IMG/VR virus record: IMGVR_UViG_3300033997_000243
Span: 248,001 to 312,000 of that record
Origin: a virus
DNA: 64,000 nt
Strand: one strand, 5' to 3'
Shown here: piece after piece, positions 1-64,000 of the stretch
How positions within the stretch are numbered: the first letter of the stretch is position 1
How the letters are laid out: each line of letters opens with the position of its first letter
Position numbers and translations under genes: made by a program
Notes under the pieces: generated by a model
Seen by the model: the letters and a program-made list of their open reading frames with translations, nothing else
Told to the model about the DNA's origin: nothing
The model's database searches: none

Positions 1-411
1 ACGCGCAGTCAAAATATCAATAATCATTTTTAATTGTGGGCGAAGTGCAATACTTTTAGCATCGTCACCGTCAGAAAAACGATTACCTTTATAACCACTT
101 AAATATTTTTCTGGAAATTTAGCAGCATCTTCTCCGCGTAAACGCTTTTCCATGAAATCGCGCATTATTTTCTTGCGCTTGTCCGAACCTTTTTTGTGGT
201 CAAATACAACAGCTAAAATAACTTGACCTCGTGACGCTAATCTTCTGCGAATAAGAGCATTTAGCATAACGCAAAAAGTTTTAGCTGCTCCAGTAGGTGT
301 TCCGTCTTTTAACGTCATTCCCTTATTTTTTAAACTGGAGTAATATGCTCGATTGAGCCAATTGTGGCCGTCAATAATATCTATAACCGGATTAGGTTTG
401 ATTTTACTCAT
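1..411 (-). CDS. 5'-3' exonuclease (FEN/PIN family), C-terminus cut by window edge
   Basis: The first 137 codons are visible and no stop occurs before the window edge. The N-terminus has the PIN-like metal-site pattern IDIIDGHNWLNRAYY (residues 10-24), followed by TPTGAAKTF, VVFDHKKGSDKR and GYKGNR. These match the N-terminal half of Pol I-type and T5 D15/T4 RNase H-type 5' nucleases, which remove RNA primers and flaps at replication forks. The ATG at 411 overlaps the TGA of the upstream gene (ATGA), so translation is probably coupled. The C-terminal helical-clamp part is outside the window, so activity cannot be judged. Confidence 0.85.
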   Translation of the reverse strand, partial: MSKIKPNPVIDIIDGHNWLNRAYYSSLKNKGMTLKDGTPTGAAKTFCVMLNALIRRRLASRGQVILAVVFDHKKGSDKRKKIMRDFMEKRLRGEDAAKFPEKYLSGYKGNRFSDGDDAKSIALRPQLKMIIDILTAR

Positions 412-1109
412 TTGATTATCCCATGTTCGGATAGTTGAATTCTTTCCAATTTATCCGAATCGACCATTAGATTGTATACTAATGGATTTACAGTTTGCGC
501 TACGTAAGGAGTTTCAGTTTCTTTAGATGCTTTTAACCAACGTAAAGATTTAGCATTTACGTGAACAACTCGTTTTGGCTTAACTTGTGTAATAAGCCAC
601 TTTTCAAAAAAGCAACCAACGCTGCGATGACACTCAGCAAATTCTTCAAGCTTTTTCGGAGCGAGTATTCCAGAAAGCGTTTTGTATTCTGAAATAATAG
701 ATCCATTTTCTACTGTATGTATGTCCACAAACTGAAAACTTTTTCCTATAGTCCCCATATTCATAGGAACGCCAGCAAAAATAAAAGATCTTATGTCCGA
801 TTCTGTTTTCATGTTTTCTAACAACAGACAGAGAACTTTATTCCCACCAAAGAAATGCTTTATGTTTTCAACAGTCAGGTCATAAATATTGTTTATGACA
901 ACAAGATCTGTTATCACAGGTTTGAACGGCACATCTTCTGGATTAGCGCATAAATAAACGGAATACTTATCACGCACAAATTTTCTTTTCTTTAAAGGAT
1001 TTGGCCAGCTGCCTCTGATTATATATTGCCTTCCATGTATGTCACAGAAATCTGGCCCTTGCTTTTTAGCTGTGTTACTGCAACCACACGAATATAAAGT
1101 GCATATCAT
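408..1109 (-). CDS. Hypothetical protein with N-terminal CxC...C..H motif
   Basis: A 233-residue protein of unknown function. The N-terminus carries Cys7-x-Cys9 and a later FCDIH, which could form a small zinc site. The rest looks like a globular alpha/beta domain with no motif I recognise. The start is supported by GGAGAG seven bases upstream. Its stop overlaps the start of the 5'-3' exonuclease gene, which suggests a shared transcript and possibly a replication-linked role (inference only). A CTGTAAATC motif lies 25 nt before the start. Confidence 0.75.
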   Translation of the reverse strand: MICTLYSCGCSNTAKKQGPDFCDIHGRQYIIRGSWPNPLKKRKFVRDKYSVYLCANPEDVPFKPVITDLVVINNIYDLTVENIKHFFGGNKVLCLLLENMKTESDIRSFIFAGVPMNMGTIGKSFQFVDIHTVENGSIISEYKTLSGILAPKKLEEFAECHRSVGCFFEKWLITQVKPKRVVHVNAKSLRWLKASKETETPYVAQTVNPLVYNLMVDSDKLERIQLSEHGIIK

Positions 1110-1133
1110 AAATCTCTCCTATTACTAAAGAAA

Positions 1134-1142
1134 GATTTACAG
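1134..1142 (-). promoter_or_regulatory. Late-promoter-like CTGTAAATC
   Basis: Read on the minus strand the site is CTGTAAATC, 25 nt before the start at 1109. It resembles the CTGTAAATA motif found before the portal and ssDNA-binding protein genes, with C instead of A at the last position. The call rests on that similarity and the position. Confidence 0.4.
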
Positions 1143-1147
1143 TTTTA

Positions 1148-1450
1148 CTAATGCCACTCGGCTCGTTGGTTAATTAATTTCTGGTCTGGATGATTTTGAA
1201 TAAAGGTAGAAAGGTTCCTGTGTAGCTTTCTGCAATTAAGGCGTCCATTTGTATAGCAATAGCAACTTAACTTATCTGGAACCATAAGCGGCATTACCTG
1301 TTGGACTTTCTTTTTAAAGGTTTCCATATAGCGCTGCGCTTCTAGTGTATCGCTTGTATCACATAAAACAACAGTAAGTTCTCCTGCCATTTGATTGCGT
1401 ACAAAATGATTAACGGTTAAAACTGAGGAATGTACAAGTTGAATATTCAT
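1148..1450 (-). CDS. Hypothetical protein, 100 aa
   Basis: Unknown function. I chose the ATG at 1450 because AGGA lies about nine bases upstream; a longer GTG start at 1480 would run through the terminator hairpin at 1464-1492. The protein is moderately basic, with several Cys residues near the middle (CYCYTNGRLNCRKLH) that might bind metal. Confidence 0.65.
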   Translation of the reverse strand: MNIQLVHSSVLTVNHFVRNQMAGELTVVLCDTSDTLEAQRYMETFKKKVQQVMPLMVPDKLSCYCYTNGRLNCRKLHRNLSTFIQNHPDQKLINQRAEWH

Positions 1451-1463
1451 AATGAAATTCCTA

Positions 1464-1492
1464 ATAAAAAAGGGCGACACTGGGCCGCCCTT
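1464..1492 (-). terminator. Rho-independent terminator
   Basis: On the minus strand a perfect 7-bp stem, AAGGGCG/CGCCCTT, with a 9-nt loop is followed directly by a T-rich tract. It lies between the stop of the gene at 1507-1881 and the start at 1450, as expected for a terminator of the upstream transcript. Confidence 0.85.
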
Positions 1493-1506
1493 CCTTGGGT
1501 TAACTG

Positions 1507-1881
1507 TTATTCAAAGTCATCTTCTTCAGATTCAGCATCTTCAAAGGACGGTATGATTGTAATCAAAATGGTTTGACGAGTACCAAGCGCTAATAACGTA
1601 ACGCCTGAAATCATTGCAATGTTTTCAACGCCATCTTCTTCAGCTGAAGATTCGTCACCAACATACAATTCGTTTTCTTCCTGAAATTCACCAAAAGCAT
1701 CCACTAAAATTTCAGCTGTTTCGTAGTTAACGATCTCACCAAGATTTACGTATTTATCGTACTCTTGTTCAAAGCGTTTTAAGGTTTCCAGATCTTCCCC
1801 ATTGAAATTTCCAACAGGTAATATAACCAGTGCAGGGGCAGAACTCAAATCAACCTGAGAAAAATCAAACAAAGTTTCCAT
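1507..1881 (-). CDS. Hypothetical acidic protein with EEDDFE C-terminal tail
   Basis: About 124 residues, unknown function. The sequence is acidic throughout and ends in SEEDDFE, a tail resembling those of the proteins at 21511 and 27070. Two ATGs are adjacent (1884 and 1881); the second is better spaced from GGAAG. Acidic tails ending in an aromatic residue are known as protein-docking sites in ssDNA-binding proteins, but a role here is only inferred. Confidence 0.7.
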   Translation of the reverse strand: METLFDFSQVDLSSAPALVILPVGNFNGEDLETLKRFEQEYDKYVNLGEIVNYETAEILVDAFGEFQEENELYVGDESSAEEDGVENIAMISGVTLLALGTRQTILITIIPSFEDAESEEDDFE

Positions 1882-1892
1882 CATTACTTCCT

Positions 1893-2162
1893 TTACTTTT
1901 TAAGTTGAGATAAAACTGCTTGCATAAGCAGTTTGTTCGGTATGGTTGCCATCATAAAATAAAACAAGTAAGCATCTTGTTGACTAGAAGGCAACTTATA
2001 AAATTGTTCAGAAACAGATCCGCTAAAGCTTGTTGCAATCTTAACTTGCAACTCAAGATCGGTTATAAAGCTTAAATCAAGTTTAACATGATCTTCTGCC
2101 CAAGCTTTAACAGGCTGTTTTGTAAGTTCTGACCAAGCGGCATTTAACTCTTCATTATTCAT
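1893..2162 (-). CDS. Hypothetical protein, 89 aa
   Basis: Small, probably helical protein of unknown function. It starts inside the end of the upstream gene (8-nt overlap) and has only a weak ribosome-binding site, which suggests translational coupling. No transmembrane segment or catalytic motif is visible. Confidence 0.65.
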   Translation of the reverse strand: MNNEELNAAWSELTKQPVKAWAEDHVKLDLSFITDLELQVKIATSFSGSVSEQFYKLPSSQQDAYLFYFMMATIPNKLLMQAVLSQLKK

Positions 2163-2535
2163 CTTGTTTATGATCCCTGTATGTCAATGTTGTTTTGTAC
2201 TGCATTGAATTAAACGGAACACCAGCAAGAGTTGTAGCTCCTGACATCCAAGCCATTACACGATTAACCAACAAACCAGCCGGATAATAAAGAACGTGTG
2301 GAATTACATAGCACGAATTTAAAGAGACGAGATTCTCGGCATTTGCTTGTAGTGCATCAGTCGCGTCTTTTGTAGTGAAGAATCTAACAATAGGTTCTAG
2401 CACTCCTTGATTGCTTCTAAAAATAATCCCAACACAAAACGCCGGTAAATTCACATCTTGAATAAGCAAGCGTATGTTTGATCCAGATTCTTTTTCCTCA
2501 AATTTCTTCAGAAATTCTGACCAAGAAAGTTCCAT
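2155..2535 (-). CDS. Hypothetical protein, about 126 aa
   Basis: Unknown function. Two ATGs (2538, 2535) sit just after AGGAG; the second has the better spacing. The start overlaps the TGA of the gene at 2535-3320. It belongs to the tight gene run that follows the portal gene, so a head-assembly or neck role is possible, but nothing in the sequence shows it. Confidence 0.7.
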   Translation of the reverse strand: MELSWSEFLKKFEEKESGSNIRLLIQDVNLPAFCVGIIFRSNQGVLEPIVRFFTTKDATDALQANAENLVSLNSCYVIPHVLYYPAGLLVNRVMAWMSGATTLAGVPFNSMQYKTTLTYRDHKQDE

Positions 2536-3320
2536 CATTTTCTCCTGAACAGGGCAACATCACTAACCATGCGTTTTGGCGCATATATGTAATTATCACT
2601 TTGAAGGGATTTGAATTTGAATTGCACGGTTGCCATTCTGTTAGACATTCTTTCAGGAAACATACGACGCACAACCATATAAAAATTGTAGCTGTATATA
2701 TGAAAGCTATCGTTGACAACTTCAAACAAAAAATCCTCAAGAAAGGTTTTTGTCTTTATGGCTTCAGGTGAAGTAAACTCTGAATAACCTTTACGCTCAA
2801 ATGCTATTAATGATGCAACAGCATATAAGAAATTGTTAGAGAAATTCACCAAATCTTTTGGGGCAAAAAATCTCAAAAACAACAGAGGTAGAGTTCTGTG
2901 AAATAAATTCAAATAAGTTTCAGTTGTTGTATTCTGGAAACGAGGATCTTCTGAAAATTTCTTAGAAAGCTCGGCAACCATCTTTTGCACTTCAACTGAA
3001 AAATTACTTTTGATAGATGACCTAGCAACAGTATCATATAGATCCGTAGCTACATAATCATTTATATCGAAAAGTTCTTTGTTTATCAAATCACGGCACA
3101 TAAATGCACCGTATTGATTGAAGTGTCTGTCTGTAAACCAAGCGGGATGCTCTGAAGTAAAAGCAAAGAGAATATCTTCAATTGCTTTTACTTCAGACAA
3201 AATTCCTCTCCTCAGATTATCTTCAAAGAAAGATAATGGCTGACGAATGAATCGGTGGAATACAAGCCAGTCAGATATTGCCGCAGTTCCTTTATAGAAA
3301 AGGTCACGGGCTAACTTCAT
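2535..3320 (-). CDS. Hypothetical protein downstream of portal
   Basis: A 261-residue, mostly helical protein with many aromatic and basic residues. The ATG at 3320 overlaps the portal stop (ATGA), so it is very likely co-translated with the portal. In tailed phages this position often encodes a head-completion, neck or scaffold-type protein, but I see no motif that proves one of these. Confidence 0.75.
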   Translation of the reverse strand: MKLARDLFYKGTAAISDWLVFHRFIRQPLSFFEDNLRRGILSEVKAIEDILFAFTSEHPAWFTDRHFNQYGAFMCRDLINKELFDINDYVATDLYDTVARSSIKSNFSVEVQKMVAELSKKFSEDPRFQNTTTETYLNLFHRTLPLLFLRFFAPKDLVNFSNNFLYAVASLIAFERKGYSEFTSPEAIKTKTFLEDFLFEVVNDSFHIYSYNFYMVVRRMFPERMSNRMATVQFKFKSLQSDNYIYAPKRMVSDVALFRRK

Positions 3321-5248
3321 TTAACTACTCCAAGAAGCCGTTGCATTTCTCTTTGCGTTGGCTTTAAATTTGTCATTGTTTCATGCGTTAACAATGGTGC
3401 ATTGCCATTCTTACTCATAGCAACTAAGGCTTTTGTAATCTTGGCATTTATCATCTTGTTTTTCGCAGTCTGATTAAATACATGCTTTTTCTTACCGCTA
3501 TGATCGTGAGTATATAACTCGCTGCCTTCACCAAAATCGTGACGTAAAAGATTTTGTGAAGCACCGCCCAGAATATTACTGAATCCGCGTGGCTGTGCAG
3601 TTACTTTATCAAGATAGCGATCTGGATTGAAATAACGATCAGAGCTTGAAGAACTGAAAGATCCCATTCCTCCGCCACCGCCTTCACCACCACCTTCGGC
3701 AGCAGCATATTTAGCGGTCATATCGGCAACACGTTTTTTGTAATCAAGAAGTTGACGTTGAATAGCAAAATCTTCATCTTGATTTAATAACAGCTGATCC
3801 AAGTTAAATCCACCAGCAGCAGCCATCATTCGTATTGGAACTGGAATTCCAGCAGCAGTCATACGATCAAGAATTTCCATATAAGATTGATCTTGCTCAG
3901 GCTTTAAACTTTTTGCCCAATGTACATTTGGAATTAAAAGTTTTGAACCATCTTGCATTAAACGTAAGCGTTCTTCTGTAGTTCCAGACATCAAGCCTTC
4001 ACGTTTAACAATCTTACCTTTACGAATTGTATTACCGTGCATCATAGAAACTAACGGAAATACTTTATCGTAGAAAATGCAACGAGTTTGCATATCACGA
4101 TATGCTCTCATTGTTTCAGTGAAAACAGTCATTGAGCCTTCCATTGTTTGATAACTTGCGTCACCACTCAAGAAAGCTTCACTTATTCCAAGCGCTCTCA
4201 TTTTTGCTGGAGTTGTTTGATCCCAAATGTCAGTAACTTTCCAAAAGTCACCACCTGGTCTTAACTCGCTAACGCTAATACCTAAACGTGTTGCGACAAC
4301 AGCACCTATAGGATCAGCATCAGCATCAAGAAATAAATCAGTTGCTTGTTCGTAATCTTGTGGTGTAGGTTCCCAACCTTCTTCACCTAACATTAAGTGA
4401 AGTATGGCTCGTTGTCTACGTCCACTTTCAATCAGTGTTCCGCGATATAAATTTTTCTCAATCAACCAAAGTGGAAGCACTCGTTTAAAGTAACTAACAC
4501 CTTCACCATAAGAGAAAGTTTTACGTGGAACATACAAAGTACCTACTGGATCTAATTCAATTTGATCGTTGAGTAGTTTGTTAAAAAATTCTATACCAAG
4601 ACTTTGACGTATTTGCTCTATGCGTTTTGAAGGCAAACCCAAAGTACGTTTCATATCAGCATCAAGCTGCAAGTACATTATTGGATCTTGACCAAATAAT
4701 GGCAAAGAGTGTACGGTAAGGTTTTCATATTTGTGACACATCAAATCAATGAATTGCTTTTTCTGGCTGTTGTACAAAATAGTTGCAGTGAATGCGCCAG
4801 TAACTTGATGGTCAATACTAATACGAGGCATTGCTGTACGCAGATTCAAGAGTTCAACTACTTCTCTGTATTGATCTAAATATTTGTCCGAAGCTCCGGC
4901 CAAACTAAATTCAGAAAAAGGAAGCGTTGAGTATAAATCTGCACAAGATCCACAAACAGGATCGTGCCAGTACATATCACGATAAACTCTGAACAGTTGC
5001 TGATCTTTTAAATCACTGTCCATACCTTCTAATAATAAAGAGGTATCTAAGTTTACGTCTAAACTACTCATACGTGCGCCAGCTGAAGCGTTACTTTCAG
5101 ATCTGAAGCCTTGTTGTTCGGATCGTGTTTTCTTTTTTTCTGCCTCAGCAGCTTTGCGAACACTAACACGATCTTTAGATGACGTACCTAACCCTTCTTG
5201 ATCTCGACTTCGAGAAGTGGAAGGAATTGTTTTCTTAAAACTGAACAT
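3317..5248 (-). CDS. Portal (portal vertex) protein, T4 gp20-like
   Basis: A 643-residue protein, close in size to myovirus portals, which form the dodecameric DNA gate at one capsid vertex. Residues about 85-450 show the portal pattern: a YRDMYWHDPVCGSCADLYS segment, a long alpha/beta wing region with LDPVGTLYVPRK, and a region rich in GRRQRAILHLMLGEEGWEPT-type helices. The first 60 residues are basic and Ser-rich. A Gly-rich linker (about residues 525-540) precedes the C-terminal barrel region. Terminase lies about 1 kb upstream, which supports the call. GGAG precedes the ATG, and a CTGTAAATAC late-promoter-like site lies 26 nt before it. Confidence 0.85.
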   Translation of the reverse strand: MFSFKKTIPSTSRSRDQEGLGTSSKDRVSVRKAAEAEKKKTRSEQQGFRSESNASAGARMSSLDVNLDTSLLLEGMDSDLKDQQLFRVYRDMYWHDPVCGSCADLYSTLPFSEFSLAGASDKYLDQYREVVELLNLRTAMPRISIDHQVTGAFTATILYNSQKKQFIDLMCHKYENLTVHSLPLFGQDPIMYLQLDADMKRTLGLPSKRIEQIRQSLGIEFFNKLLNDQIELDPVGTLYVPRKTFSYGEGVSYFKRVLPLWLIEKNLYRGTLIESGRRQRAILHLMLGEEGWEPTPQDYEQATDLFLDADADPIGAVVATRLGISVSELRPGGDFWKVTDIWDQTTPAKMRALGISEAFLSGDASYQTMEGSMTVFTETMRAYRDMQTRCIFYDKVFPLVSMMHGNTIRKGKIVKREGLMSGTTEERLRLMQDGSKLLIPNVHWAKSLKPEQDQSYMEILDRMTAAGIPVPIRMMAAAGGFNLDQLLLNQDEDFAIQRQLLDYKKRVADMTAKYAAAEGGGEGGGGGMGSFSSSSSDRYFNPDRYLDKVTAQPRGFSNILGGASQNLLRHDFGEGSELYTHDHSGKKKHVFNQTAKNKMINAKITKALVAMSKNGNAPLLTHETMTNLKPTQREMQRLLGVVK

Positions 5249-5273
5249 TATGTATTCTCCATATCTGTAATTG

Positions 5274-5283
5274 TATTTACAGA
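5274..5283 (-). promoter_or_regulatory. Late-promoter-like CTGTAAATAC
   Basis: Minus-strand CTGTAAATAC lies 26 nt before the portal ATG. It differs from the T4 late consensus TATAAATA at one position in the eight-base core (TGTAAATA). The same motif recurs before several other genes at similar spacing. Confidence 0.55.
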
Positions 5284-5294
5284 TTTAGTGGATG

Positions 5295-5531
5295 TTACGC
5301 AGGAATAGGTGTAACCACGCAACATGGAGCGCACATATAAGCATCCACTGTGCTCATGCTATGTGTGTTAGCTTTAACTATATCCATAGAAACACCACAC
5401 TTTGGACACACACCAGCACGAGTGTTATCTACACTACTTTCACTCTTAATCGCACTACTTTCACTTGAAAGCTTTTGTTGTTTAACAAGTGCGAATGGAT
5501 CTAAAGGCTTTTTTCTTTGAGTTTGGTTCAT
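5295..5531 (-). CDS. Small zinc-ribbon protein
   Basis: A 78-residue protein. The C-terminal half has CPKC (residues 42-45) and CAPC (about 67-70), the two knuckles of a zinc ribbon; the N-terminal half is Ser-rich and probably disordered. It lies between the portal and terminase parts of the cluster. The terminase N-terminus also carries a CPKC knuckle, so a packaging link is possible but not shown. AAGGAA eight bases upstream supports the start. Confidence 0.75.
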   Translation of the reverse strand: MNQTQRKKPLDPFALVKQQKLSSESSAIKSESSVDNTRAGVCPKCGVSMDIVKANTHSMSTVDAYMCAPCCVVTPIPA

Positions 5532-5587
5532 GATCAGTTTCCTTGTGTTTATACCCTTAAATTATCGAATTAGAGCATGTACCCTAC

Positions 5588-6271
5588 TTATTCTAAACAA
5601 GCGTTTATATATGGCAAATAAGGCAAATCAGCAGGATCTACATTTTCGGACAAAAACTTATCATAGATAAGGCGAGGTTTTTCATAAGGCAATTTCACAC
5701 TAGGAAATATCGAACTTTGGAAGTTCAGAATACCTACAATGAATTTACCACGCATCAATCTTAGATCATTATCTGTGTTAATAGCTCCAACAAATCGAAT
5801 AACTAAATTCCCACACAAAGAGAATTCCATGTCACAGTCTTTAATTGTTAAGGCTTTAAAAGAATTGCTATTGTATTCAGCCAATGATTTAAGTAAATTT
5901 GAGAACCAAGGACTATCTCGGAAAATATCTTTGAATCGATTGAACATATATGCACGTTCAGTACGACACAAATAAAGGTGTTTAGGTTGTGCGTTGTGTT
6001 CGTGAAAATTGAGTGTTGTTATTTGAGTATGTATCGCATATAAAAATAATGCTTCATAATAGTTAACATCACCCATTACACTATTTTGAAAAAATGTAAT
6101 TTTGTGTGCGTAGTCCATTACACTTGCAGTAGACATCTTTTCCCAAATAACAGATTGCCCTAAAAACTGAGGCGCAGAGACAAACTCAAGAAAATTTGCG
6201 GCTTTAAGTACATTATGTTTTTGCAGAAAGTCTGAGTGATGCTTAGCACTATAGACATATTGATTTGACAT
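5588..6271 (-). CDS. Hypothetical protein between terminase and portal
   Basis: A 227-residue protein of unknown function, rich in aromatic residues and His, with a mixed alpha/beta pattern. AGGAG precedes the ATG. Its position between the terminase and portal genes suggests a head or packaging role, but no motif identifies it. A perfect hairpin sits just upstream. Confidence 0.75.
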   Translation of the reverse strand: MSNQYVYSAKHHSDFLQKHNVLKAANFLEFVSAPQFLGQSVIWEKMSTASVMDYAHKITFFQNSVMGDVNYYEALFLYAIHTQITTLNFHEHNAQPKHLYLCRTERAYMFNRFKDIFRDSPWFSNLLKSLAEYNSNSFKALTIKDCDMEFSLCGNLVIRFVGAINTDNDLRLMRGKFIVGILNFQSSIFPSVKLPYEKPRLIYDKFLSENVDPADLPYLPYINACLE

Positions 6272-6285
6272 AGGTTTCTCCTGAT

Positions 6286-6306
6286 AGGGGATAAAGTTTA
6301 TCCCCT
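6286..6306 (-). terminator. Perfect intergenic hairpin after terminase
   Basis: A 10-bp perfect inverted repeat (AGGGGATAAA / TTTATCCCCT) around a single central base sits between the terminase stop and the next start. There is no T tract after it on the minus strand, so it may be an mRNA-processing or stability element rather than a classic terminator. Confidence 0.5.
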
Positions 6307-6313
6307 AATCAAT

Positions 6314-9262
6314 TTATTTTCCTGTTCGTTTTACACCAATGAATTTTGTCGAACCCGAATAAGTTTTGTTTCCGGTTGTAACAGTAAGTGCATTCATTCC
6401 GCCCGTGAGTTTTTTCAACAGTGCTAACGGTGGCTGAACTTTCTTACTTTCAACCTCACCAACCAAATGCTCTTGATAATCTGGATTAGTTAAACCAAAA
6501 TAACAAAGCGCGGCTGCTCTCCAAAGATCATCGGTGAATCCATTTCCTTTTTCAACAGATTTCTTACCAACATCAACAACGGTTGCAAGTTGCAACAGCA
6601 AATGATGTACAGGTCTACCTTCAAAACACGCTGGATAATCATCGAGGTTACTAGCAAGGATATTTTTAATGCTAGGATCTTCAATGTTTGGTATTTTGAA
6701 TTGACCCATTTCAATAGCTGTTTTAACTTCGTACATATCGTTGTAGCGTAAGCTATATTGACCTGACACTTTTAAACTATCATAGGTGGCTTGAGCATCT
6801 TGCAATAACTTGATACTATTCCAACGGTCTGCTAGAAGTATACTGCAATTGCGCTGTTCAATAAGTGGAAGTACAGCATCTGCAAAAACAGAAGTGAAAC
6901 TTATTGGAATACCAGGAAGAGCATTTATTTCTAAAAGGCAATCCATGTGAGGAATACCATCATGCAAAGATCCACAGACTATGGCAAAACAGTTGTTAGA
7001 GAATCCAGCATCAATAGCCATAACACTCCTAGAACCATTTTGTTTGACGTTAAGTAACTCAACGGTTCTGTGCTTTTCGTCTCGACTGATACGAATAGTT
7101 TTGAGCGCATATTTAACCCAATTTTTACCGCTAGTTCTAACAGTCTCTTCAAGTAATCTGTGATTACTCATAAACGGATTACTTGATAAACTTGGCTCGG
7201 CTCCAAAGTCTCGTGCAGCTCCAATAGGATCTTTACGATATTCTTCACGTATCAATTCACCATCAAATGGAATATGTGGATTCATTTTCCATGTTGGACG
7301 ATGAAGGCCAAGCATCTTACGACTGCCCAAACTTTGTTTATAAAGTTCCATGATTTTGTCACGGATGTTATTTGGAGAACTTACGTTCAACATATATCCG
7401 GTTAACATGAATTGATCAAAGCCTTGTTCGACTAAACGCTTTTCACTTTGTCTGGCAGTAGCCAAACTGTTTGACATTGCTTTATAAACTTCGTGCGCGT
7501 TATCCTTAACTTTTTTACTATCACGATTAGAGTCAAACCACCCAAGTTCATCCAGGGCTCCGAGTATACGAGTACGACCACGAAGTACACGTTTGTCTGG
7601 AGTTGCCGGATAAAGTTTAAGGTTTCTATGACGATAATCAATAAAGGTATCTTTTAGCTTTAGTAGAACTTCTCCGTATTTCTTTTCATAACGACGAAGC
7701 ATTAAGTGATAAGCTTTAAACCAAGGACTATTATTTATGTAACCGAGAAAAGGTTCCCATAAGTTTTGTGTTGCTTGTCCAAGTGTAAGTGCAAGGAAAG
7801 TTCCATGCAATATTTCGTTATTACGAATATTGAAAAGTTCAGTTGGTTTACCACACATCAAAAACAAATGCACTATATAAGCACTTATCATGGTAACAAC
7901 CGCAGACTTGCCGCTGTTATGTGAATCAATGCCATTGGTAATAAAATGTTGTGTGATAGGCATTGTAACATCGTACATGACTTCAGTTCTATCTGTAACT
8001 CCGCAGCTAACAACGGATAAAAGATGCCGATTTCTTTTGACGGATCTGTGATCATCAAATAATATATTTCGGTTTTCGTTTGAGATAGAAATGGAGATTG
8101 TTTCTGAGGTATTTTGAATTGTAGGCAGAATGCCAATGTTTAGCAGCAAGGCATAAACATCTTTTACTAATTGGCGGTAAGCAATAGGATATTGCGTTGT
8201 GTTGTTGTCGAATATTCCACGTAGAAATTCTCGACAATTTTTCATACTATATTTTAAAAGATCTGGATGTAAGCCTTTACCATCCACTGTATCGACCAAC
8301 AAGTCTAGTCGATTTGTAATATCAGATCCTATAGAGCGTAATTCATCAACTGTATAAGGGCAGTTTAAATTTCCCCAACAATTTTGTCCGGTTTGTACAA
8401 CAACTTGCTCACCAGCTTTTATTTGGTGCAAAGCACGATAACCAAACTTTTCAACACGAACAGGATGGTCAAGAGTTCCACTTAAAGTAGATCCATTATC
8501 CAGCTGTAGTGTGTAAACGTGTTCGGCTTTCGTTATATAAAATTCTTTTGTTGTCTCAAGCTTTTCACCGTTGAATACAGGATATTTAAAATCATTGTAA
8601 CCCTGTTTAGCATTGCGCGGAACAAGATCTCCAATTCTTTCAATACCTTTTCCAGTGAAAATATGAGTATCGCCAGTAACACAACGCTGTCCAGCAACAA
8701 CTACAAGTTCGTTATAGAAATTTAGTTCACCACTTGCAATAAGTTCGGATTTACGTGCGCCACACTTTGGACAAACACCATGATGCAAAAGAGACACTTT
8801 TCTGGAAAGTGTTGCTAATGGTTCATCTGCCGAGTGTCCATCATCAGAAAACCATTTTAAATCAGAACATTCAGGTCTTGGACAATACTCAGCAAAAAGT
8901 TTGATACCTATTATGGCCTGTTCGAGATAAGGCGTGGAACTAAGAAAACTTTCATCGTTAGCAAACTGTAAGAAGTTTTTTGCTATCGGCATAGAACTGT
9001 CATCTATACGCAAATCTTTAGAGATCGGCCTAGCATTATCCAGTTCATCATATATAAGTTGTTCGAGATCTAAGACTTCATGGCCATCTTCTAAATCATG
9101 CTTAAAATGATGGCCATCATCGTCGTCATCGTCGTCATGTACTATTGTGACGCTTTCATCGTCATCTTCACCCAACAAATTGAATAAATCATCTAATGGT
9201 TTAATTGCACTAGGTTTTTTGGCTTTACCTATTGGCTTCTTTTTCTTTATCTGCTTTACCAT
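6314..9262 (-). CDS. terL: Terminase large subunit (ATPase/nuclease) interrupted by an intein
   Basis: The DNA-packaging motor protein: an N-terminal ATPase and a C-terminal RNase H-like nuclease that cuts concatemeric DNA. The N-terminus has a Lys-rich start, an Asp run, and a zinc-ribbon-like CPRPEC...CPKC. Once the 256-residue intein is removed, the P-loop reads AGQRSGKSA. Downstream are the Walker B segment LGALDELGWFD, a first nuclease Asp in MAIDAGFSNN, a second in ILLADRW, and a third in GFTDDLW. The spliced protein would be about 726 residues, reasonable for T4-like terminases. The ATG at 9262 follows AAGG; a GTG at 9265 is an alternative. The gene overlaps its upstream neighbour by about 38 nt. 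Confidence 0.92.
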   Translation of the reverse strand: MVKQIKKKKPIGKAKKPSAIKPLDDLFNLLGEDDDESVTIVHDDDDDDDGHHFKHDLEDGHEVLDLEQLIYDELDNARPISKDLRIDDSSMPIAKNFLQFANDESFLSSTPYLEQAIIGIKLFAEYCPRPECSDLKWFSDDGHSADEPLATLSRKVSLLHHGVCPKCGARKSELIASGELNFYNELVVVAGQRCVTGDTHIFTGKGIERIGDLVPRNAKQGYNDFKYPVFNGEKLETTKEFYITKAEHVYTLQLDNGSTLSGTLDHPVRVEKFGYRALHQIKAGEQVVVQTGQNCWGNLNCPYTVDELRSIGSDITNRLDLLVDTVDGKGLHPDLLKYSMKNCREFLRGIFDNNTTQYPIAYRQLVKDVYALLLNIGILPTIQNTSETISISISNENRNILFDDHRSVKRNRHLLSVVSCGVTDRTEVMYDVTMPITQHFITNGIDSHNSGKSAVVTMISAYIVHLFLMCGKPTELFNIRNNEILHGTFLALTLGQATQNLWEPFLGYINNSPWFKAYHLMLRRYEKKYGEVLLKLKDTFIDYRHRNLKLYPATPDKRVLRGRTRILGALDELGWFDSNRDSKKVKDNAHEVYKAMSNSLATARQSEKRLVEQGFDQFMLTGYMLNVSSPNNIRDKIMELYKQSLGSRKMLGLHRPTWKMNPHIPFDGELIREEYRKDPIGAARDFGAEPSLSSNPFMSNHRLLEETVRTSGKNWVKYALKTIRISRDEKHRTVELLNVKQNGSRSVMAIDAGFSNNCFAIVCGSLHDGIPHMDCLLEINALPGIPISFTSVFADAVLPLIEQRNCSILLADRWNSIKLLQDAQATYDSLKVSGQYSLRYNDMYEVKTAIEMGQFKIPNIEDPSIKNILASNLDDYPACFEGRPVHHLLLQLATVVDVGKKSVEKGNGFTDDLWRAAALCYFGLTNPDYQEHLVGEVESKKVQPPLALLKKLTGGMNALTVTTGNKTYSGSTKFIGVKRTGK
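7916..8683 (-). mobile_element. Intein in the terminase P-loop
   Basis: A 256-residue protein intron. It begins with Cys at a CVTGDTHIF block and ends ...DSHN before Ser, the standard splice residues (Cys1, His-Asn, Ser+1). Block B is visible as LSGTLDHPVRV. The middle contains EFLRGIFDNN followed by QLVKDVYALLLNIGI, which look like a decayed LAGLIDADG homing-endonuclease motif and the helix that follows it. It interrupts AGQR/SGKSA, so the ATPase can work only after splicing. Confidence 0.93.
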
Positions 9263-10034
9263 CACGAATTACCTTAGATTTTTTCATTCCAACGCCAGCA
9301 ACATATCCGGCAGGATTGTCCAGTCTTTCTTGGTAACGTCTGTGCTGTTGAGCCGCAAGATTATTTTTAGCTAGATAACGCGCAGATGCAAGAGCATCAG
9401 TTACATAACCTATAATATAAGCTTGTCGGGTTTCTTCACTTAGGTTAGTCAATTGTTTTAGGATAAGGCTAACGAAATCAGTCTTGATCGCGTTATGAAT
9501 ATATGGAATCATATCAACGCTTATCTCAAATTCAGATAAGCCGAGTCCGTCTTTTGCAAATGCCTCTACATAAGCAGAAGCTTCATCAATACCTAAAATT
9601 TGAGGAAGATATTCTTTTATAAAAACATCTTTTATCAAACCTGATTTAGTTTGAAGTATTTTAGGAAAGTTTTTTATATGGGCAGTTTTTAAACGTATCA
9701 GATTGTCAGGTGGAGAAATATCAACTTCGATGTCAACTTCCTGCATGACTTCTTTTTGTTCGGCTGTTCGTTTGTAGCGAGAAAGTTTGCTGAGATCTAC
9801 AGTTGTATATTTTTGTTGAATAAAATCTTGTTCAAAGCTTTCTTCGACAACAACTTGTTTGGCTTCAGGTGGGCGGATTACAATGTGGCATACAGGTTGA
9901 AACCTTGGAAGCTTTTTGACTTTGACCGTTTGACCGTGTATATAAGGTTCACACAAAGATTCTTCTATTTCAACCAAGGGTATTGTATGTTCTGGCAATA
10001 CTCCATAAGGACTATTTTCTGGTGAACTAAACAT
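9225..10034 (-). CDS. Hypothetical protein upstream of terminase
   Basis: A 269-residue protein with a Pro-rich N-terminus, a helical middle (about 130-230) and a basic, charged C-terminus that overlaps the start of the terminase gene. In many tailed phages the gene just before the large terminase encodes the small subunit, but I see no recognisable helix-turn-helix, so this is a positional guess. GGGGAA supports the start. Confidence 0.75.
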   Translation of the reverse strand: MFSSPENSPYGVLPEHTIPLVEIEESLCEPYIHGQTVKVKKLPRFQPVCHIVIRPPEAKQVVVEESFEQDFIQQKYTTVDLSKLSRYKRTAEQKEVMQEVDIEVDISPPDNLIRLKTAHIKNFPKILQTKSGLIKDVFIKEYLPQILGIDEASAYVEAFAKDGLGLSEFEISVDMIPYIHNAIKTDFVSLILKQLTNLSEETRQAYIIGYVTDALASARYLAKNNLAAQQHRRYQERLDNPAGYVAGVGMKKSKVIRDGKADKEKEANR

Positions 10035-10055
10035 ATTTTTATTTCCCCAAAGAAT

Positions 10056-10076
10056 AGAGGCACAAAATGTGCCTCT
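10056..10076 (-). terminator. Hairpin after helicase gene
   Basis: A 9-bp perfect stem (AGAGGCACA / TGTGCCTCT) with a short A-rich loop, followed on the minus strand by ATTCTTT. It lies between the helicase stop and the next start, so it is a plausible but imperfect terminator. Confidence 0.6.
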
Positions 10077-10085
10077 TATCTAAGT

Positions 10086-11453
10086 TTACGATAACGCATT
10101 AAGACCAGCATCTTCATCATCTTCATCAACGTCAGACCCGCCAGCAGCACTTGCTCCAAATTGAGAACCTGCAACTCCGGGTAAGTTTGAAACACGCATT
10201 GTTTCAAATGTCTCTTGCAACTCAAGACGGAATAATTCACCGTCACGCGCTTTAACAACATCGATTGGTAATATCTTCGTAGCACGAACTTCAGGTTTAC
10301 TATAGTTCCAAGTCCACACAATGTCCGCGTGTTCTTTCATACCACGAGAATATCTCAGATTGTTACTATCGCTATCTAACTGAGCAAGAATTATAAACAA
10401 CACTTTGAATTCAGTTGCATAAACTTTTGCTTTACGACAAATAGCGCTTAGCATACGCCACTGGTTATCATCGTCTACACCTTCAAGCAAACTAATGTAG
10501 TCAAGAATAACAACATTGTAACCAAAAGGTTTGACCATGTTAATGACATCATCTATCGTCATTGAACCATCAGGACTCGAATAACTAAATTTGCTGCCAA
10601 GTTTTTTCAGTTTCTTATCGTGCTTTAAGGCAGCACGTTCTATTCTTTTCTTCTCCTGTTTAGTAAGCTTGTTTTGTTTGAACTTCCATAATGGAATTCC
10701 AGTAAGCATTGAAAGAACCCTGTTGGTTTCTTGCTCTGCCGTCATTTCAAGAGTTATCTTGATAGCTGAAAGTCCAGAATTTAAAGAAGTTAGATTATGT
10801 TCCAAGTTTGATGCGAGAACGGATTTACCGCCGCTCGTTGTACCAGCAAGTAACATAACTCCAGTTGTCGGCAATCCACCATTACGCCTATCGTAATCTG
10901 CGTAACCAGTTTTGTACATTCGTTCTGTTGGTTTATGCAAAGTTCTGCGTACCAAAGCACGAATAGATCCACCAACACCAAACGTGTGTATTTCTTGTTG
11001 CTTTCCAAACTCTTTACGGTTATTGGCTAGTTGAAGCGCTAACTTATCTGCAAGTTCTTCAGGATCTAAAGAATCCTGTAAATCGAAATAGGAAATAATA
11101 TCCTTTCCCATATCAAATAGACCGCGTAATTTGCGGTAACGATCTAAACGCTCAATTAGAGTCCTTGCCTTTATTTTACTTTTTACAGGCTTAGCATCTG
11201 AGTCCGCTAAAAATTCTCGGACTTTTGCATCGAACGTAGGATCATCAACTATATCATCCCAAACAGGAACACGTTGCTTTGCTTCAGTCAATTTTTTCAC
11301 ACGCAAGAAAGCTTTCTTTGTTGCAGGTGTATGAAAAAGACTTGCATCAGTTTTTGCAAGCAACATAGTTCTTTGTTTTTCTGGAACGTCAGTGTCGGTT
11401 ATCGTCTTTAACAAAGTCATTTCCGCTAGTGGCGAAAACAATTTCTTAGACAC
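10086..11453 (-). CDS. dnaB: Replicative DNA helicase, DnaB/gp41-like
   Basis: A 455-residue RecA-fold hexameric helicase that would unwind DNA at the phage fork. The N-terminal helical part (1-170) is followed by the linker TGYADYDRRNGGLPTTGVMLL, Walker A GTTSGGKSV (about 207-215), Walker B VVILDYISLL, and ILAQLD, which corresponds to the DnaB sensor motif. The length matches phage DnaB proteins. The start is a GTG with GGAG about nine bases upstream; a 3-bp gap separates it from the previous stop. Confidence 0.9.
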   Translation of the reverse strand: MSKKLFSPLAEMTLLKTITDTDVPEKQRTMLLAKTDASLFHTPATKKAFLRVKKLTEAKQRVPVWDDIVDDPTFDAKVREFLADSDAKPVKSKIKARTLIERLDRYRKLRGLFDMGKDIISYFDLQDSLDPEELADKLALQLANNRKEFGKQQEIHTFGVGGSIRALVRRTLHKPTERMYKTGYADYDRRNGGLPTTGVMLLAGTTSGGKSVLASNLEHNLTSLNSGLSAIKITLEMTAEQETNRVLSMLTGIPLWKFKQNKLTKQEKKRIERAALKHDKKLKKLGSKFSYSSPDGSMTIDDVINMVKPFGYNVVILDYISLLEGVDDDNQWRMLSAICRKAKVYATEFKVLFIILAQLDSDSNNLRYSRGMKEHADIVWTWNYSKPEVRATKILPIDVVKARDGELFRLELQETFETMRVSNLPGVAGSQFGASAAGGSDVDEDDEDAGLNALS

Positions 11454-11456
11454 TGG

Positions 11457-11903
11457 TTAACTCCCTTTGCTTTTTTGTTCAAGCGCACCGATTACTACGT
11501 TAACCAATTTCAAAGCCGAATTTTCTAACTCTAAAGCAGATAACCACTGGTCAGCAAGTTCTGCGTTTTGAATAGAGTAAAAAACTTTTTCAGGGCGTTT
11601 AGCATCCTGAGTATTTTTGCGACTCCACACTAAAGGAGGTGTGCCAGCTGCATCCGTTGTTAAAGCATCTACCATTTGCATAATAACTTTTTCTGAAAAT
11701 GGAAAACGCTTAGACAGATTGTAGGACAACATGCTATTAGATATACTCGGATAGCGCTTAAGCGTTTTGAGTACAACATAAAGCAGATTGTTCTTTTCCT
11801 CGAACAAGCCCTCAGAAACCAACCCAAACAATAGTGACCTTTTTATCAATAAGTCACCGTCCACTTTACTACTTTTTAATAACAAATTTGATGTAGTTGT
11901 CAT
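11457..11903 (-). CDS. Hypothetical protein next to helicase
   Basis: A 148-residue, helix-rich protein that reads directly into the helicase gene with a 3-bp gap. A region around residues 40-80 (TLKRYPSISNSMLSYNLSKR) could be a winged-helix-like segment. Its position raises the possibility of a helicase loader or replication accessory factor, which cannot be shown from the sequence. Start supported by TAGGTAAG. Confidence 0.75.
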   Translation of the reverse strand: MTTTSNLLLKSSKVDGDLLIKRSLLFGLVSEGLFEEKNNLLYVVLKTLKRYPSISNSMLSYNLSKRFPFSEKVIMQMVDALTTDAAGTPPLVWSRKNTQDAKRPEKVFYSIQNAELADQWLSALELENSALKLVNVVIGALEQKSKGS

Positions 11904-11912
11904 TTTACTTAC

Positions 11913-13043
11913 CTAATTCATGACGCCAAGTTCTAACGCAACTTCCCGTAGTTTTTTATGAACGTAATCGACATCAGATCCCATAAATTTAGCTACAACA
12001 CTTGCAGTTTCATCAAAACCGCGCTCAGCTAAAAAATCTTGACAACTTTTATCTTCTGTACGAATGTATCTTTTCTCACGGAGCCACTGTGTAAACTTGG
12101 CTACTTCCCGTCCAACATAAACAGCAAGGATGAATCCTTTTTTGGTGTTGCGTAAACGATCAAGCATACGATCTACGCTGAAATCAAAATCACTTCCAGA
12201 TTTAGTGTGAGCAGATTCATCGAAACGATCTTCGATTGAAATTTCTTCACCGTCACCATTGTAACGTGGAGTTATTTGACTCATAGCTTCTACGTTCAAC
12301 CGATAACGACGATCTGCGCCTTCACCATCACCAATAAGTGTTTGACGTTTTTCAGTTGTGTACTTATCGATAAGATTGCAAGTTGTATTACGAACACTGG
12401 CTCTTAAATAATTCAGCATGTGGTCATAACTTAAATTGCACGGCTGTCTTTTATAGTATGCTCTTAAAGCAGCTATAGTAAGTTCAGAGTGAAAATCCTT
12501 CTTATCAATATTGTTAGACTGATAAACAAATTTCAGTTTGCTTTTAGTCTTATAACGTATAAAGCGTTGAATCGGCTCGGCATACTGAGCAAAGCCATTA
12601 CGAACCTGCTCAAATTCACTTGGGCAAAAAAGTTTGCTTGTTTGCTTACGTTTAACCAAAAATTTGTTTATTGCCGTTCTGTGTATTTTAACTGCGTGAA
12701 ATACTCGCACAGCATCACAACGGCATAAATCAAATCGCGCATAGTTTTCTTCGGCCACCATACTGTTCAAACCACGATAGCCGGACAGGAATGTTGCATA
12801 GTAACGCAAATTCAAAACAACATAACCTGTTTCAGAAAGAAGTAATCTAAACTGGCTGGCAGAAAGTTCCGTATCATTAAAATTCACAACAGAGGAAATC
12901 TTTTTATGGAAATCCGCTATATTGGTCTGCATACAAAAATGTTCAACAACATAATTGAACAAATCTTTACATTGCTGAGTATCGTATTCAACACCCAAAA
13001 CTTTTTGAAAAACGCTTACTATGGATCTGGACTCTATTTGCAT
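11913..13043 (-). CDS. Probable sigma-70-like RNA polymerase sigma factor (divergent)
   Basis: A 376-residue protein. Residues about 175-230 resemble sigma region 2: a DFHSELTIAALRAYYK segment like the core-binding DLVSEG helix, then MLNYLRASVRNTTCNLID, like the region 2.3-2.4 helix. The C-terminal end (ASVVAKFMGSDVDYVHKKLRE) resembles a region 4 helix-turn-helix. The N-terminal 150 residues are not recognisable. If correct, it would bind host RNA polymerase and switch promoter choice. It sits among replication genes, and AGGGA precedes the start. The alternative is an unrelated helical DNA-binding protein. Confidence 0.55.
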   Translation of the reverse strand: MQIESRSIVSVFQKVLGVEYDTQQCKDLFNYVVEHFCMQTNIADFHKKISSVVNFNDTELSASQFRLLLSETGYVVLNLRYYATFLSGYRGLNSMVAEENYARFDLCRCDAVRVFHAVKIHRTAINKFLVKRKQTSKLFCPSEFEQVRNGFAQYAEPIQRFIRYKTKSKLKFVYQSNNIDKKDFHSELTIAALRAYYKRQPCNLSYDHMLNYLRASVRNTTCNLIDKYTTEKRQTLIGDGEGADRRYRLNVEAMSQITPRYNGDGEEISIEDRFDESAHTKSGSDFDFSVDRMLDRLRNTKKGFILAVYVGREVAKFTQWLREKRYIRTEDKSCQDFLAERGFDETASVVAKFMGSDVDYVHKKLREVALELGVMN

Positions 13044-13066
13044 TTTTAAATCCCTGAATAAGAAGG

Positions 13067-14152
13067 TTAGTCTGCCATATCGCCAAGTTCAGTTTTGATC
13101 TTACCGCCTTTAGGACTTCGTTTCTTACCAGAGTTTTTCGTTTCGGCCTGAGCCTCTGCCAATTCCAGTTCCAATTTTTCAAGATAAGCTGTTGACAGAT
13201 GTTGTCTTAAGTCATCGATGTCATCGCTTTCTTTAATATCACGAGGTATACGAATTTTGTTCTTTTTAGCAAACTTCAGAAGTTGCGCTTCTTCCATTTC
13301 CTGAATATCTTCAATCGTGGTTTCACGCTTGTAATCAAGTTCATCCAGTTCGTAATGATCTTCATCCGTTTCTTTATGAGCTTTTGCATAGCCACGGTCA
13401 ATATCACGAGCAATATCAACAAGGCTGTAAACTTGCTGATCAGAACTTTCGCGTTTAATTTTGTTGCGCTTAGCCAACGATCCTATGTCATCAATGTAAC
13501 CCATGACTCCATTGGTATTCAATTTTAATTCAAATGGAAGTTCAAGAGCTTTTACATTTTTAGCGGTCGGTCTGTCCAACTTGGGATCTACAACACGACC
13601 TTTGAATTCCATCTGACGGCGGAAAATAGAAAACTGAGAAACAGTAAATATATTCTTCTCTTTTCCTAAATTTTGGAAAGTCAGTACAATCTTCCCATCA
13701 TCACTACACACACGCACATAATCTTTATCAGCTGAAAGAATACGTGCTGTCATGAAATTCGATAAATAATCTGAAGCCAAAGTTCCACGGAAACGAACAT
13801 AAACTTTTTGCAAGAATGTATAACCTTGCTTGCGAGTAATATGTTCGTTTAAAATAGCTGCACCAAAAAGTCGTAACTGTCCATTATCGAATTCACGCAT
13901 AATATCGGCAAGCTCATAAAGTGAACTGCCATTTTTCTCAATGCTCTCGGCCAGAGCCACACTGTTGGGTTTAAAATTTTCACAGCTCGAAGAGTATTCA
14001 AAGCGACCTTGTTTAATGCAAGGCGTATCATCACCAGCAATCAACCGCTCTCGTGTGAGTCCAATGCACTCACCACAAGTTAGTTTTTCTTCTGTTATGA
14101 CTTTTATCTTTATCTGCGCTTTGTTTACTGATGTCTGTCTTTTTGTTGTCAT
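13067..14152 (-). CDS. Hypothetical protein with Cys-rich N-terminus and SAP-like C-terminus
   Basis: A 361-residue protein. Near the N-terminus CGEC, CIKQGRF and CENF form a possible four-Cys zinc site. The middle is a mixed alpha/beta domain. About residues 290-325 carry an AQLLKFAKKNKIRIP...DDLRQHL repeat that closely matches the SAP-like repeats in the protein at 22067. The last 40 residues are basic. These features suggest nucleic-acid binding. AAAGGAT precedes the ATG, and the gene overlaps the HNH gene by 83 nt. Confidence 0.75.
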   Translation of the reverse strand: MTTKRQTSVNKAQIKIKVITEEKLTCGECIGLTRERLIAGDDTPCIKQGRFEYSSSCENFKPNSVALAESIEKNGSSLYELADIMREFDNGQLRLFGAAILNEHITRKQGYTFLQKVYVRFRGTLASDYLSNFMTARILSADKDYVRVCSDDGKIVLTFQNLGKEKNIFTVSQFSIFRRQMEFKGRVVDPKLDRPTAKNVKALELPFELKLNTNGVMGYIDDIGSLAKRNKIKRESSDQQVYSLVDIARDIDRGYAKAHKETDEDHYELDELDYKRETTIEDIQEMEEAQLLKFAKKNKIRIPRDIKESDDIDDLRQHLSTAYLEKLELELAEAQAETKNSGKKRSPKGGKIKTELGDMAD

Positions 14153-14621
14153 TTTTTAATCCTTTGGATCTCAACGTGTGATTGATACAATATAAGATCG
14201 TCTGCTCCATATTGGTTATCCCCGGAAGATCTTTTTTGAGTAACTCTAATCCTTGCCGAGTTGCTGGATCGGCATGTACCATAGGAAGTAAAGTCATTTT
14301 AGCATTGGAAGAAACTGGAGGACTCAATAATGCCTTGACCAAAATTTCTAACCAAGTTTTAGCTCTAAGTTCTGTCTCAGGATCTGCCCAAAATTTCCTT
14401 AAGGGTTTTGGGTTTTTAGCACCAATACGTGCAACTATAGCATCTGCGTGAGCATGAAGTGTTGTATGGCAAGCTCCATCAATAGGAATTTGCAAACTAT
14501 CACTACCACCTAACGATCTTGGAATAGTGTGGTGCCAATGTATATTGGCAAACCAGTTCATACAAATACAGCATAACTCACAGCCGTCGGCTCTTTTTAC
14601 CACTGGCAGTTTGTTTTCCAT
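14070..14621 (-). CDS. HNH endonuclease (probably free-standing homing type)
   Basis: A 183-residue protein. CELCCIC (about residues 14-20), HWHHTIPRSLGGSD and CHTTLHAHAD give the Cys pairs, HH and final His of an HNH nuclease. The C-terminal half is unlike any domain I know; its last 30 residues are basic. The gene overlaps the previous gene by 44 nt and the next by 83 nt, as if inserted between two existing genes, which is typical of phage homing endonucleases. TTAGGAG precedes the start. A recombination or packaging role cannot be excluded. Confidence 0.82.
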   Translation of the reverse strand: MENKLPVVKRADGCELCCICMNWFANIHWHHTIPRSLGGSDSLQIPIDGACHTTLHAHADAIVARIGAKNPKPLRKFWADPETELRAKTWLEILVKALLSPPVSSNAKMTLLPMVHADPATRQGLELLKKDLPGITNMEQTILYCINHTLRSKGLKNDNKKTDISKQSADKDKSHNRRKTNLW

Positions 14622-15963
14622 TTGAAACTCCTAAACTTTTATTTGAAAGCGGAAGTCCCCATGACAAAACTTTGATATTGCCTTTTGTTTGAGCATACAA
14701 CTTTTTATAGACGGCTGTTGGTACGATCCATGCCAAGGAAATATCGCTATTAGCAGGACTGGTAGCAAAATCATTTGACATTAAACTATATTCATGGCCG
14801 CGAGATCTAGCGTCATCAAGAAATTGATTAACGCGCTCAAAATAAACATTTGAGGTTTTCTTGTCAAGGAATCGAGCCTTGGAATCATAGATACTTTTAG
14901 CTTCTACTCCATGACGTTTCAAAATAGAGATCATCTTTTCAGAAGTATCTATTTTAACTTGAACCGATTTCAGTTCGGCTTCAAGTTTTTTACGTAATTC
15001 AGAGTCCAGAGTTCCAGTACGCTTTGCCCCTTCTTTTCTGTTATTTAGTTTTTCACGTTCGGTCAGAAGTTTACGTAACAAACTTTTTTCCGCTTTCATT
15101 GCAGACTTGTTTTTTGTTACGGCATCGGCAAACTTTGAATCGTCGTGTTTTGTAGCAATCAACAATTCGCTTTGACTTTTGCTAAACTGCAAAAGAATTT
15201 GATTAGGTAAAATTAAAGCAACATCACTGCTATCAGGGCCAGCAAAGCCAAGCGCATCGACACCAGTAAATATGTGACGTAAAAGTTTTGTGCTGCGTAA
15301 AGCAACATTTTCAAAGTTAACTGTAACAGGGCACTGCGTTGGTATTACAGCACTTCTGGAGAAATTTAATTTATCAGATTTTATTTTGCTGACTAATGCT
15401 TTGTGTACAGCTTGACTATGAACAGCCAATCTGTTTGTCACAAATTCATATTGAGCTTGAGAAAAATCGGCAATCTCTTCGTACTCCTCGACAGGTTCTG
15501 CCTTGGATTTTGAAGCACCAGAAACTTTTTTGTAGGATTCAACAAAAATGGCATGGCCAACTTCGTCGTCACTTACTTCCATTAAAAGATCTGGATTTTG
15601 CTCGATCCTTTTTATATGGGTCTGCGAAGAATCTTTTAGATCTTGCAATCTGTCAGACATTTCTGTTCTGATCAATTCACAAAATCTAGTGAGATTAATC
15701 TCACGATTTTCCAACGCATCCTTTAAAGAACGTATAGTGTTAGCTAAATACCGAGCAGGTTTTCGCTGTGCGGTAAATTTACGATCCCGCTTTGAGCTAG
15801 AATCGAAGTCAGCTAAAGCATCTATAGTAGATGATAGGTCAGCCAGTGTTTCACTAGCTTTAGCAAACTTTTTAGGTGTTGCAGCCTTTTTAATCAAATT
15901 GTCTGTTGAGCTAATGCTCGACATCAATGATTGAAGTACCGTCGCGTAAAGGACTTCTGACAT
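14578..15963 (-). CDS. Hypothetical protein with long coiled coil
   Basis: A 461-residue protein of unknown function. Residues about 270-340 are strongly charged and heptad-like (AMKAEKSLLRKLLTEREKL...), suggesting a coiled coil. The last 30 residues are Ser/Lys-rich. It lies between the topoisomerase A gene and the HNH gene, and overlaps the latter. No catalytic motif is visible. Confidence 0.75.
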   Translation of the reverse strand: MSEVLYATVLQSLMSSISSTDNLIKKAATPKKFAKASETLADLSSTIDALADFDSSSKRDRKFTAQRKPARYLANTIRSLKDALENREINLTRFCELIRTEMSDRLQDLKDSSQTHIKRIEQNPDLLMEVSDDEVGHAIFVESYKKVSGASKSKAEPVEEYEEIADFSQAQYEFVTNRLAVHSQAVHKALVSKIKSDKLNFSRSAVIPTQCPVTVNFENVALRSTKLLRHIFTGVDALGFAGPDSSDVALILPNQILLQFSKSQSELLIATKHDDSKFADAVTKNKSAMKAEKSLLRKLLTEREKLNNRKEGAKRTGTLDSELRKKLEAELKSVQVKIDTSEKMISILKRHGVEAKSIYDSKARFLDKKTSNVYFERVNQFLDDARSRGHEYSLMSNDFATSPANSDISLAWIVPTAVYKKLYAQTKGNIKVLSWGLPLSNKSLGVSNGKQTASGKKSRRL

Positions 15964-16018
15964 TGTGTTAATTTCCCTAATTTTCTGTTTGTTATAATGG
16001 GCTAGGCCCGAAAGGTGT

Positions 16019-16043
16019 AGAGGATTATAAATTATAATCCTCT
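16019..16043 (-). terminator. Perfect 12-bp intergenic palindrome
   Basis: AGAGGATTATAA / TTATAATCCTCT around one central base, between the topoisomerase A stop and the next gene. No T tract follows on the minus strand. Either a weak terminator or an mRNA-processing hairpin. Confidence 0.5.
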
Positions 16044-16064
16044 TGCCTTTATCCTAAAGCAGCG

Positions 16065-17708
16065 TCAGTCTGCTTTTTTCTTGCGCTTCTTCTCAGACTT
16101 TTTAGTGTCTGCGATTGAAGCATTTACCATCCGTACATACTTATTTACAGATTCGGTCAAGGAAGAAGCGATACGAGGATTAGGATCTTTGTGATCGCGT
16201 TTCCATCCTTTAATGTCGGCAGTAGCAATTTTAATCTTGTCCTGTAGCGCTTTCAGTTCAAGTTTTGCCAGCCTACGCATTTTCAATTCCAAAATGAAAG
16301 TAGCTTCATCTTGAGGAATCTTCAATGTTTTTGCAGTGTAAGTATCTGGATCATCTTTGTCCAAAGCTTTTTTCATTACTTCCAAGATTTTATTCTTGTT
16401 GATAACAGCGTAGGACAATACGTTGTATTCCCACAAATCGCGTTCGCGTTTTGCAATAATGTTTTCCAGATAACGCTTTTCCAATTCCACACGATAGCGA
16501 ACCCAGTTTTTAATATAGGTCGCAAAGTTACAGTAAAGGAATTTAGCAGTTCCATCGACGTTGTTTATTGTAAGTCCTAAGTTATAGAACTCACTGCCAG
16601 TCAACATCTTACGAATTTTTTCAGCTAAATCAAAAAGGCCGTCATCTGACATTCCACGTTTTGGTACAACATAATAATATGCACCATAAGGGCCAGCGTT
16701 CGGACGTTTATCACCACAGTCACTTACCCAACGACTAACTTCGGGTAATTCTAAAATCTTATCACGTTTTTTAGCAACGCCATCTTCAGATGCGAAACCG
16801 GGAGAATAAGAAACAATTTCAACGATTTTATTTTTGTAATCAACTTGAACTTTCGGACAATATTTTATTGCCTTTGCTCTACCTGTTTCAATAAAGCTTG
16901 CAAGTTCTTCTGGTGGGCTAACGCAATCAGATCCAAAAGGAGCTTGAATTTTTAAATGCTTTACACAATCAGAAGATTTCAAATCGCCTTTTTCCAATAC
17001 AATTTGAATAAGTTTTGTAACGCCTTCAATTTCAAAAGCAGGATTACAAGCACGAACACCGTAGGCAATACCACCAGCATTTCCAATCAACAGCATTGTT
17101 GGAAGAAGCGAAGGCAAATACAACGGAATTTTTTCGCTGTCATCAAAGTTGTTTATACGCGGAACAACTTCAAGATAACCTTTATCCAAAAGAAAAAGTT
17201 TGCTGTAATCACTCAAACGCGCTTCAGTATAACGCTGAGCTGCCGCCATATCGAGTGGACTGCCAAAATTTCCTCTACCTTGAATAAGTTTTGGAATTGT
17301 ATTGGCTAACGTAACTAATGCACCATACGTTGCAGAGTCACCGTGAGGATGATACTTACCAATTGTATCACCAACAATACGCGCACACTTTTTAAAGTCA
17401 GAACCGAATAAATTCAGCTGAGACATTGCATAAATAATGTGGCGGTGAACTGGCTTTAATCCATCACGGAATTCTGGAACAGCACGATCTTGTACAACGT
17501 ATTCACCGTAATGAGTTAAATTTCTTTTTGCAAAGTTTGCCAAATCTTCTTTGACAATAGTTTTCATCAGTACAGTGGAAGGCAGTTTGAATTGATTAGG
17601 TTCAACAACTGCGGGTAAATTTTTCTTCGACTTTTTATGTTGTTTAATATCTCCCAACTCAGTCTTAGAAACTTTCTTTGTTTTTGCTGGCGGCTTTTTT
17701 GATTTCAT
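16065..17708 (-). CDS. Type IIA DNA topoisomerase A subunit (GyrA/ParC/T4 gp52-like)
   Basis: A 547-residue DNA-cleaving subunit. [26 protein letters not shown] (split by known GyrA landmarks), [23 protein letters not shown] and [10 protein letters not shown] are classic winged-helix motifs; the catalytic Tyr is residue 160 in [11 protein letters not shown]. It ends after the coiled-coil region, without the GyrA C-terminal pinwheel, so it should act like T4 gp52 or ParC rather than introduce supercoils. The first 40 residues are Lys-rich. It lacks a strong ribosome-binding site but is preceded by the repeated early-type promoter at 17749. Confidence 0.93.
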
Positions 17709-17748
17709 TGTTTAGTTTACCAACTTTTTGTGTAAGCGAACAGGCCGG

Positions 17749-17806
17749 ATTATACCAAAATAAGGTATTGAAATAAACCCCTGATTTTTGACACACTTGG
17801 ATCAGT
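17749..17806 (-). promoter_or_regulatory. Early-type promoter module, copy 1
   Basis: On the minus strand the box GTGTGTCAAAAAT (17784-17796) is followed after about 30 bp by TATAAT (17749-17754). The -35 hexamer 17 bp upstream of it is poor (TTTATT). The module starts directly after the stop of the gene at 17807 and would drive the topoisomerase A gene. Confidence 0.7.
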
Positions 17807-18232
17807 TCATACTAAAGATGGTGTTCCTTTAGGTAACACTTCTTTTAAGAATGAAGTGAACTGAACTTGATCATACGGATTATTTGAACTCAAATAAGAA
17901 ACATATGCTCTTACAGAGTCAAGACCTAAAGTTGAAAGAGTTTTCTTTTCACTCAATTCATTAAGCAATGTATCTGTCAGAAATTTACTATTCTTACCCA
18001 ACCAATAAAGACCTGTAGTGTAAACACGGGAAACGCTACCAATAATATTTTGTGGAGGGCGTTTTATGAAAAATCCGTTCGCATCCACAATAGCTAAGGC
18101 CATACACTGCAATCTAGTCTCCAACAACTTTTTAGGATTGTCATTAACTTCAAGTTCAGCTTTTATCCATCGACAACTTTCTTCGACTACACCTTGAGCC
18201 ATATACATGAATACAATTTGTTTTTTAATCAT
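17807..18232 (-). CDS. Hypothetical protein between topoisomerase genes
   Basis: A 141-residue, mostly helical protein of unknown function. GAGGAAA precedes the ATG. It lies between the topoisomerase B and A genes, and its stop is followed at once by promoter module copy 1. Confidence 0.72.
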   Translation of the reverse strand: MIKKQIVFMYMAQGVVEESCRWIKAELEVNDNPKKLLETRLQCMALAIVDANGFFIKRPPQNIIGSVSRVYTTGLYWLGKNSKFLTDTLLNELSEKKTLSTLGLDSVRAYVSYLSSNNPYDQVQFTSFLKEVLPKGTPSLV

Positions 18233-18241
18233 GCAATTTCC

Positions 18242-18631
18242 TCAACAAATATTATGCAAACTATTTTGCGTAACTGGAAGCAAAGCAATACGTCTGCGAT
18301 AAGACTCTCTCGATCCATAATACTGAATCATACGCTTTCGCGCCAGACTTATTTTTAAAAGCTCGTCCCAATTCCAATCATCACCATCAAGAGAAGTTCT
18401 CTCAAACACATTCAATATAACTGAAGATATTGTTTTAGATTTTGTAGGCCAAACACTTTTTACGATTGTACCATCATTACTAAGTACAATCAGAGCGGCC
18501 CGTTTAATCTTTGTGTTGATAAATGAAAGTCGAACCCAAAACACAGTCAAACTATTATTTCGCATGTGATCGGGATTCATCTTTATTGGAATAAAGCTTA
18601 AGTCCATTAGAGCATAGTAGCGTTGTCCCAT
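18242..18631 (-). CDS. Hypothetical protein between topoisomerase genes
   Basis: A 129-residue basic protein with beta-strand-like N-terminal half and an Arg-rich stretch near residues 95-110. Start supported by AGAGGAT. Function unknown. Confidence 0.72.
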   Translation of the reverse strand: MGQRYYALMDLSFIPIKMNPDHMRNNSLTVFWVRLSFINTKIKRAALIVLSNDGTIVKSVWPTKSKTISSVILNVFERTSLDGDDWNWDELLKISLARKRMIQYYGSRESYRRRIALLPVTQNSLHNIC

Positions 18632-18643
18632 TTCACGATCCTC

Positions 18644-20626
18644 TTAATCGTTGGAACTTAACCCCAACAATTGCCGTCTGGCAGAGGCATCTTCACCGAC
18701 AACTGATCTGTAAAACGCAAGATCTTCTTGAACTTTACCGTATTCAATTTGAATCAACTTTCTGTTGTTAATATCAAATGCTATGGCTTCAAGTAAATCT
18801 GCATCTGTCTCTCCCCAACCTTTTGCACGGAACACACTTCCCTTCGGAGCATTTTTTGGTAACTTAGCTAAACATTCTTCCATTGTGTTTCCGCTGTAAT
18901 GCACACCATTAACGAGTGCGTTATACAATTGAGCGTCAACAACAAACAAACGACCTTCTTTAATAAAGTCCGGCATAAGTTTATAGAAAAATGCGGTGAT
19001 AAGTACGTTAATGTGAGATCCATCAGCATCAGCATCAGCAAGCAACATTGCAACAGCAACTCGCAGATTCTTTGTACTGAATGTAGGATTATCAGCTTTA
19101 ACATCCAAACTTTTTATGTCAACTCCCAAACTGTTCAGCATATCTTGAATGCGGTCATTTGAAAGTAAGGCACTTAGACTGACGTTCAATGCGTTTGGAA
19201 TTTTACCGCCAAGTTTTAAAACTTCCTGATTAAAACCACGAGCATTTTTGGCAGTACCACCAGCCGAATCGCCTTCGACAAAATACAGCTCACGCTCATG
19301 CGGTTTACAATCTGGAGCTTCATAAAGTTTTATTGGCAGCTTACTTCCACCTTTTTTAACTTCGCTCATGCCTTTCATTGTTTTAGCAAGATCTTCACGG
19401 GAAGCCGCAACATCACTTGCGCGTTTTATAATCTGCTTGGCTAATGTTTTGTTCTTTGCAAAAAAATCGGTTAATGGTTGAGTCAGTAAATCACAAACTT
19501 CGTTATCGATTTTAGATACCAGTTTATCTTTTACCTGACCACTAAATTGAGCGCTGTTCATTTTCCAGTTGATAATAGCAACTGCGCCAACATAAAGATC
19601 TTCTGGCTTAAACTTACCTGCTTTTTTGGGCAGATAGTTTTTCAAAGCTTTTGACATGGCCGCACGGAAACCATTTACATGCGTACCATGATCTATTGTT
19701 GGACTACTATTTACATAACTTCTGAACAGATCACTGTCATAGTGATTAGACCATTGAATAGCAACTTTCAGGCTTGAGCCATCGAACTCGAATGGCTTAC
19801 CCAAAGGCTCTAAATCATGATCAGAAATTATTGAACTGACTACAGCACCCAAACCTTTATCATTGTAGAAAACCTGTTCTTTGTTTGTTTCAAGGTTTAG
19901 GAAACCAATATAAAGCTTGCTATTCATGGTACTCATGAACTTTAAATAATCAGCAAACTTTTGTTCTTCCAAAACAGCTTGGGTATATGTTTTAAGTTTT
20001 GAGGTACGACTAGCATCAACGCTTATCACGCTTTGATCTGGAACCAAGCGAATGATAGTGCCAAGTCGCTTAAACTTTTTCTTGAGAGGTAAAAGATAAC
20101 CAAACTTTTTCTTGAGGAAAGTGTCTGGAACCTTTTTAACCGGACTGGTTTCTTTTCCGCATGAAAAACTTTGGTAGTACCACTGATCTTCACGACAAGT
20201 CCAGACCTCAAGTTCTTTTGATAAAGCATTGACCGCAGAAATACCAACACCGTGCGTACCACCTGAAGTCTGATAAGCTTTTACATCAAATTTTCCGCCA
20301 GCATGAAGTTCAGTAAGAATTACTGTTAATGCGCTTACTTTTTTACCTTCAACTGTTTTCATTCCAACAGGAATACCTTGAGCGCAGTCGGCAAAAACGT
20401 ATTCACTTGTTTTGTTATTAAAGGCTACATAGATTGCGTTGTTGCGTCCAGCTTCGTATTCATCGCGGCTGTTTTCAACAGCTTCTTTGCCCATGCGATA
20501 CATCATTGAATCGCCAAGCTCACCCATGTACATACCAGCGTTTAATCTAACACCAGCTAAACCTTTGTGAACCTGAATACTATCTTCATCATAAGTATTT
20601 GCAGATTTTGCTTTTGCTTTAGCCAT
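18644..20626 (-). CDS. Type IIA DNA topoisomerase B subunit (GyrB/ParE/T4 gp39-like)
   Basis: A 660-residue ATPase subunit. The GHKL ATP site is visible: EAVENSRDEYEAG (the Asn that holds Mg), ADCAQGIPVG, and the lid GGTHGVGISAVNAL. The transducer follows, then the TOPRIM domain with YFVEGDSAGGTAKNAR and MLLADADADGSHI, which bind the catalytic metals with the A subunit. Length fits ParE or phage large subunits. It should pair with the protein at 16065, with which it shares the operon. AAGGAAAG precedes the start. Confidence 0.94.
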   Translation of the reverse strand: MAKAKAKSANTYDEDSIQVHKGLAGVRLNAGMYMGELGDSMMYRMGKEAVENSRDEYEAGRNNAIYVAFNNKTSEYVFADCAQGIPVGMKTVEGKKVSALTVILTELHAGGKFDVKAYQTSGGTHGVGISAVNALSKELEVWTCREDQWYYQSFSCGKETSPVKKVPDTFLKKKFGYLLPLKKKFKRLGTIIRLVPDQSVISVDASRTSKLKTYTQAVLEEQKFADYLKFMSTMNSKLYIGFLNLETNKEQVFYNDKGLGAVVSSIISDHDLEPLGKPFEFDGSSLKVAIQWSNHYDSDLFRSYVNSSPTIDHGTHVNGFRAAMSKALKNYLPKKAGKFKPEDLYVGAVAIINWKMNSAQFSGQVKDKLVSKIDNEVCDLLTQPLTDFFAKNKTLAKQIIKRASDVAASREDLAKTMKGMSEVKKGGSKLPIKLYEAPDCKPHERELYFVEGDSAGGTAKNARGFNQEVLKLGGKIPNALNVSLSALLSNDRIQDMLNSLGVDIKSLDVKADNPTFSTKNLRVAVAMLLADADADGSHINVLITAFFYKLMPDFIKEGRLFVVDAQLYNALVNGVHYSGNTMEECLAKLPKNAPKGSVFRAKGWGETDADLLEAIAFDINNRKLIQIEYGKVQEDLAFYRSVVGEDASARRQLLGLSSND

Positions 20627-20638
20627 TGGGATCTTTCC

Positions 20639-21016
20639 TTAAGGCGTATTGTTATTTGTATTGAAATAACGAGACTCCAACACTTGAATTATTTTTGAAG
20701 TCAGATCTGGATCAGCATCTGGTAATCTTCCAGAAGAAATAAGGTTAAGAACTTTTACATAAGCATTAACCAATTTCAGATCAGAAGAATCTAACTTGAC
20801 TGGTATCTGAGAAAAATTTTCGTCAAGAACGGTGGCGACAATTTCAATAGGCGCTGTGATTGAGTTACCTGTAGCTGTTATCAGGAAAGTATAACCATCC
20901 AAAATAAAAGCTCGGAAAACATCTTGACGGAAAACATCAACCTTAGCCTCAAACTTTTCAAACCACGAAGTTCCTTGATTCTGCAAAGAAGTCAAGCGCT
21001 TTTTAATGCTCGGCAT
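20639..21016 (-). CDS. Hypothetical protein, 125 aa
   Basis: Unknown function; basic N-terminal helix then a mixed alpha/beta domain. Overlaps the upstream gene by 14 nt and has GGGGATAA before the ATG. Reads into the topoisomerase B gene with a 12-nt gap. Confidence 0.7.
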   Translation of the reverse strand: MPSIKKRLTSLQNQGTSWFEKFEAKVDVFRQDVFRAFILDGYTFLITATGNSITAPIEIVATVLDENFSQIPVKLDSSDLKLVNAYVKVLNLISSGRLPDADPDLTSKIIQVLESRYFNTNNNTP

Positions 21017-21431
21017 TTAAAGTTATCCCCAAACATTTTCGGAAATATTCGTTAATTCCATCAATCTGAATAGATAAAATCTTTTCTTCGCTGAGATTAT
21101 AATGTTTCCCTAGCAAGGAAAGATTTGCATTAACAGCATCAAGAACCATAGAGGTTTCTATCAGACTAACTTTTAGAATTTCCAAAGAGGCTTTGGCACA
21201 AGATACTGAACCTTCCCAAATTGCAATATCTTCTGGATCTAGATTGTCCTTGTTTTTAGTAAGGATTCTATTTCCTTTTGCAACTAAGTTTGTTTGTTCA
21301 GTTTTTTGTTGCTCTAGTTCAAGTAAGTTGAGGCGAAGCGAAGTGCGGTAAGAAACCATGTAAGCATAAAGCTCAACAGGATCTTTTATGTGAAGCAGAT
21401 TATTGGTTACATGAGCCAAACTCGTGTTCAT
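21003..21431 (-). CDS. Hypothetical helical protein, 142 aa
   Basis: Predicted almost entirely helical with heptad-like Leu spacing in residues 30-110, so probably coiled coil. First gene after the terminator at 21464-21488. Ribosome-binding site weak (GAGAA close to ATG). Function unknown. Confidence 0.7.
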   Translation of the reverse strand: MNTSLAHVTNNLLHIKDPVELYAYMVSYRTSLRLNLLELEQQKTEQTNLVAKGNRILTKNKDNLDPEDIAIWEGSVSCAKASLEILKVSLIETSMVLDAVNANLSLLGKHYNLSEEKILSIQIDGINEYFRKCLGITLNAEH

Positions 21432-21463
21432 TTCTCAATTCCATTCGCTAGAGAACTTTTACG

Positions 21464-21488
21464 AAAAAAGCCGCAAGAAGCGGCTTTT
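21464..21488 (-). terminator. Strong bidirectional-type terminator
   Basis: GCCGC / GCGGC stem extended by A/T pairs, with a 5-nt loop; on the minus strand it is followed by six T bases. It lies just after the Lys/Ala-repeat gene and ends the block of acidic and basic proteins. Confidence 0.88.
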
Positions 21489-21510
21489 GTTTGTTAACGA
21501 CTAAAATTTA

Positions 21511-21978
21511 TTATTCAAAATCGAAGTCGTTATTTTTCTTTTTTGTAGAAGGCTTTTTGTCAGCTTTCTTGTCTGACTTGGCCGGAGCTTTTTTGTCAGC
21601 AGACTTTTTATCAGCTGGCTTTTTGTCAACTTTCTTGTCTGACTTGGCCGGAGCTTTTTTGTCAGCAGACTTTTTATCAGCTTTCTTATCCGCTTTGGCC
21701 GGAGCTTTTTTGTCAGCTTTTTTGTCAGCTTTCTTATCCGCTTTGGCCGGAGCTTTCTTATCGGCTACCGGAGCTTTTTTGTCAGCTTTGGCAGGAGCTT
21801 TTGCGGCAGGAGCTGGATTACCTGCTAAAGCTTCGGCTTGCTGTTTTGTAGCGGCAGCAACTGCTTCTGCTTGTTCAGCGGCTTTAACTAAAGCTTCTGC
21901 TTGTTTGCGTAAAGCAGCGGCTTGCTTTGTAGAAGCAGTTGCACTTTTGTTCAGTGCGGAAATAGCTTGTTTACTCAT
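21511..21978 (-). CDS. Histone H1-like Lys/Ala/Asp repeat protein
   Basis: A 155-residue low-complexity protein. Residues 1-55 form an Ala-rich amphipathic helix; residues 56-145 are repeats of the type APAKADKKADKK, with Lys/Ala/Pro composition as in histone H1 C-termini and bacterial HctA-like proteins. It ends NNDFDFE, a tail resembling two other proteins in this window. It probably coats or condenses DNA, or binds an acidic partner such as the poly-Glu proteins next to it. No enzyme motif. AGAGAAA precedes the ATG. Confidence 0.8.
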   Translation of the reverse strand: MSKQAISALNKSATASTKQAAALRKQAEALVKAAEQAEAVAAATKQQAEALAGNPAPAAKAPAKADKKAPVADKKAPAKADKKADKKADKKAPAKADKKADKKSADKKAPAKSDKKVDKKPADKKSADKKAPAKSDKKADKKPSTKKKNNDFDFE

Positions 21979-22008
21979 TTTTCAATTTCTCTTATTGCGA
22001 ATTAAAGG

Positions 22009-22033
22009 AAAGCGATGCAATACACATCGCTTT
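22009..22033 (-). terminator. Hairpin between poly-Glu and Lys-repeat genes
   Basis: A 9-bp stem (AAAGCGATG / CATCGCTTT) with a 7-nt loop. The minus-strand downstream sequence is CCTTTAATT, so only a weak T tract. Possible terminator or attenuator between the two genes. Confidence 0.55.
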
Positions 22034-22066
22034 AAATTTTAAAGAAGGTTAGTTAGAGGTCAGGGA

Positions 22067-22783
22067 TTAATCTTCTTCCCACTCTTCCTCTTCTTCCTCT
22101 TCTTCCTCTTCTTCCTCTTCCTCTTCTTCGTCAGAGGAATAGTTTTCTTCCAGCCACTCACGCAGAGTATCTTCGTTCTTCAGCGCCTTCTTAGGCGGCT
22201 CAAGATCGTTTTCTTTTGCGAAAGCCTTCATTTCTTTTAAATCCATTTCTTCAAAGTCTGGTTCTTCAGACTCTTCTTCCTCTTCTTCCTCTTCTTCGTC
22301 AGAGGAATAGTTTTCTTCCAACCACTCGCGCAGGTCATCTTCGTCTTTCAGAACTTTGGCAGGAACTTCCAGATCATTTTCTTTCACAAACTTTTTCAGT
22401 GCTTTGTGATCCATGTCCTCGAAGTCAGGAGAATCAGATTCTTCTTCCTCTTCTTCCTCTTCCTCTTCGGAATACTGCTCAGCTAAAAACTCGCGCAGGT
22501 CATCTTCATCTTTGATCTTTTTAGGGATCTCGATTTCGTTGTCTTTAGCAAACTTTTTCAGCTGCTTCAGATTCATTTCTTCAAAGTCTGGTTCATCAGA
22601 CTCTTCTTCCTCTTCGACTTCTTCATCCTTTTTGGATTTTTTGCCTTTGGAGGATTTACCGGCAGGAGCGCCTACAGCGGCAACAACGTCATCAGCTTCG
22701 ATAACACCTTCTTCAACACAAACTGTCAGCAATTCCAGTAACGCAGAAGCAACTGTTTTTCCGGCGGTCTTTTTCTTTGACAT
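22067..22783 (-). CDS. Poly-Glu protein with three SAP-like repeats
   Basis: A 238-residue protein. After a short helical N-terminus and a Lys patch it has three copies of an about 35-residue unit, of the form M..K.LKKFAK.N.IE.P.....DEDDLREFL, separated by runs of 10-18 Glu. The unit resembles SAP/HeH DNA-binding helices. The same unit is found once in the protein at 13067. The very acidic linkers could mimic DNA or bind the basic proteins encoded on each side. No catalytic residues. Start follows GGGAAAAT; a palindromic site and CTGTAAATT motif lie upstream. Confidence 0.8.
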   Translation of the reverse strand: MSKKKTAGKTVASALLELLTVCVEEGVIEADDVVAAVGAPAGKSSKGKKSKKDEEVEEEEESDEPDFEEMNLKQLKKFAKDNEIEIPKKIKDEDDLREFLAEQYSEEEEEEEEEESDSPDFEDMDHKALKKFVKENDLEVPAKVLKDEDDLREWLEENYSSDEEEEEEEEESEEPDFEEMDLKEMKAFAKENDLEPPKKALKNEDTLREWLEENYSSDEEEEEEEEEEEEEEEEWEED

Positions 22784-22821
22784 GATATTTTCCCAATGTT
22801 CTACTGTTATAAAAAATTGTT

Positions 22822-22838
22822 TATACCATTTAGGTATA
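22822..22838. promoter_or_regulatory. Operator-like palindrome
   Basis: TATACC-ATTTA-GGTATA, a 6-bp inverted repeat 5 bp apart, sits 40-55 nt before the start at 22783 and just downstream of a CTGTAAATT motif. It could bind a dimeric regulator or form a leader hairpin. Confidence 0.35.
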
Positions 22839-22843
22839 CTAAA

Positions 22844-22854
22844 GAATTTACAGT
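22844..22854 (-). promoter_or_regulatory. Late-promoter-like ACTGTAAATTC
   Basis: Minus-strand ACTGTAAATTC about 60 nt before the poly-Glu gene. It matches the ACTGTAAAT part of the motif seen before the ssDNA-binding protein and sigma genes, but the spacing is longer. Confidence 0.4.
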
Positions 22855-22895
22855 ATTCCCAAAGCAGACTAAACTAAGGGAATACTTGAAAAGAA

Positions 22896-23417
22896 TTACT
22901 CGGCCAGTTCGGTCTGCATTTCAAAGCCGTCAGTATTTGACGTATTAAAAACAGTAACGTCACCAGTGTCCAAATTTGTGATAACATTGGCAGAACCGCG
23001 AGTTTCAACATTGGCACGTTTGATTTCACGAACAACTTCTTGTGACATCACGGTGATTTGAGCGCGTTCACCTACAGCACCAGTGTACATGATTACATCT
23101 TTCGCTGGAAAGATTGAAACTGTTTGCTTGGAAGAACGAGGTTTTGTGTGTGAGAAAACAAAAGATTCACCTTCGATTTTCAGCAAATAACCTTGCAGGT
23201 GTTGGGCAGTGCGTTTCGCAACAATACGAACACGTAATTCCATTTTAGGGTTGTGTTTGCGTAAAGAAATTTTGGAAAGTTTGCTTTCAAACTTATCAAG
23301 CATCGAAGGCTGGCCAGCTTTCTTAACTTTTGTAGCAGGAGCTTTGGCAGGTACTTTACCGGCAGCTTTTACAGGGGCTTTGCCTTTGGTTAAAGGCAGT
23401 TTCTTTTGGTTTGACAT
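22896..23417 (-). CDS. Basic-tailed protein of the nucleoid-like block
   Basis: A 173-residue protein. Residues 1-35 are Lys/Ala/Pro-rich, like the repeat protein at 21511 (KAPVKAAGKVPAKAP). The rest is a probable small beta-rich domain (residues 55-165). A DNA- or RNA-binding tail on a compact domain is a reasonable reading. AAAGGAAAT precedes the ATG; the leader carries an 8-bp stem-loop and a CTGTAAATAC site. Confidence 0.75.
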   Translation of the reverse strand: MSNQKKLPLTKGKAPVKAAGKVPAKAPATKVKKAGQPSMLDKFESKLSKISLRKHNPKMELRVRIVAKRTAQHLQGYLLKIEGESFVFSHTKPRSSKQTVSIFPAKDVIMYTGAVGERAQITVMSQEVVREIKRANVETRGSANVITNLDTGDVTVFNTSNTDGFEMQTELAE

Positions 23418-23473
23418 AGCTATAAATTTCCTTTGCGATTTTAGTCAAAAGCGACAGTTATTACATTATCATC

Positions 23474-23509
23474 GGCAGGTCAGAATTCTAAAATTCCTCC
23501 CGACCTGCC
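23474..23509 (-). promoter_or_regulatory. Leader stem-loop before the basic-tailed gene
   Basis: GGCAGGTC (23474-23481) pairs with GACCTGCC (23502-23509); the loop contains GGGAGGAATTTT on the minus strand. It lies between the CTGTAAATAC site and the start at 23417, so it would be in the 5' untranslated RNA. Confidence 0.45.
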
Positions 23510-23512
23510 TAT

Positions 23513-23523
23513 GTATTTACAGT
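23513..23523 (-). promoter_or_regulatory. Late-promoter-like ACTGTAAATAC
   Basis: Exact ACTGTAAATAC on the minus strand, 96 nt before the start at 23417, directly upstream of the leader stem-loop. Same sequence as at 62383. Confidence 0.5.
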
Positions 23524-23540
23524 TTTAGCAGACCAGCAGC

Positions 23541-25691
23541 TTACTCAATGACAATCATTGAGTTTGCAGACCACGGCAACAGGTAAGAAATTGAATCAAA
23601 ATCAGATAACAGAGTGTGAACAATGTCGGTTTCGACTTCTGACTCAGTTTCTTCTTCTGAATCAATTTCTTCTTCTGTTTCTTCAACTTCTTCGCTTTCG
23701 TACTCTTCATCCAATTCACCATCGAATTCAAATTCAGAGTCCTGCATTTCAGCGGCCTGTTCTGCTTTTTCACGAACATATTCAACTAACTGTTCGCGGC
23801 TATAGTAGCCTGTTTTGTTAAACAGATCAACAACAGCACGAGATTTTAACAGCAGATCTAAATCGGCTGCAAAAGTAACCATGATTTCAATCGACTCTTC
23901 TGTCGCTTCATCAGCAATTGCTTGAGCAGATTTTTTTAGTGCCGTCAGATTTCCGCGCAACTTTTCTGAATCACGGCTACGGCCCAACATTGGGACGTTC
24001 AGAGATACGAAAAAGTTGTACACGATTTCATTTTCAGTATCACCGACTGAAGGTTGAACATTGATAGAAGCTAAATCGCTTAAATCAATACCTTCTGGTA
24101 ATACGTTGTCATCGGTTAAACCGTAGACCAAAGCTTTTGCAACTTTTTGCAGGTTCTCACAAATACCGTAAACGGTTTGATGAACAGCAATTGTTGGGCC
24201 GCAGTAAACGCGCTGTTTCATGTTAAACTCTGCAACCATTTGCGATAATGATTGCATTGGATCTACAAACCAGCCCATATTTTTGTCATCGGTTTCACGA
24301 CGGCGTAACGGATGATTGGCACACATTGCATTTTCACCAATGTAAATTGCGGCCAGTTCTTCCTGATCGATTTCACGAGTTTGCTGTGTGCCAGCCGATA
24401 AAACCAGAATAATGCGAGAAGAAGTTGTAAGTTCAAAGTGCGGAACTTCTGAACCTAAATAATCTACTTCTTCTAAGTGACGAATCACTTCGGCATTCAA
24501 AGCTTCAGCTTCAGCTTCAGCTTGCATTTCTGCTTCGATTTCGGCATCCATTTCAGCCAGTTGTTCTTCGGTGAATTCGATCTGAACACCATCTTCTTCA
24601 TCTTCATCAGAAACATAGTTTTCAGGATCGTCGCGTTCAACTTCTTCGACTTCTTCTTCATGAGTTTCAAAGTCGTCAGTTTCGTCAGAAGTTTCTGATT
24701 CATCTTCGGCTTCTACTTCAGCCAAAGCTTTGTTTTCAGCAACGGCCAGAACGTCAGAATACTGGCCGCGTAATTCTTCACGAATTTCTGAAGTACCTAA
24801 GTCAGAAATTTCTGAAAGCTGATCAGCTGTTAAGCTAATGTGCTGTTCAAAATGAGAAAGCAAGGCTTTGCGATCCATAGAGTCCAGAACTTCCAGAAAT
24901 TTATCTTCGTCACCGTTGGTAGCATGTTCCAGAAGTTCATCAAAATCTGAATCATCAACTTTTTCAGTTCCGGTGATTTCCTGCATAACCTGCGCTGTTG
25001 AAACAGTTTCGTTTTCTGCAAAATCAAATTCGCTCGACTCTTCGGCTTCAAAATCGCTGGCAGTCGGCACAGCATCAACAACTACAGTTGTACTTTCATC
25101 TGAATCTTCAGCATAAATTTTGTTGATTGCAGCAATCAACATTTGACGAGCTTCGTCTGAAGTTTCAGCGTTTTCTGTAGCTTCATCGGCATAACCGCCT
25201 AAGTGAATAAGCAGATCGGCCAGACCATCATCAGAAAGTTGTTCAACTTTTGAAGGGTCTGAGTAATCAACCATCGGATCGAATTCAGCAAAATCAGCTT
25301 CATCAAAAGTAGAGTTTGCCGAATTTCCGCCAGATAAAGCGGCCAACAACGGATCAATTTCGGCACGAAGTTTGTTGCGAGATTCAGCACCGTTTTTAAT
25401 ACCTTTCAACAAAGCTTCCGCATTACCACCTAAATGATTCAACAGATCTTTGTGGCCTTTCAAACTTAACTCTTCCAGATTCACCGGATTGGTGTAATCA
25501 ACAGATGGATTGAATTGCTTTTTCTCTGGAGCAGGAATTTTAACTTCGTTAACGTACATTGCGGTTTCTCCAACATTTGTTTTTGGTTCAGCCACAACAG
25601 GCGCTGAGTTCGGCACTACTTTAGATTGTTGCATAGAAGCAGCGGCAGCTGCACTAACTTTAGGCAACAACTTATGTTTTGGTTTTAGCAT
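23541..25691 (-). CDS. Large acidic protein with internal repeats
   Basis: A 716-residue protein of unknown function. Two copies of a domain are visible: FNPSVDYTNPVNLEELS...LLNHLGG (about 60-120) and FDPMVDYSDPSKVEQLS...LLIHLGG (about 135-195), each about 75 residues. A long Glu/Asp-rich disordered stretch follows (about 205-400), then a probable folded domain (about 410-640) and another acidic stretch before the C-terminus. The first 60 residues are basic and Ala/Pro-rich. It belongs to the acidic/basic gene block. GAGGAC precedes the ATG. Possibly a scaffold or DNA mimic. Confidence 0.75.
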   Translation of the reverse strand: MLKPKHKLLPKVSAAAAASMQQSKVVPNSAPVVAEPKTNVGETAMYVNEVKIPAPEKKQFNPSVDYTNPVNLEELSLKGHKDLLNHLGGNAEALLKGIKNGAESRNKLRAEIDPLLAALSGGNSANSTFDEADFAEFDPMVDYSDPSKVEQLSDDGLADLLIHLGGYADEATENAETSDEARQMLIAAINKIYAEDSDESTTVVVDAVPTASDFEAEESSEFDFAENETVSTAQVMQEITGTEKVDDSDFDELLEHATNGDEDKFLEVLDSMDRKALLSHFEQHISLTADQLSEISDLGTSEIREELRGQYSDVLAVAENKALAEVEAEDESETSDETDDFETHEEEVEEVERDDPENYVSDEDEEDGVQIEFTEEQLAEMDAEIEAEMQAEAEAEALNAEVIRHLEEVDYLGSEVPHFELTTSSRIILVLSAGTQQTREIDQEELAAIYIGENAMCANHPLRRRETDDKNMGWFVDPMQSLSQMVAEFNMKQRVYCGPTIAVHQTVYGICENLQKVAKALVYGLTDDNVLPEGIDLSDLASINVQPSVGDTENEIVYNFFVSLNVPMLGRSRDSEKLRGNLTALKKSAQAIADEATEESIEIMVTFAADLDLLLKSRAVVDLFNKTGYYSREQLVEYVREKAEQAAEMQDSEFEFDGELDEEYESEEVEETEEEIDSEEETESEVETDIVHTLLSDFDSISYLLPWSANSMIVIE

Positions 25692-25699
25692 AATGTCCT

Positions 25700-26977
25700 C
25701 TAGGCTTTTTGCCAGTACATTTTAGGTTTTGAAATTCTCACAACTGGCTGAGTTCCATTTTTGCCCTTTCTGCTTTCGAGACTGGAACTCTGAGCTGTTT
25801 TTGATTCACAACAAACAAAACCCAAACTTTTTAGTTTGCTCATAATCTGAGTGTGTTTAACGCTCGGTGGAGTGCATGTGATCTCATTTGAATTTGAGCA
25901 AAGAAATAAATCTAATGCTTTAAAACAAAATAAATTCACTGGGTCATTTGCTTTCGCAACTTCACGAGCTTTTTTACGCAATTCACGATTGGCTTCTCGC
26001 TTTTCTTCAAAAGCATCAATCAACTTTTTAGCGGCTTCAGCCAAATTAATCTGGCGTCGTGTTGGCCGTTTTATTTGATCGAACTCTGAAAGATAAAGCA
26101 CTGCCTTTGCTTTCTTTTCACGATACTTATCTAAGAATCCAATATATGGACTTTTTCGATCCGCACGTTCACGATAGATCTCAGCTAAACGATCAACATC
26201 GTGAATAATCCATTCATGAATCACCGAAGCATAATCCATTTCAGGATCGTATTCGTTGCGCTCAAGTTTGCCGTAAACAACATAATACTGCTCACTTTTA
26301 CCAAAAGCACCGTCAGGTAAATTCGGTGGAACAATGTTTGAAGCTTGATACGTAAAATCAACAAACTTTTCTTTTTGTTTGGAGTCTACGTAATTCAGAA
26401 AAGCAGAAACTAACTTAGTCTGACCAGCAACTTTTTTATAAACGCAGTACATATCATAAGCGTCAGTTTGAACACGAACAAAACTTTTACCTAAACAAGA
26501 TTTTGCTGGCCCATCTACTATTTTGAACTGAGAAATACTCTTCATCAATTTTAAATAGTGATCAGAAGGAACATAAGTCACACTGCAATCTAAAGCGGAG
26601 CGCATGTGTTCTTTTAAAACTGATCTTAGATCTTTTTTCGTTAATACGGAATCAGGCAACTGAACCGCATCATAACCAGCAACTTCATTCCAAAGCATTT
26701 TATTTATATTGCTTTGGGGCAAAGCTAAACCGCATTCGTAAAGTAATGCAACTTTTTCACAAGCAACATAACTACCACGACAAATTTGATTGTACAAATT
26801 AATAAGGTGCGAACGTGATATACGCAACATGAAATGATGTTCGCTGCTTGCGCTACCTCGCGCTACCCAACGATCACCAGACAAAGGCACAGCAGTAGTA
26901 ATCAAACAATTTGTTAAAGCGTTTGGCGCTTGTTCATGCAAAATGCTTGAATAGATCAACTTTGTGTGCTGATTCAT
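25700..26977 (-). CDS. Hypothetical protein, 425 aa
   Basis: Unknown function. Mixed alpha/beta N-terminal 260 residues; a helical, strongly basic stretch around 285-345 (EEKREANRELRKKAREV) could be a coiled coil or RNA-binding arm. It ends in a basic region. An 8-nt gap separates it from the acidic protein gene downstream. TGGAAAA precedes the start. Confidence 0.75.
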   Translation of the reverse strand: MNQHTKLIYSSILHEQAPNALTNCLITTAVPLSGDRWVARGSASSEHHFMLRISRSHLINLYNQICRGSYVACEKVALLYECGLALPQSNINKMLWNEVAGYDAVQLPDSVLTKKDLRSVLKEHMRSALDCSVTYVPSDHYLKLMKSISQFKIVDGPAKSCLGKSFVRVQTDAYDMYCVYKKVAGQTKLVSAFLNYVDSKQKEKFVDFTYQASNIVPPNLPDGAFGKSEQYYVVYGKLERNEYDPEMDYASVIHEWIIHDVDRLAEIYRERADRKSPYIGFLDKYREKKAKAVLYLSEFDQIKRPTRRQINLAEAAKKLIDAFEEKREANRELRKKAREVAKANDPVNLFCFKALDLFLCSNSNEITCTPPSVKHTQIMSKLKSLGFVCCESKTAQSSSLESRKGKNGTQPVVRISKPKMYWQKA

Positions 26978-26992
26978 AAATTTTCCAGATTA

Positions 26993-27014
26993 GGCGGTAG
27001 GAATTCCTACCGCC
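26993..27014 (-). terminator. Perfect 22-bp palindrome between genes
   Basis: GGCGGTAGGAA / TTCCTACCGCC, fully symmetric, in the gap after the gene at 27070-28536. No T tract follows on the minus strand. It is also a possible binding site for a dimeric protein. Confidence 0.5.
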
Positions 27015-27069
27015 AATTTACTTGGTTAAAGATTCTTCCTCTTCGTCATCTTCCTCTTAAGCTAGAGGA

Positions 27070-28536
27070 TTATTCGCTCTCGAACTCGAAGTCCTCTTCG
27101 CCAGTAGTTTCTTCAGCGTCAACCAACTTTTCAATCAGTAAAGCTTTCAACGCTTTGATTTTACGGAAGTGACGGATGTTCTGCGAAACTTTACCAACTT
27201 TATCGCTGTATTGTTTTGCAATTTCCAGTAAAGAATCGAAGTCGCGGATTTCGTTGATTTCTTCGGCAGTAATGCCTTCCTCAACTTCTTCTTCCTCCTC
27301 TTCCTCTTCTTCAGTTTCTTCAAAGAACAGGCTGACCACGTATTCGATCAGTTCTTCTTTATCCAAACCTTCGATGTAATCAACAGTAGCTTCGTAATCT
27401 TCGCTACCTTCTTCACCTAAATCAACAGCACCAAAGATGAAAGTGCGGATTTCTGATTCAGAGTAATCGGCCAGTGCGTCAGCGGCTTCTTCAGCAGATT
27501 CACAGCCTTCTAAAAGATTTGAATCATCTTCAGATTCTTCTTCCTCTTCTTCGGCTTCGTCCAGCTCGTCCAGTTCATCAACTTCTTCTTCCTCCAGTTC
27601 ATCAACTTCTGTTTCCTCTTCTTCAGAGAAAGGAACAAAGTCTAAACTCTCAAAGTCTTTTGAACCAACATCTTTTGGTTCACCGTTTTCATCTTCCAGA
27701 ATCAAACGAACTGGATCACGTTGCATACCAGCAAAGTAGTAAGTTTTACCATCTTCGTCAACTAAGCGTGAACCGATGACAAACTCTTCCATTTCTTCTT
27801 CGTCCAGTTGCAGTGCGGCAAACACACGTTGAGCAACTTTTGAATTCGCGGCAACCTGACTTTCCCACAGACCTTCTTCAACCAGAGATAAAGTTTCTTC
27901 GCTGAAGTTAAATTCTACAGCTTCTTCCTCTTCTTCCAGTTCTTCCAGTTCTTCTTCCAACTCTTCCTCTTCTTCAGGAATGTCAAAAGTTAAATCTGAC
28001 ATGCAAAGAATAACGGTCGGATCGCCACCTTCTTCTTCGATTTGTGCGCCAGTGTTTACGCTAACGAAATTGTCAAAGCGTTTTGGCAAATGTTCACGCA
28101 GAATTTCTTCAACCGCTGAACGAATTTCACCTGACTGTTCAGTAACATTTTCGATAGTAATGGCATCAACTTCTTCCAGTTCTTCCACAACTTTGGTGGC
28201 AGACTTACGTGCAGGTTTTGTTTCAGCAACTTTTTTGCCAGCTGGTTTTTTGTCGGCTTTGGCCGGAGCTTTTGCTGGAGCTTTTTTGTCGGCTTTGGCC
28301 GGAGCTTTTTTAACTTTTGGCAAAGTCACATAACCAGAACCAACTTTTGCACCGTCAACAGGCTGATCGATTTCTTCAAACTTTTGACCATCACGTACAA
28401 CACAATTTGCGGCAACGCCTTTACGACGACCTTGCAGTTTGTAACCAGTTTTAGTTGTCTCTGTGATAGTGTCACGCGAACCATCTAACAGAGTAATTTT
28501 TTTACCGACTAAAGTTTCATTAGGAGTTACTTTCAT
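27070..28536 (-). CDS. Lys/Ala/Pro plus poly-Glu protein with DFEFESE tail
   Basis: A 488-residue protein combining both features of the block. Residues about 1-70 look like a small beta domain, about 72-115 are Lys/Ala/Pro repeats (KAPAKADKK), and the rest alternates short folded segments with long Glu runs. It ends GEEDFEFESE. I chose the ATG at 28536, which has AAGGAAAG seven bases upstream, over an in-frame start at 28605. A CTGTAAATA site lies 32 nt before the ATG, so it may be expressed late and strongly. Function unknown; DNA organisation or a charge-driven assembly is an inference. Confidence 0.78.
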   Translation of the reverse strand: MKVTPNETLVGKKITLLDGSRDTITETTKTGYKLQGRRKGVAANCVVRDGQKFEEIDQPVDGAKVGSGYVTLPKVKKAPAKADKKAPAKAPAKADKKPAGKKVAETKPARKSATKVVEELEEVDAITIENVTEQSGEIRSAVEEILREHLPKRFDNFVSVNTGAQIEEEGGDPTVILCMSDLTFDIPEEEEELEEELEELEEEEEAVEFNFSEETLSLVEEGLWESQVAANSKVAQRVFAALQLDEEEMEEFVIGSRLVDEDGKTYYFAGMQRDPVRLILEDENGEPKDVGSKDFESLDFVPFSEEEETEVDELEEEEVDELDELDEAEEEEEESEDDSNLLEGCESAEEAADALADYSESEIRTFIFGAVDLGEEGSEDYEATVDYIEGLDKEELIEYVVSLFFEETEEEEEEEEEVEEGITAEEINEIRDFDSLLEIAKQYSDKVGKVSQNIRHFRKIKALKALLIEKLVDAEETTGEEDFEFESE

Positions 28537-28567
28537 TTCAACTTTCCTTACATTGGATTCAAATAAA

Positions 28568-28576
28568 TATTTACAG
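28568..28576 (-). promoter_or_regulatory. Late-promoter-like CTGTAAATA
   Basis: Minus-strand CTGTAAATA, 32 nt before the ATG at 28536. Spacing and sequence match the sites before the portal, ssDNA-binding protein and sigma genes. Confidence 0.5.
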
Positions 28577-28625
28577 AACGGTCGGAGCAGGATTGCCCCA
28601 CACATTAATCAAACAAACTTTTTTG

Positions 28626-29231
28626 TTAGAAACTGATTACAGTATCTGACTCAACGCGAACATCTTTGCCTTTGGCATTTTTACAGATTAAGCGGCAAAC
28701 GCCACCACGCACTGAAACACCGTAAACCAGAAGTTCCTGATCATCTACGAATATCGACTTGTTGAACATTGATAATGCAACGCCGAATTCTTTAGCTTTG
28801 GCTAAATTCGCCTTGAACGAATCTTTAGTTTCGCTCAAACCTGCTTCACGATAAACTTTTCGTAACTCTGTGGATGGAGCAACGAACTGCGCTACCGCTT
28901 GCTTTTTACTTGCTTTGCCAGTCACTGTTTTATTTACAGTTTTGGCAGTACCAGAACCTTTCAGATCAACCAACTTTTCTTTTATCAAAGTTGAAAGTTG
29001 ATCTACGGCAGAAAGAACACGAGTTAATGATTTTGCATCTAAGTTGTCGATGTTGTTTACTTCGATGCCAGCACTTTTTAAAGTTGACCTTACCGCAACA
29101 GGAATACTTGCTTTTGGTTTTTTAACCGGAGTATCTTTTGCAGGAAGTTTAGCACTTGGTTTAACTTTACCAGAAGGTTTTACACTTACTGGAGCTTTGT
29201 TTTCACCTTTCTTTGGAAACTTTTTAATCAT
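28626..29231 (-). CDS. Lys/Pro-rich N-terminal protein of the nucleoid-like block
   Basis: A 201-residue protein. The first 45 residues are Lys/Pro-rich and basic; a helical segment (50-100) follows, and the C-terminal 60 residues look like a small beta domain. The ATG at 29231 has GAGGATC upstream; an in-frame start at 29303 would overlap the TATAAT of the promoter, so it is unlikely. Driven by the tandem promoter modules at 29302 and 29420. Function unknown. Confidence 0.75.
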   Translation of the reverse strand: MIKKFPKKGENKAPVSVKPSGKVKPSAKLPAKDTPVKKPKASIPVAVRSTLKSAGIEVNNIDNLDAKSLTRVLSAVDQLSTLIKEKLVDLKGSGTAKTVNKTVTGKASKKQAVAQFVAPSTELRKVYREAGLSETKDSFKANLAKAKEFGVALSMFNKSIFVDDQELLVYGVSVRGGVCRLICKNAKGKDVRVESDTVISF

Positions 29232-29270
29232 GGTCGAGATCCTCAAATGATTGATAAACTTTTTACTTTG

Positions 29271-29295
29271 ATTGGGCGATATTGCCCTAACCAAT
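29271..29295 (-). promoter_or_regulatory. Conserved leader stem-loop (copy after promoter 2)
   Basis: In the transcript, ATTGG and CCAAT ends (with GGGC/GCCC inside) enclose TTAGGGCAATA. Related hairpins follow promoter modules at 30634, 38004 and 50018. Confidence 0.5.
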
Positions 29296-29301
29296 GTACA
29301 C

Positions 29302-29360
29302 ATTATACTAAAAGTGGCCGCTCATAACAACCACTATTTTTGACACACTTTGTTTAGTAA
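29302..29360 (-). promoter_or_regulatory. Early-type promoter module, copy 2
   Basis: Minus strand: GTGTGTCAAAAAT (29336-29348), TTGTTA as -35, 17 bp, TATAAT (29302-29307). It would transcribe the gene starting at 29231 with a leader of about 65 nt. An AGTGG/CCACT inverted repeat lies inside the spacer. Confidence 0.8.
29310..29348. repeat. 39-nt direct repeat, copy A
   Basis: Identical to 29428-29466. It covers the core of the promoter module, from just upstream of TATAAT to the GTGTGTC box. Confidence 0.9.
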
Positions 29361-29419
29361 CAAACTTTTTATCGGGAACGAAACTTCAGACAAACTTTCT
29401 CTGTTGTTTCGATGGTGTA

Positions 29420-29476
29420 ATTATATCAAAAGTGGCCGCTCATAACAACCACTATTTTTGACACACCTCGATCAGT
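29420..29476 (-). promoter_or_regulatory. Early-type promoter module, copy 3 (tandem with copy 2)
   Basis: Same box (29454-29466), TTGTTA, 17 bp, TATAAT (29420-29425). It lies directly after the gene at 29480 and 118 bp upstream of copy 2, with no gene between. The two copies would give two start points for the gene at 28626. Confidence 0.78.
29428..29466. repeat. 39-nt direct repeat, copy B
   Basis: Identical to 29310-29348, 118 bp away. Likely produced by duplication of the promoter module or loss of a gene between two modules. Confidence 0.9.
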
Positions 29477-29479
29477 TGA

Positions 29480-29731
29480 CTATCGTTGAGCTTTACGTGC
29501 CTTCTTTTGTACAGCACGTTTTGCTCTACGTAAACTTTTTGGAATCAACTTTTTCGTTGCACGATAGCGAGTGGCTGTACCTTCATCGTGCCAAGAATCT
29601 TGCTGCGGCTCACTGTAATCATCTTTTAAACTTTTTACAATGCGCTTTACTTCAGCATCAATATTATCTTCGGCTATCGCAATCTGATTAAATTGAGAAG
29701 CGACGATTGCACCAACTAATTCTTTTCTCAT
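29480..29731 (-). CDS. Small basic hypothetical protein, 83 aa
   Basis: Acidic-neutral first half, and a C-terminus rich in Arg and Lys (LRRAKRAVQKKARKAQR), likely nucleic-acid binding. AAAGGAT precedes the ATG. Its stop is followed directly by promoter copy 3. Function unknown. Confidence 0.72.
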   Translation of the reverse strand: MRKELVGAIVASQFNQIAIAEDNIDAEVKRIVKSLKDDYSEPQQDSWHDEGTATRYRATKKLIPKSLRRAKRAVQKKARKAQR

Positions 29732-29795
29732 ATAAATATCCTTTTGCTAAAGCTTGCGTAAAAGGCGACTTAATAAAATCACCTTTGCCAAAACT

Positions 29796-30572
29796 TTATT
29801 CTATATCAATTCCGTTTATAACAGCATCCAGATATTCTTGCATAGAAGATTGACTGGTATAAATACCGTGATCAATGCTTGCACCTTTATCCGGCAGATT
29901 TTCACGAGCGTAACGCTGCAAAGCTGGCAAACTCATTTCCTGAAAATCGACAAAGTTTTCTACAGGTAAATCAGCATCATCTTCTTCCATATCTTCTTCA
30001 TCTTCACGAAGAATACGAACGCTGTAACTGCAATTTGTAAAAAGTTGGCCGTCAACCATTATTGAATTTGGGGTTATAGGTTGAATTTTGAATTCGTCGG
30101 CAAATGAGAATTCAACCCTGTACGGAACGTCAACAACAAAAACGGAAAACTTATCTTTCAAAGAATTAATATGCAGCCCAAGTTTAGGTAACTGAATAAA
30201 CTTTTCAACACGTTTTACCATGCCGTAGTTAAACAGCAAACGTGCATCAGTAACCACACCAAGATCTTCACGAATTTCATAACCTGAATTCATAAAGTCA
30301 GGCGCACGACCTTTTGCAGCTGTTTGTGCTAAAAATTCTACATAAGCATCAACACATTCGCTGGAAACCAAAAGTTTGCATTCCTGAGTAGTGTCGATAA
30401 CAACATGAACAGGTGCTTTGTTTGCGTAGATTGCGTTTCGAGTCAAATACTCAACAACAGCTTTTTGATATTTTGTTGAACGCATTTGTTCAGGAATGGT
30501 TAAACCTTTTTCTTCCGCGAAAGTTAAAAGGTCTGACATACTAGCGTTGTTTAACTCTTGTATACTTTTCAT
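29796..30572 (-). CDS. Hypothetical protein with two weak SAP-like segments
   Basis: A 258-residue protein. Residues 10-45 (MSDLLTFAEEKGLTIPEQ...) and about 210-250 (LPALQRYARENLPDKG...) resemble the SAP-like unit of the proteins at 13067 and 22067. A middle alpha/beta region and an acidic run (residues 190-203) lie between. It may bind DNA. First gene after promoter copy 4. Confidence 0.72.
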   Translation of the reverse strand: MKSIQELNNASMSDLLTFAEEKGLTIPEQMRSTKYQKAVVEYLTRNAIYANKAPVHVVIDTTQECKLLVSSECVDAYVEFLAQTAAKGRAPDFMNSGYEIREDLGVVTDARLLFNYGMVKRVEKFIQLPKLGLHINSLKDKFSVFVVDVPYRVEFSFADEFKIQPITPNSIMVDGQLFTNCSYSVRILREDEEDMEEDDADLPVENFVDFQEMSLPALQRYARENLPDKGASIDHGIYTSQSSMQEYLDAVINGIDIE

Positions 30573-30600
30573 GATCTAGATTCCCATCATAATATGTTTA

Positions 30601-30627
30601 ATTGGTGGCCTTATTGCCTTAACCAAT
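30601..30627 (-). promoter_or_regulatory. Conserved leader stem-loop (copy after promoter 4)
   Basis: ATTGGT pairs with ACCAAT, and GGC with GCC, around AATAA. The 5' side TTGGTTAAGGCAATA is nearly the same as in the copies at 29271, 37972 and 49991, while the 3' side changes to keep pairing. Confidence 0.55.
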
Positions 30628-30633
30628 GACTGT

Positions 30634-30692
30634 ATTTTACCAAAAAGCTTAGTGTCGATCAATCACTGTTTTTGACACACTTGGATCAATTC
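30634..30692 (-). promoter_or_regulatory. Early-type promoter module, copy 4
   Basis: Box GTGTGTCAAAAAC (30668-30680), -35 TTGATC, 17 bp, TAAAAT (30634-30639). The box overlaps the end of the coding region at 30649-31065, so the gene's last codons and the promoter share DNA. Confidence 0.72.
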
Positions 30693-31065
30693 GTTTAGCT
30701 TGGTGACGATCAAGAACAAATTCCAGATCGCGCTGTTTGCGTGGAACACAGGCCATAGCAAAACTTGCAAACAAACGAACAGCGTAAAATGGCGTAAGTC
30801 TGTAAACATCTTTTTGCGAGTTACCTTCAGAATCAATACGATCCAAAAGTAATTGATAAACTTTTTCACTGATGCGAGTCAAAGTGATTGCATAATCTTT
30901 TGATGAATAGCGCAAACTTTTTCCAGCTGTTATTAAGTTCTCAGCAAAGGCCGGACGTTTTTCAGCATATAACCTGAGTGTTTGAAAGTCAGCATCAGGA
31001 ACTTTAGCAAAGAACTTCTCGGCGTATGTTTGAAGTGCAGGAATTCCAACAATTTCTTTTTTCAT
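30649..31065 (-). CDS. Hypothetical protein whose C-terminus overlaps a promoter
   Basis: A 138-residue, basic, probably helical protein. Its last 12 residues (DPSVSKTVIDRH) are encoded by the promoter module, which reads GATCCAAGTGTGTC in this frame. GGGTGAT precedes the ATG. Function unknown. Confidence 0.7.
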   Translation of the reverse strand: MKKEIVGIPALQTYAEKFFAKVPDADFQTLRLYAEKRPAFAENLITAGKSLRYSSKDYAITLTRISEKVYQLLLDRIDSEGNSQKDVYRLTPFYAVRLFASFAMACVPRKQRDLEFVLDRHQAKRIDPSVSKTVIDRH

Positions 31066-31068
31066 ATA

Positions 31069-31323
31069 TCACCCGTAGGTCAAGCTGTGATTCACTAAAC
31101 GAATAATGCTCAACTGGCTTGCTCTAAATTGATCACCTTGTTGAGTCATTGCCATAAAAAATCTTTCGCCTTTAAAACCTTGTTTAACTTTTTCAACGGA
31201 AATAATCAAACAATTTTGTTGGCGTCCGTTAATATGAATTTCTACAACTGCATTTGGCTTTAATTGCTCAACAGTCATATTGAATGGGAACCCATTATTA
31301 ACGCTAAGTATATTAGCTTGCAT
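31069..31323 (-). CDS. Small hypothetical protein, 84 aa
   Basis: Probably a small beta-barrel-like domain (alternating hydrophobic residues, few helices). Strong AAAGGAG ribosome-binding site. Immediately downstream of promoter copy 5, and 3 nt from the next gene. Confidence 0.72.
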   Translation of the reverse strand: MQANILSVNNGFPFNMTVEQLKPNAVVEIHINGRQQNCLIISVEKVKQGFKGERFFMAMTQQGDQFRASQLSIIRLVNHSLTYG

Positions 31324-31349
31324 GTTTTCTCCTTTGTTTGAATGTGCCT

Positions 31350-31400
31350 ATTATATAAAAACAGACTATAATAGGCAACACTCATTTTTGACACACCTAG
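31350..31400 (-). promoter_or_regulatory. Early-type promoter module, copy 5
   Basis: Box GTGTGTCAAAAAT (31384-31396), -35 TTGCCT, 17 bp, TATAAT (31350-31355). The leader starts AGGCACATTCAAACA, almost the same as after copy 9. Confidence 0.75.
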
Positions 31401-31406
31401 AAAAGT

Positions 31407-33116
31407 TTAGGTCAACAGTGCATCGATAAGATTTTTAACGCGCTGTTCTTTGCTATCAACACTATTGATAGAAGTTACTTCAATTTCAGGATGAAGCATT
31501 GAACAAACTGACAGTGCCACCGGAAAAGTCTTTGTGGAATAATCCGCGAATTCAATATCCATATCGTCAGTCGCAAGTAAGGCGGCTTCAAGTTGAGCTA
31601 ACCATGAATCACCGACAACAATAACTCCAGTATCGGACAGACGTTTTTCAACTTTACATAAAGCTTCGTAAACGTCTGGTACGCACGAAGATAAAGCGTT
31701 CACTGTAATAACATCATTCAAAACAGCGCGAACAATTTTAGCGCGTTTCTCGATAGATGTTTCGGATAAACAGCGATTGTCAACCAGCTTGCGAACTTTT
31801 AAAGCTTCAAAAAGTTGGTCAATAACTTCAGGAACATAGCGAAGTAAATTAGTGCAGCCGCTATCTTCAAACTGATCTTCTGTTGTGTAATAAGTTCGGA
31901 TCAGGTCAACAGCATACAATGCACCATCTTCTGTGAATCGTGTTTCTGGATTCACATCAATAAAGCCGAGCAAGCTTAAAACAATACACGCTTTACCGCG
32001 CTTAGACCAAGCTGTTGTAGTTTTACCATCGTTGATCGCAACATAAATGTTTAGGATTGCGCCCAAAACTTCGTTTGTTACATAAGCTGTATCAAGCAAG
32101 AAAGCTTCAACTGTTGGAGCATCAAGCGACGATTCAAACGGCAGACTTAAATGTTTTATGATTCGTAAGGCAGCACAAAAACTTTCAAACGAAGTACAAT
32201 CAAACTGACTACTAACTTTAATAACGCGCGTCTGGCCTTCAGCCAAAGCGGTCAAGTGTGAAAGAACAGGGGCCAAATAGTTGGCACAAAATTCCTGATC
32301 CCAAACTAAACTTGTATCGTCTGTTGTAAGGCCAACAAAAGCTTCATAAATGAAAGCGCTGACATCACCGCTTTCTCTTAAAGATTCTGTTAACTGTTGG
32401 ATAAACTCAGCGTTTTGAATATTCGCGTAAACTTTGTAACTATCCAAAGAAAACAAATGCGCGTAGCCTGAGTTTTCAACAGCGGCATCAAAAGCATCTT
32501 TATTCAATTGAGTAGCATCAGTTTCGAGTAAAGCTGAAGTTGTTGGAATCAAATCAAACTCAACTTCTTCAGGTTCTACATTGGACTCGCTGTTTTCGAC
32601 AACGGGTTCAGGCGCAACAACTTTTGCGCCTTCGTCTGTTGGAACAAACTCTAAAGATGAAGCCTGTGGCTTTTCAAATCCTGTTGCAAATTCTTCAGGA
32701 TCTTTTACCAAAGCCGCAATATCAACTTCATCGGCTGGTACGGTCAAAGTTGGTAAGAACAAAGAACTACCATAAATTGTTTGAACCATACCCGCAATAA
32801 AAAAGATTGGACGAGTTTTTCCGGATTTTTTGTCATGCGTAACCGCAGAATAAACCGGATAGATAGAGTCACCATAACCAACTTCCATTTCGGTTAGCTG
32901 AATTGTATTTGAGCAATCAGCATCAATCGGATTTTTAGGAACCAAAAGTACAGCGCCAGAAAGTTGTTCAATCAGACTGTAATCATCGGTTTCAATTTTG
33001 TAAGTTGGCAAAGCATCATCTTTTGGGATGATAGCGGCCATAGCTTTGTTTGTTTGAGATTGAAAAAGTTCACCAACAGCAATAAGGTGAGTAATACGAA
33101 CTGTGATACTTTGCAT
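31407..33116 (-). CDS. Large hypothetical protein, 569 aa
   Basis: Acidic protein of unknown function. The N-terminal 150 residues look beta-rich; a linker rich in Glu/Pro/Val (about 165-190) leads to a long helical C-terminal part. AGAGGAAA precedes the ATG. It is the first gene of a transcript-like run that continues to promoter 5. Confidence 0.75.
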   Translation of the reverse strand: MQSITVRITHLIAVGELFQSQTNKAMAAIIPKDDALPTYKIETDDYSLIEQLSGAVLLVPKNPIDADCSNTIQLTEMEVGYGDSIYPVYSAVTHDKKSGKTRPIFFIAGMVQTIYGSSLFLPTLTVPADEVDIAALVKDPEEFATGFEKPQASSLEFVPTDEGAKVVAPEPVVENSESNVEPEEVEFDLIPTTSALLETDATQLNKDAFDAAVENSGYAHLFSLDSYKVYANIQNAEFIQQLTESLRESGDVSAFIYEAFVGLTTDDTSLVWDQEFCANYLAPVLSHLTALAEGQTRVIKVSSQFDCTSFESFCAALRIIKHLSLPFESSLDAPTVEAFLLDTAYVTNEVLGAILNIYVAINDGKTTTAWSKRGKACIVLSLLGFIDVNPETRFTEDGALYAVDLIRTYYTTEDQFEDSGCTNLLRYVPEVIDQLFEALKVRKLVDNRCLSETSIEKRAKIVRAVLNDVITVNALSSCVPDVYEALCKVEKRLSDTGVIVVGDSWLAQLEAALLATDDMDIEFADYSTKTFPVALSVCSMLHPEIEVTSINSVDSKEQRVKNLIDALLT

Positions 33117-33131
33117 AAAGTTTCCTCTGCA

Positions 33132-33404
33132 TTAATCTAAGAAATTTAATTTAACGACAAAACCTTCATCGAACAATTCAAAAGAATATTCGCCATCTTC
33201 GTTTTTATAGAAACTGAGATTTTCGATATATTTCTCAAGTTGTTCATCCGTAAGTTCTGGATATTGACAATCAGCTTCAAAATAACGCTGCCAATAAGTT
33301 CGCATGGCAGCATCGTGTAAAACATCAACTATTTCCGAGGTGCTTGTACTAAACTCAACTACTTCGGTTGATTCACAAACTTGCGCGGTGTTTTGCTGTG
33401 TCAT
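33132..33404 (-). CDS. Small acidic hypothetical protein, 90 aa
   Basis: Thr/Ser-rich N-terminus and acidic helical remainder. 15 nt upstream of the 569-residue gene. Function unknown. Confidence 0.68.
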   Translation of the reverse strand: MTQQNTAQVCESTEVVEFSTSTSEIVDVLHDAAMRTYWQRYFEADCQYPELTDEQLEKYIENLSFYKNEDGEYSFELFDEGFVVKLNFLD

Positions 33405-33472
33405 AATTAATTCTCTGTTGTTATATTTGATTCGGCCAGTTTATCTGGCAATACTATTTAACGAAGTAAAAT

Positions 33473-34291
33473 CTACTTCTTATCTTTCTCACGAGATTTC
33501 TTATCGTGAGATTTTTTGTCCTTACCTTCCAACTTGCTTGCGACTATTTTATGTATCTCAAGCTTATCGTCGTCGGACATTAATTCAGATTTGTCCTGTT
33601 TCGGCACAACAAGATCGTAACTGTTATTCACATCAACCACAGTCTTAAACTTTTTACTACGTGCCAAAATTTGCAAAGTTTTCTCAGGAACAAATATCAA
33701 ATCTTTCCAATCCAAGCGATCTATCGGACGGAACTTAGTTGGCACAATGCCAACATTTCCTTTATCCGTAATAAGGACTGTAAAAGAAGTTGCAGGGATT
33801 TTAGATCCGCAGCGAGAACATTTACCTGTCTGTCGAATAGACAAACGACTGTGGCCAACGGCTTCACATACAACGGAAGCAACTTTATCTTCCGGTAAAT
33901 TTAAACGCTTCAGATTTTGAATATCTGCAAACAAAACTTGCTTACTATTTAACAGATCATCAAAATCATCCATTGAATATTTTTCAGCATCTGTCAGGAA
34001 AGTATTTGTATCACGGAAAATGTAATACAACTTTCTGGCCTTGCCTTCAGTGGCTGATTCACGCTGTTCTGTTGGTAAGCTAACCAAACATACACCGCTT
34101 AACATCAGCATTTCCTGCAACTTTAAAATCGCAGAAGGATCAGCTTTAAGATCAGCAGAATTAACTGCAATCAATTTTAAAAGCTGTTCGGTCGTCAAAG
34201 CAATAACTAAATCGTCAACGACTGTACGAGCAACGAATTGTTGGACGGCAGAAACCATTGTATCGAGTTTTGCATCAGTTAACTGTGTCAT
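33473..34291 (-). CDS. Hypothetical protein with Cys knuckle and basic tail
   Basis: A 272-residue protein. CSRC (about 157-160) could be half of a zinc site. The last 25 residues are Lys-rich (KDKKSHDKKSREKDKK). The start overlaps the stop of the NADAR gene (ATGA). Function unknown, possibly nucleic-acid binding. Confidence 0.72.
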   Translation of the reverse strand: MTQLTDAKLDTMVSAVQQFVARTVVDDLVIALTTEQLLKLIAVNSADLKADPSAILKLQEMLMLSGVCLVSLPTEQRESATEGKARKLYYIFRDTNTFLTDAEKYSMDDFDDLLNSKQVLFADIQNLKRLNLPEDKVASVVCEAVGHSRLSIRQTGKCSRCGSKIPATSFTVLITDKGNVGIVPTKFRPIDRLDWKDLIFVPEKTLQILARSKKFKTVVDVNNSYDLVVPKQDKSELMSDDDKLEIHKIVASKLEGKDKKSHDKKSREKDKK

Positions 34292-34917
34292 AAGTAACGA
34301 TCCATATAAACAGTTGTGATTGATTTATCGGCCAGAATTTCACGAACTTCTTCTGTAAGTAAACCAGAATTGTTTGATCCGTTCCCTTGTTCGTCAACAC
34401 CCCAAAACTTTTCTTTGTCCCAAGGTGCAAGTTCAACCAACTTAGCATCTTCAGTAGCAAGAAGCCACTTTTTCAAAATCAAGTTTTGGCCATATTTTGC
34501 AAGAAGAAGATTTTTCATCACGCTCTTGCGAATTTCTTTCCAGTCAGGTCGCATAGGGCAACCAGATTTTTCACTGCCATGATAACGAGCGTCTTTTGCT
34601 TTGACGCAGTTGTAAATCTTTTGGCGGAATTCAGGACTGCGAGTTTTGAAGTAATGGAAGCCTTGTTCCACACTGCTAAACTTTAATGTTTCGCCAGTAG
34701 TACGATCAATAACCACAACGATCAAACAAGGTTGAAAGTTTGATAACCATTCCAACTTTTCAATCTGGCTGTTGTAAGTTAAAGTGACAGGTTCTTTTTT
34801 CTCTGCTTTAGCAGGAACAGATTTTTGCTCGGCCTGAGACTTAATAAAAGACTTCTTCAATGGAAGCGAAGGCTTTTTAGCCAAAGGTTTCTTTGCAAGT
34901 TTCTTAGGTTCTTTCAT
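34288..34917 (-). CDS. NADAR-domain protein (probable ADP-ribose glycosidase)
   Basis: A 209-residue protein with a Lys/Ser/Pro-rich N-terminus (1-45). The NADAR domain then runs from WLSNFQP (about 54) through FSSVEQGFHYFKT (conserved Glu), the Arg/Asp/Trp-containing RPDWKEIRKSVM, to FWGVDEQGNGSNNSGLL near 180. NADAR enzymes break bonds of ADP-ribose to other groups; family members remove ADP-ribose from guanine in DNA and act on riboflavin intermediates. In a phage, protection against DarT-type defence, or NAD-related metabolism, is a fair inference. The ATG overlaps the stop of the small gene upstream. Confidence 0.85.
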   Translation of the reverse strand: MKEPKKLAKKPLAKKPSLPLKKSFIKSQAEQKSVPAKAEKKEPVTLTYNSQIEKLEWLSNFQPCLIVVVIDRTTGETLKFSSVEQGFHYFKTRSPEFRQKIYNCVKAKDARYHGSEKSGCPMRPDWKEIRKSVMKNLLLAKYGQNLILKKWLLATEDAKLVELAPWDKEKFWGVDEQGNGSNNSGLLTEEVREILADKSITTVYMDRYL

Positions 34918-35072
34918 TTAGATTCTCTCTTTGATTCAAGGCTTTTAGGATCTACACCCAAAGCCATTAACTTGCGCTCATACAATTTCATCAAGCGTTT
35001 GTGCTCTACGAGCTTTTGCTTAAGACGTTTGTTGAGCTTGCGTTTTGATTCACAACCTAAACAAGCACACAT
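34914..35072 (-). CDS. Small basic Cys-rich protein, 52 aa
   Basis: A short reading frame from ATG 35072 to TGA 34914, sharing ATGA with the NADAR gene and starting 2 nt after the stop of the next gene up. The N-terminus is MCACLGCES, the rest is a Lys/Arg/Leu-rich helix. The tight coupling on both sides argues that it is real; it could be a zinc-binding or nucleic-acid-binding peptide. Confidence 0.7.
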   Translation of the reverse strand: MCACLGCESKRKLNKRLKQKLVEHKRLMKLYERKLMALGVDPKSLESKRESK

Positions 35073-35074
35073 AT

Positions 35075-35647
35075 TTAACGTGAGCTATAAACAGAAGCAG
35101 AGTAAAGCTTCTGGAGTTCTTCACCCGCATCTGAGATATAATCCATAACATGGCGTTTCGCCAAATCATGAAAGTGTCTTTGAATGCGAGTGCAGAAATT
35201 TTTGTTGTAGGTAAGAAAAGTACCGGAGTCCAGATCAAACCAAACAACATTACGTAAATCGTTGTTCTCGCTTTGAGGTAAACAAAAAGCGCAGTCAGAG
35301 TTTTCCACAGTCTTTTTGCGGTACGCTGATATAGTTTCCTGAAGATCCAGCAAATAATCCGCATCAATCGGCTGACTTTGGTTCAAAGGTAAAGCACGTA
35401 AATACCACACGCTGCTTTGCTCAGACTTTTTCTCAGGAACAACGATTTCACGATTCAAACTAAAATCCAATATTGGATTTTCATTATTCAATAAAATACT
35501 ACGCAACATAACATCGTTGGCTTTATTGAAAGCATCCAACTTATCGTTGCGAGTTTGGGCCGGACGAATTACGTCACGCATTGTTGCAGGAATAGATTTC
35601 CATTCCGAATCCCAACGGTGATTAAAAATATAAGACACTAACTGCAT
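35075..35647 (-). CDS. Hypothetical protein, 190 aa
   Basis: Unknown function; many aromatic residues and a CAFC-like Cys pair near residue 120. AGGAG precedes the ATG. Transcribed into the NADAR run. Confidence 0.72.
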   Translation of the reverse strand: MQLVSYIFNHRWDSEWKSIPATMRDVIRPAQTRNDKLDAFNKANDVMLRSILLNNENPILDFSLNREIVVPEKKSEQSSVWYLRALPLNQSQPIDADYLLDLQETISAYRKKTVENSDCAFCLPQSENNDLRNVVWFDLDSGTFLTYNKNFCTRIQRHFHDLAKRHVMDYISDAGEELQKLYSASVYSSR

Positions 35648-35657
35648 TTTTATTCTC

Positions 35658-35879
35658 CTAGCTAGTATGCCAGATTACCGGATCTAAACTTTTCTTATCA
35701 GCTTTTTTCTTGGCCTTGCGTTTTAAGGCACGAACAAGTTTAGCTGCCTTTTCAATCAAACGCTTAGGTGGCTTTCTTTTTGGCGGCTCCAAACCCAACA
35801 AAGCATATTCAGCATCAGTAAGATCCAATAAAGCCAATTTACGTTTCAAAGACCTGAGAAGCTTTTCATTCTTTGTCAT
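35658..35879 (-). CDS. Small very basic protein, 73 aa
   Basis: About a third of residues are Lys or Arg, with two basic clusters (PPKRKPPKRLIEKAAK, LKRKAKKKADKK). Probably binds nucleic acid. Overlaps the upstream gene by 14 nt. Confidence 0.72.
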   Translation of the reverse strand: MTKNEKLLRSLKRKLALLDLTDAEYALLGLEPPKRKPPKRLIEKAAKLVRALKRKAKKKADKKSLDPVIWHTS

Positions 35880-36450
35880 TACACTTTACCTTAAGATTTA
35901 CAGTTACTAAATCCAGTTTGACCGCCAAAACAATTAGACCTAAACGGCCAAACATTTCATTCATCAAATTCATCAATGTCGGCCAAGCATCAAAATCGCT
36001 GGCAGTTCTGCGAAAGTTGATCTCAAACTTTTCACGAGTAAAAGAAGGATCATCTTGCTCGTTTCTAGCCAAAAGCAAAAGAGTGTAAAATTCATCCAAA
36101 GCTTTTTCTCTGTGTTGCAGCCACGTTGTAGATTTTTCATCACTCAACATCAAGCTTTCCGCAAAGTCCAAAGACATAAAGCGATGCAGCGCGTTAAAAC
36201 GACGACACATAGATCGGCTGAGCATTTCTTCCGACTGACACATTTTATTTTTTGTCCACAAAGTAATACGAGTAGATTTAAGTTCGGCAGCCACTGTATC
36301 GATGTGTTTCGCTTTGGTCGCAAACTTTTTATCCAGTTTTGAATAAAAGGGCAAACAAGCTACGACAATTCGGAAAAGCAATTCAATAAAAAGAGCTATT
36401 AATAATCCGACTGTGTAGCGCAAAATAAAGTTGATTACATTCTTAACCAT
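35866..36450 (-). CDS. Membrane-anchored hypothetical protein, 194 aa
   Basis: Residues about 5-35 form one strong membrane helix (FILRYTVGLLIALFIELLF) followed by a charged helical cytoplasmic part. GAGGATC precedes the ATG. Could be an inner-membrane early protein. Confidence 0.74.
   Translation of the reverse strand: MVKNVINFILRYTVGLLIALFIELLFRIVVACLPFYSKLDKKFATKAKHIDTVAAELKSTRITLWTKNKMCQSEEMLSRSMCRRFNALHRFMSLDFAESLMLSDEKSTTWLQHREKALDEFYTLLLLARNEQDDPSFTREKFEINFRRTASDFDAWPTLMNLMNEMFGRLGLIVLAVKLDLVTVNLKVKCNDKE
35895..35904 (-). promoter_or_regulatory. Weak late-promoter-like ACTGTAAATC
   Basis: Minus-strand ACTGTAAATC, 16 nt before the gene at 35658, inside the end of the upstream gene. 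Close spacing makes it doubtful. Confidence 0.3.
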
Positions 36451-36474
36451 TTCTAGATCCTCAAGTGGTTACGT

Positions 36475-36648
36475 TTAAAAGTGCCGTGGCCTATAGAATA
36501 CAAAGTATATTAAATAAATAACACAAATTGATCCAATAGTCGGCGTTAATATCGAATGCGCTTTAACAAAAGGAAATGGCAAAACGCAAACAATTAAAAG
36601 AATAACAGCAATCAGCGCGATTACCCGTAAGCAATATTCAACAAACAT
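36475..36648 (-). CDS. Small two-span membrane protein, 57 aa
   Basis: The ATG at 36648 follows AAGGATC; an earlier in-frame start at 36690 lacks such a site. Two hydrophobic segments (VIALIAVILLIVCVL and IGSICVIYLIYFVF) and almost no soluble part. Holin-like size, but no specific signature. Confidence 0.68.
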   Translation of the reverse strand: MFVEYCLRVIALIAVILLIVCVLPFPFVKAHSILTPTIGSICVIYLIYFVFYRPRHF

Positions 36649-36750
36649 TTTGATCCTTAATTCGCATCGACAATTTTGCTTCAATGTCATGGCGAAAAGT
36701 TTGTATTGTTATTAAATCTAGTTCAATACCGAACAAAGTTTTGAATAAAC

Positions 36751-36784
36751 GGACTAGCTGCCATTCGGTCATAACAGCCAGTCC
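36751..36784 (-). terminator. Terminator-like hairpin with wobble pair
   Basis: Minus RNA: GGACTGGCTG pairs with CAGCTAGTCC through one G-U pair that is lost on the plus strand. GTTTATTC follows. This direction-specific pairing supports a minus-strand terminator after the gene at 36802. Confidence 0.7.
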
Positions 36785-36801
36785 TTGATTTATCACACAC
36801 A

Positions 36802-37446
36802 TTACTTTTCTAAACGGGAAAGTCTTTCCAAATATACTTCTTCTGTATCAGAGTATAAGACTTTTTCCATCAAAGTTTGTTTATCAGAAATTGGTGCATA
36901 AGCAACATATTCAAACTGAGCGGCAAGCGTCATAACAACCTTTGATTGCAATAGCTTAGAAAGTCTGACGATACGCGCTCGGTTGTGATTACATTCCAGC
37001 ACCAGAACAACTTCAATATCTTCGCAGGAATCAATATTCAGCGTGGAAAAGTTGATCGTGTCTGCGGTACAGAATAAAGCGTATCTGTTTTTATACACCG
37101 AACAATCAATGACTATGGCAGTTTGAGACATACCAGATTCAAAAGGTTCATAAGTTTCAAGTTCAAAATCGGAAATATCTAATTCTGAATATTGATAAAC
37201 CTTATTAGTCTTTTCAATTTGAATAAAATGCTCAAGCAGACTAATCAGTTCTTTCAGATCGGAAAGATTTTGTCGTCCAGATAAACCAACAGCGTAATTA
37301 TCCCAATCTACTTCAAAAGAATAGCCAGCGGCTTTTGATACCAGATCAAAACCAAAGTAAGCAGCTGGAAACAATGGAGTAACTAAAGTAGGCTTTTCTT
37401 TCTTTGCTTTACTTTTAGTTGTTTTTTGTCGTGTTATTTTCTTCAT
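36802..37446 (-). CDS. Hypothetical protein with basic N-terminus, 214 aa
   Basis: A Lys/Arg/Thr-rich first 20 residues, then an alpha/beta domain with many Val, Ile and Tyr. GGAGAA precedes the ATG. Function unknown. Confidence 0.72.
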   Translation of the reverse strand: MKKITRQKTTKSKAKKEKPTLVTPLFPAAYFGFDLVSKAAGYSFEVDWDNYAVGLSGRQNLSDLKELISLLEHFIQIEKTNKVYQYSELDISDFELETYEPFESGMSQTAIVIDCSVYKNRYALFCTADTINFSTLNIDSCEDIEVVLVLECNHNRARIVRLSKLLQSKVVMTLAAQFEYVAYAPISDKQTLMEKVLYSDTEEVYLERLSRLEK

Positions 37447-37457
37447 AAAGTTCTCCG

Positions 37458-37949
37458 CTAAACTTTAAAGTAACGAGGTTCTAAACGATCCGCATAAAGC
37501 ACTACAATTTTATTGGCATCGGCATATCCTGAAATGTTTGAGCCTTCCACATAATAAAGGCAGCGCATAATATTAAGTCTGTTGTACGCTTCTTCAGAAA
37601 TTTCACGATAGCCATCTGAGTGCATAGTGAACTCGCCTTCATATAATGTTTGGCGGCTGGCCTCTAAAATCGTGTGGCCTAAAAGTTTGAAACCTGCAAC
37701 AGCGTTCGCGCAAAACGAATCAACCTGCAATTCACCTTTTTCGTTAAACGAAACAGCGTCAACAAAAAGAACTTCTGTTTTAATAATAGGATATGTTATT
37801 AAGTAGTCAGATTCTTCCATGAAAACACAATCAACTTTTTGAGCAGGAACCAAAAGATTTTCGATCTTAACAAAACCATTTTTTGGTTCTATTGGTTTAC
37901 GTGAAGTTACCGTTACGTTGCTTTCATATACTAATGTTACTTGATACAT
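37458..37949 (-). CDS. Hypothetical protein, 163 aa
   Basis: Probably beta-rich, function unknown. Preceded by the leader CATTTGAGGATCAATAAATG, identical to that of the gene at 40632, and by promoter copy 6. Confidence 0.72.
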   Translation of the reverse strand: MYQVTLVYESNVTVTSRKPIEPKNGFVKIENLLVPAQKVDCVFMEESDYLITYPIIKTEVLFVDAVSFNEKGELQVDSFCANAVAGFKLLGHTILEASRQTLYEGEFTMHSDGYREISEEAYNRLNIMRCLYYVEGSNISGYADANKIVVLYADRLEPRYFKV

Positions 37950-37971
37950 TTATTGATCCTCAAATGTCATT

Positions 37972-37997
37972 ATCGGAGGCACTATTGCCTTACCAAT
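37972..37997 (-). promoter_or_regulatory. Conserved leader stem-loop (copy after promoter 6)
   Basis: 5' side TTGGTAAGGCAATA; AGGC pairs with GCCT and ATTGG with CCGAT through a wobble. Member of the leader family at 29271, 30601 and 49991. Confidence 0.5.
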
Positions 37998-38003
37998 GAA
38001 GCT

Positions 38004-38061
38004 ATTATACCAAAAGCGGCCATTCATAACAACCGCTGTTTTTGACACACTTGGTTTAGTT
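38004..38061 (-). promoter_or_regulatory. Early-type promoter module, copy 6
   Basis: Box GTGTGTCAAAAAC (38038-38050), -35 TTGTTA, 17 bp, TATAAT (38004-38009). In the spacer the inverted repeat is AGCGG/CCGCT instead of AGTGG/CCACT, so both arms changed together. Confidence 0.8.
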
Positions 38062-38526
38062 CAGATTACGAAGAGAAGTTTCTAAGTTGTTCGATGATTC
38101 TAAGAATCGGCACAGTTTCTTTATACAACTTTTTGTATTGCCCTTTAAGTAAAAGCGTTGCGTGTAAACAGTATCAAATTTAGAATCGATCTTGCATTCT
38201 AAATAAAGACCAGTATCTGAATCACAGCATAGCCAGAAAGTTCCATAACAGTCAACAAAGGCAAAAGGAAAGCTTAAAGCAATTTTTCCAGAATCACGTT
38301 CTCCCATCATTTCTTTATTCGTTGTATCATGTTTGAATGGACGTAAAATACCAAGATTCTTCTTAGTCCTTTTATTTGTAGAACGACCTATCAGATTAAC
38401 GGCCAATGTTTTTTGTTGTCCTGTTATAAATCCTTTGTCAACTGCCTTAGATAATTGAGAGTCAACACTGCGAACTACCGATTGAACTTCTGCTGTTATT
38501 TGAATTCTATTGCCAGCTTTTTTCAT
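38056..38526 (-). CDS. Hypothetical protein, 156 aa
   Basis: Basic N-terminal half, Cys/Phe-rich middle (WLCCDSD). The stop TAA is part of the promoter 6 upstream edge. AAAGGAAG precedes the ATG. Unknown function. Confidence 0.72.
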   Translation of the reverse strand: MKKAGNRIQITAEVQSVVRSVDSQLSKAVDKGFITGQQKTLAVNLIGRSTNKRTKKNLGILRPFKHDTTNKEMMGERDSGKIALSFPFAFVDCYGTFWLCCDSDTGLYLECKIDSKFDTVYTQRFYLKGNTKSCIKKLCRFLESSNNLETSLRNLN

Positions 38527-38858
38527 TACGACTTCCTTTGATAATAAAATGGGATTTCAACACGAACATAATCAGGATGAAAAGCAAGTAAACAAGGTAA
38601 TACATAGATCTTGTATTTGTTCACATCCAATTTCTGTTGGACAACCTCGTTAAGTTTATCCAAACATTCTTCTAAAGTTTTTGCACTTTTTTGAATTCTT
38701 TTGTAGTGGCATTTCTCCGTATCAACATTTATAAATTTAGATGCAACGCCAAATACAGCGTCACATATTTCTTTGGTGCTAATTAGCTTTTTGGGAACCA
38801 AACTTTTTTCAAGTTTGTGTGGCTTTCTAGGTCGGCCACTTCCATCATAAATTGACAT
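38526..38858 (-). CDS. Hypothetical basic protein, 110 aa
   Basis: Basic N-terminal 25 residues, then a helical domain with two Cys. GGAGGAAGG precedes the ATG; overlaps the UvdE gene by 14 nt. Function unknown. Confidence 0.72.
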   Translation of the reverse strand: MSIYDGSGRPRKPHKLEKSLVPKKLISTKEICDAVFGVASKFINVDTEKCHYKRIQKSAKTLEECLDKLNEVVQQKLDVNKYKIYVLPCLLAFHPDYVRVEIPFYYQRKS

Positions 38859-39867
38859 TCCTTCCTCCAGAAATAGATTTCAGGTATTGATCAATTAATT
38901 GCTGTGAAGCAATGTTTTTATGTTTCGCCTCACACATAATATCGAAGCTTGGTAGAAAACTTAGCGCCCAAGCATTCGAGTGCCAGTTTGGATATTGGTC
39001 ACTGTGCTCACGCAACTTTCTACTATCAGTCTCCATTTTTGCCAAAGTAGGTCTACGTGAAAACTTTTCATTGACCAGATATTCCTCACGCGAATACGCA
39101 TAGTGAATAACTGGCCTGACGCCTCTCCAACTTTCTATAACTTGTAACGCACGTTTAGAATCAGGTTTAATGTAACCGCCGCTATGAATCCAATGATGGT
39201 GAATATCCAGAACAATAGGAACCAAGTCGGCTATAGCTAAAACGTCATCCAAGCCAGAACTGTATTCATCATTTTCCACAGTGATTATGTTACGGGCAGC
39301 CGCACTTAATCTTTTGTAGGTTTTTCTGAAAACAGATTCACCACCTTTACCATTCAAATGAATGTTGCATTTAAAATCTTGAAACTTTCTACCATAGCCC
39401 ATAAGTTCTGCGATATAAGCATGATACTCAAATTCTTCAATACTCTTTTCAACAACATTTGGATTCTCACTGGCAAGCACACAAAATTGCGCTGGATGAA
39501 AACTAAGTCTAACGTCACCTGCAAAAGTTCGCACATTTGCCAAATGTTTTTCTAGGTAACGCTCTACGTCTTTACGTTTGTAAAAATGAGAAAAATCAGG
39601 ATGCGTAAAAAGAGGAAAAGCATCACTACTAAGGCGAACCATTTGTGCAATCTTTGGAAGCGACCTAACATAGCTAATCATGTTGTAGATAGCTTTGATG
39701 TTGAATTCCATTATTTCCCAAAGGCGATCTTGCCAAAGGTCAGGATTGTCTTTGCACCACTTGACAGTTGTGGTTCTCATATTGTAAGGTTCTTCCAACT
39801 TTTTAAGTTCACTCGTTTTTAGTGATCTGTCAGGGTGCATGTATTTACAAGCGAAGCCAATTTTCAT
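38845..39867 (-). CDS. uvsE: UV damage endonuclease UvdE/UvsE-type
   Basis: A 340-residue TIM-barrel repair nuclease that nicks DNA 5' of UV photoproducts. Landmarks: SFHPAQFCVLAS (about 125), NIHLNGKGG, the metal ligands in ENDE and DIHHHWIH, HYAYSR, and DIMCEAKHK near the C-terminus. Length is normal for the family. It would let the phage repair UV lesions without nucleotide excision repair. Start at ATG 39867 with a weak GGTG site. Confidence 0.9.
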   Translation of the reverse strand: MKIGFACKYMHPDRSLKTSELKKLEEPYNMRTTTVKWCKDNPDLWQDRLWEIMEFNIKAIYNMISYVRSLPKIAQMVRLSSDAFPLFTHPDFSHFYKRKDVERYLEKHLANVRTFAGDVRLSFHPAQFCVLASENPNVVEKSIEEFEYHAYIAELMGYGRKFQDFKCNIHLNGKGGESVFRKTYKRLSAAARNIITVENDEYSSGLDDVLAIADLVPIVLDIHHHWIHSGGYIKPDSKRALQVIESWRGVRPVIHYAYSREEYLVNEKFSRRPTLAKMETDSRKLREHSDQYPNWHSNAWALSFLPSFDIMCEAKHKNIASQQLIDQYLKSISGGRNVNL

Positions 39868-39868
39868 A

Positions 39869-40147
39869 TTACACCAGTAAAAGAAGTATTAAAAGTTGCG
39901 GAGCAAAAATCAAATCATTTTTGTACGCGGCTATTCCCGTGCGATCAGGATTAGCTTCTGAATCTTTTATCAGCAAATAAAGGCTAACAATTGAAAATAA
40001 AGTTGAAATAATTATAGGGGCCGCTGATAAAATTCCAACTTGTCTAAAGTATTTATCGAGGCAAAAAGAAAATAAACTAATGGCCGTCAGTGCGGCAATC
40101 AAATGAAAAGTTTTTCCACTTGTAATAATCGAGCCTGACTGGATCAT
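39869..40147 (-). CDS. Three-span membrane protein, 92 aa
   Basis: Three hydrophobic segments: about 14-33, 40-62 and 80-92. AAGGG precedes the ATG. The start lies inside the previous gene (71-nt overlap). Function unknown; small phage membrane proteins often block host entry or affect lysis. Confidence 0.65.
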   Translation of the reverse strand: MIQSGSIITSGKTFHLIAALTAISLFSFCLDKYFRQVGILSAAPIIISTLFSIVSLYLLIKDSEANPDRTGIAAYKNDLIFAPQLLILLLLV

Positions 40148-40577
40148 GATGAATTACCCTTACAATACTTTTATCTTTATTGACTGATATACAAAAGAAG
40201 CCTTTACGAAAACAAAACAGATCCAGATCTCTAAGTGAGTTTCTGTTTTTGTAATGCAAATCTTTAATGACTAATGGATCACTGATGCACATTTTCATTT
40301 GATGTGCATAATAGCGAACAAAAGCTTCAGAGTTTGATGCGTTCCAAGAACTTCCTGTAATAACACACTTCAAACTTTTCTGTTCTTGATCATTCGCCTT
40401 ATAGGTATACAAAATCGGATTAGGATCAAAGCGATTGTATTTTGAAACGTGTACAGGATTTAATTTTGGATAAGGGAAGAAGATTTTATCTTCTGTTCGA
40501 CCATAGCTCAAATGAGTTGTTTCTATACGACAACCATAACGTCTAAGGTCTTTTAAAATCTCTAATCTAGTTTGCAT
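40077..40577 (-). CDS. Hypothetical protein, 166 aa
   Basis: I chose the ATG at 40577 (GGGAATTG upstream). Basic alpha/beta protein rich in Tyr, His and Arg. Function unknown; overlaps the membrane protein gene downstream. Confidence 0.7.
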   Translation of the reverse strand: MQTRLEILKDLRRYGCRIETTHLSYGRTEDKIFFPYPKLNPVHVSKYNRFDPNPILYTYKANDQEQKSLKCVITGSSWNASNSEAFVRYYAHQMKMCISDPLVIKDLHYKNRNSLRDLDLFCFRKGFFCISVNKDKSIVRVIHHDPVRLDYYKWKNFSFDCRTDGH

Positions 40578-40631
40578 ATCACAATTCCCATACGCAAAAG
40601 TTTGCGGCCCCAATTAAGAGGCCACGTTTGT

Positions 40632-42251
40632 TTATTCTACAGAAACAGTTGTCGGCATTTTGAAAACAGCACGAGTTGTTTTCACAACTTCTTCTTCATA
40701 AGTAATCAGCCCCAAATGAGCAAATTCCAAAATGAAGTTTTCTGAGTATTCATCACAATTTTCGTACACGGGTTTTTCAGTACCAACTTTTGTACGTTTG
40801 CTAACTTCTACAACCAAAGGTTCTCCAGAGATTCGCGTCTGACTTTCAACCAGATAGTTGTAGAAAACTCTGATAGCATCTGCCGCTGTTTCAACTTGTT
40901 GTATAAAGTTTTGTATTGTCAGACCAACACGGCCTTTAGATGAAACATAATGAATGCCGAACATATAAACTTTGCCGTCCAAAGATTCTGCAAAAGTATA
41001 GCTCTGCTCTTCAAAAAATTCAGTATCTGGAATATCCAGAACGAAGCCGTAAAGTGAAGTTTGACCCAAGACCGAAATAATATCAGACTGTGTATCTTCA
41101 TCCAGATCAATAAGCATAAGCCTTGGCGTATCTAAATGCGTGGCGTTAAAGCTGGAAACCATTGACATTAAAGCAGGGCCGACACCGCGAATCACAACAG
41201 GCTTTTCTTCTTTTTTGAACTTTGGATTTAGTTTAATTCTTTTTGGCTTCTTAACAGGCCGAACCTTTTCAGAAGCGCTTTCTGCCGGAACTTCAACAAG
41301 TTCGTCAACTGGAACGGATTCAGATTCCAGTGGAAGTTGTTTTTGTTCTGAAACTTTTTTATCTTCAGTCGGCTCACGCAGCAAAGATGCCAGTTCAAGC
41401 TTTTTACTTGAACTGCTTGGAGCTTTTTGTTCTTCAGTCATAGCGGCCTCGGCTTTTGCAAAGTTGTTTAAAATAAATGCTGATAACTCTTTGTACTTTT
41501 TGGCTTCATTCGCTTCTGGATGTTCCATATACGAATTAATATAACGATATTTAAAGTTCAGGATATAAGAATAGAACTTAGATTTACTTCTGGCATATTT
41601 TGCCATGAAGTCGATCATAGTAGAGACTTTCTGATGAATGTGTGAAGCATCAGTTAATTCATCAATGTCCACAGACTTGTAATAAGTCTGATTTAACCAA
41701 ATGGCTGCCTCAACAAATTCGTCGGAAATTTCTGAAGTAACATCCAGACGATTTATTTGATACATCAGAGTTTCTTTACCATGTACCGCAAATGCCTGAC
41801 ACACCATTGGAATCTTATCAAGAAACATAAGTTTATCCATTTCCTGAGTGGTAATAAACTTTCCTACCAAGCCGTACTGATCAATAAGATCGACCATGCG
41901 AAGAACAAGGCTATTGTTAGAACTACGAACAGTATTGGTCTGTTTAATAACAGCCGATTCACAAAACTTGCGAAGAGGTTCGCGGATTTCTGCTTTACCT
42001 TGGCAGTGACGAACATGAAAGGCACGAAAGCCAGACAGAGTATCTGACAAACTTTTTTGTTCAGAATTGGCCAGTGAAGATTTCTCAGTTAAATTCTCAA
42101 CGAGAATTTGTGCTTGAACACAAACATCGTTAATTAAATTCAGTGGAACTTTTGAAGCTTTTGCTTGTGTGCGAAAAGCTTCTGGAGTAGCGCAAATTTC
42201 TAACGCCATTGCAGATAAAACGAAACTTAATGATGAAGTGACTTTGCTCAT
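40632..42251 (-). CDS. Large hypothetical protein, 539 aa
   Basis: Helical N-terminal 290 residues, a charged Ser/Glu/Lys linker (about 290-360) that contains a basic patch KKPKRIKLNPKFKKEEK, and a C-terminal alpha/beta domain. Preceded by the same RBS leader as the gene at 37458. No recognisable domain; similar in plan to the protein at 31407 but without clear sequence repeats. Confidence 0.75.
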   Translation of the reverse strand: MSKVTSSLSFVLSAMALEICATPEAFRTQAKASKVPLNLINDVCVQAQILVENLTEKSSLANSEQKSLSDTLSGFRAFHVRHCQGKAEIREPLRKFCESAVIKQTNTVRSSNNSLVLRMVDLIDQYGLVGKFITTQEMDKLMFLDKIPMVCQAFAVHGKETLMYQINRLDVTSEISDEFVEAAIWLNQTYYKSVDIDELTDASHIHQKVSTMIDFMAKYARSKSKFYSYILNFKYRYINSYMEHPEANEAKKYKELSAFILNNFAKAEAAMTEEQKAPSSSSKKLELASLLREPTEDKKVSEQKQLPLESESVPVDELVEVPAESASEKVRPVKKPKRIKLNPKFKKEEKPVVIRGVGPALMSMVSSFNATHLDTPRLMLIDLDEDTQSDIISVLGQTSLYGFVLDIPDTEFFEEQSYTFAESLDGKVYMFGIHYVSSKGRVGLTIQNFIQQVETAADAIRVFYNYLVESQTRISGEPLVVEVSKRTKVGTEKPVYENCDEYSENFILEFAHLGLITYEEEVVKTTRAVFKMPTTVSVE

Positions 42252-42277
42252 TTATTGATCCTCAAATGATAAACTTT

Positions 42278-42502
42278 TTATTTCCACAATTTCTTTGGAG
42301 CTTTAGTCCGATTGATTTTGTGGTAAACAGTTGATACTACAAATCCGAAAGTTGTTAAAGTAAAAAATACTACTAAACAACCATAAACAAAATACGCGGC
42401 AGCTTTAGTCGAGTACACATCAAAAAGAGCGCACGATAAAAGTAATAAAGTGGCACTAATTACAGCACCGAATAATCGACGTTGCCAACGCTGAGTTTGC
42501 AT
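42278..42502 (-). CDS. Two-span membrane protein, 74 aa
   Basis: Two hydrophobic helices (about 12-30 and 36-58), with basic ends. TAGGAG precedes the ATG. First gene after promoter copy 7. Function unknown. Confidence 0.7.
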   Translation of the reverse strand: MQTQRWQRRLFGAVISATLLLLSCALFDVYSTKAAAYFVYGCLVVFFTLTTFGFVVSTVYHKINRTKAPKKLWK

Positions 42503-42569
42503 TTACTTCTTCTCCTAACAAACTTTTGTGCTTGTGAAAGTACAGCACTTCCCTTGTTTGTATGATGCC

Positions 42570-42629
42570 ATTATACCAAAAATGACCAAGTGCGTCTATG
42601 TCGATTTTTGACGCACTTGGATCAGTTGA
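42570..42629 (-). promoter_or_regulatory. Early-type promoter module, copy 7
   Basis: Box GTGCGTCAAAAAT (42604-42616) with one change, -35 TAGACG, 17 bp, TATAAT (42570-42575). CCAAGTGCG and CGCACTTGG form a 9-bp inverted repeat within the module; the C in the box keeps that pairing. Confidence 0.75.
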
Positions 42630-42722
42630 TTACACACGTTTAATTTGACGCAGAACACGAATCATATTCGCTTTGTTCTGCCAGACCAAACGCTTTTGTT
42701 TTTCCAAAAGTTCTTTGCTCAT
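42630..42722 (-). CDS. Small basic protein, 30 aa
   Basis: A short frame from ATG 42722 to TAA 42630, with AGAGGT before the ATG. Sequence MSKELLEKQKRLVWQNKA... is a basic amphipathic helix. Its stop abuts promoter copy 7, as for other genes upstream of modules, which supports it as a real gene. Confidence 0.55.
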   Translation of the reverse strand: MSKELLEKQKRLVWQNKANMIRVLRQIKRV

Positions 42723-42764
42723 ATCTACCTCTTAATGACTGAGCAAAATATTACTCAGTCTTAC

Positions 42765-43391
42765 TTACTCAATATCAATGTTGTCTGCATTATATACTTG
42801 CCAGACACGTTTAATTATTTCCATAGAGCGATCATCTGGATGCCGATTTTTATTGTGCGGATTTTCAGCGTCCCACAATCTGTACTCATTACGAATCGCT
42901 TGACCAGTTGTATGATGAAGTTCAATCAAATCATCAAACGCAATTTCAAGCCAGCTTTCCATTTCATCCTGTGTGGAATTCTCCGTAATGTCATGTACTA
43001 TTTGATCGTCGTCCAGATAAACGAATTTACTTTCCTTAGTCTCTTTATCATCAAGCTGTTTTACAACTTTTCTGATTCGAGAATAAAGCTTTGCTCTTTT
43101 TTCTTTCTTACGGATTAATCGTCTTTTACGCATTAGCCGATCATGAGTTACCATGCCAGCAACGTAACCTAAACCGATACCTAGACCTGTGAATACACCA
43201 AACACAAATCCATTATTCGCGACAATAGCAATCGAAGCTGCATCAGCTAATCCCATAAACCAGCCTACACCAAAGGCCGAGAATTTTAGATTAGCCTGTA
43301 CGTTTTTACTTTGTATGGATCTGAAAAACGCACTAATGAAACCTGCTAAAGTAGCATACAAGAAAAATTGATACTCGATAATAAACTCCAT
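42765..43391 (-). CDS. Membrane protein with cytoplasmic helical tail, 208 aa
   Basis: The ATG at 43391 has GAGG upstream; a GTG at 43403 is less likely. Residues about 8-85 contain two to three membrane segments with small residues (LGIGLGYVAGM). A basic stretch (RKRRLIRKKEKRAK) and an acidic soluble C-terminus follow. Holin-like topology is possible but unproven. Confidence 0.7.
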   Translation of the reverse strand: MEFIIEYQFFLYATLAGFISAFFRSIQSKNVQANLKFSAFGVGWFMGLADAASIAIVANNGFVFGVFTGLGIGLGYVAGMVTHDRLMRKRRLIRKKEKRAKLYSRIRKVVKQLDDKETKESKFVYLDDDQIVHDITENSTQDEMESWLEIAFDDLIELHHTTGQAIRNEYRLWDAENPHNKNRHPDDRSMEIIKRVWQVYNADNIDIE

Positions 43392-43399
43392 CCAATACC

Positions 43400-43843
43400 T
43401 CACAACTTTTCATAAACATAAGCGTCTATATTTTCCTGATTTATTCTGGCCCAACCTCCGGCAAGAATACGAGGATTAAGATGAAACAATTCAAGCTTAG
43501 GCTTAAACTGAATAGCTTCCTCGTTTTCAAGTCGATAATAACGCTTACCATTTCCTTTACGTAACAAATGAAAAACTGCTTCTTCAAACTTTTCAGGTGT
43601 TACAGCAACTAACCAGCCATGAAGATCTTTTTCACCTTCAGACTGTTCGACTATTCGAGCGCAATAAATAATCGAAGGCAAAGCTGGCTCAGCTTGGGCG
43701 CGAACTAAAGAGATCAGATCATTTAACATGGCCTCTTTCTTAAGTTTGACTGGCGTTCTTTGCGTAGATAGTCTACGAATTTCAGACTCAAGCCACTGAA
43801 TTTGATCGCGTCTAGTAAACTTACTTAGATTATTCAACTGCAT
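43400..43843 (-). CDS. Hypothetical protein, 147 aa
   Basis: ATG at 43843 with GGAGAG upstream chosen over a start at 43885. Basic, helix then beta domain. Function unknown. Confidence 0.68.
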   Translation of the reverse strand: MQLNNLSKFTRRDQIQWLESEIRRLSTQRTPVKLKKEAMLNDLISLVRAQAEPALPSIIYCARIVEQSEGEKDLHGWLVAVTPEKFEEAVFHLLRKGNGKRYYRLENEEAIQFKPKLELFHLNPRILAGGWARINQENIDAYVYEKL

Positions 43844-43850
43844 AAAATTT

Positions 43851-44594
43851 CTACTCTCCAGCACTAAACTTACGCAATGTGTCAACTAAGTTATCTTCGT
43901 AATTGACAACACTGCGATTCGGTAAATAAATGTGAGGCATGAATTCTTCAATGAAAGAACATACCACGTACATGAAGTACCATTTATTTTCCAGTATCTT
44001 AATATTGTTCTGGAAGAAAAAACTGAATTCACTTAAAGCCATAAGCTCAGTCATTATTGCATTCAATTCAAAACGCGGGTTTATGTAAAGTTCTTTCTTT
44101 AAATATTTCACGCAAAGTTCTGTGGACTTACGTACAGAAAAATAACCACCTTCTAACCTTGAGGTGAAAAGCCAAGCTGCATTTGGAGCATCAGCAAAAC
44201 AACTGGCTACAGCAGTAGCTGAATGCGTTTCATGTTCGCTATTAATAAAGTAAAGTATGCGAGACATGAAAGCATTTTTGTTCGCCATATTTTCTTCCAT
44301 GATAATCCGGCAGCTTGATTTGTAGCAGGATATAACAGGATAATACTGTTGCATTGCCAAGCTGTCAGACGCATAAAGTCTGGTGTTGAGGTACTTGAGA
44401 ATACGACCGCCTTTGGACAAACTAGAGAAACCATACTGAGTTATTTTGGTTTCATCTTCAAACATTTCAAAGACAGCGTTAACAACAGAATCATACTGAT
44501 CCACGGTTGTTTCACCGGAAATCAGATATTGAATTTGATGATCCAGTTCTTTGTGGAAATCTTCGATTAAAAGAGAAAGCATTTGATAGTTCAT
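43851..44594 (-). CDS. Hypothetical helical protein, 247 aa
   Basis: Mostly helical with many aromatic residues; no motif recognised. AAGGAAAT precedes the ATG. Part of a run of unknown genes from 51 to 43 kb. Confidence 0.72.
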   Translation of the reverse strand: MNYQMLSLLIEDFHKELDHQIQYLISGETTVDQYDSVVNAVFEMFEDETKITQYGFSSLSKGGRILKYLNTRLYASDSLAMQQYYPVISCYKSSCRIIMEENMANKNAFMSRILYFINSEHETHSATAVASCFADAPNAAWLFTSRLEGGYFSVRKSTELCVKYLKKELYINPRFELNAIMTELMALSEFSFFFQNNIKILENKWYFMYVVCSFIEEFMPHIYLPNRSVVNYEDNLVDTLRKFSAGE

Positions 44595-44596
44595 TT

Positions 44597-45055
44597 TTAT
44601 TTCCTTACCAGATTGGCAATTGCAATTTGCATTAACTTCATAAATTCAGAAGCGGTTATTGTCGGCATACGTCTGTAAACAATCCAAACAAAAATTAACA
44701 CTTCTGGATTGTACATATAAGGCCGTTGATCATTTTCCAAATTGAACTGGGCGTACTCCAAATGCAAATTGAATTCAATAAGATCGAATTCTTTGCGCTT
44801 CGTTAAATGTATGCCAGCTAAAATATTCACGCCGAGGTTACTTACAAAAGTTTGCATTGCAGCAACACGTACTTCCATTTCAGAAAGCGGCCAAAATTTC
44901 TTATCGAAAAAGTAGCTACGAAAAACACGGCCTTCAACAACCAGCTCTACGTTAAAGCCTTCGATTAAACTTTCAGCAAATAGCTGGCAAGTTGTCTCTA
45001 ATGTTTCGGCTGTAAAATGAACCGGATGAATTAACGGAAAATCAAGTTGACTCAT
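44597..45055 (-). CDS. Hypothetical protein, 152 aa
   Basis: ATG 45055 with TTGGAG upstream; overlaps the preceding stop (ATGA). Alpha/beta composition. Unknown function. Confidence 0.7.
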   Translation of the reverse strand: MSQLDFPLIHPVHFTAETLETTCQLFAESLIEGFNVELVVEGRVFRSYFFDKKFWPLSEMEVRVAAMQTFVSNLGVNILAGIHLTKRKEFDLIEFNLHLEYAQFNLENDQRPYMYNPEVLIFVWIVYRRMPTITASEFMKLMQIAIANLVRK

Positions 45056-45633
45056 TTTGGACTCCAATAAATGCTGGCTTCACCAGCACGTTTTTGTTCT
45101 ATAGAGAAAGCGTCAGAGAACTTTAGATAAATCTCAAAACTGTCTACCATAGAATCATCGGCAACCAAAGACAGATAAGTAAAAACAATTGAGCGTAACG
45201 CAGAAGCTGTTACTGCACCAGCAGTAGCATCGCGTTTGTTCAAACTGTTTCGGACATCAGCCAAAACCATTTGATAAAACACACCTGTCATTTTATCATC
45301 AGGCAAAGTATTATCAAGATAAACTGTGCGTAATAAAGTTTGCAGCAATACTTTGTCTGTATCAAAGGACACAAGTTCGACAAACTGCAAAAAATTACGC
45401 ATCACAACCGCAGTCACCAAATGAGCAGAACGCATCTTCTTTAATTCTGCAAATACGTCTTTGCGAACTTTGCTCTCAAAAGAATCGTTGATTCTTATTG
45501 ATTCACCGTCAGTAGGTAAAGTTAATTCGCCTATTACAGTGGCGCAGTGTTTAACTATATTTGTGCGAAGTTTATTGTCGGTTGGAAAAGAACGCATAGC
45601 CATTAAATAGGTTAATACAGCATTCGTACTCAT
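45052..45633 (-). CDS. Hypothetical helical protein, 193 aa
   Basis: Helical and Leu/Val-rich. GAGGAA precedes the ATG. Co-translated with the next gene. Unknown function. Confidence 0.72.
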   Translation of the reverse strand: MSTNAVLTYLMAMRSFPTDNKLRTNIVKHCATVIGELTLPTDGESIRINDSFESKVRKDVFAELKKMRSAHLVTAVVMRNFLQFVELVSFDTDKVLLQTLLRTVYLDNTLPDDKMTGVFYQMVLADVRNSLNKRDATAGAVTASALRSIVFTYLSLVADDSMVDSFEIYLKFSDAFSIEQKRAGEASIYWSPK

Positions 45634-45646
45634 AAAAATTCCTCAA

Positions 45647-45928
45647 TTATTCGATGATCATTACGTGCTTGATTATATCGTTAGACCAAACCAAGCCATT
45701 AAATTTTTGAACGGTTTCGATGCCAATAGGACTAAGTAAGCAGCGCTTAAACTGTCCAGATATTTCACTGCGAACATCAGCATCTTTGTAAACGTAGCCT
45801 TGTTTTGCAATAGCAAACTTTTTACCTTCTTCAACATCAAAGCAAACAATATGTCCATCTGGACGAGACATGCCGTGATCGAATTCGGTAACAGAAACTA
45901 TGTACGCATTAAACTTATCAGAGTTCAT
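45647..45928 (-). CDS. Hypothetical protein, 93 aa
   Basis: Small alpha/beta protein with a possible beta-barrel core. CGGAGT precedes the ATG; 3 nt after the previous gene. Unknown function. Confidence 0.7.
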   Translation of the reverse strand: MNSDKFNAYIVSVTEFDHGMSRPDGHIVCFDVEEGKKFAIAKQGYVYKDADVRSEISGQFKRCLLSPIGIETVQKFNGLVWSNDIIKHVMIIE

Positions 45929-45931
45929 AAA

Positions 45932-46522
45932 CTACTCCGCAGGTTCTGGCTGATTCTCTTCTGAACAGACAATAGATTTAGATCTGGTTCCAGCAAGAAA
46001 TTTAGAGTCAACTAAGTCACATTGCTGCATTAACAAACCAAGTGCATAAAATATCCTTGAGTGCAAAACAAACTGATGCCAAAGCATTTGGTCGTTAAAA
46101 GATTGCAACCCAATAGTTGAAACGTCCACAACGTAAGTTTGATTTACGTCTTTGTTTATAAGTTTCATTATCTGATTTACAGTAGTCTTATCGAAAGGAC
46201 TTTCGCTTTGAACCATGTAGTGCATAATCAATACGAAAATCATGGGAAGCCAACGCATGGTGCGATCTTGATAAGACATTTTATGACCTTGTTTATCAGT
46301 GGCAACCATACCTGCTATATGTTTTTCTATAAACAAATTGTTTTGCAAGAATCTGTCTATGCGTGAATACACGACTATCAAATCCTGTTCTTCAGATTTA
46401 TTGACAAGATCGTCGTTCAGACTTAACCTTAAACTGTTCATGTGTATAATGAAGTTGAGTTTGAAGCTTAAGTTGTTAAAGAACACAAGAATTTTAAACT
46501 TTAAGTTATGATAAAATTTCAT
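45932..46522 (-). CDS. Hypothetical protein, 196 aa
   Basis: Aromatic, hydrophobic N-terminal 28 residues (possible signal-like or amphipathic segment, but rich in Asn and Lys), then a helical domain. AAGGAAAG supports the ATG at 46522; an internal ATG at 46441 is less likely. Unknown function. Confidence 0.68.
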   Translation of the reverse strand: MKFYHNLKFKILVFFNNLSFKLNFIIHMNSLRLSLNDDLVNKSEEQDLIVVYSRIDRFLQNNLFIEKHIAGMVATDKQGHKMSYQDRTMRWLPMIFVLIMHYMVQSESPFDKTTVNQIMKLINKDVNQTYVVDVSTIGLQSFNDQMLWHQFVLHSRIFYALGLLMQQCDLVDSKFLAGTRSKSIVCSEENQPEPAE

Positions 46523-46532
46523 TGTACTTTCC

Positions 46533-47213
46533 TTATACCCAAGAACGCATGTTTAATTGCATTCTTTTCAATGCTTGTTTATGAAGATTACTTATGCGAG
46601 GCACACAAAGTTCCATACGATTTCCAATCTCTTCCATGTTAAGATCGCGCATATAGTAAAGATTAACTACAATGGATTCCTGCTTTGGCAGTTTTGATAC
46701 GAATACTTTTAAAGCAGATCCTAACTTTGTGACCTCGCACTGACGATCCACAAAATCCACTTCAGTGCAGAAACCGTCAAAGTTGCTTTCATTGAGTTCA
46801 CTGTCAAGTAACACATGAATGCTGTGTGTTTCACGTTCGAGTTTATTAAACTCTTCGATAGAAATATTCAGCTCACGAGCAATTTCAATATTTGTTGGAA
46901 CGCGCAAAAACTTCTGCTCTAATGCAGAACGCACTTCATTTAGTTTACGAGCTTCTGCACAAACATTTTTAGGAATCCAACCTAGTTTTCTGGCCTCGTC
47001 TAACATTGAACCGTAAACTCGAATTCCAGCAAAAGTTTGAAAAGAAGTGCCAGAGTTTGAATCATAACGATCAATCGACTCCAGTATTCCAAGCATACCA
47101 GCTTGGATTAAATCATCCAGCTGTATACTCGCGGAAAGTTTGCCAATTAAACTGTTGGCAATGCGTTTAACCATAACCATATTATCCGCAATAATTTTTT
47201 GTTTGCTATTCAT
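46533..47213 (-). CDS. Sigma factor of the FliA/sigma-28 type
   Basis: A 226-residue sigma factor with regions 2, 3 and 4 in order. Region 2: QLDDLIQAGMLGILESIDRYDSNSGTSFQTFAGIRVYGSMLDEARKLGW (broken here for length; core-binding and -10 recognition). Region 3: RVPTNIEIARELNISIEEFN. Region 4: LPKQESIVVNLYYMRDLNMEEIGNRMELCVPRISNLHKQALKRM, a helix-turn-helix for -35 recognition. FliA-like factors usually lack region 1, as here. It would redirect host RNA polymerase to a phage promoter class. Strong TAGGAGG site. Confidence 0.92.
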   Translation of the reverse strand: MNSKQKIIADNMVMVKRIANSLIGKLSASIQLDDLIQAGMLGILESIDRYDSNSGTSFQTFAGIRVYGSMLDEARKLGWIPKNVCAEARKLNEVRSALEQKFLRVPTNIEIARELNISIEEFNKLERETHSIHVLLDSELNESNFDGFCTEVDFVDRQCEVTKLGSALKVFVSKLPKQESIVVNLYYMRDLNMEEIGNRMELCVPRISNLHKQALKRMQLNMRSWV

Positions 47214-47961
47214 TATTGCCTCCTATTGCGACAATCTGATTTAAGTAAAGAGTTTTGTAAGACATATAACCGCCTTCTTTAAACTCAATGTTGATCAAAT
47301 GAAGATCTCGTGTCGGCACACCTTCCTGTTTAATCAGTGCAAAGTTTACCGGATTGAAATTTACAACCGTAGCATATTTCAACTTACCACGATCAAGATA
47401 TGTTATGCGTGATCCTTTTTGAATGCTAAAAAGATTAAGACCAAAACGCATATCATAGTTAAAGTTTTTCAGAGTGTGTGCAGAATAAGATTTGCCTTCA
47501 AACTCTAAAACTTCATTCAGATGATCTATGTAATTTTCTAAATCATCTTTTAATACATCAAGTGCCGCTCTTGGCGATACTGATATACTTGGGTCTGGAC
47601 TGTAATTACTACAGTTCAACAAACATTTTATTTTGTAGATGCGTTCTTCGTCAATAGTCGGAAACGAACCATCCCAAATAAGTTCAACGTGTAAGTGACA
47701 AGAGTTATTAATAATGATAACCTTGTTTTCTTCAACGAACATTTTTCGTGAAGTCACGTTGAACAACTGATAAACTTTTTCAACACTAATCTTTATAGTG
47801 CCACGAACTATTAAAGTTGCTAAACTGTCAGGTTCATAAAGACACTCACCAAGATAACTGCCTGAGATACTAATCCGCGCTTGTTGATCATACATGATCT
47901 TTATTAAGCTTGATAAATCCGCAGTAGCAGGTTTGTTTGGTATGGTATATAATTGTCGCAT
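47206..47961 (-). CDS. Hypothetical protein upstream of sigma factor
   Basis: A 251-residue alpha/beta protein. It overlaps the sigma gene by 8 nt, so the two are co-expressed; a partner or anti-sigma role is possible but not shown by any motif. AAAGGAAA precedes the start. Confidence 0.72.
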   Translation of the reverse strand: MRQLYTIPNKPATADLSSLIKIMYDQQARISISGSYLGECLYEPDSLATLIVRGTIKISVEKVYQLFNVTSRKMFVEENKVIIINNSCHLHVELIWDGSFPTIDEERIYKIKCLLNCSNYSPDPSISVSPRAALDVLKDDLENYIDHLNEVLEFEGKSYSAHTLKNFNYDMRFGLNLFSIQKGSRITYLDRGKLKYATVVNFNPVNFALIKQEGVPTRDLHLINIEFKEGGYMSYKTLYLNQIVAIGGNNE

Positions 47962-47982
47962 TTGATTTTCCTTTCAAGCGGT

Positions 47983-48002
47983 AGGGGAACTTCTGTTCCC
48001 CT
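47983..48002 (-). terminator. Hairpin between genes at 48 kb
   Basis: AGGGGAAC / GTTCCCCT, an 8-bp stem with 4-nt loop, between the stop at 48013 and the start at 47961. No clear T tract on the minus strand. Confidence 0.5.
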
Positions 48003-48012
48003 CAGTTTAGTT

Positions 48013-48801
48013 TTAAGAACGCACGTAATTCAAAGCTGACGCCAACGCATCTTCAATAGATGCAATAATCAAAACTTTATCAACTTTTTTCTGACGTTTT
48101 ACCGCAGTCGGCCCAAAGTTGTCTATAAGAATTTGACTGATCGGATGAAAAGCGGTTGTAGAATTTTTAATATTCAGCTGGTCATTAGTTACGTAAATAG
48201 ATGCAGGCATTCCTACATTTTTATTTTTGGTAAAAAAGTCAACAATTTGAGCAGCCGATGAAAACTCTTCGATTTTGTTTTCATCTAAAAACACAAACTT
48301 TGCTTTCATCGCGGATAGTGCAGATACCTTAAACTTTTCCAGTTCGATACTAACAAGATTGGATATATCATCAAAGTTAATATCCAGATCCAGCTGGTCA
48401 AGACCTTCACAAAGTTCATTGGCAATTTCTGGCAAGTCCAGATCGTCAAGCGCATCGTGCGCTAAAATATCAGCGGCCATGCCTTTTAATATCCAGTCTG
48501 CAAAAATTGTGGAATTCATTTCCATCTTACGAAGATTAGCAACGACTACTTTTAAAGCAGAATATACTTCGTCAGTATTTCCATCAACATAAGAAATTTC
48601 GTTTTGCGCGGAAAGCAGTGTGATCCGGTAAACATAATTTTCAGGTTCACAATCAGATACGTCTTTGGTAATGTTCTCTATGTTCATTACCACATCGTAA
48701 ACATCACCAAGAGTAAGGCGTTTCACCAGCGATAAAACTTGCAGAGGTGAGTTTGAACCGCCTTTCTGTGGTTTGTTAGATTCTAATTTGAATAAATTCA
48801 T
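48013..48801 (-). CDS. Hypothetical protein, 262 aa
   Basis: Acidic middle region with DDLDLPE- and DQLDLDINFDDIS-like motifs. Function unknown. CGGAGAA precedes the ATG. Confidence 0.72.
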   Translation of the reverse strand: MNLFKLESNKPQKGGSNSPLQVLSLVKRLTLGDVYDVVMNIENITKDVSDCEPENYVYRITLLSAQNEISYVDGNTDEVYSALKVVVANLRKMEMNSTIFADWILKGMAADILAHDALDDLDLPEIANELCEGLDQLDLDINFDDISNLVSIELEKFKVSALSAMKAKFVFLDENKIEEFSSAAQIVDFFTKNKNVGMPASIYVTNDQLNIKNSTTAFHPISQILIDNFGPTAVKRQKKVDKVLIIASIEDALASALNYVRS

Positions 48802-48812
48802 AGATTCTCCGT

Positions 48813-49502
48813 TTATTTATCAGAAGCTAAACTGCTTATTAAATTTGACTTGATGAAAAGTTTTTTGCCTTCACACAAAACTTGTATGTCGAGGGCAAAA
48901 GGTTGTTTACGTCCATCACGAGTTTTAGCAACATCTTTCAAATCTGTGTAAGAAAGAACGTCAACATTGACCAGATCGTTACTGAGGAAAACACCAACTT
49001 TTTTGTTGACCAATTGGTGAATGCTAAGGCCGATAGGTAAACCGTGATTGATTCGCATATCGATATTTTTTGCGAAACAAACTTTTGTATGAGCCTGTGT
49101 CACATGAAACTTCAGGTACTGAGAAAAAGCGTGAGCTTCCATCGTTTGATCGAAAACATCATAACTTGCTTCAGGCGCAAGACCGATAGTAATATCCATC
49201 AAAGTAAATTCAGTAATTCGACCTGTTGCTGTATTTTGAACGACTGCTTTTATAAAATCGTTCTCATAACGATCCATGAAAAACTTACTTGCAACAGTCG
49301 GTAAAGTTGGTTCAGCTCGTTCTTGCCTGTGACATTGTTTTGCACACAGTCTGAGAATTTCACGAGCCTCGTTTGACTGAGCAAAAAGTTTGCCGAAAAT
49401 GTACACGCGATTTCCCTGCAAAGAAACTTCAGGCATAGCCTTAGTTGATTGCATCAGCAAATGAAGCACTTGAAAAACTACTTCCGTGGTAAGTTTACGC
49501 AT
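48813..49502 (-). CDS. Hypothetical protein, 229 aa
   Basis: Start at ATG 49502 (GGGAGAAAAG upstream) rather than the TTG at 49517. Mixed alpha/beta. Function unknown. Confidence 0.72.
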   Translation of the reverse strand: MRKLTTEVVFQVLHLLMQSTKAMPEVSLQGNRVYIFGKLFAQSNEAREILRLCAKQCHRQERAEPTLPTVASKFFMDRYENDFIKAVVQNTATGRITEFTLMDITIGLAPEASYDVFDQTMEAHAFSQYLKFHVTQAHTKVCFAKNIDMRINHGLPIGLSIHQLVNKKVGVFLSNDLVNVDVLSYTDLKDVAKTRDGRKQPFALDIQVLCEGKKLFIKSNLISSLASDK

Positions 49503-49523
49503 AAACTTTTCTCCCAAAAAGTT

Positions 49524-49541
49524 GGTGGCCCGAAAGCCACC
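49524..49541 (-). terminator. Terminator hairpin after the gene at 49550
   Basis: Minus strand: GGTGGC-TTTCGG-GCCACC followed by AACTTTTTGG. Six-bp GC-rich stem plus T tract, in the gap after the stop at 49550. Confidence 0.75.
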
Positions 49542-49549
49542 GAATGATT

Positions 49550-49957
49550 TTACTGAGCCAGAGCTACCAACTTTTCTTTGATCGAATCAAAGTCCAGTGT
49601 GTTTATTTGGCTCTGGAATTCGTCTTTGATTCGGTTAGCACCTTTGGCACTTAGCGCATCTGAAACCGCAGCGTAGATGTCAGCTTCTGGATCATTAACA
49701 TCAAAATGTTTATCGTCAGTCAGATAGTTCATAACCGTACTTTCCTGCAAGCCGTTGTTACGAATATCGTAGCAAACAACTTTTTTAACATTTTCTTCCG
49801 TGGTATGACAAATTTCATCGTCAGAATCCGCCATGCAAGTGATCATGGTTTTTGTTGGATTCGATGAAAAACGAAAAGACAGTATAGTGAAAGTGCCTTT
49901 ACGATCTTTCAGTGTAACGCGCATTAAACTTTTCAAATTGATTCGTGCTTGTGACAT
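49550..49957 (-). CDS. Hypothetical protein, 135 aa
   Basis: Small alpha/beta protein, function unknown. AGAGAA precedes the ATG. First gene after promoter copy 8. Confidence 0.72.
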   Translation of the reverse strand: MSQARINLKSLMRVTLKDRKGTFTILSFRFSSNPTKTMITCMADSDDEICHTTEENVKKVVCYDIRNNGLQESTVMNYLTDDKHFDVNDPEADIYAAVSDALSAKGANRIKDEFQSQINTLDFDSIKEKLVALAQ

Positions 49958-49990
49958 AACTAGATTCTCTTATGCTTGGCAAGATTTGAC

Positions 49991-50010
49991 ATGGTTCTTG
50001 CCCTAACCAT
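49991..50010 (-). promoter_or_regulatory. Conserved leader stem-loop (copy after promoter 8)
   Basis: ATGGTT-AGGGCAAG-AACCAT, a 6-bp perfect stem that presents the conserved AGGGCAA in the loop. Confidence 0.55.
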
Positions 50011-50017
50011 TGAATAC

Positions 50018-50075
50018 ATTATACCAAAAAAGGGCAGCCGAAGCCACCCCTATTTTTGACACACTTGGTTTAGTT
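50018..50075 (-). promoter_or_regulatory. Early-type promoter module, copy 8
   Basis: Box GTGTGTCAAAAAT (50052-50064), weak -35, TATAAT (50018-50023). Spacer arms AGGG/CCCT. Begins at the stop codon of the gene at 50070. Confidence 0.75.
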
Positions 50076-50690
50076 GCTATTCGCGCTTAAATCGCAGATT
50101 GAATCGGCCATTTCTTTTCCAACCATCGAAACGTACATGGCGTGTTTCATCTTGTCGAATTCGGCTAAAAAGTTTGCATCCAGTTTAGTCTTATCCGAAT
50201 CTATTTCAACAGCCAACTCTGGCAATGATGTCCACAGCTGATAACTATTCAAGATCAAACTCTGGCCATTTTCATCAGCAGGTGCAATCGCATTTACTTC
50301 ATTCCCTTGAATGTAAATCAATCCGTGATAGCCAGCAAAGTTGGTGCGAACAATGTAACGTCCTTCGCTAGTTTTAAAATCGCGCGGGTAAATAGAAAAA
50401 ATAACTCCATCTTCACCGACAAAATAGCAGGTCTTTGGTAATAAACGATCTGCCGTACTTACAGTTGGTTTCTTTCCAGTAGAGATTTTTTCAGCTGTTA
50501 AATCGATTGGATCGTAACCCAAAATCTCAATTCGTTTTTCACGGGAATCTTCTGAATCAGCATACTTGCCTTCAAAAGCTTGCCACAACTTTTCAGCATC
50601 GGCCAGAGAACGTAAGCCCATTGATAAAAATGAACTTTGTAATGCTAACCAACGAGAAACTTCAACCATTTTGTTTGTTACGTCTTTCAT
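50070..50690 (-). CDS. Hypothetical protein, 206 aa
   Basis: Helical N-terminus, beta-rich middle. AAGGTGA precedes the ATG. Its TAA stop forms the edge of promoter copy 8. Unknown function. Confidence 0.72.
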   Translation of the reverse strand: MKDVTNKMVEVSRWLALQSSFLSMGLRSLADAEKLWQAFEGKYADSEDSREKRIEILGYDPIDLTAEKISTGKKPTVSTADRLLPKTCYFVGEDGVIFSIYPRDFKTSEGRYIVRTNFAGYHGLIYIQGNEVNAIAPADENGQSLILNSYQLWTSLPELAVEIDSDKTKLDANFLAEFDKMKHAMYVSMVGKEMADSICDLSANSN

Positions 50691-50691
50691 G

Positions 50692-51087
50692 TTATTTCAC
50701 CTTTTTCAGAAAACCAATTGATAATACATAACGTGTACCGGACTCAATGTAAGAAACAGAGTGTCCAATTAAATCAGGTCGAAAATAAACTAACGGGCCG
50801 AAGTGTGTAACCTTGTTTTTATGACCAAACTTATTGAATTGATCATAACGGAATTCACCGCCAACTTTTGCTGGAAACAACACAATGTTGATTCTATGAT
50901 GTTCGTAATCCTTACCAACACGATCAAAGTGATATGGAATGCTGCTTCCGGCTTCGTAGCGCAGAATATGAAGATCCAGATTAAAGCGTTTGCTGATTAA
51001 GATCTCGAACTTTTTATATCCGGTTCCTTGTCTACCGTCTTTCCACCGAAAGTAATTTCTCAGGGTATCAACAAACTTTTTAATCAT
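50692..51087 (-). CDS. 2OG-Fe(II) oxygenase (prolyl hydroxylase-like)
   Basis: A 131-residue, compact double-stranded beta-helix dioxygenase. YEAGSSIPYHFDRV supplies the HxD pair of iron ligands, VVLFPAKVGGEF-type strands follow, and LIGHSVSYIESGTRYVLSIGF supplies the distal His and the 2-oxoglutarate-binding Arg. It would hydroxylate a protein or nucleic acid; the substrate is not visible. Its ATG overlaps the previous stop (ATGA). Confidence 0.82.
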   Translation of the reverse strand: MIKKFVDTLRNYFRWKDGRQGTGYKKFEILISKRFNLDLHILRYEAGSSIPYHFDRVGKDYEHHRINIVLFPAKVGGEFRYDQFNKFGHKNKVTHFGPLVYFRPDLIGHSVSYIESGTRYVLSIGFLKKVK

Positions 51088-51455
51088 ACGTCACCAAACA
51101 CAAGTTGTTTATTACGGCCACCATCAAGATCGTGAAATACCCAACCATCGTTATACTCAAGGATTAAGGCAATTTCACAATCTCGATAGATTTCTTCAAT
51201 GTCATCTACCCAAGACCAAGGCATAAATTTTTCATCATGTCCATGATAGAATTGCCATCCGTTTTCGTCATCAAAATAAATGTACGAATATTTTTCAAAA
51301 ATTGCATCATTGTAAAATCTGATGCGTGTTGATATAGGTTGATTCATCGTTCTGGCTAAGAAAGATTGTATCTGTTCAACTGTAATCGGATATTCAACAG
51401 GATCAACTATCAACTCACCTTCAACAACTGGCGCTACTTTAATTAAATCATTCAT
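51084..51455 (-). CDS. Hypothetical acidic protein, 123 aa
   Basis: Acidic and Trp/Tyr-rich (WVDDIEEIYRDCE, YNDGWVFHDLDGG), alpha/beta. AAGGAAA precedes the ATG; co-translated with the oxygenase, so it may be its partner or substrate (inference). Confidence 0.7.
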   Translation of the reverse strand: MNDLIKVAPVVEGELIVDPVEYPITVEQIQSFLARTMNQPISTRIRFYNDAIFEKYSYIYFDDENGWQFYHGHDEKFMPWSWVDDIEEIYRDCEIALILEYNDGWVFHDLDGGRNKQLVFGDV

Positions 51456-51465
51456 AAACTTTTCC

Positions 51466-51792
51466 TTATTTCTTAACTGTTACATTGTAAAGTTCATCTT
51501 CAGTTATTTCTACTGAAAAGCACAATTTTTCAAAAGAGCCTTTTGCGGTTCTGCGAGCATGGTTATCTAAAAGAACGAGTACGAAAGATTGTGGACAAAA
51601 AGCATCCAGATTTTCAATATAACTTTTATTTAACTCATGAATAGATATGACCTGATAGAATGATTCGGAATCCAGTAGAGGATCTTTTCCCAATAAAGCT
51701 TCATCTAATTTAATAAAGTCCAGCAGTTTAACTTCTGCCAAACCTACTCCGCAGCTTCTAACAAACTTTTTATTTGATACCGATACTTTCAT
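51466..51792 (-). CDS. Hypothetical protein, 108 aa
   Basis: Start at ATG 51792 with GAGGTA upstream. Basic N-terminus, then alpha/beta. First gene after promoter copy 9. Unknown function. Confidence 0.7.
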   Translation of the reverse strand: MKVSVSNKKFVRSCGVGLAEVKLLDFIKLDEALLGKDPLLDSESFYQVISIHELNKSYIENLDAFCPQSFVLVLLDNHARRTAKGSFEKLCFSVEITEDELYNVTVKK

Positions 51793-51832
51793 TTTTAATA
51801 CCTCGTAGATTCTTCGCTGTTTCAATGTGCCT

Positions 51833-51890
51833 ATTATAGCAAAAATCTAGGATCATGTATATAGCTATTTTTGACACACTTGGATCAGTT
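51833..51890 (-). promoter_or_regulatory. Early-type promoter module, copy 9
   Basis: Box GTGTGTCAAAAAT (51867-51879), -35 TATACA, 17 bp, TATAAT (51833-51838). Unlike other copies, the gene beyond it (51970) is on the plus strand, so this module marks the turning point between opposite directions. Confidence 0.75.
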
Positions 51891-51969
51891 CAGCAACTTT
51901 CAACGATTTTTGTTAAATTTGAAGGTCATACTTGTTAGTAATTTAAGGGTACTACTAAAGGAGATTATT

Positions 51970-52173
51970 ATGAAAGAAGTTATTCAAGAAGTGATCGAAG
52001 GAACTAAAACTCTGGAGGATCTTGAAAAGTCAATTGCAGAAAATTTTGAATTGCGTAATAGCAGTGATAACAAACAACGTGGAATATACAGACTTGCAAC
52101 ATTACTATTGGCAAGTCCAGAAAAAGCCAAGGACGGTCAATTTTTAGATCGCTTTAAACAACTGTCAGAATAA
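51970..52173 (+). CDS. Small protein, only plus-strand gene in the window
   Basis: A 67-residue helical, acidic protein with AAAGGAG six bases before the ATG and a strong terminator after the stop. The codon pattern and signals support a real gene. It is divergent from the minus-strand block below 51.8 kb and convergent with the gene at 52213. I see no promoter with good consensus. Function unknown; a regulator is possible. Confidence 0.8.
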   Translation: MKEVIQEVIEGTKTLEDLEKSIAENFELRNSSDNKQRGIYRLATLLLASPEKAKDGQFLDRFKQLSE

Positions 52174-52176
52174 ATG

Positions 52177-52209
52177 CAAAAGGGAACCCCGAAAGAGGTT
52201 CCCTTTTTT
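52177..52209. terminator. Bidirectional terminator
   Basis: AAAAGGGAACC / GGTTCCCTTTT with a short loop, T runs on both strands. It serves the plus gene at 51970 and the minus gene at 52213, which converge here. Confidence 0.92.
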
Positions 52210-52212
52210 GAT

Positions 52213-52656
52213 CTAACTTGGATGTTTTATTTTCAGTGCTTTTTTAATTGCGCGTGTTAAAGAAGGAGAAAGCCTCGGAGCTTCTTTAACTTTGGTTCCA
52301 GATAAAATCATTATCTTGCCTTTATCGGGATTTGATATGCGATCAATCAAAGCACTGAGTTCGGCAGGTTTTAATTTTTCATCGGAAAGATCGACAGATA
52401 GAATTTCGTATTCTTCAATTTGCTGCAAAGTCATTTCATTGGTAGGTAGGAAAGTAATCTCAGTAACAAGATCTTTATCAATGAATACGCTTGAAAATAC
52501 GCGAACGGTAGCTTGTCCTGCTTCGGCCACTATTCGATTTTTATCCGCAGAACTAAGTTCTGCAAAATCAGAAAGTTTTCGATAGGCTTCGGCCATTGTC
52601 CAACGCACACCAGAAAATGTGAGTCTAGGGCTGTTTAAGTGGCATAATATTCTCAT
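52213..52656 (-). CDS. Hypothetical protein, 147 aa
   Basis: Alpha/beta protein with a basic C-terminus (TRAIKKALKIKHPS). The start overlaps the thymidylate kinase stop (ATGA). A second ATG at residue 21 is possible. Unknown function. Confidence 0.7.
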   Translation of the reverse strand: MRILCHLNSPRLTFSGVRWTMAEAYRKLSDFAELSSADKNRIVAEAGQATVRVFSSVFIDKDLVTEITFLPTNEMTLQQIEEYEILSVDLSDEKLKPAELSALIDRISNPDKGKIMILSGTKVKEAPRLSPSLTRAIKKALKIKHPS

Positions 52657-53288
52657 ACATCACCAAAAGCTTTACGCGCACACATTAAAATCATTTCCGC
52701 AGTATCTTCAATACTAACTCCATTTATGTCGAAAGTGACTAAACTTTTCGCAACAGTATGATCCATATTGCTAAGAGCAAACATGCGGTCATATTCGGCA
52801 CCAATCTTTTCTCTGAACTCAAAATACTCAAACTCAATTCGATCTTCAGGCTCTTTTACTTTGCCTGAGTTAGTTCCGTAAAAAATCATATCAGGAACCA
52901 AGGTATCTAAACTCAGTATTTTACGCAGGTTATAAAAGTGCTCAAGTGGAAAACCTTTACCTCCACACTGAAAAGCTCTTGTTGAAAAATCCCAACGATC
53001 TGCAACAACATTAACGCCAGCGGCAAGTTGTGATCTTACGTAAGGAACCAATTGCGCTCTGGCAGCAAACATTAAAAGAGTTTCTGCTTCTACAGTAAAC
53101 TTTTCATCAGAGTTATTAGCATTACCTTTTACCACAGTACGTATCTGTTCTGCAATCGGAGTTCCTCCAGGTTCGCGTACTTGAATAGTCGGGCCAAATA
53201 TTTTAGTAAGATTTGCCGTCAATATTTTTGCTTGTTCACTTTTACCAACACCATCCAATCCTTCAAGTACAAAAAATTTACCTTGCAT
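52653..53288 (-). CDS. tmk: Thymidylate kinase
   Basis: A 211-residue dTMP kinase, making dTDP for DNA synthesis. FVLEGLDGVGKSEQA (P-loop, 7-21), REPGGTPIAEQIR (dTMP-binding loop), and DRWDFSTRAFQ (DRx-S-xAYQ motif) are clear. Length is that of bacterial Tmk. I chose ATG 53288 with GGGGAAA upstream; the longer frame to 53366 would run through the terminator at 53311. It fits phage nucleotide supply. Confidence 0.93.
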   Translation of the reverse strand: MQGKFFVLEGLDGVGKSEQAKILTANLTKIFGPTIQVREPGGTPIAEQIRTVVKGNANNSDEKFTVEAETLLMFAARAQLVPYVRSQLAAGVNVVADRWDFSTRAFQCGGKGFPLEHFYNLRKILSLDTLVPDMIFYGTNSGKVKEPEDRIEFEYFEFREKIGAEYDRMFALSNMDHTVAKSLVTFDINGVSIEDTAEMILMCARKAFGDV

Positions 53289-53310
53289 AGTTATTTCCCC
53301 AGTTAAGATC

Positions 53311-53336
53311 AAAAAAGGCCACAGCAAAGTGGCCTT
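53311..53336 (-). terminator. Terminator upstream of thymidylate kinase
   Basis: AAGGCCAC-TTTGCT-GTGGCCTT followed by TTTT on the minus strand. It would end transcripts that come from the structured non-coding region at 53.34-55.4 kb. Confidence 0.85.
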
Positions 53337-53342
53337 GTGTTT

Positions 53343-53449
53343 AATAGATTTTTGTTCTGACGGCAAAACGCAACAGACTGTAATATGTACTGGTGCTCGA
53401 ACAAAGCCAGTGCGAAAGTTGAATCTTACCGTCAGAACAAAAATCTATT
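53343..53449. ncRNA. Candidate structured RNA with 21-bp closing stem
   Basis: 53343-53363 is the exact inverse complement of 53429-53449 (21 bp, without mismatch). The 65-nt interior contains ACTGG/CCAGT. The overall length (107 nt) and closed stem resemble a folded small RNA. The T-arm and anticodon features of a tRNA are absent. The strand is uncertain; minus fits the terminator at 53311. Confidence 0.5.
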
Positions 53450-53455
53450 TTATTC

Positions 53456-53500
53456 GGTGGGTTTGTTTTCCTTGTCCAAAATGCGAACAACAAACCCACC
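53456..53500. ncRNA. Candidate hairpin RNA, 12-bp stem
   Basis: GGTGGGTTTGTT and AACAAACCCACC pair perfectly around a 21-nt loop, immediately next to the 21-bp stem structure. Confidence 0.4.
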
Positions 53501-53709
53501 TGCTGGATTATTTAATATCGGTATTGCGGCTACCGAGATTTGTTCTTACCCTCTCAACAAGATAAGGAGTCATGTAAATAACAAATCGCCAAGCATCATA
53601 TCAACGAGTGCTTATAGTGAGCAGGTTTATGCTCCACTTGTACAACGCGAACAGTTAACCAACCTTTAAGGTCAAAGTAATCTGTTATACGTTGAATGTT
53701 GGTTGATAT

Positions 53710-53750
53710 GCGAAAACTTTCTACGGATGACCGCCGTAAATTGTTTTCGC
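53710..53750. ncRNA. Candidate nested hairpin
   Basis: GCGAAAAC/GTTTTCGC encloses TACGG/CCGTA. A further outer pair AACCAAC (53657) / GTTGGTT (53698) ends just before it, giving a likely multi-branched fold. Confidence 0.4.
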
Positions 53751-54126
53751 GGTTAATACAAATCGTTAGAAAAAAGATGAATAGAGTTACCATGAATATT
53801 CCTGTATAGCGGCATTTCAAATACACGACCCAAGAATTGAAGCAAGGAAAAAAGTCCAAAAACCTACAACAATTCAAAGTCTAAACATTGCTTAATGTTA
53901 GATTAAGGTTTGTACTCTCAGCGGGAGTTCGCGTCAGCACGTTCATGTTTTGAAATAACGAATGAGTGCGTGAGATACTCACAATACTAACCGACTTGGA
54001 GGGACGCAAGTATTGTCTCGTTGTTTTTCCTCTATAAGTTCATCAGCACAGCGGCAAGGAAGAATCCGCCTCACACAAAACTTTTTCAAGGACTGCTTAA
54101 ACTAATGCCGCGAAAAATTAGAATGC

Positions 54127-54179
54127 CTGTTCGACACAACTTGCTTGGAACCCCACGTACCTAAAAGGAGATCGAACAG
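54127..54179. ncRNA. Candidate hairpin with 8-bp closing stem
   Basis: CTGTTCGA / TCGAACAG close a 37-nt interior. Two purine-rich AAAGGAGAT-like strings occur here and at 54191 on the plus strand, like ribosome-binding sites without a following frame. Confidence 0.35.
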
Positions 54180-54354
54180 ACAAAGATGTTAAAGGAGATT
54201 CCACTAAAAATCTCGAAGTTAGGCTACTTCGTATAAAGTCTAGTCAAGGGATCTAGCTTGACATAATAAACTTTGCACTGCATACCAGCGCACAAGCAAC
54301 GGCTGTTCTGACCTAAGACAAAAAATGTCTCTGCTTGCAGATCTAAAGTGGAAT

Positions 54355-54687
54355 CTACTTTAACATATTCAAAATATCTTCAAATTCTTCTGTAGTCAAT
54401 TGGTTTCGTTCAACTAAAATTTTCATGTAATTCAAATACAAACCTTTTGAGTAAGAAGTTTGGGCTATCAAGAATTCTACTTCAGGCCAACGACATTTCT
54501 TTTCGCGCAAAACAATTAAAGCGCATCTGTAAGGTATTCTATTTGGAGGCAAAGAAGTTAAAGCTTGCTTAAGCGTTGTAAATCTTCGCATCTGACTCCA
54601 ATAAAAAGCGCAGAATTTTTCTTTGTTGTTAAGTTCAAGAAAATGTTTAGAATAAAATTCAGGGCAATTTAAAAACTCTGGTTCCAT
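54355..54687 (-). CDS. Hypothetical basic protein, 110 aa
   Basis: A helical, basic protein with several Cys, Trp and Phe, isolated inside the non-coding region. Ribosome-binding site weak (TTGGTAA). The length and composition argue for a real gene, but I am less sure than for the others. Function unknown. Confidence 0.6.
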   Translation of the reverse strand: MEPEFLNCPEFYSKHFLELNNKEKFCAFYWSQMRRFTTLKQALTSLPPNRIPYRCALIVLREKKCRWPEVEFLIAQTSYSKGLYLNYMKILVERNQLTTEEFEDILNMLK

Positions 54688-54817
54688 AAATGATTACCAA
54701 ATAAAGATTCCTGTTCAGTGATACACTTAAACCACCAACTTTTCATAGTCTCCTACGCGGCTAAGTGCATGACTATCTTAAGTTACTTAGCTAACTGAAA
54801 TAAGTTTAGTGTTGGAA
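54688..54817. other. Non-coding spacer, 130 bp
   Basis: Between the gene at 54355 and the small frame at 54818. I see no clear gene or strong hairpin. Confidence 0.4.
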
Positions 54818-54901
54818 TCAAAAACTTAGCGCAATCAAAATAACAAAAACTAAAACAAGAGAAAGCAGATAGGGTTTTAATTCTGAATAATCTGGAAGCA
54901 T
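54818..54901 (-). CDS. 27-residue membrane peptide next to tRNA
   Basis: MLPDYSELKPYLLSLVLVF... is a short polar start followed by one membrane helix. AGGTAACAAAAATG gives a well spaced ribosome-binding site, which lies about 20 nt after the end of the tRNA. Small single-span peptides are common in phages. Short frames can arise by chance, so moderate confidence. Confidence 0.5.
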   Translation of the reverse strand: MLPDYSELKPYLLSLVLVFVILIALSF

Positions 54902-54905
54902 TTTT

Positions 54906-54918
54906 GTTACCTGTTGAA
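54906..54918. repeat. 13-bp direct repeat flanking tRNA-Gly, copy A
   Basis: TTACCTGTTGAAA, repeated exactly at 55007. The two copies flank the tRNA at 3 bp and 12 bp. Confidence 0.75.
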
Positions 54919-54920
54919 AG

Positions 54921-54995
<75 letters not shown>

Positions 54996-55000
54996 ATTAA

Positions 55001-55050
55001 CCATGTTTACCTGTTGAAACATGGAAAGTCACTGAAAAGCAATTTCAACA
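55001..55050. ncRNA. Switch-like element with two competing stems
   Basis: CCATGTTT (55001) pairs with AAACATGG (55017), while TGTTGAAA (55012) pairs with TTTCAACA (55043). The two stems share bases 55017-55019, so they exclude each other. It lies just upstream of the tRNA and could be a leader or processing signal. Confidence 0.4.
55007..55019. repeat. 13-bp direct repeat flanking tRNA-Gly, copy B
   Basis: TTACCTGTTGAAA, identical to 54906-54918. Confidence 0.75.
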
Positions 55051-55392
55051 AACAGCCTCTAGTGGAAAGCATTACACTATAACCATCTATCTTATATGCT
55101 TTGATAAACGTGATCAGATCGCCAATCAGATTCGGTGGCGCTAATACAAAACAAAGAATTTCTCATGACAGCTACTCACGTATCTCGCATGTCGATGCAA
55201 ACGAATAAACTTGTTTTGTAAAACCAGTCTTGCGACCAGAAACAGCACTTAGAGGACGCTAGAGTGCCGAAATAAAAAAGACCGTAAGAAATTCTTACAC
55301 AAACTATCGGAAAGGATGTAGCGCAGACACAATCCAGTTCCTGAGTTTAGTTGCCAAACAAATACATGCAAAGTTTGGCAGGTCAGGGAAAT
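55051..55392. other. Non-coding, hairpin-rich spacer
   Basis: No gene. Small inverted repeats: TAGTG/CACTA near 55060, CGCCA/TGGCG near 55120-55140, GCACT (55245)/AGTGC (55263), GTAAGAAATTCTTAC (55284-55298), and TGCCAAAC (55352)/GTTTGGCA (55373). Confidence 0.55.
55352..55380 (-). ncRNA. Candidate hairpin at 3' edge of the gene 55393
   Basis: TGCCAAAC/GTTTGGCA, 8 bp, extended by an outer TTCCTGA/TCAGG pairing. No T tract on the minus strand. Could stabilise the mRNA end of the gene at 55393. Confidence 0.4.
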
Positions 55393-55815
55393 CTATATAC
55401 TGTCTTTTATAGACAGAACTATACGGGCTTCGCCAGTTGTGACTATCTTAACTGCGGTTACAAGATGTTCAATGGATTCCATTTTAGTTTCACCAGCTGG
55501 AATTCCGGTAAGCAGATCAGATAACATCCAATCGGCTGTAATAAATTTTTCCTGTGTTTCCCCATCAGCCGGAAGATCAGGAATATTCGCAAGTTTTATA
55601 TCAGAAGCTGTGTAGAAAATATCTGTTGTTCCACTTATACTGTGAGCCTGCATGGTAAGAAATGAATAATTCTGTGGAACCAACAAAATAAAATCTTTTG
55701 TTGGATCAGATGGAACATGGTGAGTAAAAATATTTTTGTTGACTTTTAAACTGGCACTTACGTCACCAAGTTGTTCTAAAAACTTTTTACTATTTACTAA
55801 AACTATAGGTTTCAT
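55393..55815 (-). CDS. Hypothetical protein, 140 aa
   Basis: Beta-rich alpha/beta protein, unknown function. AAGGTACA precedes the ATG. It lies between two structured non-coding segments. Confidence 0.7.
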   Translation of the reverse strand: MKPIVLVNSKKFLEQLGDVSASLKVNKNIFTHHVPSDPTKDFILLVPQNYSFLTMQAHSISGTTDIFYTASDIKLANIPDLPADGETQEKFITADWMLSDLLTGIPAGETKMESIEHLVTAVKIVTTGEARIVLSIKDSI

Positions 55816-55836
55816 TTGAGTGTACCTTAATGAAGT

Positions 55837-55960
55837 GCTGGTGCGGAAAGCTAGAAGTTCAGGTTTAATGTTCTACTTTCACCCCTAAACCAAAAGCCTT
55901 GTGAGTGTAATAACAAACTGAGTGAGTTATGTTTAAATTACCTAACATTTCCGCACCAGC
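55837..55960. ncRNA. Candidate structured RNA with 13-bp closing stem
   Basis: GCTGGTGCGGAAA (55837-55849) pairs exactly with TTTCCGCACCAGC (55948-55960). The 98-nt interior has TAGAA/TTCTA and GGTTTA (55862)/TAAACC (55886). Fills most of the gap between the genes at 55393 and 55968. Confidence 0.5.
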
Positions 55961-55967
55961 AAAACTT

Positions 55968-56309
55968 TTAAGATGACTTTTTAGCCGACAGTTTTGGTAA
56001 GCCGAAATTATCTAACAAACTATCCAGCTTTGATATACGATTTACAGTTTCCTCTGAGCGCTCGTCGATGCAGATAAGAATGTTATCGCGGTGCTGGATC
56101 AACTCTTCAATGTAGCCGACCAATTGATCCAGTTTTAAGTTTGCCGTACTTTCTTTCAAACGTGTTTTAACATTTGAAATAGTAGAATCGTAACTAAGAT
56201 CAAAATGATCTTCAGCAAAAGTAATGAGATCAGAAACTTGTTGACGAGCCTTAACCAGCTTTGCATTTAAAGAAGCACGATCAATTTGAACAGATAATTG
56301 TTGCAACAT
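55968..56309 (-). CDS. Coiled-coil hypothetical protein, 113 aa
   Basis: Heptad-like helix over most of its length. ATG 56309 with AGGA about 10 bases upstream. A branched leader structure lies 20-60 nt upstream. Unknown function. Confidence 0.7.
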   Translation of the reverse strand: MLQQLSVQIDRASLNAKLVKARQQVSDLITFAEDHFDLSYDSTISNVKTRLKESTANLKLDQLVGYIEELIQHRDNILICIDERSEETVNRISKLDSLLDNFGLPKLSAKKSS

Positions 56310-56328
56310 TTTAAGATTCCTATAATAA

Positions 56329-56371
56329 AGGTGGAACTCTCCTTGTTCCGGTTGGGACGTCCGATTTACCT
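56329..56371 (-). promoter_or_regulatory. Branched leader with AAGGAGA in a loop
   Basis: AGGT/ACCT closes two arms: GGAAC-AAGGAGA-GTTCC (minus strand) and the palindrome GGACGTCC. A perfect anti-Shine-Dalgarno match is displayed in the first loop 20 nt before the real start region, so it may bind or lure ribosomes. Confidence 0.4.
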
Positions 56372-56380
56372 ACGACAACA

Positions 56381-57169
56381 CTAAACTAAAAGGCGAGGGA
56401 AATTCAAAAGATTTTCACAGGCCACTAAAGCTTTAGACCACATTTCGAGTTGGTCAAAATACTTTTCGTTAAGTTCTTCACGAGTGAACCAGCCAAGGAA
56501 GTTTAACTGTTCTTCAATTTCAAGAACATCAGCATCTTTGACCTCAACAACATAAACAAGTGCAAGATGACGACAATCAACTGGAACAGCACGACTTGTA
56601 ATTATGGTATGCAAACGAGTACCATAAGTGCGCTCCATATAAGTATCGTGATCCAAGGTTTCAGAATAACCTACAATGTTGTGTTGATCTATTCCAAACT
56701 CTTCGTCAAGTTCACGTAGCGTACTGCTAACAAGAGTAGAAGGAATATCCAAAGAATCTTTTTTGTACTCATGGCGATCAACATTAACTGTAGCACCAAA
56801 ATACGCACACTCGGCCATTTCAATATGGCCACCAAAGCCAATACTTAATTTGCCGTGAAGTTGACCTTCAGTTCCTTTTGGTGTACGTGCGTACAAAGCA
56901 AATTTTCCGTCATGCACAACAGGGATATACGGAATAAAATGTCTGTGTTTAATTGGAGTGAAACGATCTTCAGTATCATCCAATAGTTCGCGTGAAGCAC
57001 CAAACAAATAAAGCGGGTTAAAAAGTTCGGCAAACGAAGCGGTGTGTTCGGTAACAATGATAGAGTTTGGCAAACGAGGATCTAAAGATTCAGAAGGATT
57101 TGCCATGTGTTCATCAAGGTAAGCATCGAACTTAGGGTCTAAAGTACCTAAAATTAATTCTGTACGCAT
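56381..57169 (-). CDS. Nudix-like hydrolase with a large insertion
   Basis: A 262-residue protein. IGFGGHIEMAE (start of the Nudix box, about 111-121) and STLRELDEEFGI (the catalytic RExxEExG helix, about 149-160) are separated by about 27 residues, far more than the usual short spacing, so the box has an insert. Nudix enzymes cleave nucleoside diphosphates linked to another group. The substrate is unknown. AAGGAA precedes the ATG. Confidence 0.75.
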   Translation of the reverse strand: MRTELILGTLDPKFDAYLDEHMANPSESLDPRLPNSIIVTEHTASFAELFNPLYLFGASRELLDDTEDRFTPIKHRHFIPYIPVVHDGKFALYARTPKGTEGQLHGKLSIGFGGHIEMAECAYFGATVNVDRHEYKKDSLDIPSTLVSSTLRELDEEFGIDQHNIVGYSETLDHDTYMERTYGTRLHTIITSRAVPVDCRHLALVYVVEVKDADVLEIEEQLNFLGWFTREELNEKYFDQLEMWSKALVACENLLNFPRLLV

Positions 57170-57179
57170 TTCAAATTCC

Positions 57180-57893
57180 TTAAGCTTTAAGCGCGTAAGT
57201 TTCGTCGCCAGCGGATTCGTCAGATTCTGGAGAAAGACCTAAAGCGTTTTCAACAGAACCTACTTGAGAAGAATCAATTGCAACAGATTCTTTTGTTTCA
57301 ACTTGATCCGCTGTTGGATCGTAACCATCAGGGCCACCACAACAACCGTCTGATCCAATTGGGCCTTCAGATCCATCAACAGAAGTAGATGGAGGAACAG
57401 GAAGATTTGAAAACATTTTCAACAGTGCCATTGCACCAGCTTCCCACGCAGCAATAACTTCAGGACGTTGAAGATTGTATTCAGGTAAATCAGCACCAGA
57501 GTAAACTGACTTCCAATTTGTTGCATCACAATAAGCATTGTAAACTACTTCACCCAATGAAAGTGGAGTACCTTCAGATTGCAAGGAAAAGGTTCCATTT
57601 GAGTTGGGTAAAAGTTTTGGAAATTGTGTCGCTGGAGAATGTGCAGAATAGTAATGACTGGCCCAAACTTCTTTAGCAGGTTTGTCATTAACTGTAATTG
57701 GATCTGATTCTGCATCCATTTCAGCGCCACCTTTCACATTATGAAAGGTTTTGTATGCAACTATTGCAGCATAATTAACAAGTTGGTCTGAAGTAAATTC
57801 ATAAACTTGTTTATCGTGTGAGAAATTTTCACGATCAGCACTTTCCAAAGCAAGTGCTTTGCTAAAAGCAAACGATGTGTTTTCGTAGGACAT
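57180..57893 (-). CDS. Hypothetical protein with Cys/Gly motif, 237 aa
   Basis: I start at ATG 57893 (TTGGAG upstream) because the frame above it overlaps the recombinase gene end. Globular N-terminal 150 residues with several Trp and Tyr; then a Pro/Ser/Gly-rich segment with DGCCGGPDGYDP and an acidic C-terminus. Function unknown. Confidence 0.72.
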   Translation of the reverse strand: MSYENTSFAFSKALALESADRENFSHDKQVYEFTSDQLVNYAAIVAYKTFHNVKGGAEMDAESDPITVNDKPAKEVWASHYYSAHSPATQFPKLLPNSNGTFSLQSEGTPLSLGEVVYNAYCDATNWKSVYSGADLPEYNLQRPEVIAAWEAGAMALLKMFSNLPVPPSTSVDGSEGPIGSDGCCGGPDGYDPTADQVETKESVAIDSSQVGSVENALGLSPESDESAGDETYALKA

Positions 57894-57920
57894 AATAAAT
57901 CTCCAAGTCGATTTGTTAGG

Positions 57921-57943
57921 ATAGGCGGCTGTTAACCGCCTAT
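57921..57943. terminator. Hairpin after recombinase gene
   Basis: ATAGGCGG / CCGCCTAT, 8 bp. The T tract is on the plus strand only, so the minus-strand terminator is weak. Confidence 0.5.
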
Positions 57944-57945
57944 TT

Positions 57946-60177
57946 TTATTCGTCATCAGTATCGATTTTTTCTTTACTGCGTTTGACGATTTGATCTTTG
58001 TAGCGTTTCGGGCCTTTTCCACTTGCACAATGTTTAGAACACCATGTACGAATGTTTCCAGCTTTCTTCAAACCAACTCGCTCACAAACTTCGGTGATTT
58101 GTTTTTTACTACCAAGAACAAGAACTTTGAAATCTTCAAAGCTTAATTTTTTCGCACCATGCAGTGGAACATCTGGATGGAACTTTAAGTTGTTTCTTGT
58201 TCCATCTACATACCCAAGTTGTTTTAAATACTCAAAGGTATCAAAAACTGGATCGAATCCACGAGCACGACCGTCACCATCAGTAACCCAAACACGCGCC
58301 CAAACTTCACGGTTAGGAATACCACCGAGTTTGTTTTTGACAGTACGCAAACAGATGAAACGATAAATATCTTTACCGCCTTCAACAGTCACAGAATTTT
58401 CTTCCATGATACCTTTATCAAGAACAAAACCGTAAGGTGCAGATCCACGAGAAGTAGATTTTATACGAACGTCTGAGTTATGGCTAACAATTCCGTTAGT
58501 GATAATTGTATGCGTGTCAGGCATGTTTGCATCGTAAGTCTGCTCAGCTTCTTGATATTCAATATCGACAATTTCGTCAGTAAGATAATCGACATCGCAA
58601 GAAAGATCCAAGACAGAAACAGTATAAAAGTTCTCTACCTTTTCTAACTTTGAAAATACACAACTATCAAGAAGTAGTAACTGGAAATCTACTGCGTGTT
58701 GGTAGTGTCTGTGGGTATTAGTTACAGAACTATATCCTTTAATATAAGCACTAACAAGATCGGAAGATCCTGTCCTTATATTAAATGGAACTCCATGTAA
58801 GGAATCCAACTGACCTAAACCTACCTTGACGCCTGTATTATAAGCATCTTGATAATCAAGATCAGAATTGCTTGATACAGGTCTAGTAATTTCGTTTGAT
58901 GGTTTAATCAAAACAAATTTACCAACAGTCAAAGAATCAAGTCTAGCAAATTGATAGTTACTTGGTGATTTAGCTTGGTCATTAGCTAAAACCTGATGTC
59001 CATGTTTGCCGCGCAGTGTATAGCCATTTGATGTAGTAATTTTAATGATATTATCTACACCAGTATCGTCGAAGATTGTCGGAGATTCCAAACCGCATTT
59101 ACCTTGAATTTTAGGTAAAGAGTGTCTGAATTTTTCGTAGTATTCTTCAACAGATACCAACCCAAGTTCTGTTCTGATTCGAGTTTCAGGTGCCAGACAG
59201 AAAAATTTGAGCGCTTCCCCGGAAGGCTCATACTCAGGATTACCGTGCATAACAGCAGGACGTAAACGTAATTGGTTTACACCAAAAACAGTCATACGTT
59301 TTTTACGCATACCGCTTCGTACTTTTTTAATACCAGCAGCGTGCATACGTGCTTGTTCTGCCATAGCTTCATTACGATCATCATCATCTAAGCCTTCAGG
59401 CAACATGGCCGGATAACTATCAACGATTGATACTGCTTGCATAAAGCCATCTGGAGCAGGAATACGAATTTTATTTGTTTTAGTCAAATACTTGACATCG
59501 TACTTACCAGAAAACTTCTTTTTGTTTTCTTGCGTATGTTCGTAAACATACCAATACTTATCACCGATTTTTTGTACGTCAGGCAGTGCGCGACGAAGTT
59601 TTGCTTGGTAACGATAAAAATCTTCGCCAACATCAGGCATGTAGTAACGAATTTTTGGTTTAATCAACCAAGAACCAGTATCGTCATCTTTGATACCGAA
59701 TATTGTAGTAGCATCAGATTTTAATCCAAGCGCTTCCATCATGTTACCGATATATTCAATGTCGGTAGAGCCTTCGTAATCAAAAATACTGGCAGCAATT
59801 TTTCTGTTTAATTCATCAATAGCATTCTGAATCATACAGAGAAGAGTCATTGTCAATGTCGATTTACAGCTTTGTTCACCACCATAAATAGTGTACCAAC
59901 CGCCACCAACAATACCGCCATTAAGAAGTAAATCAAGAGCCAACAGCCCTGTGGACAATCTTTTTTCATCACGGTCAACCAAACTGCTTGAAAGGCCATA
60001 TTTCTTTTCAACACCATCAAGCAAATCATCGATGTCGTCAGCAGGAGAATAACCACGAGCATCTTCAATAGCAGAGTCTACAATTTCTTTGGCAGACTTG
60101 CCTTTTGATTTACCCTTTTTCTTTGACTCTTCTACAGCAACGTCATCATCAATGTCTAACTTTTTCTTTTTAGCCAT
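57946..60177 (-). CDS. RecA/UvsX recombinase interrupted by an intein
   Basis: A 743-residue precursor (about 502 after splicing) that would catalyse strand exchange. The P-loop reads YGGEQSCKST (about 98-107), with Cys where most P-loops have Gly; T4 UvsX also deviates here. FDYEGS supplies the catalytic Glu. VDSYPAML is the Walker B and RKKRMTVFGVNQLRL the following strand. GEALKFF/SDVRIKS is the region of the RecA KFYASVR motif, where the intein sits. The C-terminus after residue 568 is basic. The N-terminal 50 residues are charged. The next gene upstream encodes the likely ssDNA-binding partner. Confidence 0.9.
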   Translation of the reverse strand: MAKKKKLDIDDDVAVEESKKKGKSKGKSAKEIVDSAIEDARGYSPADDIDDLLDGVEKKYGLSSSLVDRDEKRLSTGLLALDLLLNGGIVGGGWYTIYGGEQSCKSTLTMTLLCMIQNAIDELNRKIAASIFDYEGSTDIEYIGNMMEALGLKSDATTIFGIKDDDTGSWLIKPKIRYYMPDVGEDFYRYQAKLRRALPDVQKIGDKYWYVYEHTQENKKKFSGKYDVKYLTKTNKIRIPAPDGFMQAVSIVDSYPAMLPEGLDDDDRNEAMAEQARMHAAGIKKVRSGMRKKRMTVFGVNQLRLRPAVMHGNPEYEPSGEALKFFCLAPETRIRTELGLVSVEEYYEKFRHSLPKIQGKCGLESPTIFDDTGVDNIIKITTSNGYTLRGKHGHQVLANDQAKSPSNYQFARLDSLTVGKFVLIKPSNEITRPVSSNSDLDYQDAYNTGVKVGLGQLDSLHGVPFNIRTGSSDLVSAYIKGYSSVTNTHRHYQHAVDFQLLLLDSCVFSKLEKVENFYTVSVLDLSCDVDYLTDEIVDIEYQEAEQTYDANMPDTHTIITNGIVSHNSDVRIKSTSRGSAPYGFVLDKGIMEENSVTVEGGKDIYRFICLRTVKNKLGGIPNREVWARVWVTDGDGRARGFDPVFDTFEYLKQLGYVDGTRNNLKFHPDVPLHGAKKLSFEDFKVLVLGSKKQITEVCERVGLKKAGNIRTWCSKHCASGKGPKRYKDQIVKRSKEKIDTDDE
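58477..59199 (-). mobile_element. Intein in the recombinase
   Basis: A 241-residue protein intron from Cys327 (CLAPETRIRT) to Asn567 (VSHN), before Ser. Block B is RGKHGHQVLAN. The middle (about residues 470-510, VSAYIKGYSSVTNTHRHYQH) looks like a decayed endonuclease remnant without an obvious LAGLIDADG pair. Inserted in ALKFF/SDVRI, a conserved RecA position. Confidence 0.92.
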
Positions 60178-60193
60178 TTTAAGAATCCAAGTT

Positions 60194-60215
60194 AGCGGCC
60201 AGTTTATTGGCCGCT
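60194..60215 (-). terminator. Hairpin between ssDNA-binding protein and recombinase genes
   Basis: AGCGGCCA-GTTTAT-TGGCCGCT, 8-bp perfect stem. No T tract on the minus strand. Could allow different levels of the two proteins. Confidence 0.5.
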
Positions 60216-60258
60216 CATTAAAACAAAATGCAGTTAACTAAATTTAATAGTCAAACAA

Positions 60259-61290
60259 CTATTTCTTTTTCTTCAGTTTTGAAGTTGTTTTCTTAACAGG
60301 CTTCTTGCCGGACTTTTTAGCAGGTTGGTCATCTTCGTCATCAAACTTTGAAGTTTTCTTGACAGGTTTCTTTTTCTTGGTCGGTTTGTCATCTTCATCT
60401 TCGTCGAATTTTGAAGATTTTTTACCAGACTTTTTCAGTGGCTTCTTGCCGGATTTTTTCTTGCTGCCAAGAGAATCTTCATCCTCTTCTTCATCTTCGT
60501 CATCGATGTCAGTACCACCAACAACTTTCATGCGTTTGAAATCTTCGTCGGCTTCTTCCTGTGATTTAATGCCAAGCTTTTCTACCAGTGAAGCATCTAA
60601 ACACCAAACAAGATATTTTGATTCTTCTTCTGTGATTGGAGAAAGTTCACCACGGTCAATGCTGTATTTATCACCACCAGCTTTATCATTGTCAAAGTTG
60701 ATTGCAAGATCAATACCGTACTTAGGATGGGTGATTGGGAAAGATTCTTTCTCACCAGTTTTCTTGTTTTTATGGATATTGCGCTTTTCGGCCTTCTGAA
60801 TTTTTTCAGCTAAAGAACCAGGAAGTGCAAGAACTCGAACAGGTGTCCAAGTTTTACTGCCTTGTTGAATAAAGCCAGTTTTCTTTTCTTCTGCCGAAAG
60901 TTTTTGTTTCATTGCAGCACGAGGCATGTCAGCTTGCAAGTCACGAACAATAGCGTTCGCATAATACTTAACGCTTGTTTGACAAGCTCCATCTTCGCCT
61001 TGAGAAAGTGAACAATATGGGCACGTTACACCTTTGCGTGGAACTTTTTCGTTTGTAGGATCAAATGCAATACACCAACGACTTACCTTGATTTCTTTGT
61101 TGTCTTTACCAGCAATGATTTTAATCCAGTGCTGTTTTAACGGCAGGATAGGAGTTTGTAAAAAACGAAATTCTGAAAAGTCTTGATTGGACACAAATTT
61201 GTGCATACCCAATACTTCGTCAATTCGAGCCTCGTCTTTGTACTTACTGTTTCCTGCTTTTGGGTCTATACTACCAAAACCACTTGCCAT
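60259..61290 (-). CDS. ssDNA-binding protein, gp32-like (probable)
   Basis: A 343-residue protein. The central domain (about 40-150) has FRFLQTPILPL, WCIAFDPTNEK and TCPYCSL, resembling the zinc-containing OB core of gp32-type proteins in T4-like phages. The C-terminal third alternates Asp/Glu runs with Lys runs (SKFDEDEDD, KKKKPVKKTSKF), unlike the purely acidic T4 tail. It is adjacent to the recombinase, its natural partner. GGAGAAA precedes the ATG. Confidence 0.65.
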   Translation of the reverse strand: MASGFGSIDPKAGNSKYKDEARIDEVLGMHKFVSNQDFSEFRFLQTPILPLKQHWIKIIAGKDNKEIKVSRWCIAFDPTNEKVPRKGVTCPYCSLSQGEDGACQTSVKYYANAIVRDLQADMPRAAMKQKLSAEEKKTGFIQQGSKTWTPVRVLALPGSLAEKIQKAEKRNIHKNKKTGEKESFPITHPKYGIDLAINFDNDKAGGDKYSIDRGELSPITEEESKYLVWCLDASLVEKLGIKSQEEADEDFKRMKVVGGTDIDDEDEEEDEDSLGSKKKSGKKPLKKSGKKSSKFDEDEDDKPTKKKKPVKKTSKFDDEDDQPAKKSGKKPVKKTTSKLKKKK

Positions 61291-61326
61291 TATTTTTCTC
61301 CGAGAATTGTATGAAGCTTCATCTTA

Positions 61327-61337
61327 TTATTTACAGT
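61327..61337 (-). promoter_or_regulatory. Late-promoter-like ACTGTAAATAA
   Basis: Minus-strand ACTGTAAATAA, 37 nt before the ssDNA-binding protein ATG. It overlaps the end of the upstream sigma gene. Confidence 0.55.
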
Positions 61338-62350
61338 TTAGACAGAGTATGCCGTTCCATTAACTCTAGCTCTGCCTCAGTAAATACCTCTGGTATCTCA
61401 AGCGTAAGTCTGGCCAATCCAAAAGGATCTGCTCTTTTTGCCATGAGATATAATCGCCTTAGTTCATGATCGACAGCATGTTCATCAGAAAGATCTTCTG
61501 TTTCTGCCGTAAGTAATTCATGTAAATTTCCATCTTCATCTTCACCCTGAGAAAGTAAGGTGTCCATTGAAGTTGAAAAGTTTACATTTGAACTATGACC
61601 ACCACTCAAAGTTTTCTTGTGGTTCTGTGGGATAACATAAGCTATTCCATATTCATGTTCAGAACTTGCACAAGTAAGACTGTTGAGAATCCAATACTTT
61701 ATATATGACGTTAAAGCGCCTTTGCTACTGTCATATTTGTTTAGTGCTACCACAACATTACGCAAAAAGTTTTGCACCACATCTTTGTAGTCGTAATTAT
61801 TTCCAGTGTTTGTATCAATCAAATGTTTTGCATGTGTATAACAAAACTTATGATACTGCTCAACAACACTGTTGAAATATTTGTAGAATAAGGCCAGATA
61901 CTCAGAAGGCTGAGTAATAGCAACGAAAACATCTTGTATACTATCTGCACCCAAAAGAGCTTTGTAAGGAACCATCCGATCACGATAAAAAATTCTTCGC
62001 TTTGGTTCGCTCATATAATGGAAATAAAGTTCCATGTATACGTCTTTGTATTCGGCTAAAAATTTCTTTATGAAAACATGAACAAAAGATCTTTCGATCT
62101 TGAGTTTTTTGATCAGCTCGAACTTACGAATGCGGTCAGGACAAACTATGGCTTGTGCCAAAATGTCTATGGTCTGAGATCTTTCAAGAGCACAAAACTT
62201 TCGTTTTTTGTTTTTTATAACAGCGGTTAGTAAATAGATAAGTTGACTGTCAAAGACATTTGTATGGATCACTATTGGTTCAAGTGCTTTATATAAAAGC
62301 GTGTCCATTATTTCTTGTATTTGACCGCCTGTTAAATTTTCTTTACTCAC
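61331..62350 (-). CDS. Sigma-70-like RNA polymerase sigma factor
   Basis: A 339-residue protein. About residues 170-235 show region 2: FCYTHAKHLIDT, DYKDVVQNFLRNVVVALNKYDSSKGALTSYIKYWILNSL (core binding and -10 contact). The N-terminal 160 residues are unfamiliar and helical. The C-terminus (FTEAELELMERHTLSKL) is short for region 4. It may be the late or middle sigma, analogous in role to T4 gp55. The start is a GTG with AAAGGAT upstream. A CTGTAAATAC site precedes it, so it may amplify its own class. Confidence 0.75.
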   Translation of the reverse strand: MSKENLTGGQIQEIMDTLLYKALEPIVIHTNVFDSQLIYLLTAVIKNKKRKFCALERSQTIDILAQAIVCPDRIRKFELIKKLKIERSFVHVFIKKFLAEYKDVYMELYFHYMSEPKRRIFYRDRMVPYKALLGADSIQDVFVAITQPSEYLALFYKYFNSVVEQYHKFCYTHAKHLIDTNTGNNYDYKDVVQNFLRNVVVALNKYDSSKGALTSYIKYWILNSLTCASSEHEYGIAYVIPQNHKKTLSGGHSSNVNFSTSMDTLLSQGEDEDGNLHELLTAETEDLSDEHAVDHELRRLYLMAKRADPFGLARLTLEIPEVFTEAELELMERHTLSKL

Positions 62351-62382
62351 ATAGAATCCTTTAACATTAAGCCCTTACCCTA

Positions 62383-62393
62383 GTATTTACAGT
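62383..62393 (-). promoter_or_regulatory. Late-promoter-like ACTGTAAATAC
   Basis: Minus-strand ACTGTAAATAC, 33 nt before the sigma GTG. Identical to the site at 23513. It is downstream of the terminator at 62413, so the sigma and ssDNA-binding genes would be transcribed from their own signals. Confidence 0.6.
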
Positions 62394-62412
62394 TTTACAA
62401 AAGCAGAGGCAA

Positions 62413-62443
62413 TAAAAAAAGGCAGCTTTTTAGGGCCGCCTTT
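62413..62443 (-). terminator. Terminator upstream of sigma gene
   Basis: Minus RNA AAAGGCGGC pairs with GCTGCCTTT via one G-U pair; T run follows. The wobble exists only on this strand, which supports the direction. Confidence 0.85.
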
Positions 62444-62450
62444 AACATTG

Positions 62451-63137
62451 CTATTGATTACTTTCTGACTTGGCTGAAATAAGCAGTCGTGCTTTCTTTG
62501 CATACAGTGTAATGTGTGTACGTAGAATATACATGCGTGTATCTGCATTATTCAAAGATTCTTTTTGCGATTTGTCATAGTTTTCAGCGGATTCTTTTAT
62601 ACCGCAACTTTTGAATGTTTCATCGGTAGAAAGAAAGAACGTACTTAATAACCAGCACAAGGTTCGCTTACCATTCGCATATTCACGAATACGTTTGGTT
62701 GCATCAACATCAGTAAAACAAGAGGTAAAGAAATCGCACACCCAATCGTTAATCGCATCACTTTCGCGTTGACGCTCAGCTCTTTGCACAACTTGTTGAG
62801 AACTTACGTTGGCTTGACTACGCGCAAGTTCAAGATCTTTCTTGCTTTGTTCAGCATTGATCTTGGCTTCATACTCTAAAGTTTTTACTCGCTCAGTAAG
62901 ACTCATTGCAAGTTGTTGCGTTGTTTTAAGAATTGTAAGTTCTTCAACTAATCGATTGTTTGCCGCGAATAACATTTCTTGTAGAACCGAAACTTTGTTG
63001 CAACTGATAGAAAGATCATTACTTTGTTTTTGAATAATGAAATTTTTATCACTAACAAGAGTTTCCAATTTGCTCACTTGATTTGAAAGATCAGAGATCA
63101 ATTTCATTTCTTGTGTTACGCCTTTAGTTTCTTCCAC
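62451..63137 (-). CDS. Coiled-coil protein, 228 aa
   Basis: Residues about 10-130 form a long heptad-repeat helix (ISDLSNQVSKLETLVSDK...), followed by a globular domain with a Cys/Phe-rich segment (DWVCDFFTSCF). The GTG at 63137 has AGGAGAAA upstream and fits better than the TTG at 63155. Function unknown. Confidence 0.75.
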   Translation of the reverse strand: MEETKGVTQEMKLISDLSNQVSKLETLVSDKNFIIQKQSNDLSISCNKVSVLQEMLFAANNRLVEELTILKTTQQLAMSLTERVKTLEYEAKINAEQSKKDLELARSQANVSSQQVVQRAERQRESDAINDWVCDFFTSCFTDVDATKRIREYANGKRTLCWLLSTFFLSTDETFKSCGIKESAENYDKSQKESLNNADTRMYILRTHITLYAKKARLLISAKSESNQ

Positions 63138-63148
63138 TTGTATTTCTC

Positions 63149-63430
63149 CTAGCAATCACATTTTGGTTTTAATTTGTGAGGTATTGGTTTCGCTTCGCTA
63201 ACTGCTCCGCATATTGTGCATTTATTGATCCAACCATCTGCCGTAACTGATGTAGTGCAATTAGCGCAAGCTGATTGACCTGTCGGCCCAGTTAATGGTT
63301 TAGCTTGAGCAACTGAATCACTACCGATAGAAGTGACCAACTTTTTTGCACCACTAGCTATTTTGTCTGTAATGTTTACTGCAAAAGATTTAATTGCTGC
63401 CCTACGTCTAGCGCAACCTGAACAAGCCAT
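63149..63430 (-). CDS. Cys-rich zinc-binding protein, 93 aa
   Basis: CSGC at the start, then CANC...CTIC (a zinc ribbon) and a CDC end. Small, basic N-terminus. AGGTGAT precedes the ATG. Probably binds one or two zinc ions; may act on nucleic acid. Function unknown. Confidence 0.75.
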   Translation of the reverse strand: MACSGCARRRAAIKSFAVNITDKIASGAKKLVTSIGSDSVAQAKPLTGPTGQSACANCTTSVTADGWINKCTICGAVSEAKPIPHKLKPKCDC

Positions 63431-63440
63431 TTTATATCAC

Positions 63441-64000
63441 CTACCAATTTTTCTTAACTAATTCTTCGGCCAACGCAACACAGTGTTTGCATAAACCAAC
63501 TGCATTTCCAGGATTGGTAAAAGTCGGTGGATCACCATTACCATAAACCAATTTACTTGCGCCATGTAAAGCATTTGCGTATTCCCAAGTAAAAACATAG
63601 TTTTCGCACGGACAGCTTACAAGAACTCGACGCTGTTTATTAATCGGATCTGTTTGACTATCAAGTCCAATTATATAAAGCTTGTGATCTCTTCTTGTTT
63701 TATTCGGACGATAAGGATCTACGGAATAGGCAACTGCTTCAACAGCAGGTAATCCACTTTTAGTTTTCTTACGAACCAATTTGCTTATAATAACGTGCTT
63801 GGCGTTATGTTTGAAAAGTGGTGGAGTACCACGCAACAATTCTTTCAAGCTTTTACCTTTACGTGTAAGAACTGTGTCAGGTAATTGTTGAACAATGCCA
63901 GCATTTTGTTTTAATGGAACGACACGGACAACTCGATCTTTAAGTTCAATTCTTTTTGTCTTAGCTTTGTCAGCTGAAGTAGGTTTCTTTTGCGCTGTTT
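63441..64000 (-). CDS. SWIM-like zinc-finger protein, N-terminus outside window
   Basis: At least 186 residues are visible and the frame is open to the right edge, so the start lies outside. SCPCENYVFTWEYA and, later, GLCKHCVALAEELV give the CxC...CxH pattern of a SWIM finger, a DNA- or protein-binding module. The N-terminal visible part is basic. An internal TTG at 63848 is not the real start. Role unknown. Confidence 0.7.
   Translation of the reverse strand, partial: TAQKKPTSADKAKTKRIELKDRVVRVVPLKQNAGIVQQLPDTVLTRKGKSLKELLRGTPPLFKHNAKHVIISKLVRKKTKSGLPAVEAVAYSVDPYRPNKTRRDHKLYIIGLDSQTDPINKQRRVLVSCPCENYVFTWEYANALHGASKLVYGNGDPPTFTNPGNAVGLCKHCVALAEELVKKNW

Follow-up and report, generated by a model that had tools for sequence, protein, structure and literature searches.

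The window, by which we mean the whole 64,000-nucleotide stretch of viral DNA that was analysed, carries seven consecutive open reading frames (ORFs) on its minus strand between positions 21511 and 29231, all of which an ORF check confirmed where the earlier note had placed them (Table 1). We assigned their products to families A to G. The start of family A is more likely at ATG 28536 than at 28605, because the sequence that it opens (MKVTPNETL...) aligns with relatives, and ATG 29231 (MIKKF...) is preferred for family B, since the alternative upstream ATG at 29303 sits at the TATAAT of a promoter-like element. This element also precedes the topoisomerase II (topo II) gene. At the other end of the block, the terminator-like hairpin has a T run after its stem when read on the minus strand. 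An antisense ORF (21491-22042) overlaps 21511-21978, the latter being the real gene.

Table 1. Genes and regulatory features of the block (positions in the window)
Feature	Position	Strand	Properties
Terminator-like hairpin	21466..21488		9-pair stem; just downstream of G; scored on the plus strand
Family G	21511..21978	-	155 aa; net +23; KAP 63%, K 28%
Family F	22067..22783	-	238 aa; 41% D+E; net -66
Family E	22896..23417	-	173 aa; basic N terminus and all-beta domain (residues ~60-172)
Family D	23541..25691	-	716 aa; 24% D+E; net -119
Family C	25700..26977	-	425 aa; predicted DNA-ligase adenylation-domain-like fold
Family A	27070..28536	-	acidic; 29% D+E; net -91 (values for 511-aa ORF)
Family B	28626..29231	-	basic; net +24; pI 10.1 (values for 225-aa ORF)
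Promoter-like phage element (GTGTGTCAAAAATAG...TATAAT)	29302..29476	-	two copies; upstream of block

The sign of the net charge flips strictly from gene to gene along all seven genes (per residue, in the order 28626 to 21511: +0.11, -0.18, +0.04, -0.17, +0.08, -0.28 and +0.15). The mean absolute net charge per residue is 0.143, against 0.038 for the phage record's 388 ORFs of 80 aa or longer, and no other run of seven genes in the 319.5-kb record is as highly charged (permutation P = 0.00025; 20,000 gene-order shuffles, matched anywhere in the record), the width of seven genes having been taken from the earlier note and thus chosen after the fact. The opposite-charge block described in that note is therefore real, and so is the recurrence of KAPAK-type repeats between 21511 (five copies) and 27070 (three copies), which also have a 31-nt DNA unit (87%) in common. 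The label of low complexity given to the block does not extend to the product of 25700, which is mostly folded, or to that of 22896, in which a basic tail is attached to a folded domain.

Counterparts of six of the seven families occur in the phages NCTB, fHe-Yen9-02, Alexandra, JA29 and PaBG, where the gene order is kept and the sign of the charge is preserved in all six phages (the window and the five named); the block is a conserved module of related phages. Three aligned families show 17-29% identity across the named phages. For family A, BLAST gave 31-38% identity over 71-76 aa with NCTB, Yen9-02, Alexandra and JA29, while B had no BLAST match in any of the five. The D counterparts of the five phages had no BLAST match to the window copy, and those of D and F alike (F: net -89 to -100) were paired by order and composition, which counts against the interpretation proposed below. 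The G counterparts have net charges of +26 to +31 and KAP contents of 53-61%. No nearly identical DNA was found in the phage collection.

Viral-contig loci were collected through gyrB, and the best 80 of 147 relatives were used. The E profile matched 26 of the 42 loci with a close gyrB and none of the 38 with a distant one, seven of which have less than 2.5 kb of upstream DNA, leaving 31 real tests. Sixteen of the gyrB-close loci gave no E match. Three of these (L020, L031, L038) have less than 1.3 kb of upstream DNA and one (L036) is of exactly PaBG's length; the other 12 are misses despite a full or sizeable flank and speak against our interpretation. So does the fact that the locus counts are not independent, because many positive loci are closely related isolates; moreover, six sequences went into the profiles, and the matches of L008 (a twin of the window), L012 and L026 are not independent. 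The D profile matched 20 of these 80 loci and the A profile seven, including L012 and L014, where the proteins are B-like with the same domain. A search of viral contigs with 22896 as a single protein returned a sole relative, 100% identical.

The family G protein of the window has an N-terminal segment rich in Ala, repeats of the KAPAKADKK type and, at its C terminus, an acidic-aromatic tip (DFDFE). An F-[DE]-F tip ends the protein in 23 of the 29 loci with a G-like ORF among the best 80 of 147 gyrB relatives; G was missed by the profile and detected by composition in L009, L018 and L032. Certain 'G' tags in L009, L011, L014, L043, L045 and L074, on ORFs with no or almost no acid content that overlap other frames, were regarded as frame artefacts and not counted. 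The likeness to histone H1 that the earlier note had seen holds for composition, a Lys/Ala/Pro-rich basic arm, but not for the Pfam Hc1 model (PF07432), which matched neither 21511 nor five G-like relatives at E<=1. G resembles chlamydial Hc1 and bacterial H1-like proteins in being small, basic and Lys/Ala/Pro-rich with a long low-complexity arm, and differs from Hc1 in its acidic-aromatic tip, its multi-gene block and its polyacidic partners. According to PMC12619734, PF07432 Hc1/histone-H1-like proteins are present in four 'moraphage' genomes.

Family F proteins are 41-67% Asp+Glu, and the window copy has three ~40-residue SAP/Rho_N-like modules, recognized by eye, between Glu runs. Helix-extended-helix-like repeats of this length were also seen by eye in 13067 (one copy) and 29796. 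The SAP-like repeats that the earlier note had reported in 22067 and 13067 are thus visible and resemble SAP, HeH and Rho_N modules, but none of the SAP, HeH and LEM Pfam models reached its gathering cut-off, which, like the missing Hc1 match of G, counts against our interpretation; below threshold were Rho_N on F (18.0 bits against a cut-off of 24.9; E 0.0029) and Ish1 (15.5 against 26.6). A family annotated as endonuclease VII, phrog_3281, matches F in three stretches (E 3.6e-15), and this module is shared with 13067, which belongs by its match to the DNA topoisomerase family phrog_17701 (E 1.5e-58); the sharing counts in favour of our interpretation. Among the remaining low-complexity proteins, A has a conserved N-terminal domain of ~75 aa (phrog_33433, E 1.5e-14) followed by a Lys/Ala/Pro linker and Glu-rich segments and ends in EEDFEFESE, B has a Lys/Pro-rich N terminus, and D has two N-terminal repeats by eye. 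Comparisons of E with C, of either with the N-terminal domain of A, and of G with E gave no support for homology.

The AlphaFold2 model of E has a mean pLDDT of 76, with the beta domain mostly above 90 and a basic N terminus of low confidence, and the predicted strand order suggests two small barrels. Its fold neighbours score low (best Z 5.0, with rmsd 2.4 over 52 residues; best Foldseek E 0.11), a point against our interpretation; they include NusA, ribosomal S1 and EF-P, and by class the nearest of these weak neighbours would be barrels of the nucleic-acid-binding (OB/S1/SH3) type. In two contigs (L042, L043) E carries a fused polyacidic tail, a fusion that links the opposite charges of the block; a Lys/Arg/Ala-rich ORF comes next in both, with gyrB after it.

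For C, the '425-residue unknown' of the earlier note, a DNA-ligase adenylation-domain-like fold is now predicted. The model (pLDDT 76.6, pTM 0.69) is mostly folded and aligns best with 9i5i_E (VIA-align Z 10.4, 162 residues aligned, rmsd 3.9, 13% identity); all 13 neighbours at Z 8.1-10.4 are DNA ligases, the next being USP28 at 8.0. Foldseek gave a best E of 0.020 for C and no match at E<=0.001 for either C or E, and PDB sequence searches with both proteins returned no convincing match. Sequence comparison gives C no support as a ligase relative, which weighs against our interpretation: at E<=1, PF01653 matched only a ligase elsewhere in the record (G000:54825-55448), and hhalign of C against the single E. 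coli LigA sequence gave no match (probability 0.3). The predicted fold is like that of the heterodimeric ligase of phage PR1 (9i5i/9hu3) and of NAD+ ligases, unlike which the motif I (KxDG) lysine is not conserved; with the motif placed by eye, the window copy reads VQTDAY and the column varies over 19 sequences. This copy is thus apparently without the nucleotidyl lysine and non-catalytic, a loss that may not apply to all relatives, since in several of them a lysine is retained close to this position (enterobacterial phages, KVPDG; L010, KYAG).

The 64-kb window also contains genes for topoisomerase, UvsX and a single-stranded DNA-binding protein (SSB), the last with a Lys/Asp/Glu mixed-charge tail of its own. 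The block adjoins gyrB and topo II and also lies next to gyrase genes in four of the five named relatives. Counting against us, the PaBG block is separated from the gyrase genes by some 8-10 kb on their downstream side, G-like ORFs occur downstream of gyrB in L034, L035, L037 and L076, and the charges per gene copy do not balance (acidic genes -276, basic genes +78).

We tentatively read the block, with a confidence a little short of even, as a conserved module of proteins that handle phage DNA inside the cell, acting between replication and packaging. Most likely its products would fold or handle viral DNA in the infected cell, as opposed to constructing the virion. This reading is supported by the kept order and signs, the restriction of E matches to loci with a close gyrB, the fusions, the gyrase/topo II neighbourhood with topoisomerase, UvsX and SSB genes in the window, the SSB tail and the F[DE]F tip, as well as by the proximity of the predicted fold of C to DNA ligases and, weakly, of that of E to barrels, the shared phrog_3281, the lack of a PaBG virion match (see below) and the common promoter-like element.

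The mechanism that we infer, by analogy with eukaryotic and bacterial chromatin proteins, is as follows. G would most likely coat and bridge double-stranded DNA through its Lys/Ala/Pro arm, as a linker histone or chlamydial Hc1 does, and F, together with A and D, would most likely be a soluble chaperone or counter-ion that prevents over-tight binding of G and E and loads and unloads them. Prothymosin acts in this way on histone H1. G and F resemble histone H1 and prothymosin alpha as a Lys-rich low-complexity protein beside a Glu/Asp-rich one; the likeness is an analogy, and F has helix-like modules in addition. E, with its modelled small beta barrels and basic tail, and C are likely nucleic-acid-binding architectural parts, and the conserved tip of G would likely dock on a partner protein; by analogy with the tails of T4 polymerase and SSB, a sliding-clamp- or SSB-tail-like role is conceivable for it. 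A narrower and fairly unlikely form of this reading is a jumbo-phage intracellular chromatin made up of an H1-like bridger with a docking tip, a polyacidic chaperone, a small-barrel DNA-binder that in some contigs is fused to the acidic tail, and a pseudo-ligase, all retained together beside gyrase or close to it. If true, bacterial viruses would have their own equivalent of the linker-histone/prothymosin system, and a DNA-rich compartment would be possible without a protein shell.

An alternative that we consider unlikely is that these are internal virion proteins packaged with the genome, like those of the phiKZ inner body or T4, or prohead core proteins lost on maturation. The genes for such phiKZ and T4 proteins, whose products are likewise thought to meet DNA, are also clustered (five of six phiKZ inner-body genes, according to a 2026 review), the portal gene (3317-5248) lies 16-26 kb from the block on the same strand, and the fHe-Yen9-02 annotation places terminase and portal downstream of gyrase. 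However, the block stands apart from the head genes: the capsid gene is at window coordinates -172777..-171653, in a head cluster that lies on the opposite strand at a distance of some 190 kb, so that the block does not adjoin the major capsid gene as T4-type prohead-core genes do. That cluster has its own acidic gene, two genes from the capsid gene (785 aa, net -185; a relative of PaBG gp82), and basic neighbours (net +22 and +68), which disfavours a head scaffold or core role for the block; the basic PaBG gp83 (net +36) is a virion protein according to the PaBG paper. Nor is the possibility raised in the earlier note, that the block proteins are virion structural proteins, borne out in PaBG, where none of the six counterparts matches any of the 14 virion proteins identified in that paper by number or by mass (within 500 Da), a list of Coomassie-visible bands from PaBG, not the window phage, which very acidic or small Lys-rich proteins may escape. 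The available text of the Dickeya jumbo-phage paper (PMC6143709) yielded no virion mass spectrometry. As a separate observation, PaBG gp119 (18,873 Da), encoded near but outside the block, is within 36 Da of a band that the paper assigned to gp263.

It is rather improbable that the block serves host takeover, with acidic DNA mimics titrating nucleoid proteins or restriction enzymes and basic proteins compacting or silencing host DNA. DNA mimicry by acidic proteins is a known phage strategy, and the acidity of F would suit it; according to PMC12619734, Hc1 expression in E. coli reduces protein and DNA synthesis. Yet no mimic family in Pfam matched A, D or F at E<=1, the block proteins are retained together close to replication genes, and takeover would leave C and the fusion of E to an acidic tail unexplained. 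A liquid, charge-driven condensate concentrating phage DNA and replication enzymes, the stronger claim of the earlier note, is quite doubtful as well: the high charge, E-runs and KAP repeats of 21511, 22067 and 27070 and the mixed-charge SSB tail fit it, but gene-level charge is far from neutral and composition by itself does not predict condensates in cells. That RNA or transcription is the target of E, F and C, through S1-like barrels and Rho_N-like modules, the charged arms being generic solubility tails, is very improbable, for its support (the NusA, S1 and EF-P neighbours of E and the Rho_N match of F) lies below cut-offs or at class level, and the surrounding genes serve DNA replication and topology, with C resembling DNA ligases.

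On our preferred reading of intracellular DNA handling, the block provides defined, testable candidates for the way in which giant phages with no known nucleus-like shell pack and manage replicating DNA of over 200 kb. A gene fusion ties the beta-domain protein to a polyacidic tail, and the occurrence of the gene set in cultured phages makes localisation and DNA-binding tests feasible.

The seven consecutive minus-strand genes at 21511-29231, described in an earlier note as encoding low-complexity proteins of opposite charge, are real open reading frames, and the sign of net charge alternates along the block. We designate the families by gene start: A (27070), B (28626), C (25700), D (23541), E (22896), F (22067) and G (21511). 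The window covers bases 248001-312000 of a 319,518-base virus record. Among the 388 ORFs of at least 80 aa in the record, mean absolute net charge per residue is 0.143 in the block versus 0.038 overall; no other run of seven genes is as charged, and the block's value is equalled in a fraction of 0.00025 of 20,000 order shuffles, a permutation test that is post hoc since the width of seven came from the earlier note. Three of the record's six most acidic proteins lie inside it, and G has the highest Lys/Ala/Pro content in the record (63%; runner-up 56%). Low complexity did not hold for C, which is mostly folded, nor for E, in which a basic tail accompanies a folded domain. Distant from the block, at 13649-14389 of the record, is a 246-aa protein with APAGKKP repeats (pI 11, Lys/Ala/Pro 56%).

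The gene set recurs as a conserved module in phages NCTB, fHe-Yen9-02, Alexandra, JA29 and PaBG, whose annotated regions all carry A, C, D, E, F and G counterparts in the window's order, those of D and F being assigned solely from order and composition. By BLAST against the window copies, E pairs in all five (E-values 2e-8 to 2e-12), A in four over the first 70 residues, and G in three over the first 32-52 residues (6e-4 to 0.03); C is strong for NCTB only (2e-20; PaBG 0.02). Identities to the window proteins in the alignments are 26-29% for E, 17-27% for C and 20-26% for A. BLAST found no counterpart of B in the five phages; in its place beside A, JA29, Alexandra and fHe-Yen9-02 have a basic protein with an A-type N-terminal domain. 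The sign of net charge is retained in all six phages, both in the basic families (E +11 to +14, G +23 to +31, C +9 to +29) and in the acidic ones (F -66 to -100, A -59 to -118, D -31 to -201). One to three small genes separate the block end from gyrB in the window, NCTB, fHe-Yen9-02, Alexandra and JA29; in PaBG the block is found some 8-10 kb further downstream than the gyrase genes, adjoining those for the sigma factor, SSB and UvsX. PaBG gp136 (L006:23647-24072), outside that block, is a second Lys/Ala/Pro-rich basic protein (141 aa, 55%, pI 10.6). The 'Lupandier group' of the PaBG paper takes in NCTB, JA29, AD1, Alexandra, Lu11 and PaBG (PMC7412058).

A gyrB-anchored scan of viral contigs, from which the best 80 of 147 relatives were retained, gave 42 close loci (gyrB identity to the window copy 40% or more) and 38 distant ones (34% or less). 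The E profile matched 26 of the 80, every one among the close loci, and none of the 38 distant loci, 31 of which have more than 4 kb upstream. C matched 24, D 20, G 20 and A 7 of the 80, the A count being low because most loci end short of A; many of the positives come from closely related isolates. Sixteen close loci had no E match, 12 of them unaccounted for by an absent flank or by being PaBG.

In two loci, L043 and L042, a single ORF has the E beta domain (E profile 1.6e-17 and 2.2e-16) between a basic N terminus and a long polyacidic tail, and is followed by a Lys/Arg/Ala-rich ORF and then gyrB, with an extra 86-aa ORF in between in L042. These fusions are the best evidence that basic and acidic charges may serve one function. 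L035 and L037 have proteins that look similar by eye, their E profile match being non-significant. Within the same best 80 of 147 relatives, 29 of the 42 close loci have an ORF of G-like composition, 23 of which carry F[DE]F within the last 12 residues (e.g. DFDFE, FEFELD, DFDFEME); L034 and L037 end in DDDDSFTLG(N), and L035, L042, L044 and L076 end otherwise. Because the repeats in between vary, a docking motif is the probable nature of the tip. Six of the record's 388 ORFs contain [DE]F[DE]F, and three of the six are block members (G, D and A). The 125-aa acidic protein at 1507-1884 ends in SEEDDFE, like the block's acidic-aromatic tips.

The E model combines a low-confidence basic tail with an all-beta domain (pLDDT mostly >90), whose structural neighbours, including EF-P, NusA, S1 and RuvA barrels, are weak (best Z 5.0, rmsd 2.4, 52 residues, covering residues 69-126 only). 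For C (pLDDT 76.6), all 13 rows at Z 8.1-10.4 are DNA ligases, with the heterodimeric ligase of phage PR1 at the top (Z 10.4 over 162 aligned residues, rmsd 3.9, identity 13%); Foldseek alone reached a best E-value of 0.020, and hhalign found nothing against E. coli LigA. The motif I lysine, placed by eye, is absent from the window copy, its column is unconserved over 19 sequences (KVPDG nearby in enterobacterial relatives, KYAG in L010), and a PF01653 ligase is encoded separately in the record. Judged from its predicted fold only, C appears to be a ligase-type protein and, in this phage, a probable pseudoenzyme. F and the topoisomerase at 13067 share phrog_3281, annotated endonuclease VII, which we read as a putative helical module and not an enzyme. 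The 258-aa protein at 29796-30572 has SAP/Rho_N-like modules at either end by eye (Rho_N below cut-off), and the SSB, too, bears a low-complexity tail of mixed Lys/Asp/Glu, with KLKKKK at its end.

A search for a promoter-like element, GTGTGTCAAAAA...TATAAT, using a pattern derived from the window's own copies, gave 11 sites across the record, of which 8 fall in the window; all are on the minus strand, and they include sites upstream of the block and of topoisomerase II. A 17-base core of the element gave 7 matches in the window versus 0.37 expected.

Features of the window and its surroundings, in window coordinates
Feature	Position	Strand	Remark
Head cluster	-178787 to -168683		basic (+68, +22) and acidic (-185) genes of its own close to capsid gene
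Portal gene	3317-5248		48.6% to PaBG over 545 residues
Topoisomerase	13067-14152		PHROG match
Topoisomerase II	16065-17708		PHROG match
gyrB	18644-20626		closest: Phage NCTB 49.8%, Dickeya phage JA29 46.3%, Yersinia phage fHe-Yen9-02 44.3%
UvsX	57946-60177		PHROG match
SSB	60259-61290		PHROG match
GTGTGTCAAAAA then TATAAT	17796, 29348, 29466, 30680, 31396, 38050, 50064, 51879	minus	often inverted repeat

The earlier note had set a virion structural role against its proposal. In the available part of the PaBG paper (PMC7412058, Table 1), the virion bands, a list of those visible with Coomassie, are gp 202, 215, 240, 213, 76, 257, 94, 191, 83, 261, 80, 81, 214 and 263, and each of the six PaBG block counterparts is more than 500 Da off every listed mass. 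For gp76, 80, 81 and 83 the masses differ by no more than 36 Da; the paper's gp94 matches GenBank gp093 in mass, so the numbering is not one-to-one throughout. In the head cluster, two basic proteins adjoin a 785-aa acidic protein (record 69213-74469; L091:9213-14469), which is a relative of the PaBG gp82 'ATPase' and lies two genes away from the capsid gene; together they are possibly a prohead core.

The block is a real, conserved module, and we found no earlier description of it among the papers listed by literature searches whose coverage left out most subscription journals and preprints. In the accessible parts of each source, a Pfam histone H1-like protein is reported from four complete 'moraphage' genomes, with genome compaction suggested (2025; PMC12619734); 'histone' and 'HEH' are absent from the 2021 survey of 224 jumbo phages (PMC7824862), where the one 'nucleoid' passage concerns DsbA homologues of GapR in subgroup 2.2, predicted to ring dsDNA, a subgroup that also includes NCTB, Lu11 and PaBG; and a 2026 review lacks 'histone', 'condensate' and 'phase separation' (PMC13282480). 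Intracellular DNA handling is the likeliest role of the block, at slightly under an even chance; phage chromatin or a condensate, as the earlier note proposed, is still a hypothesis. Among known kinds, the block would belong with the phage nucleoid-type proteins.
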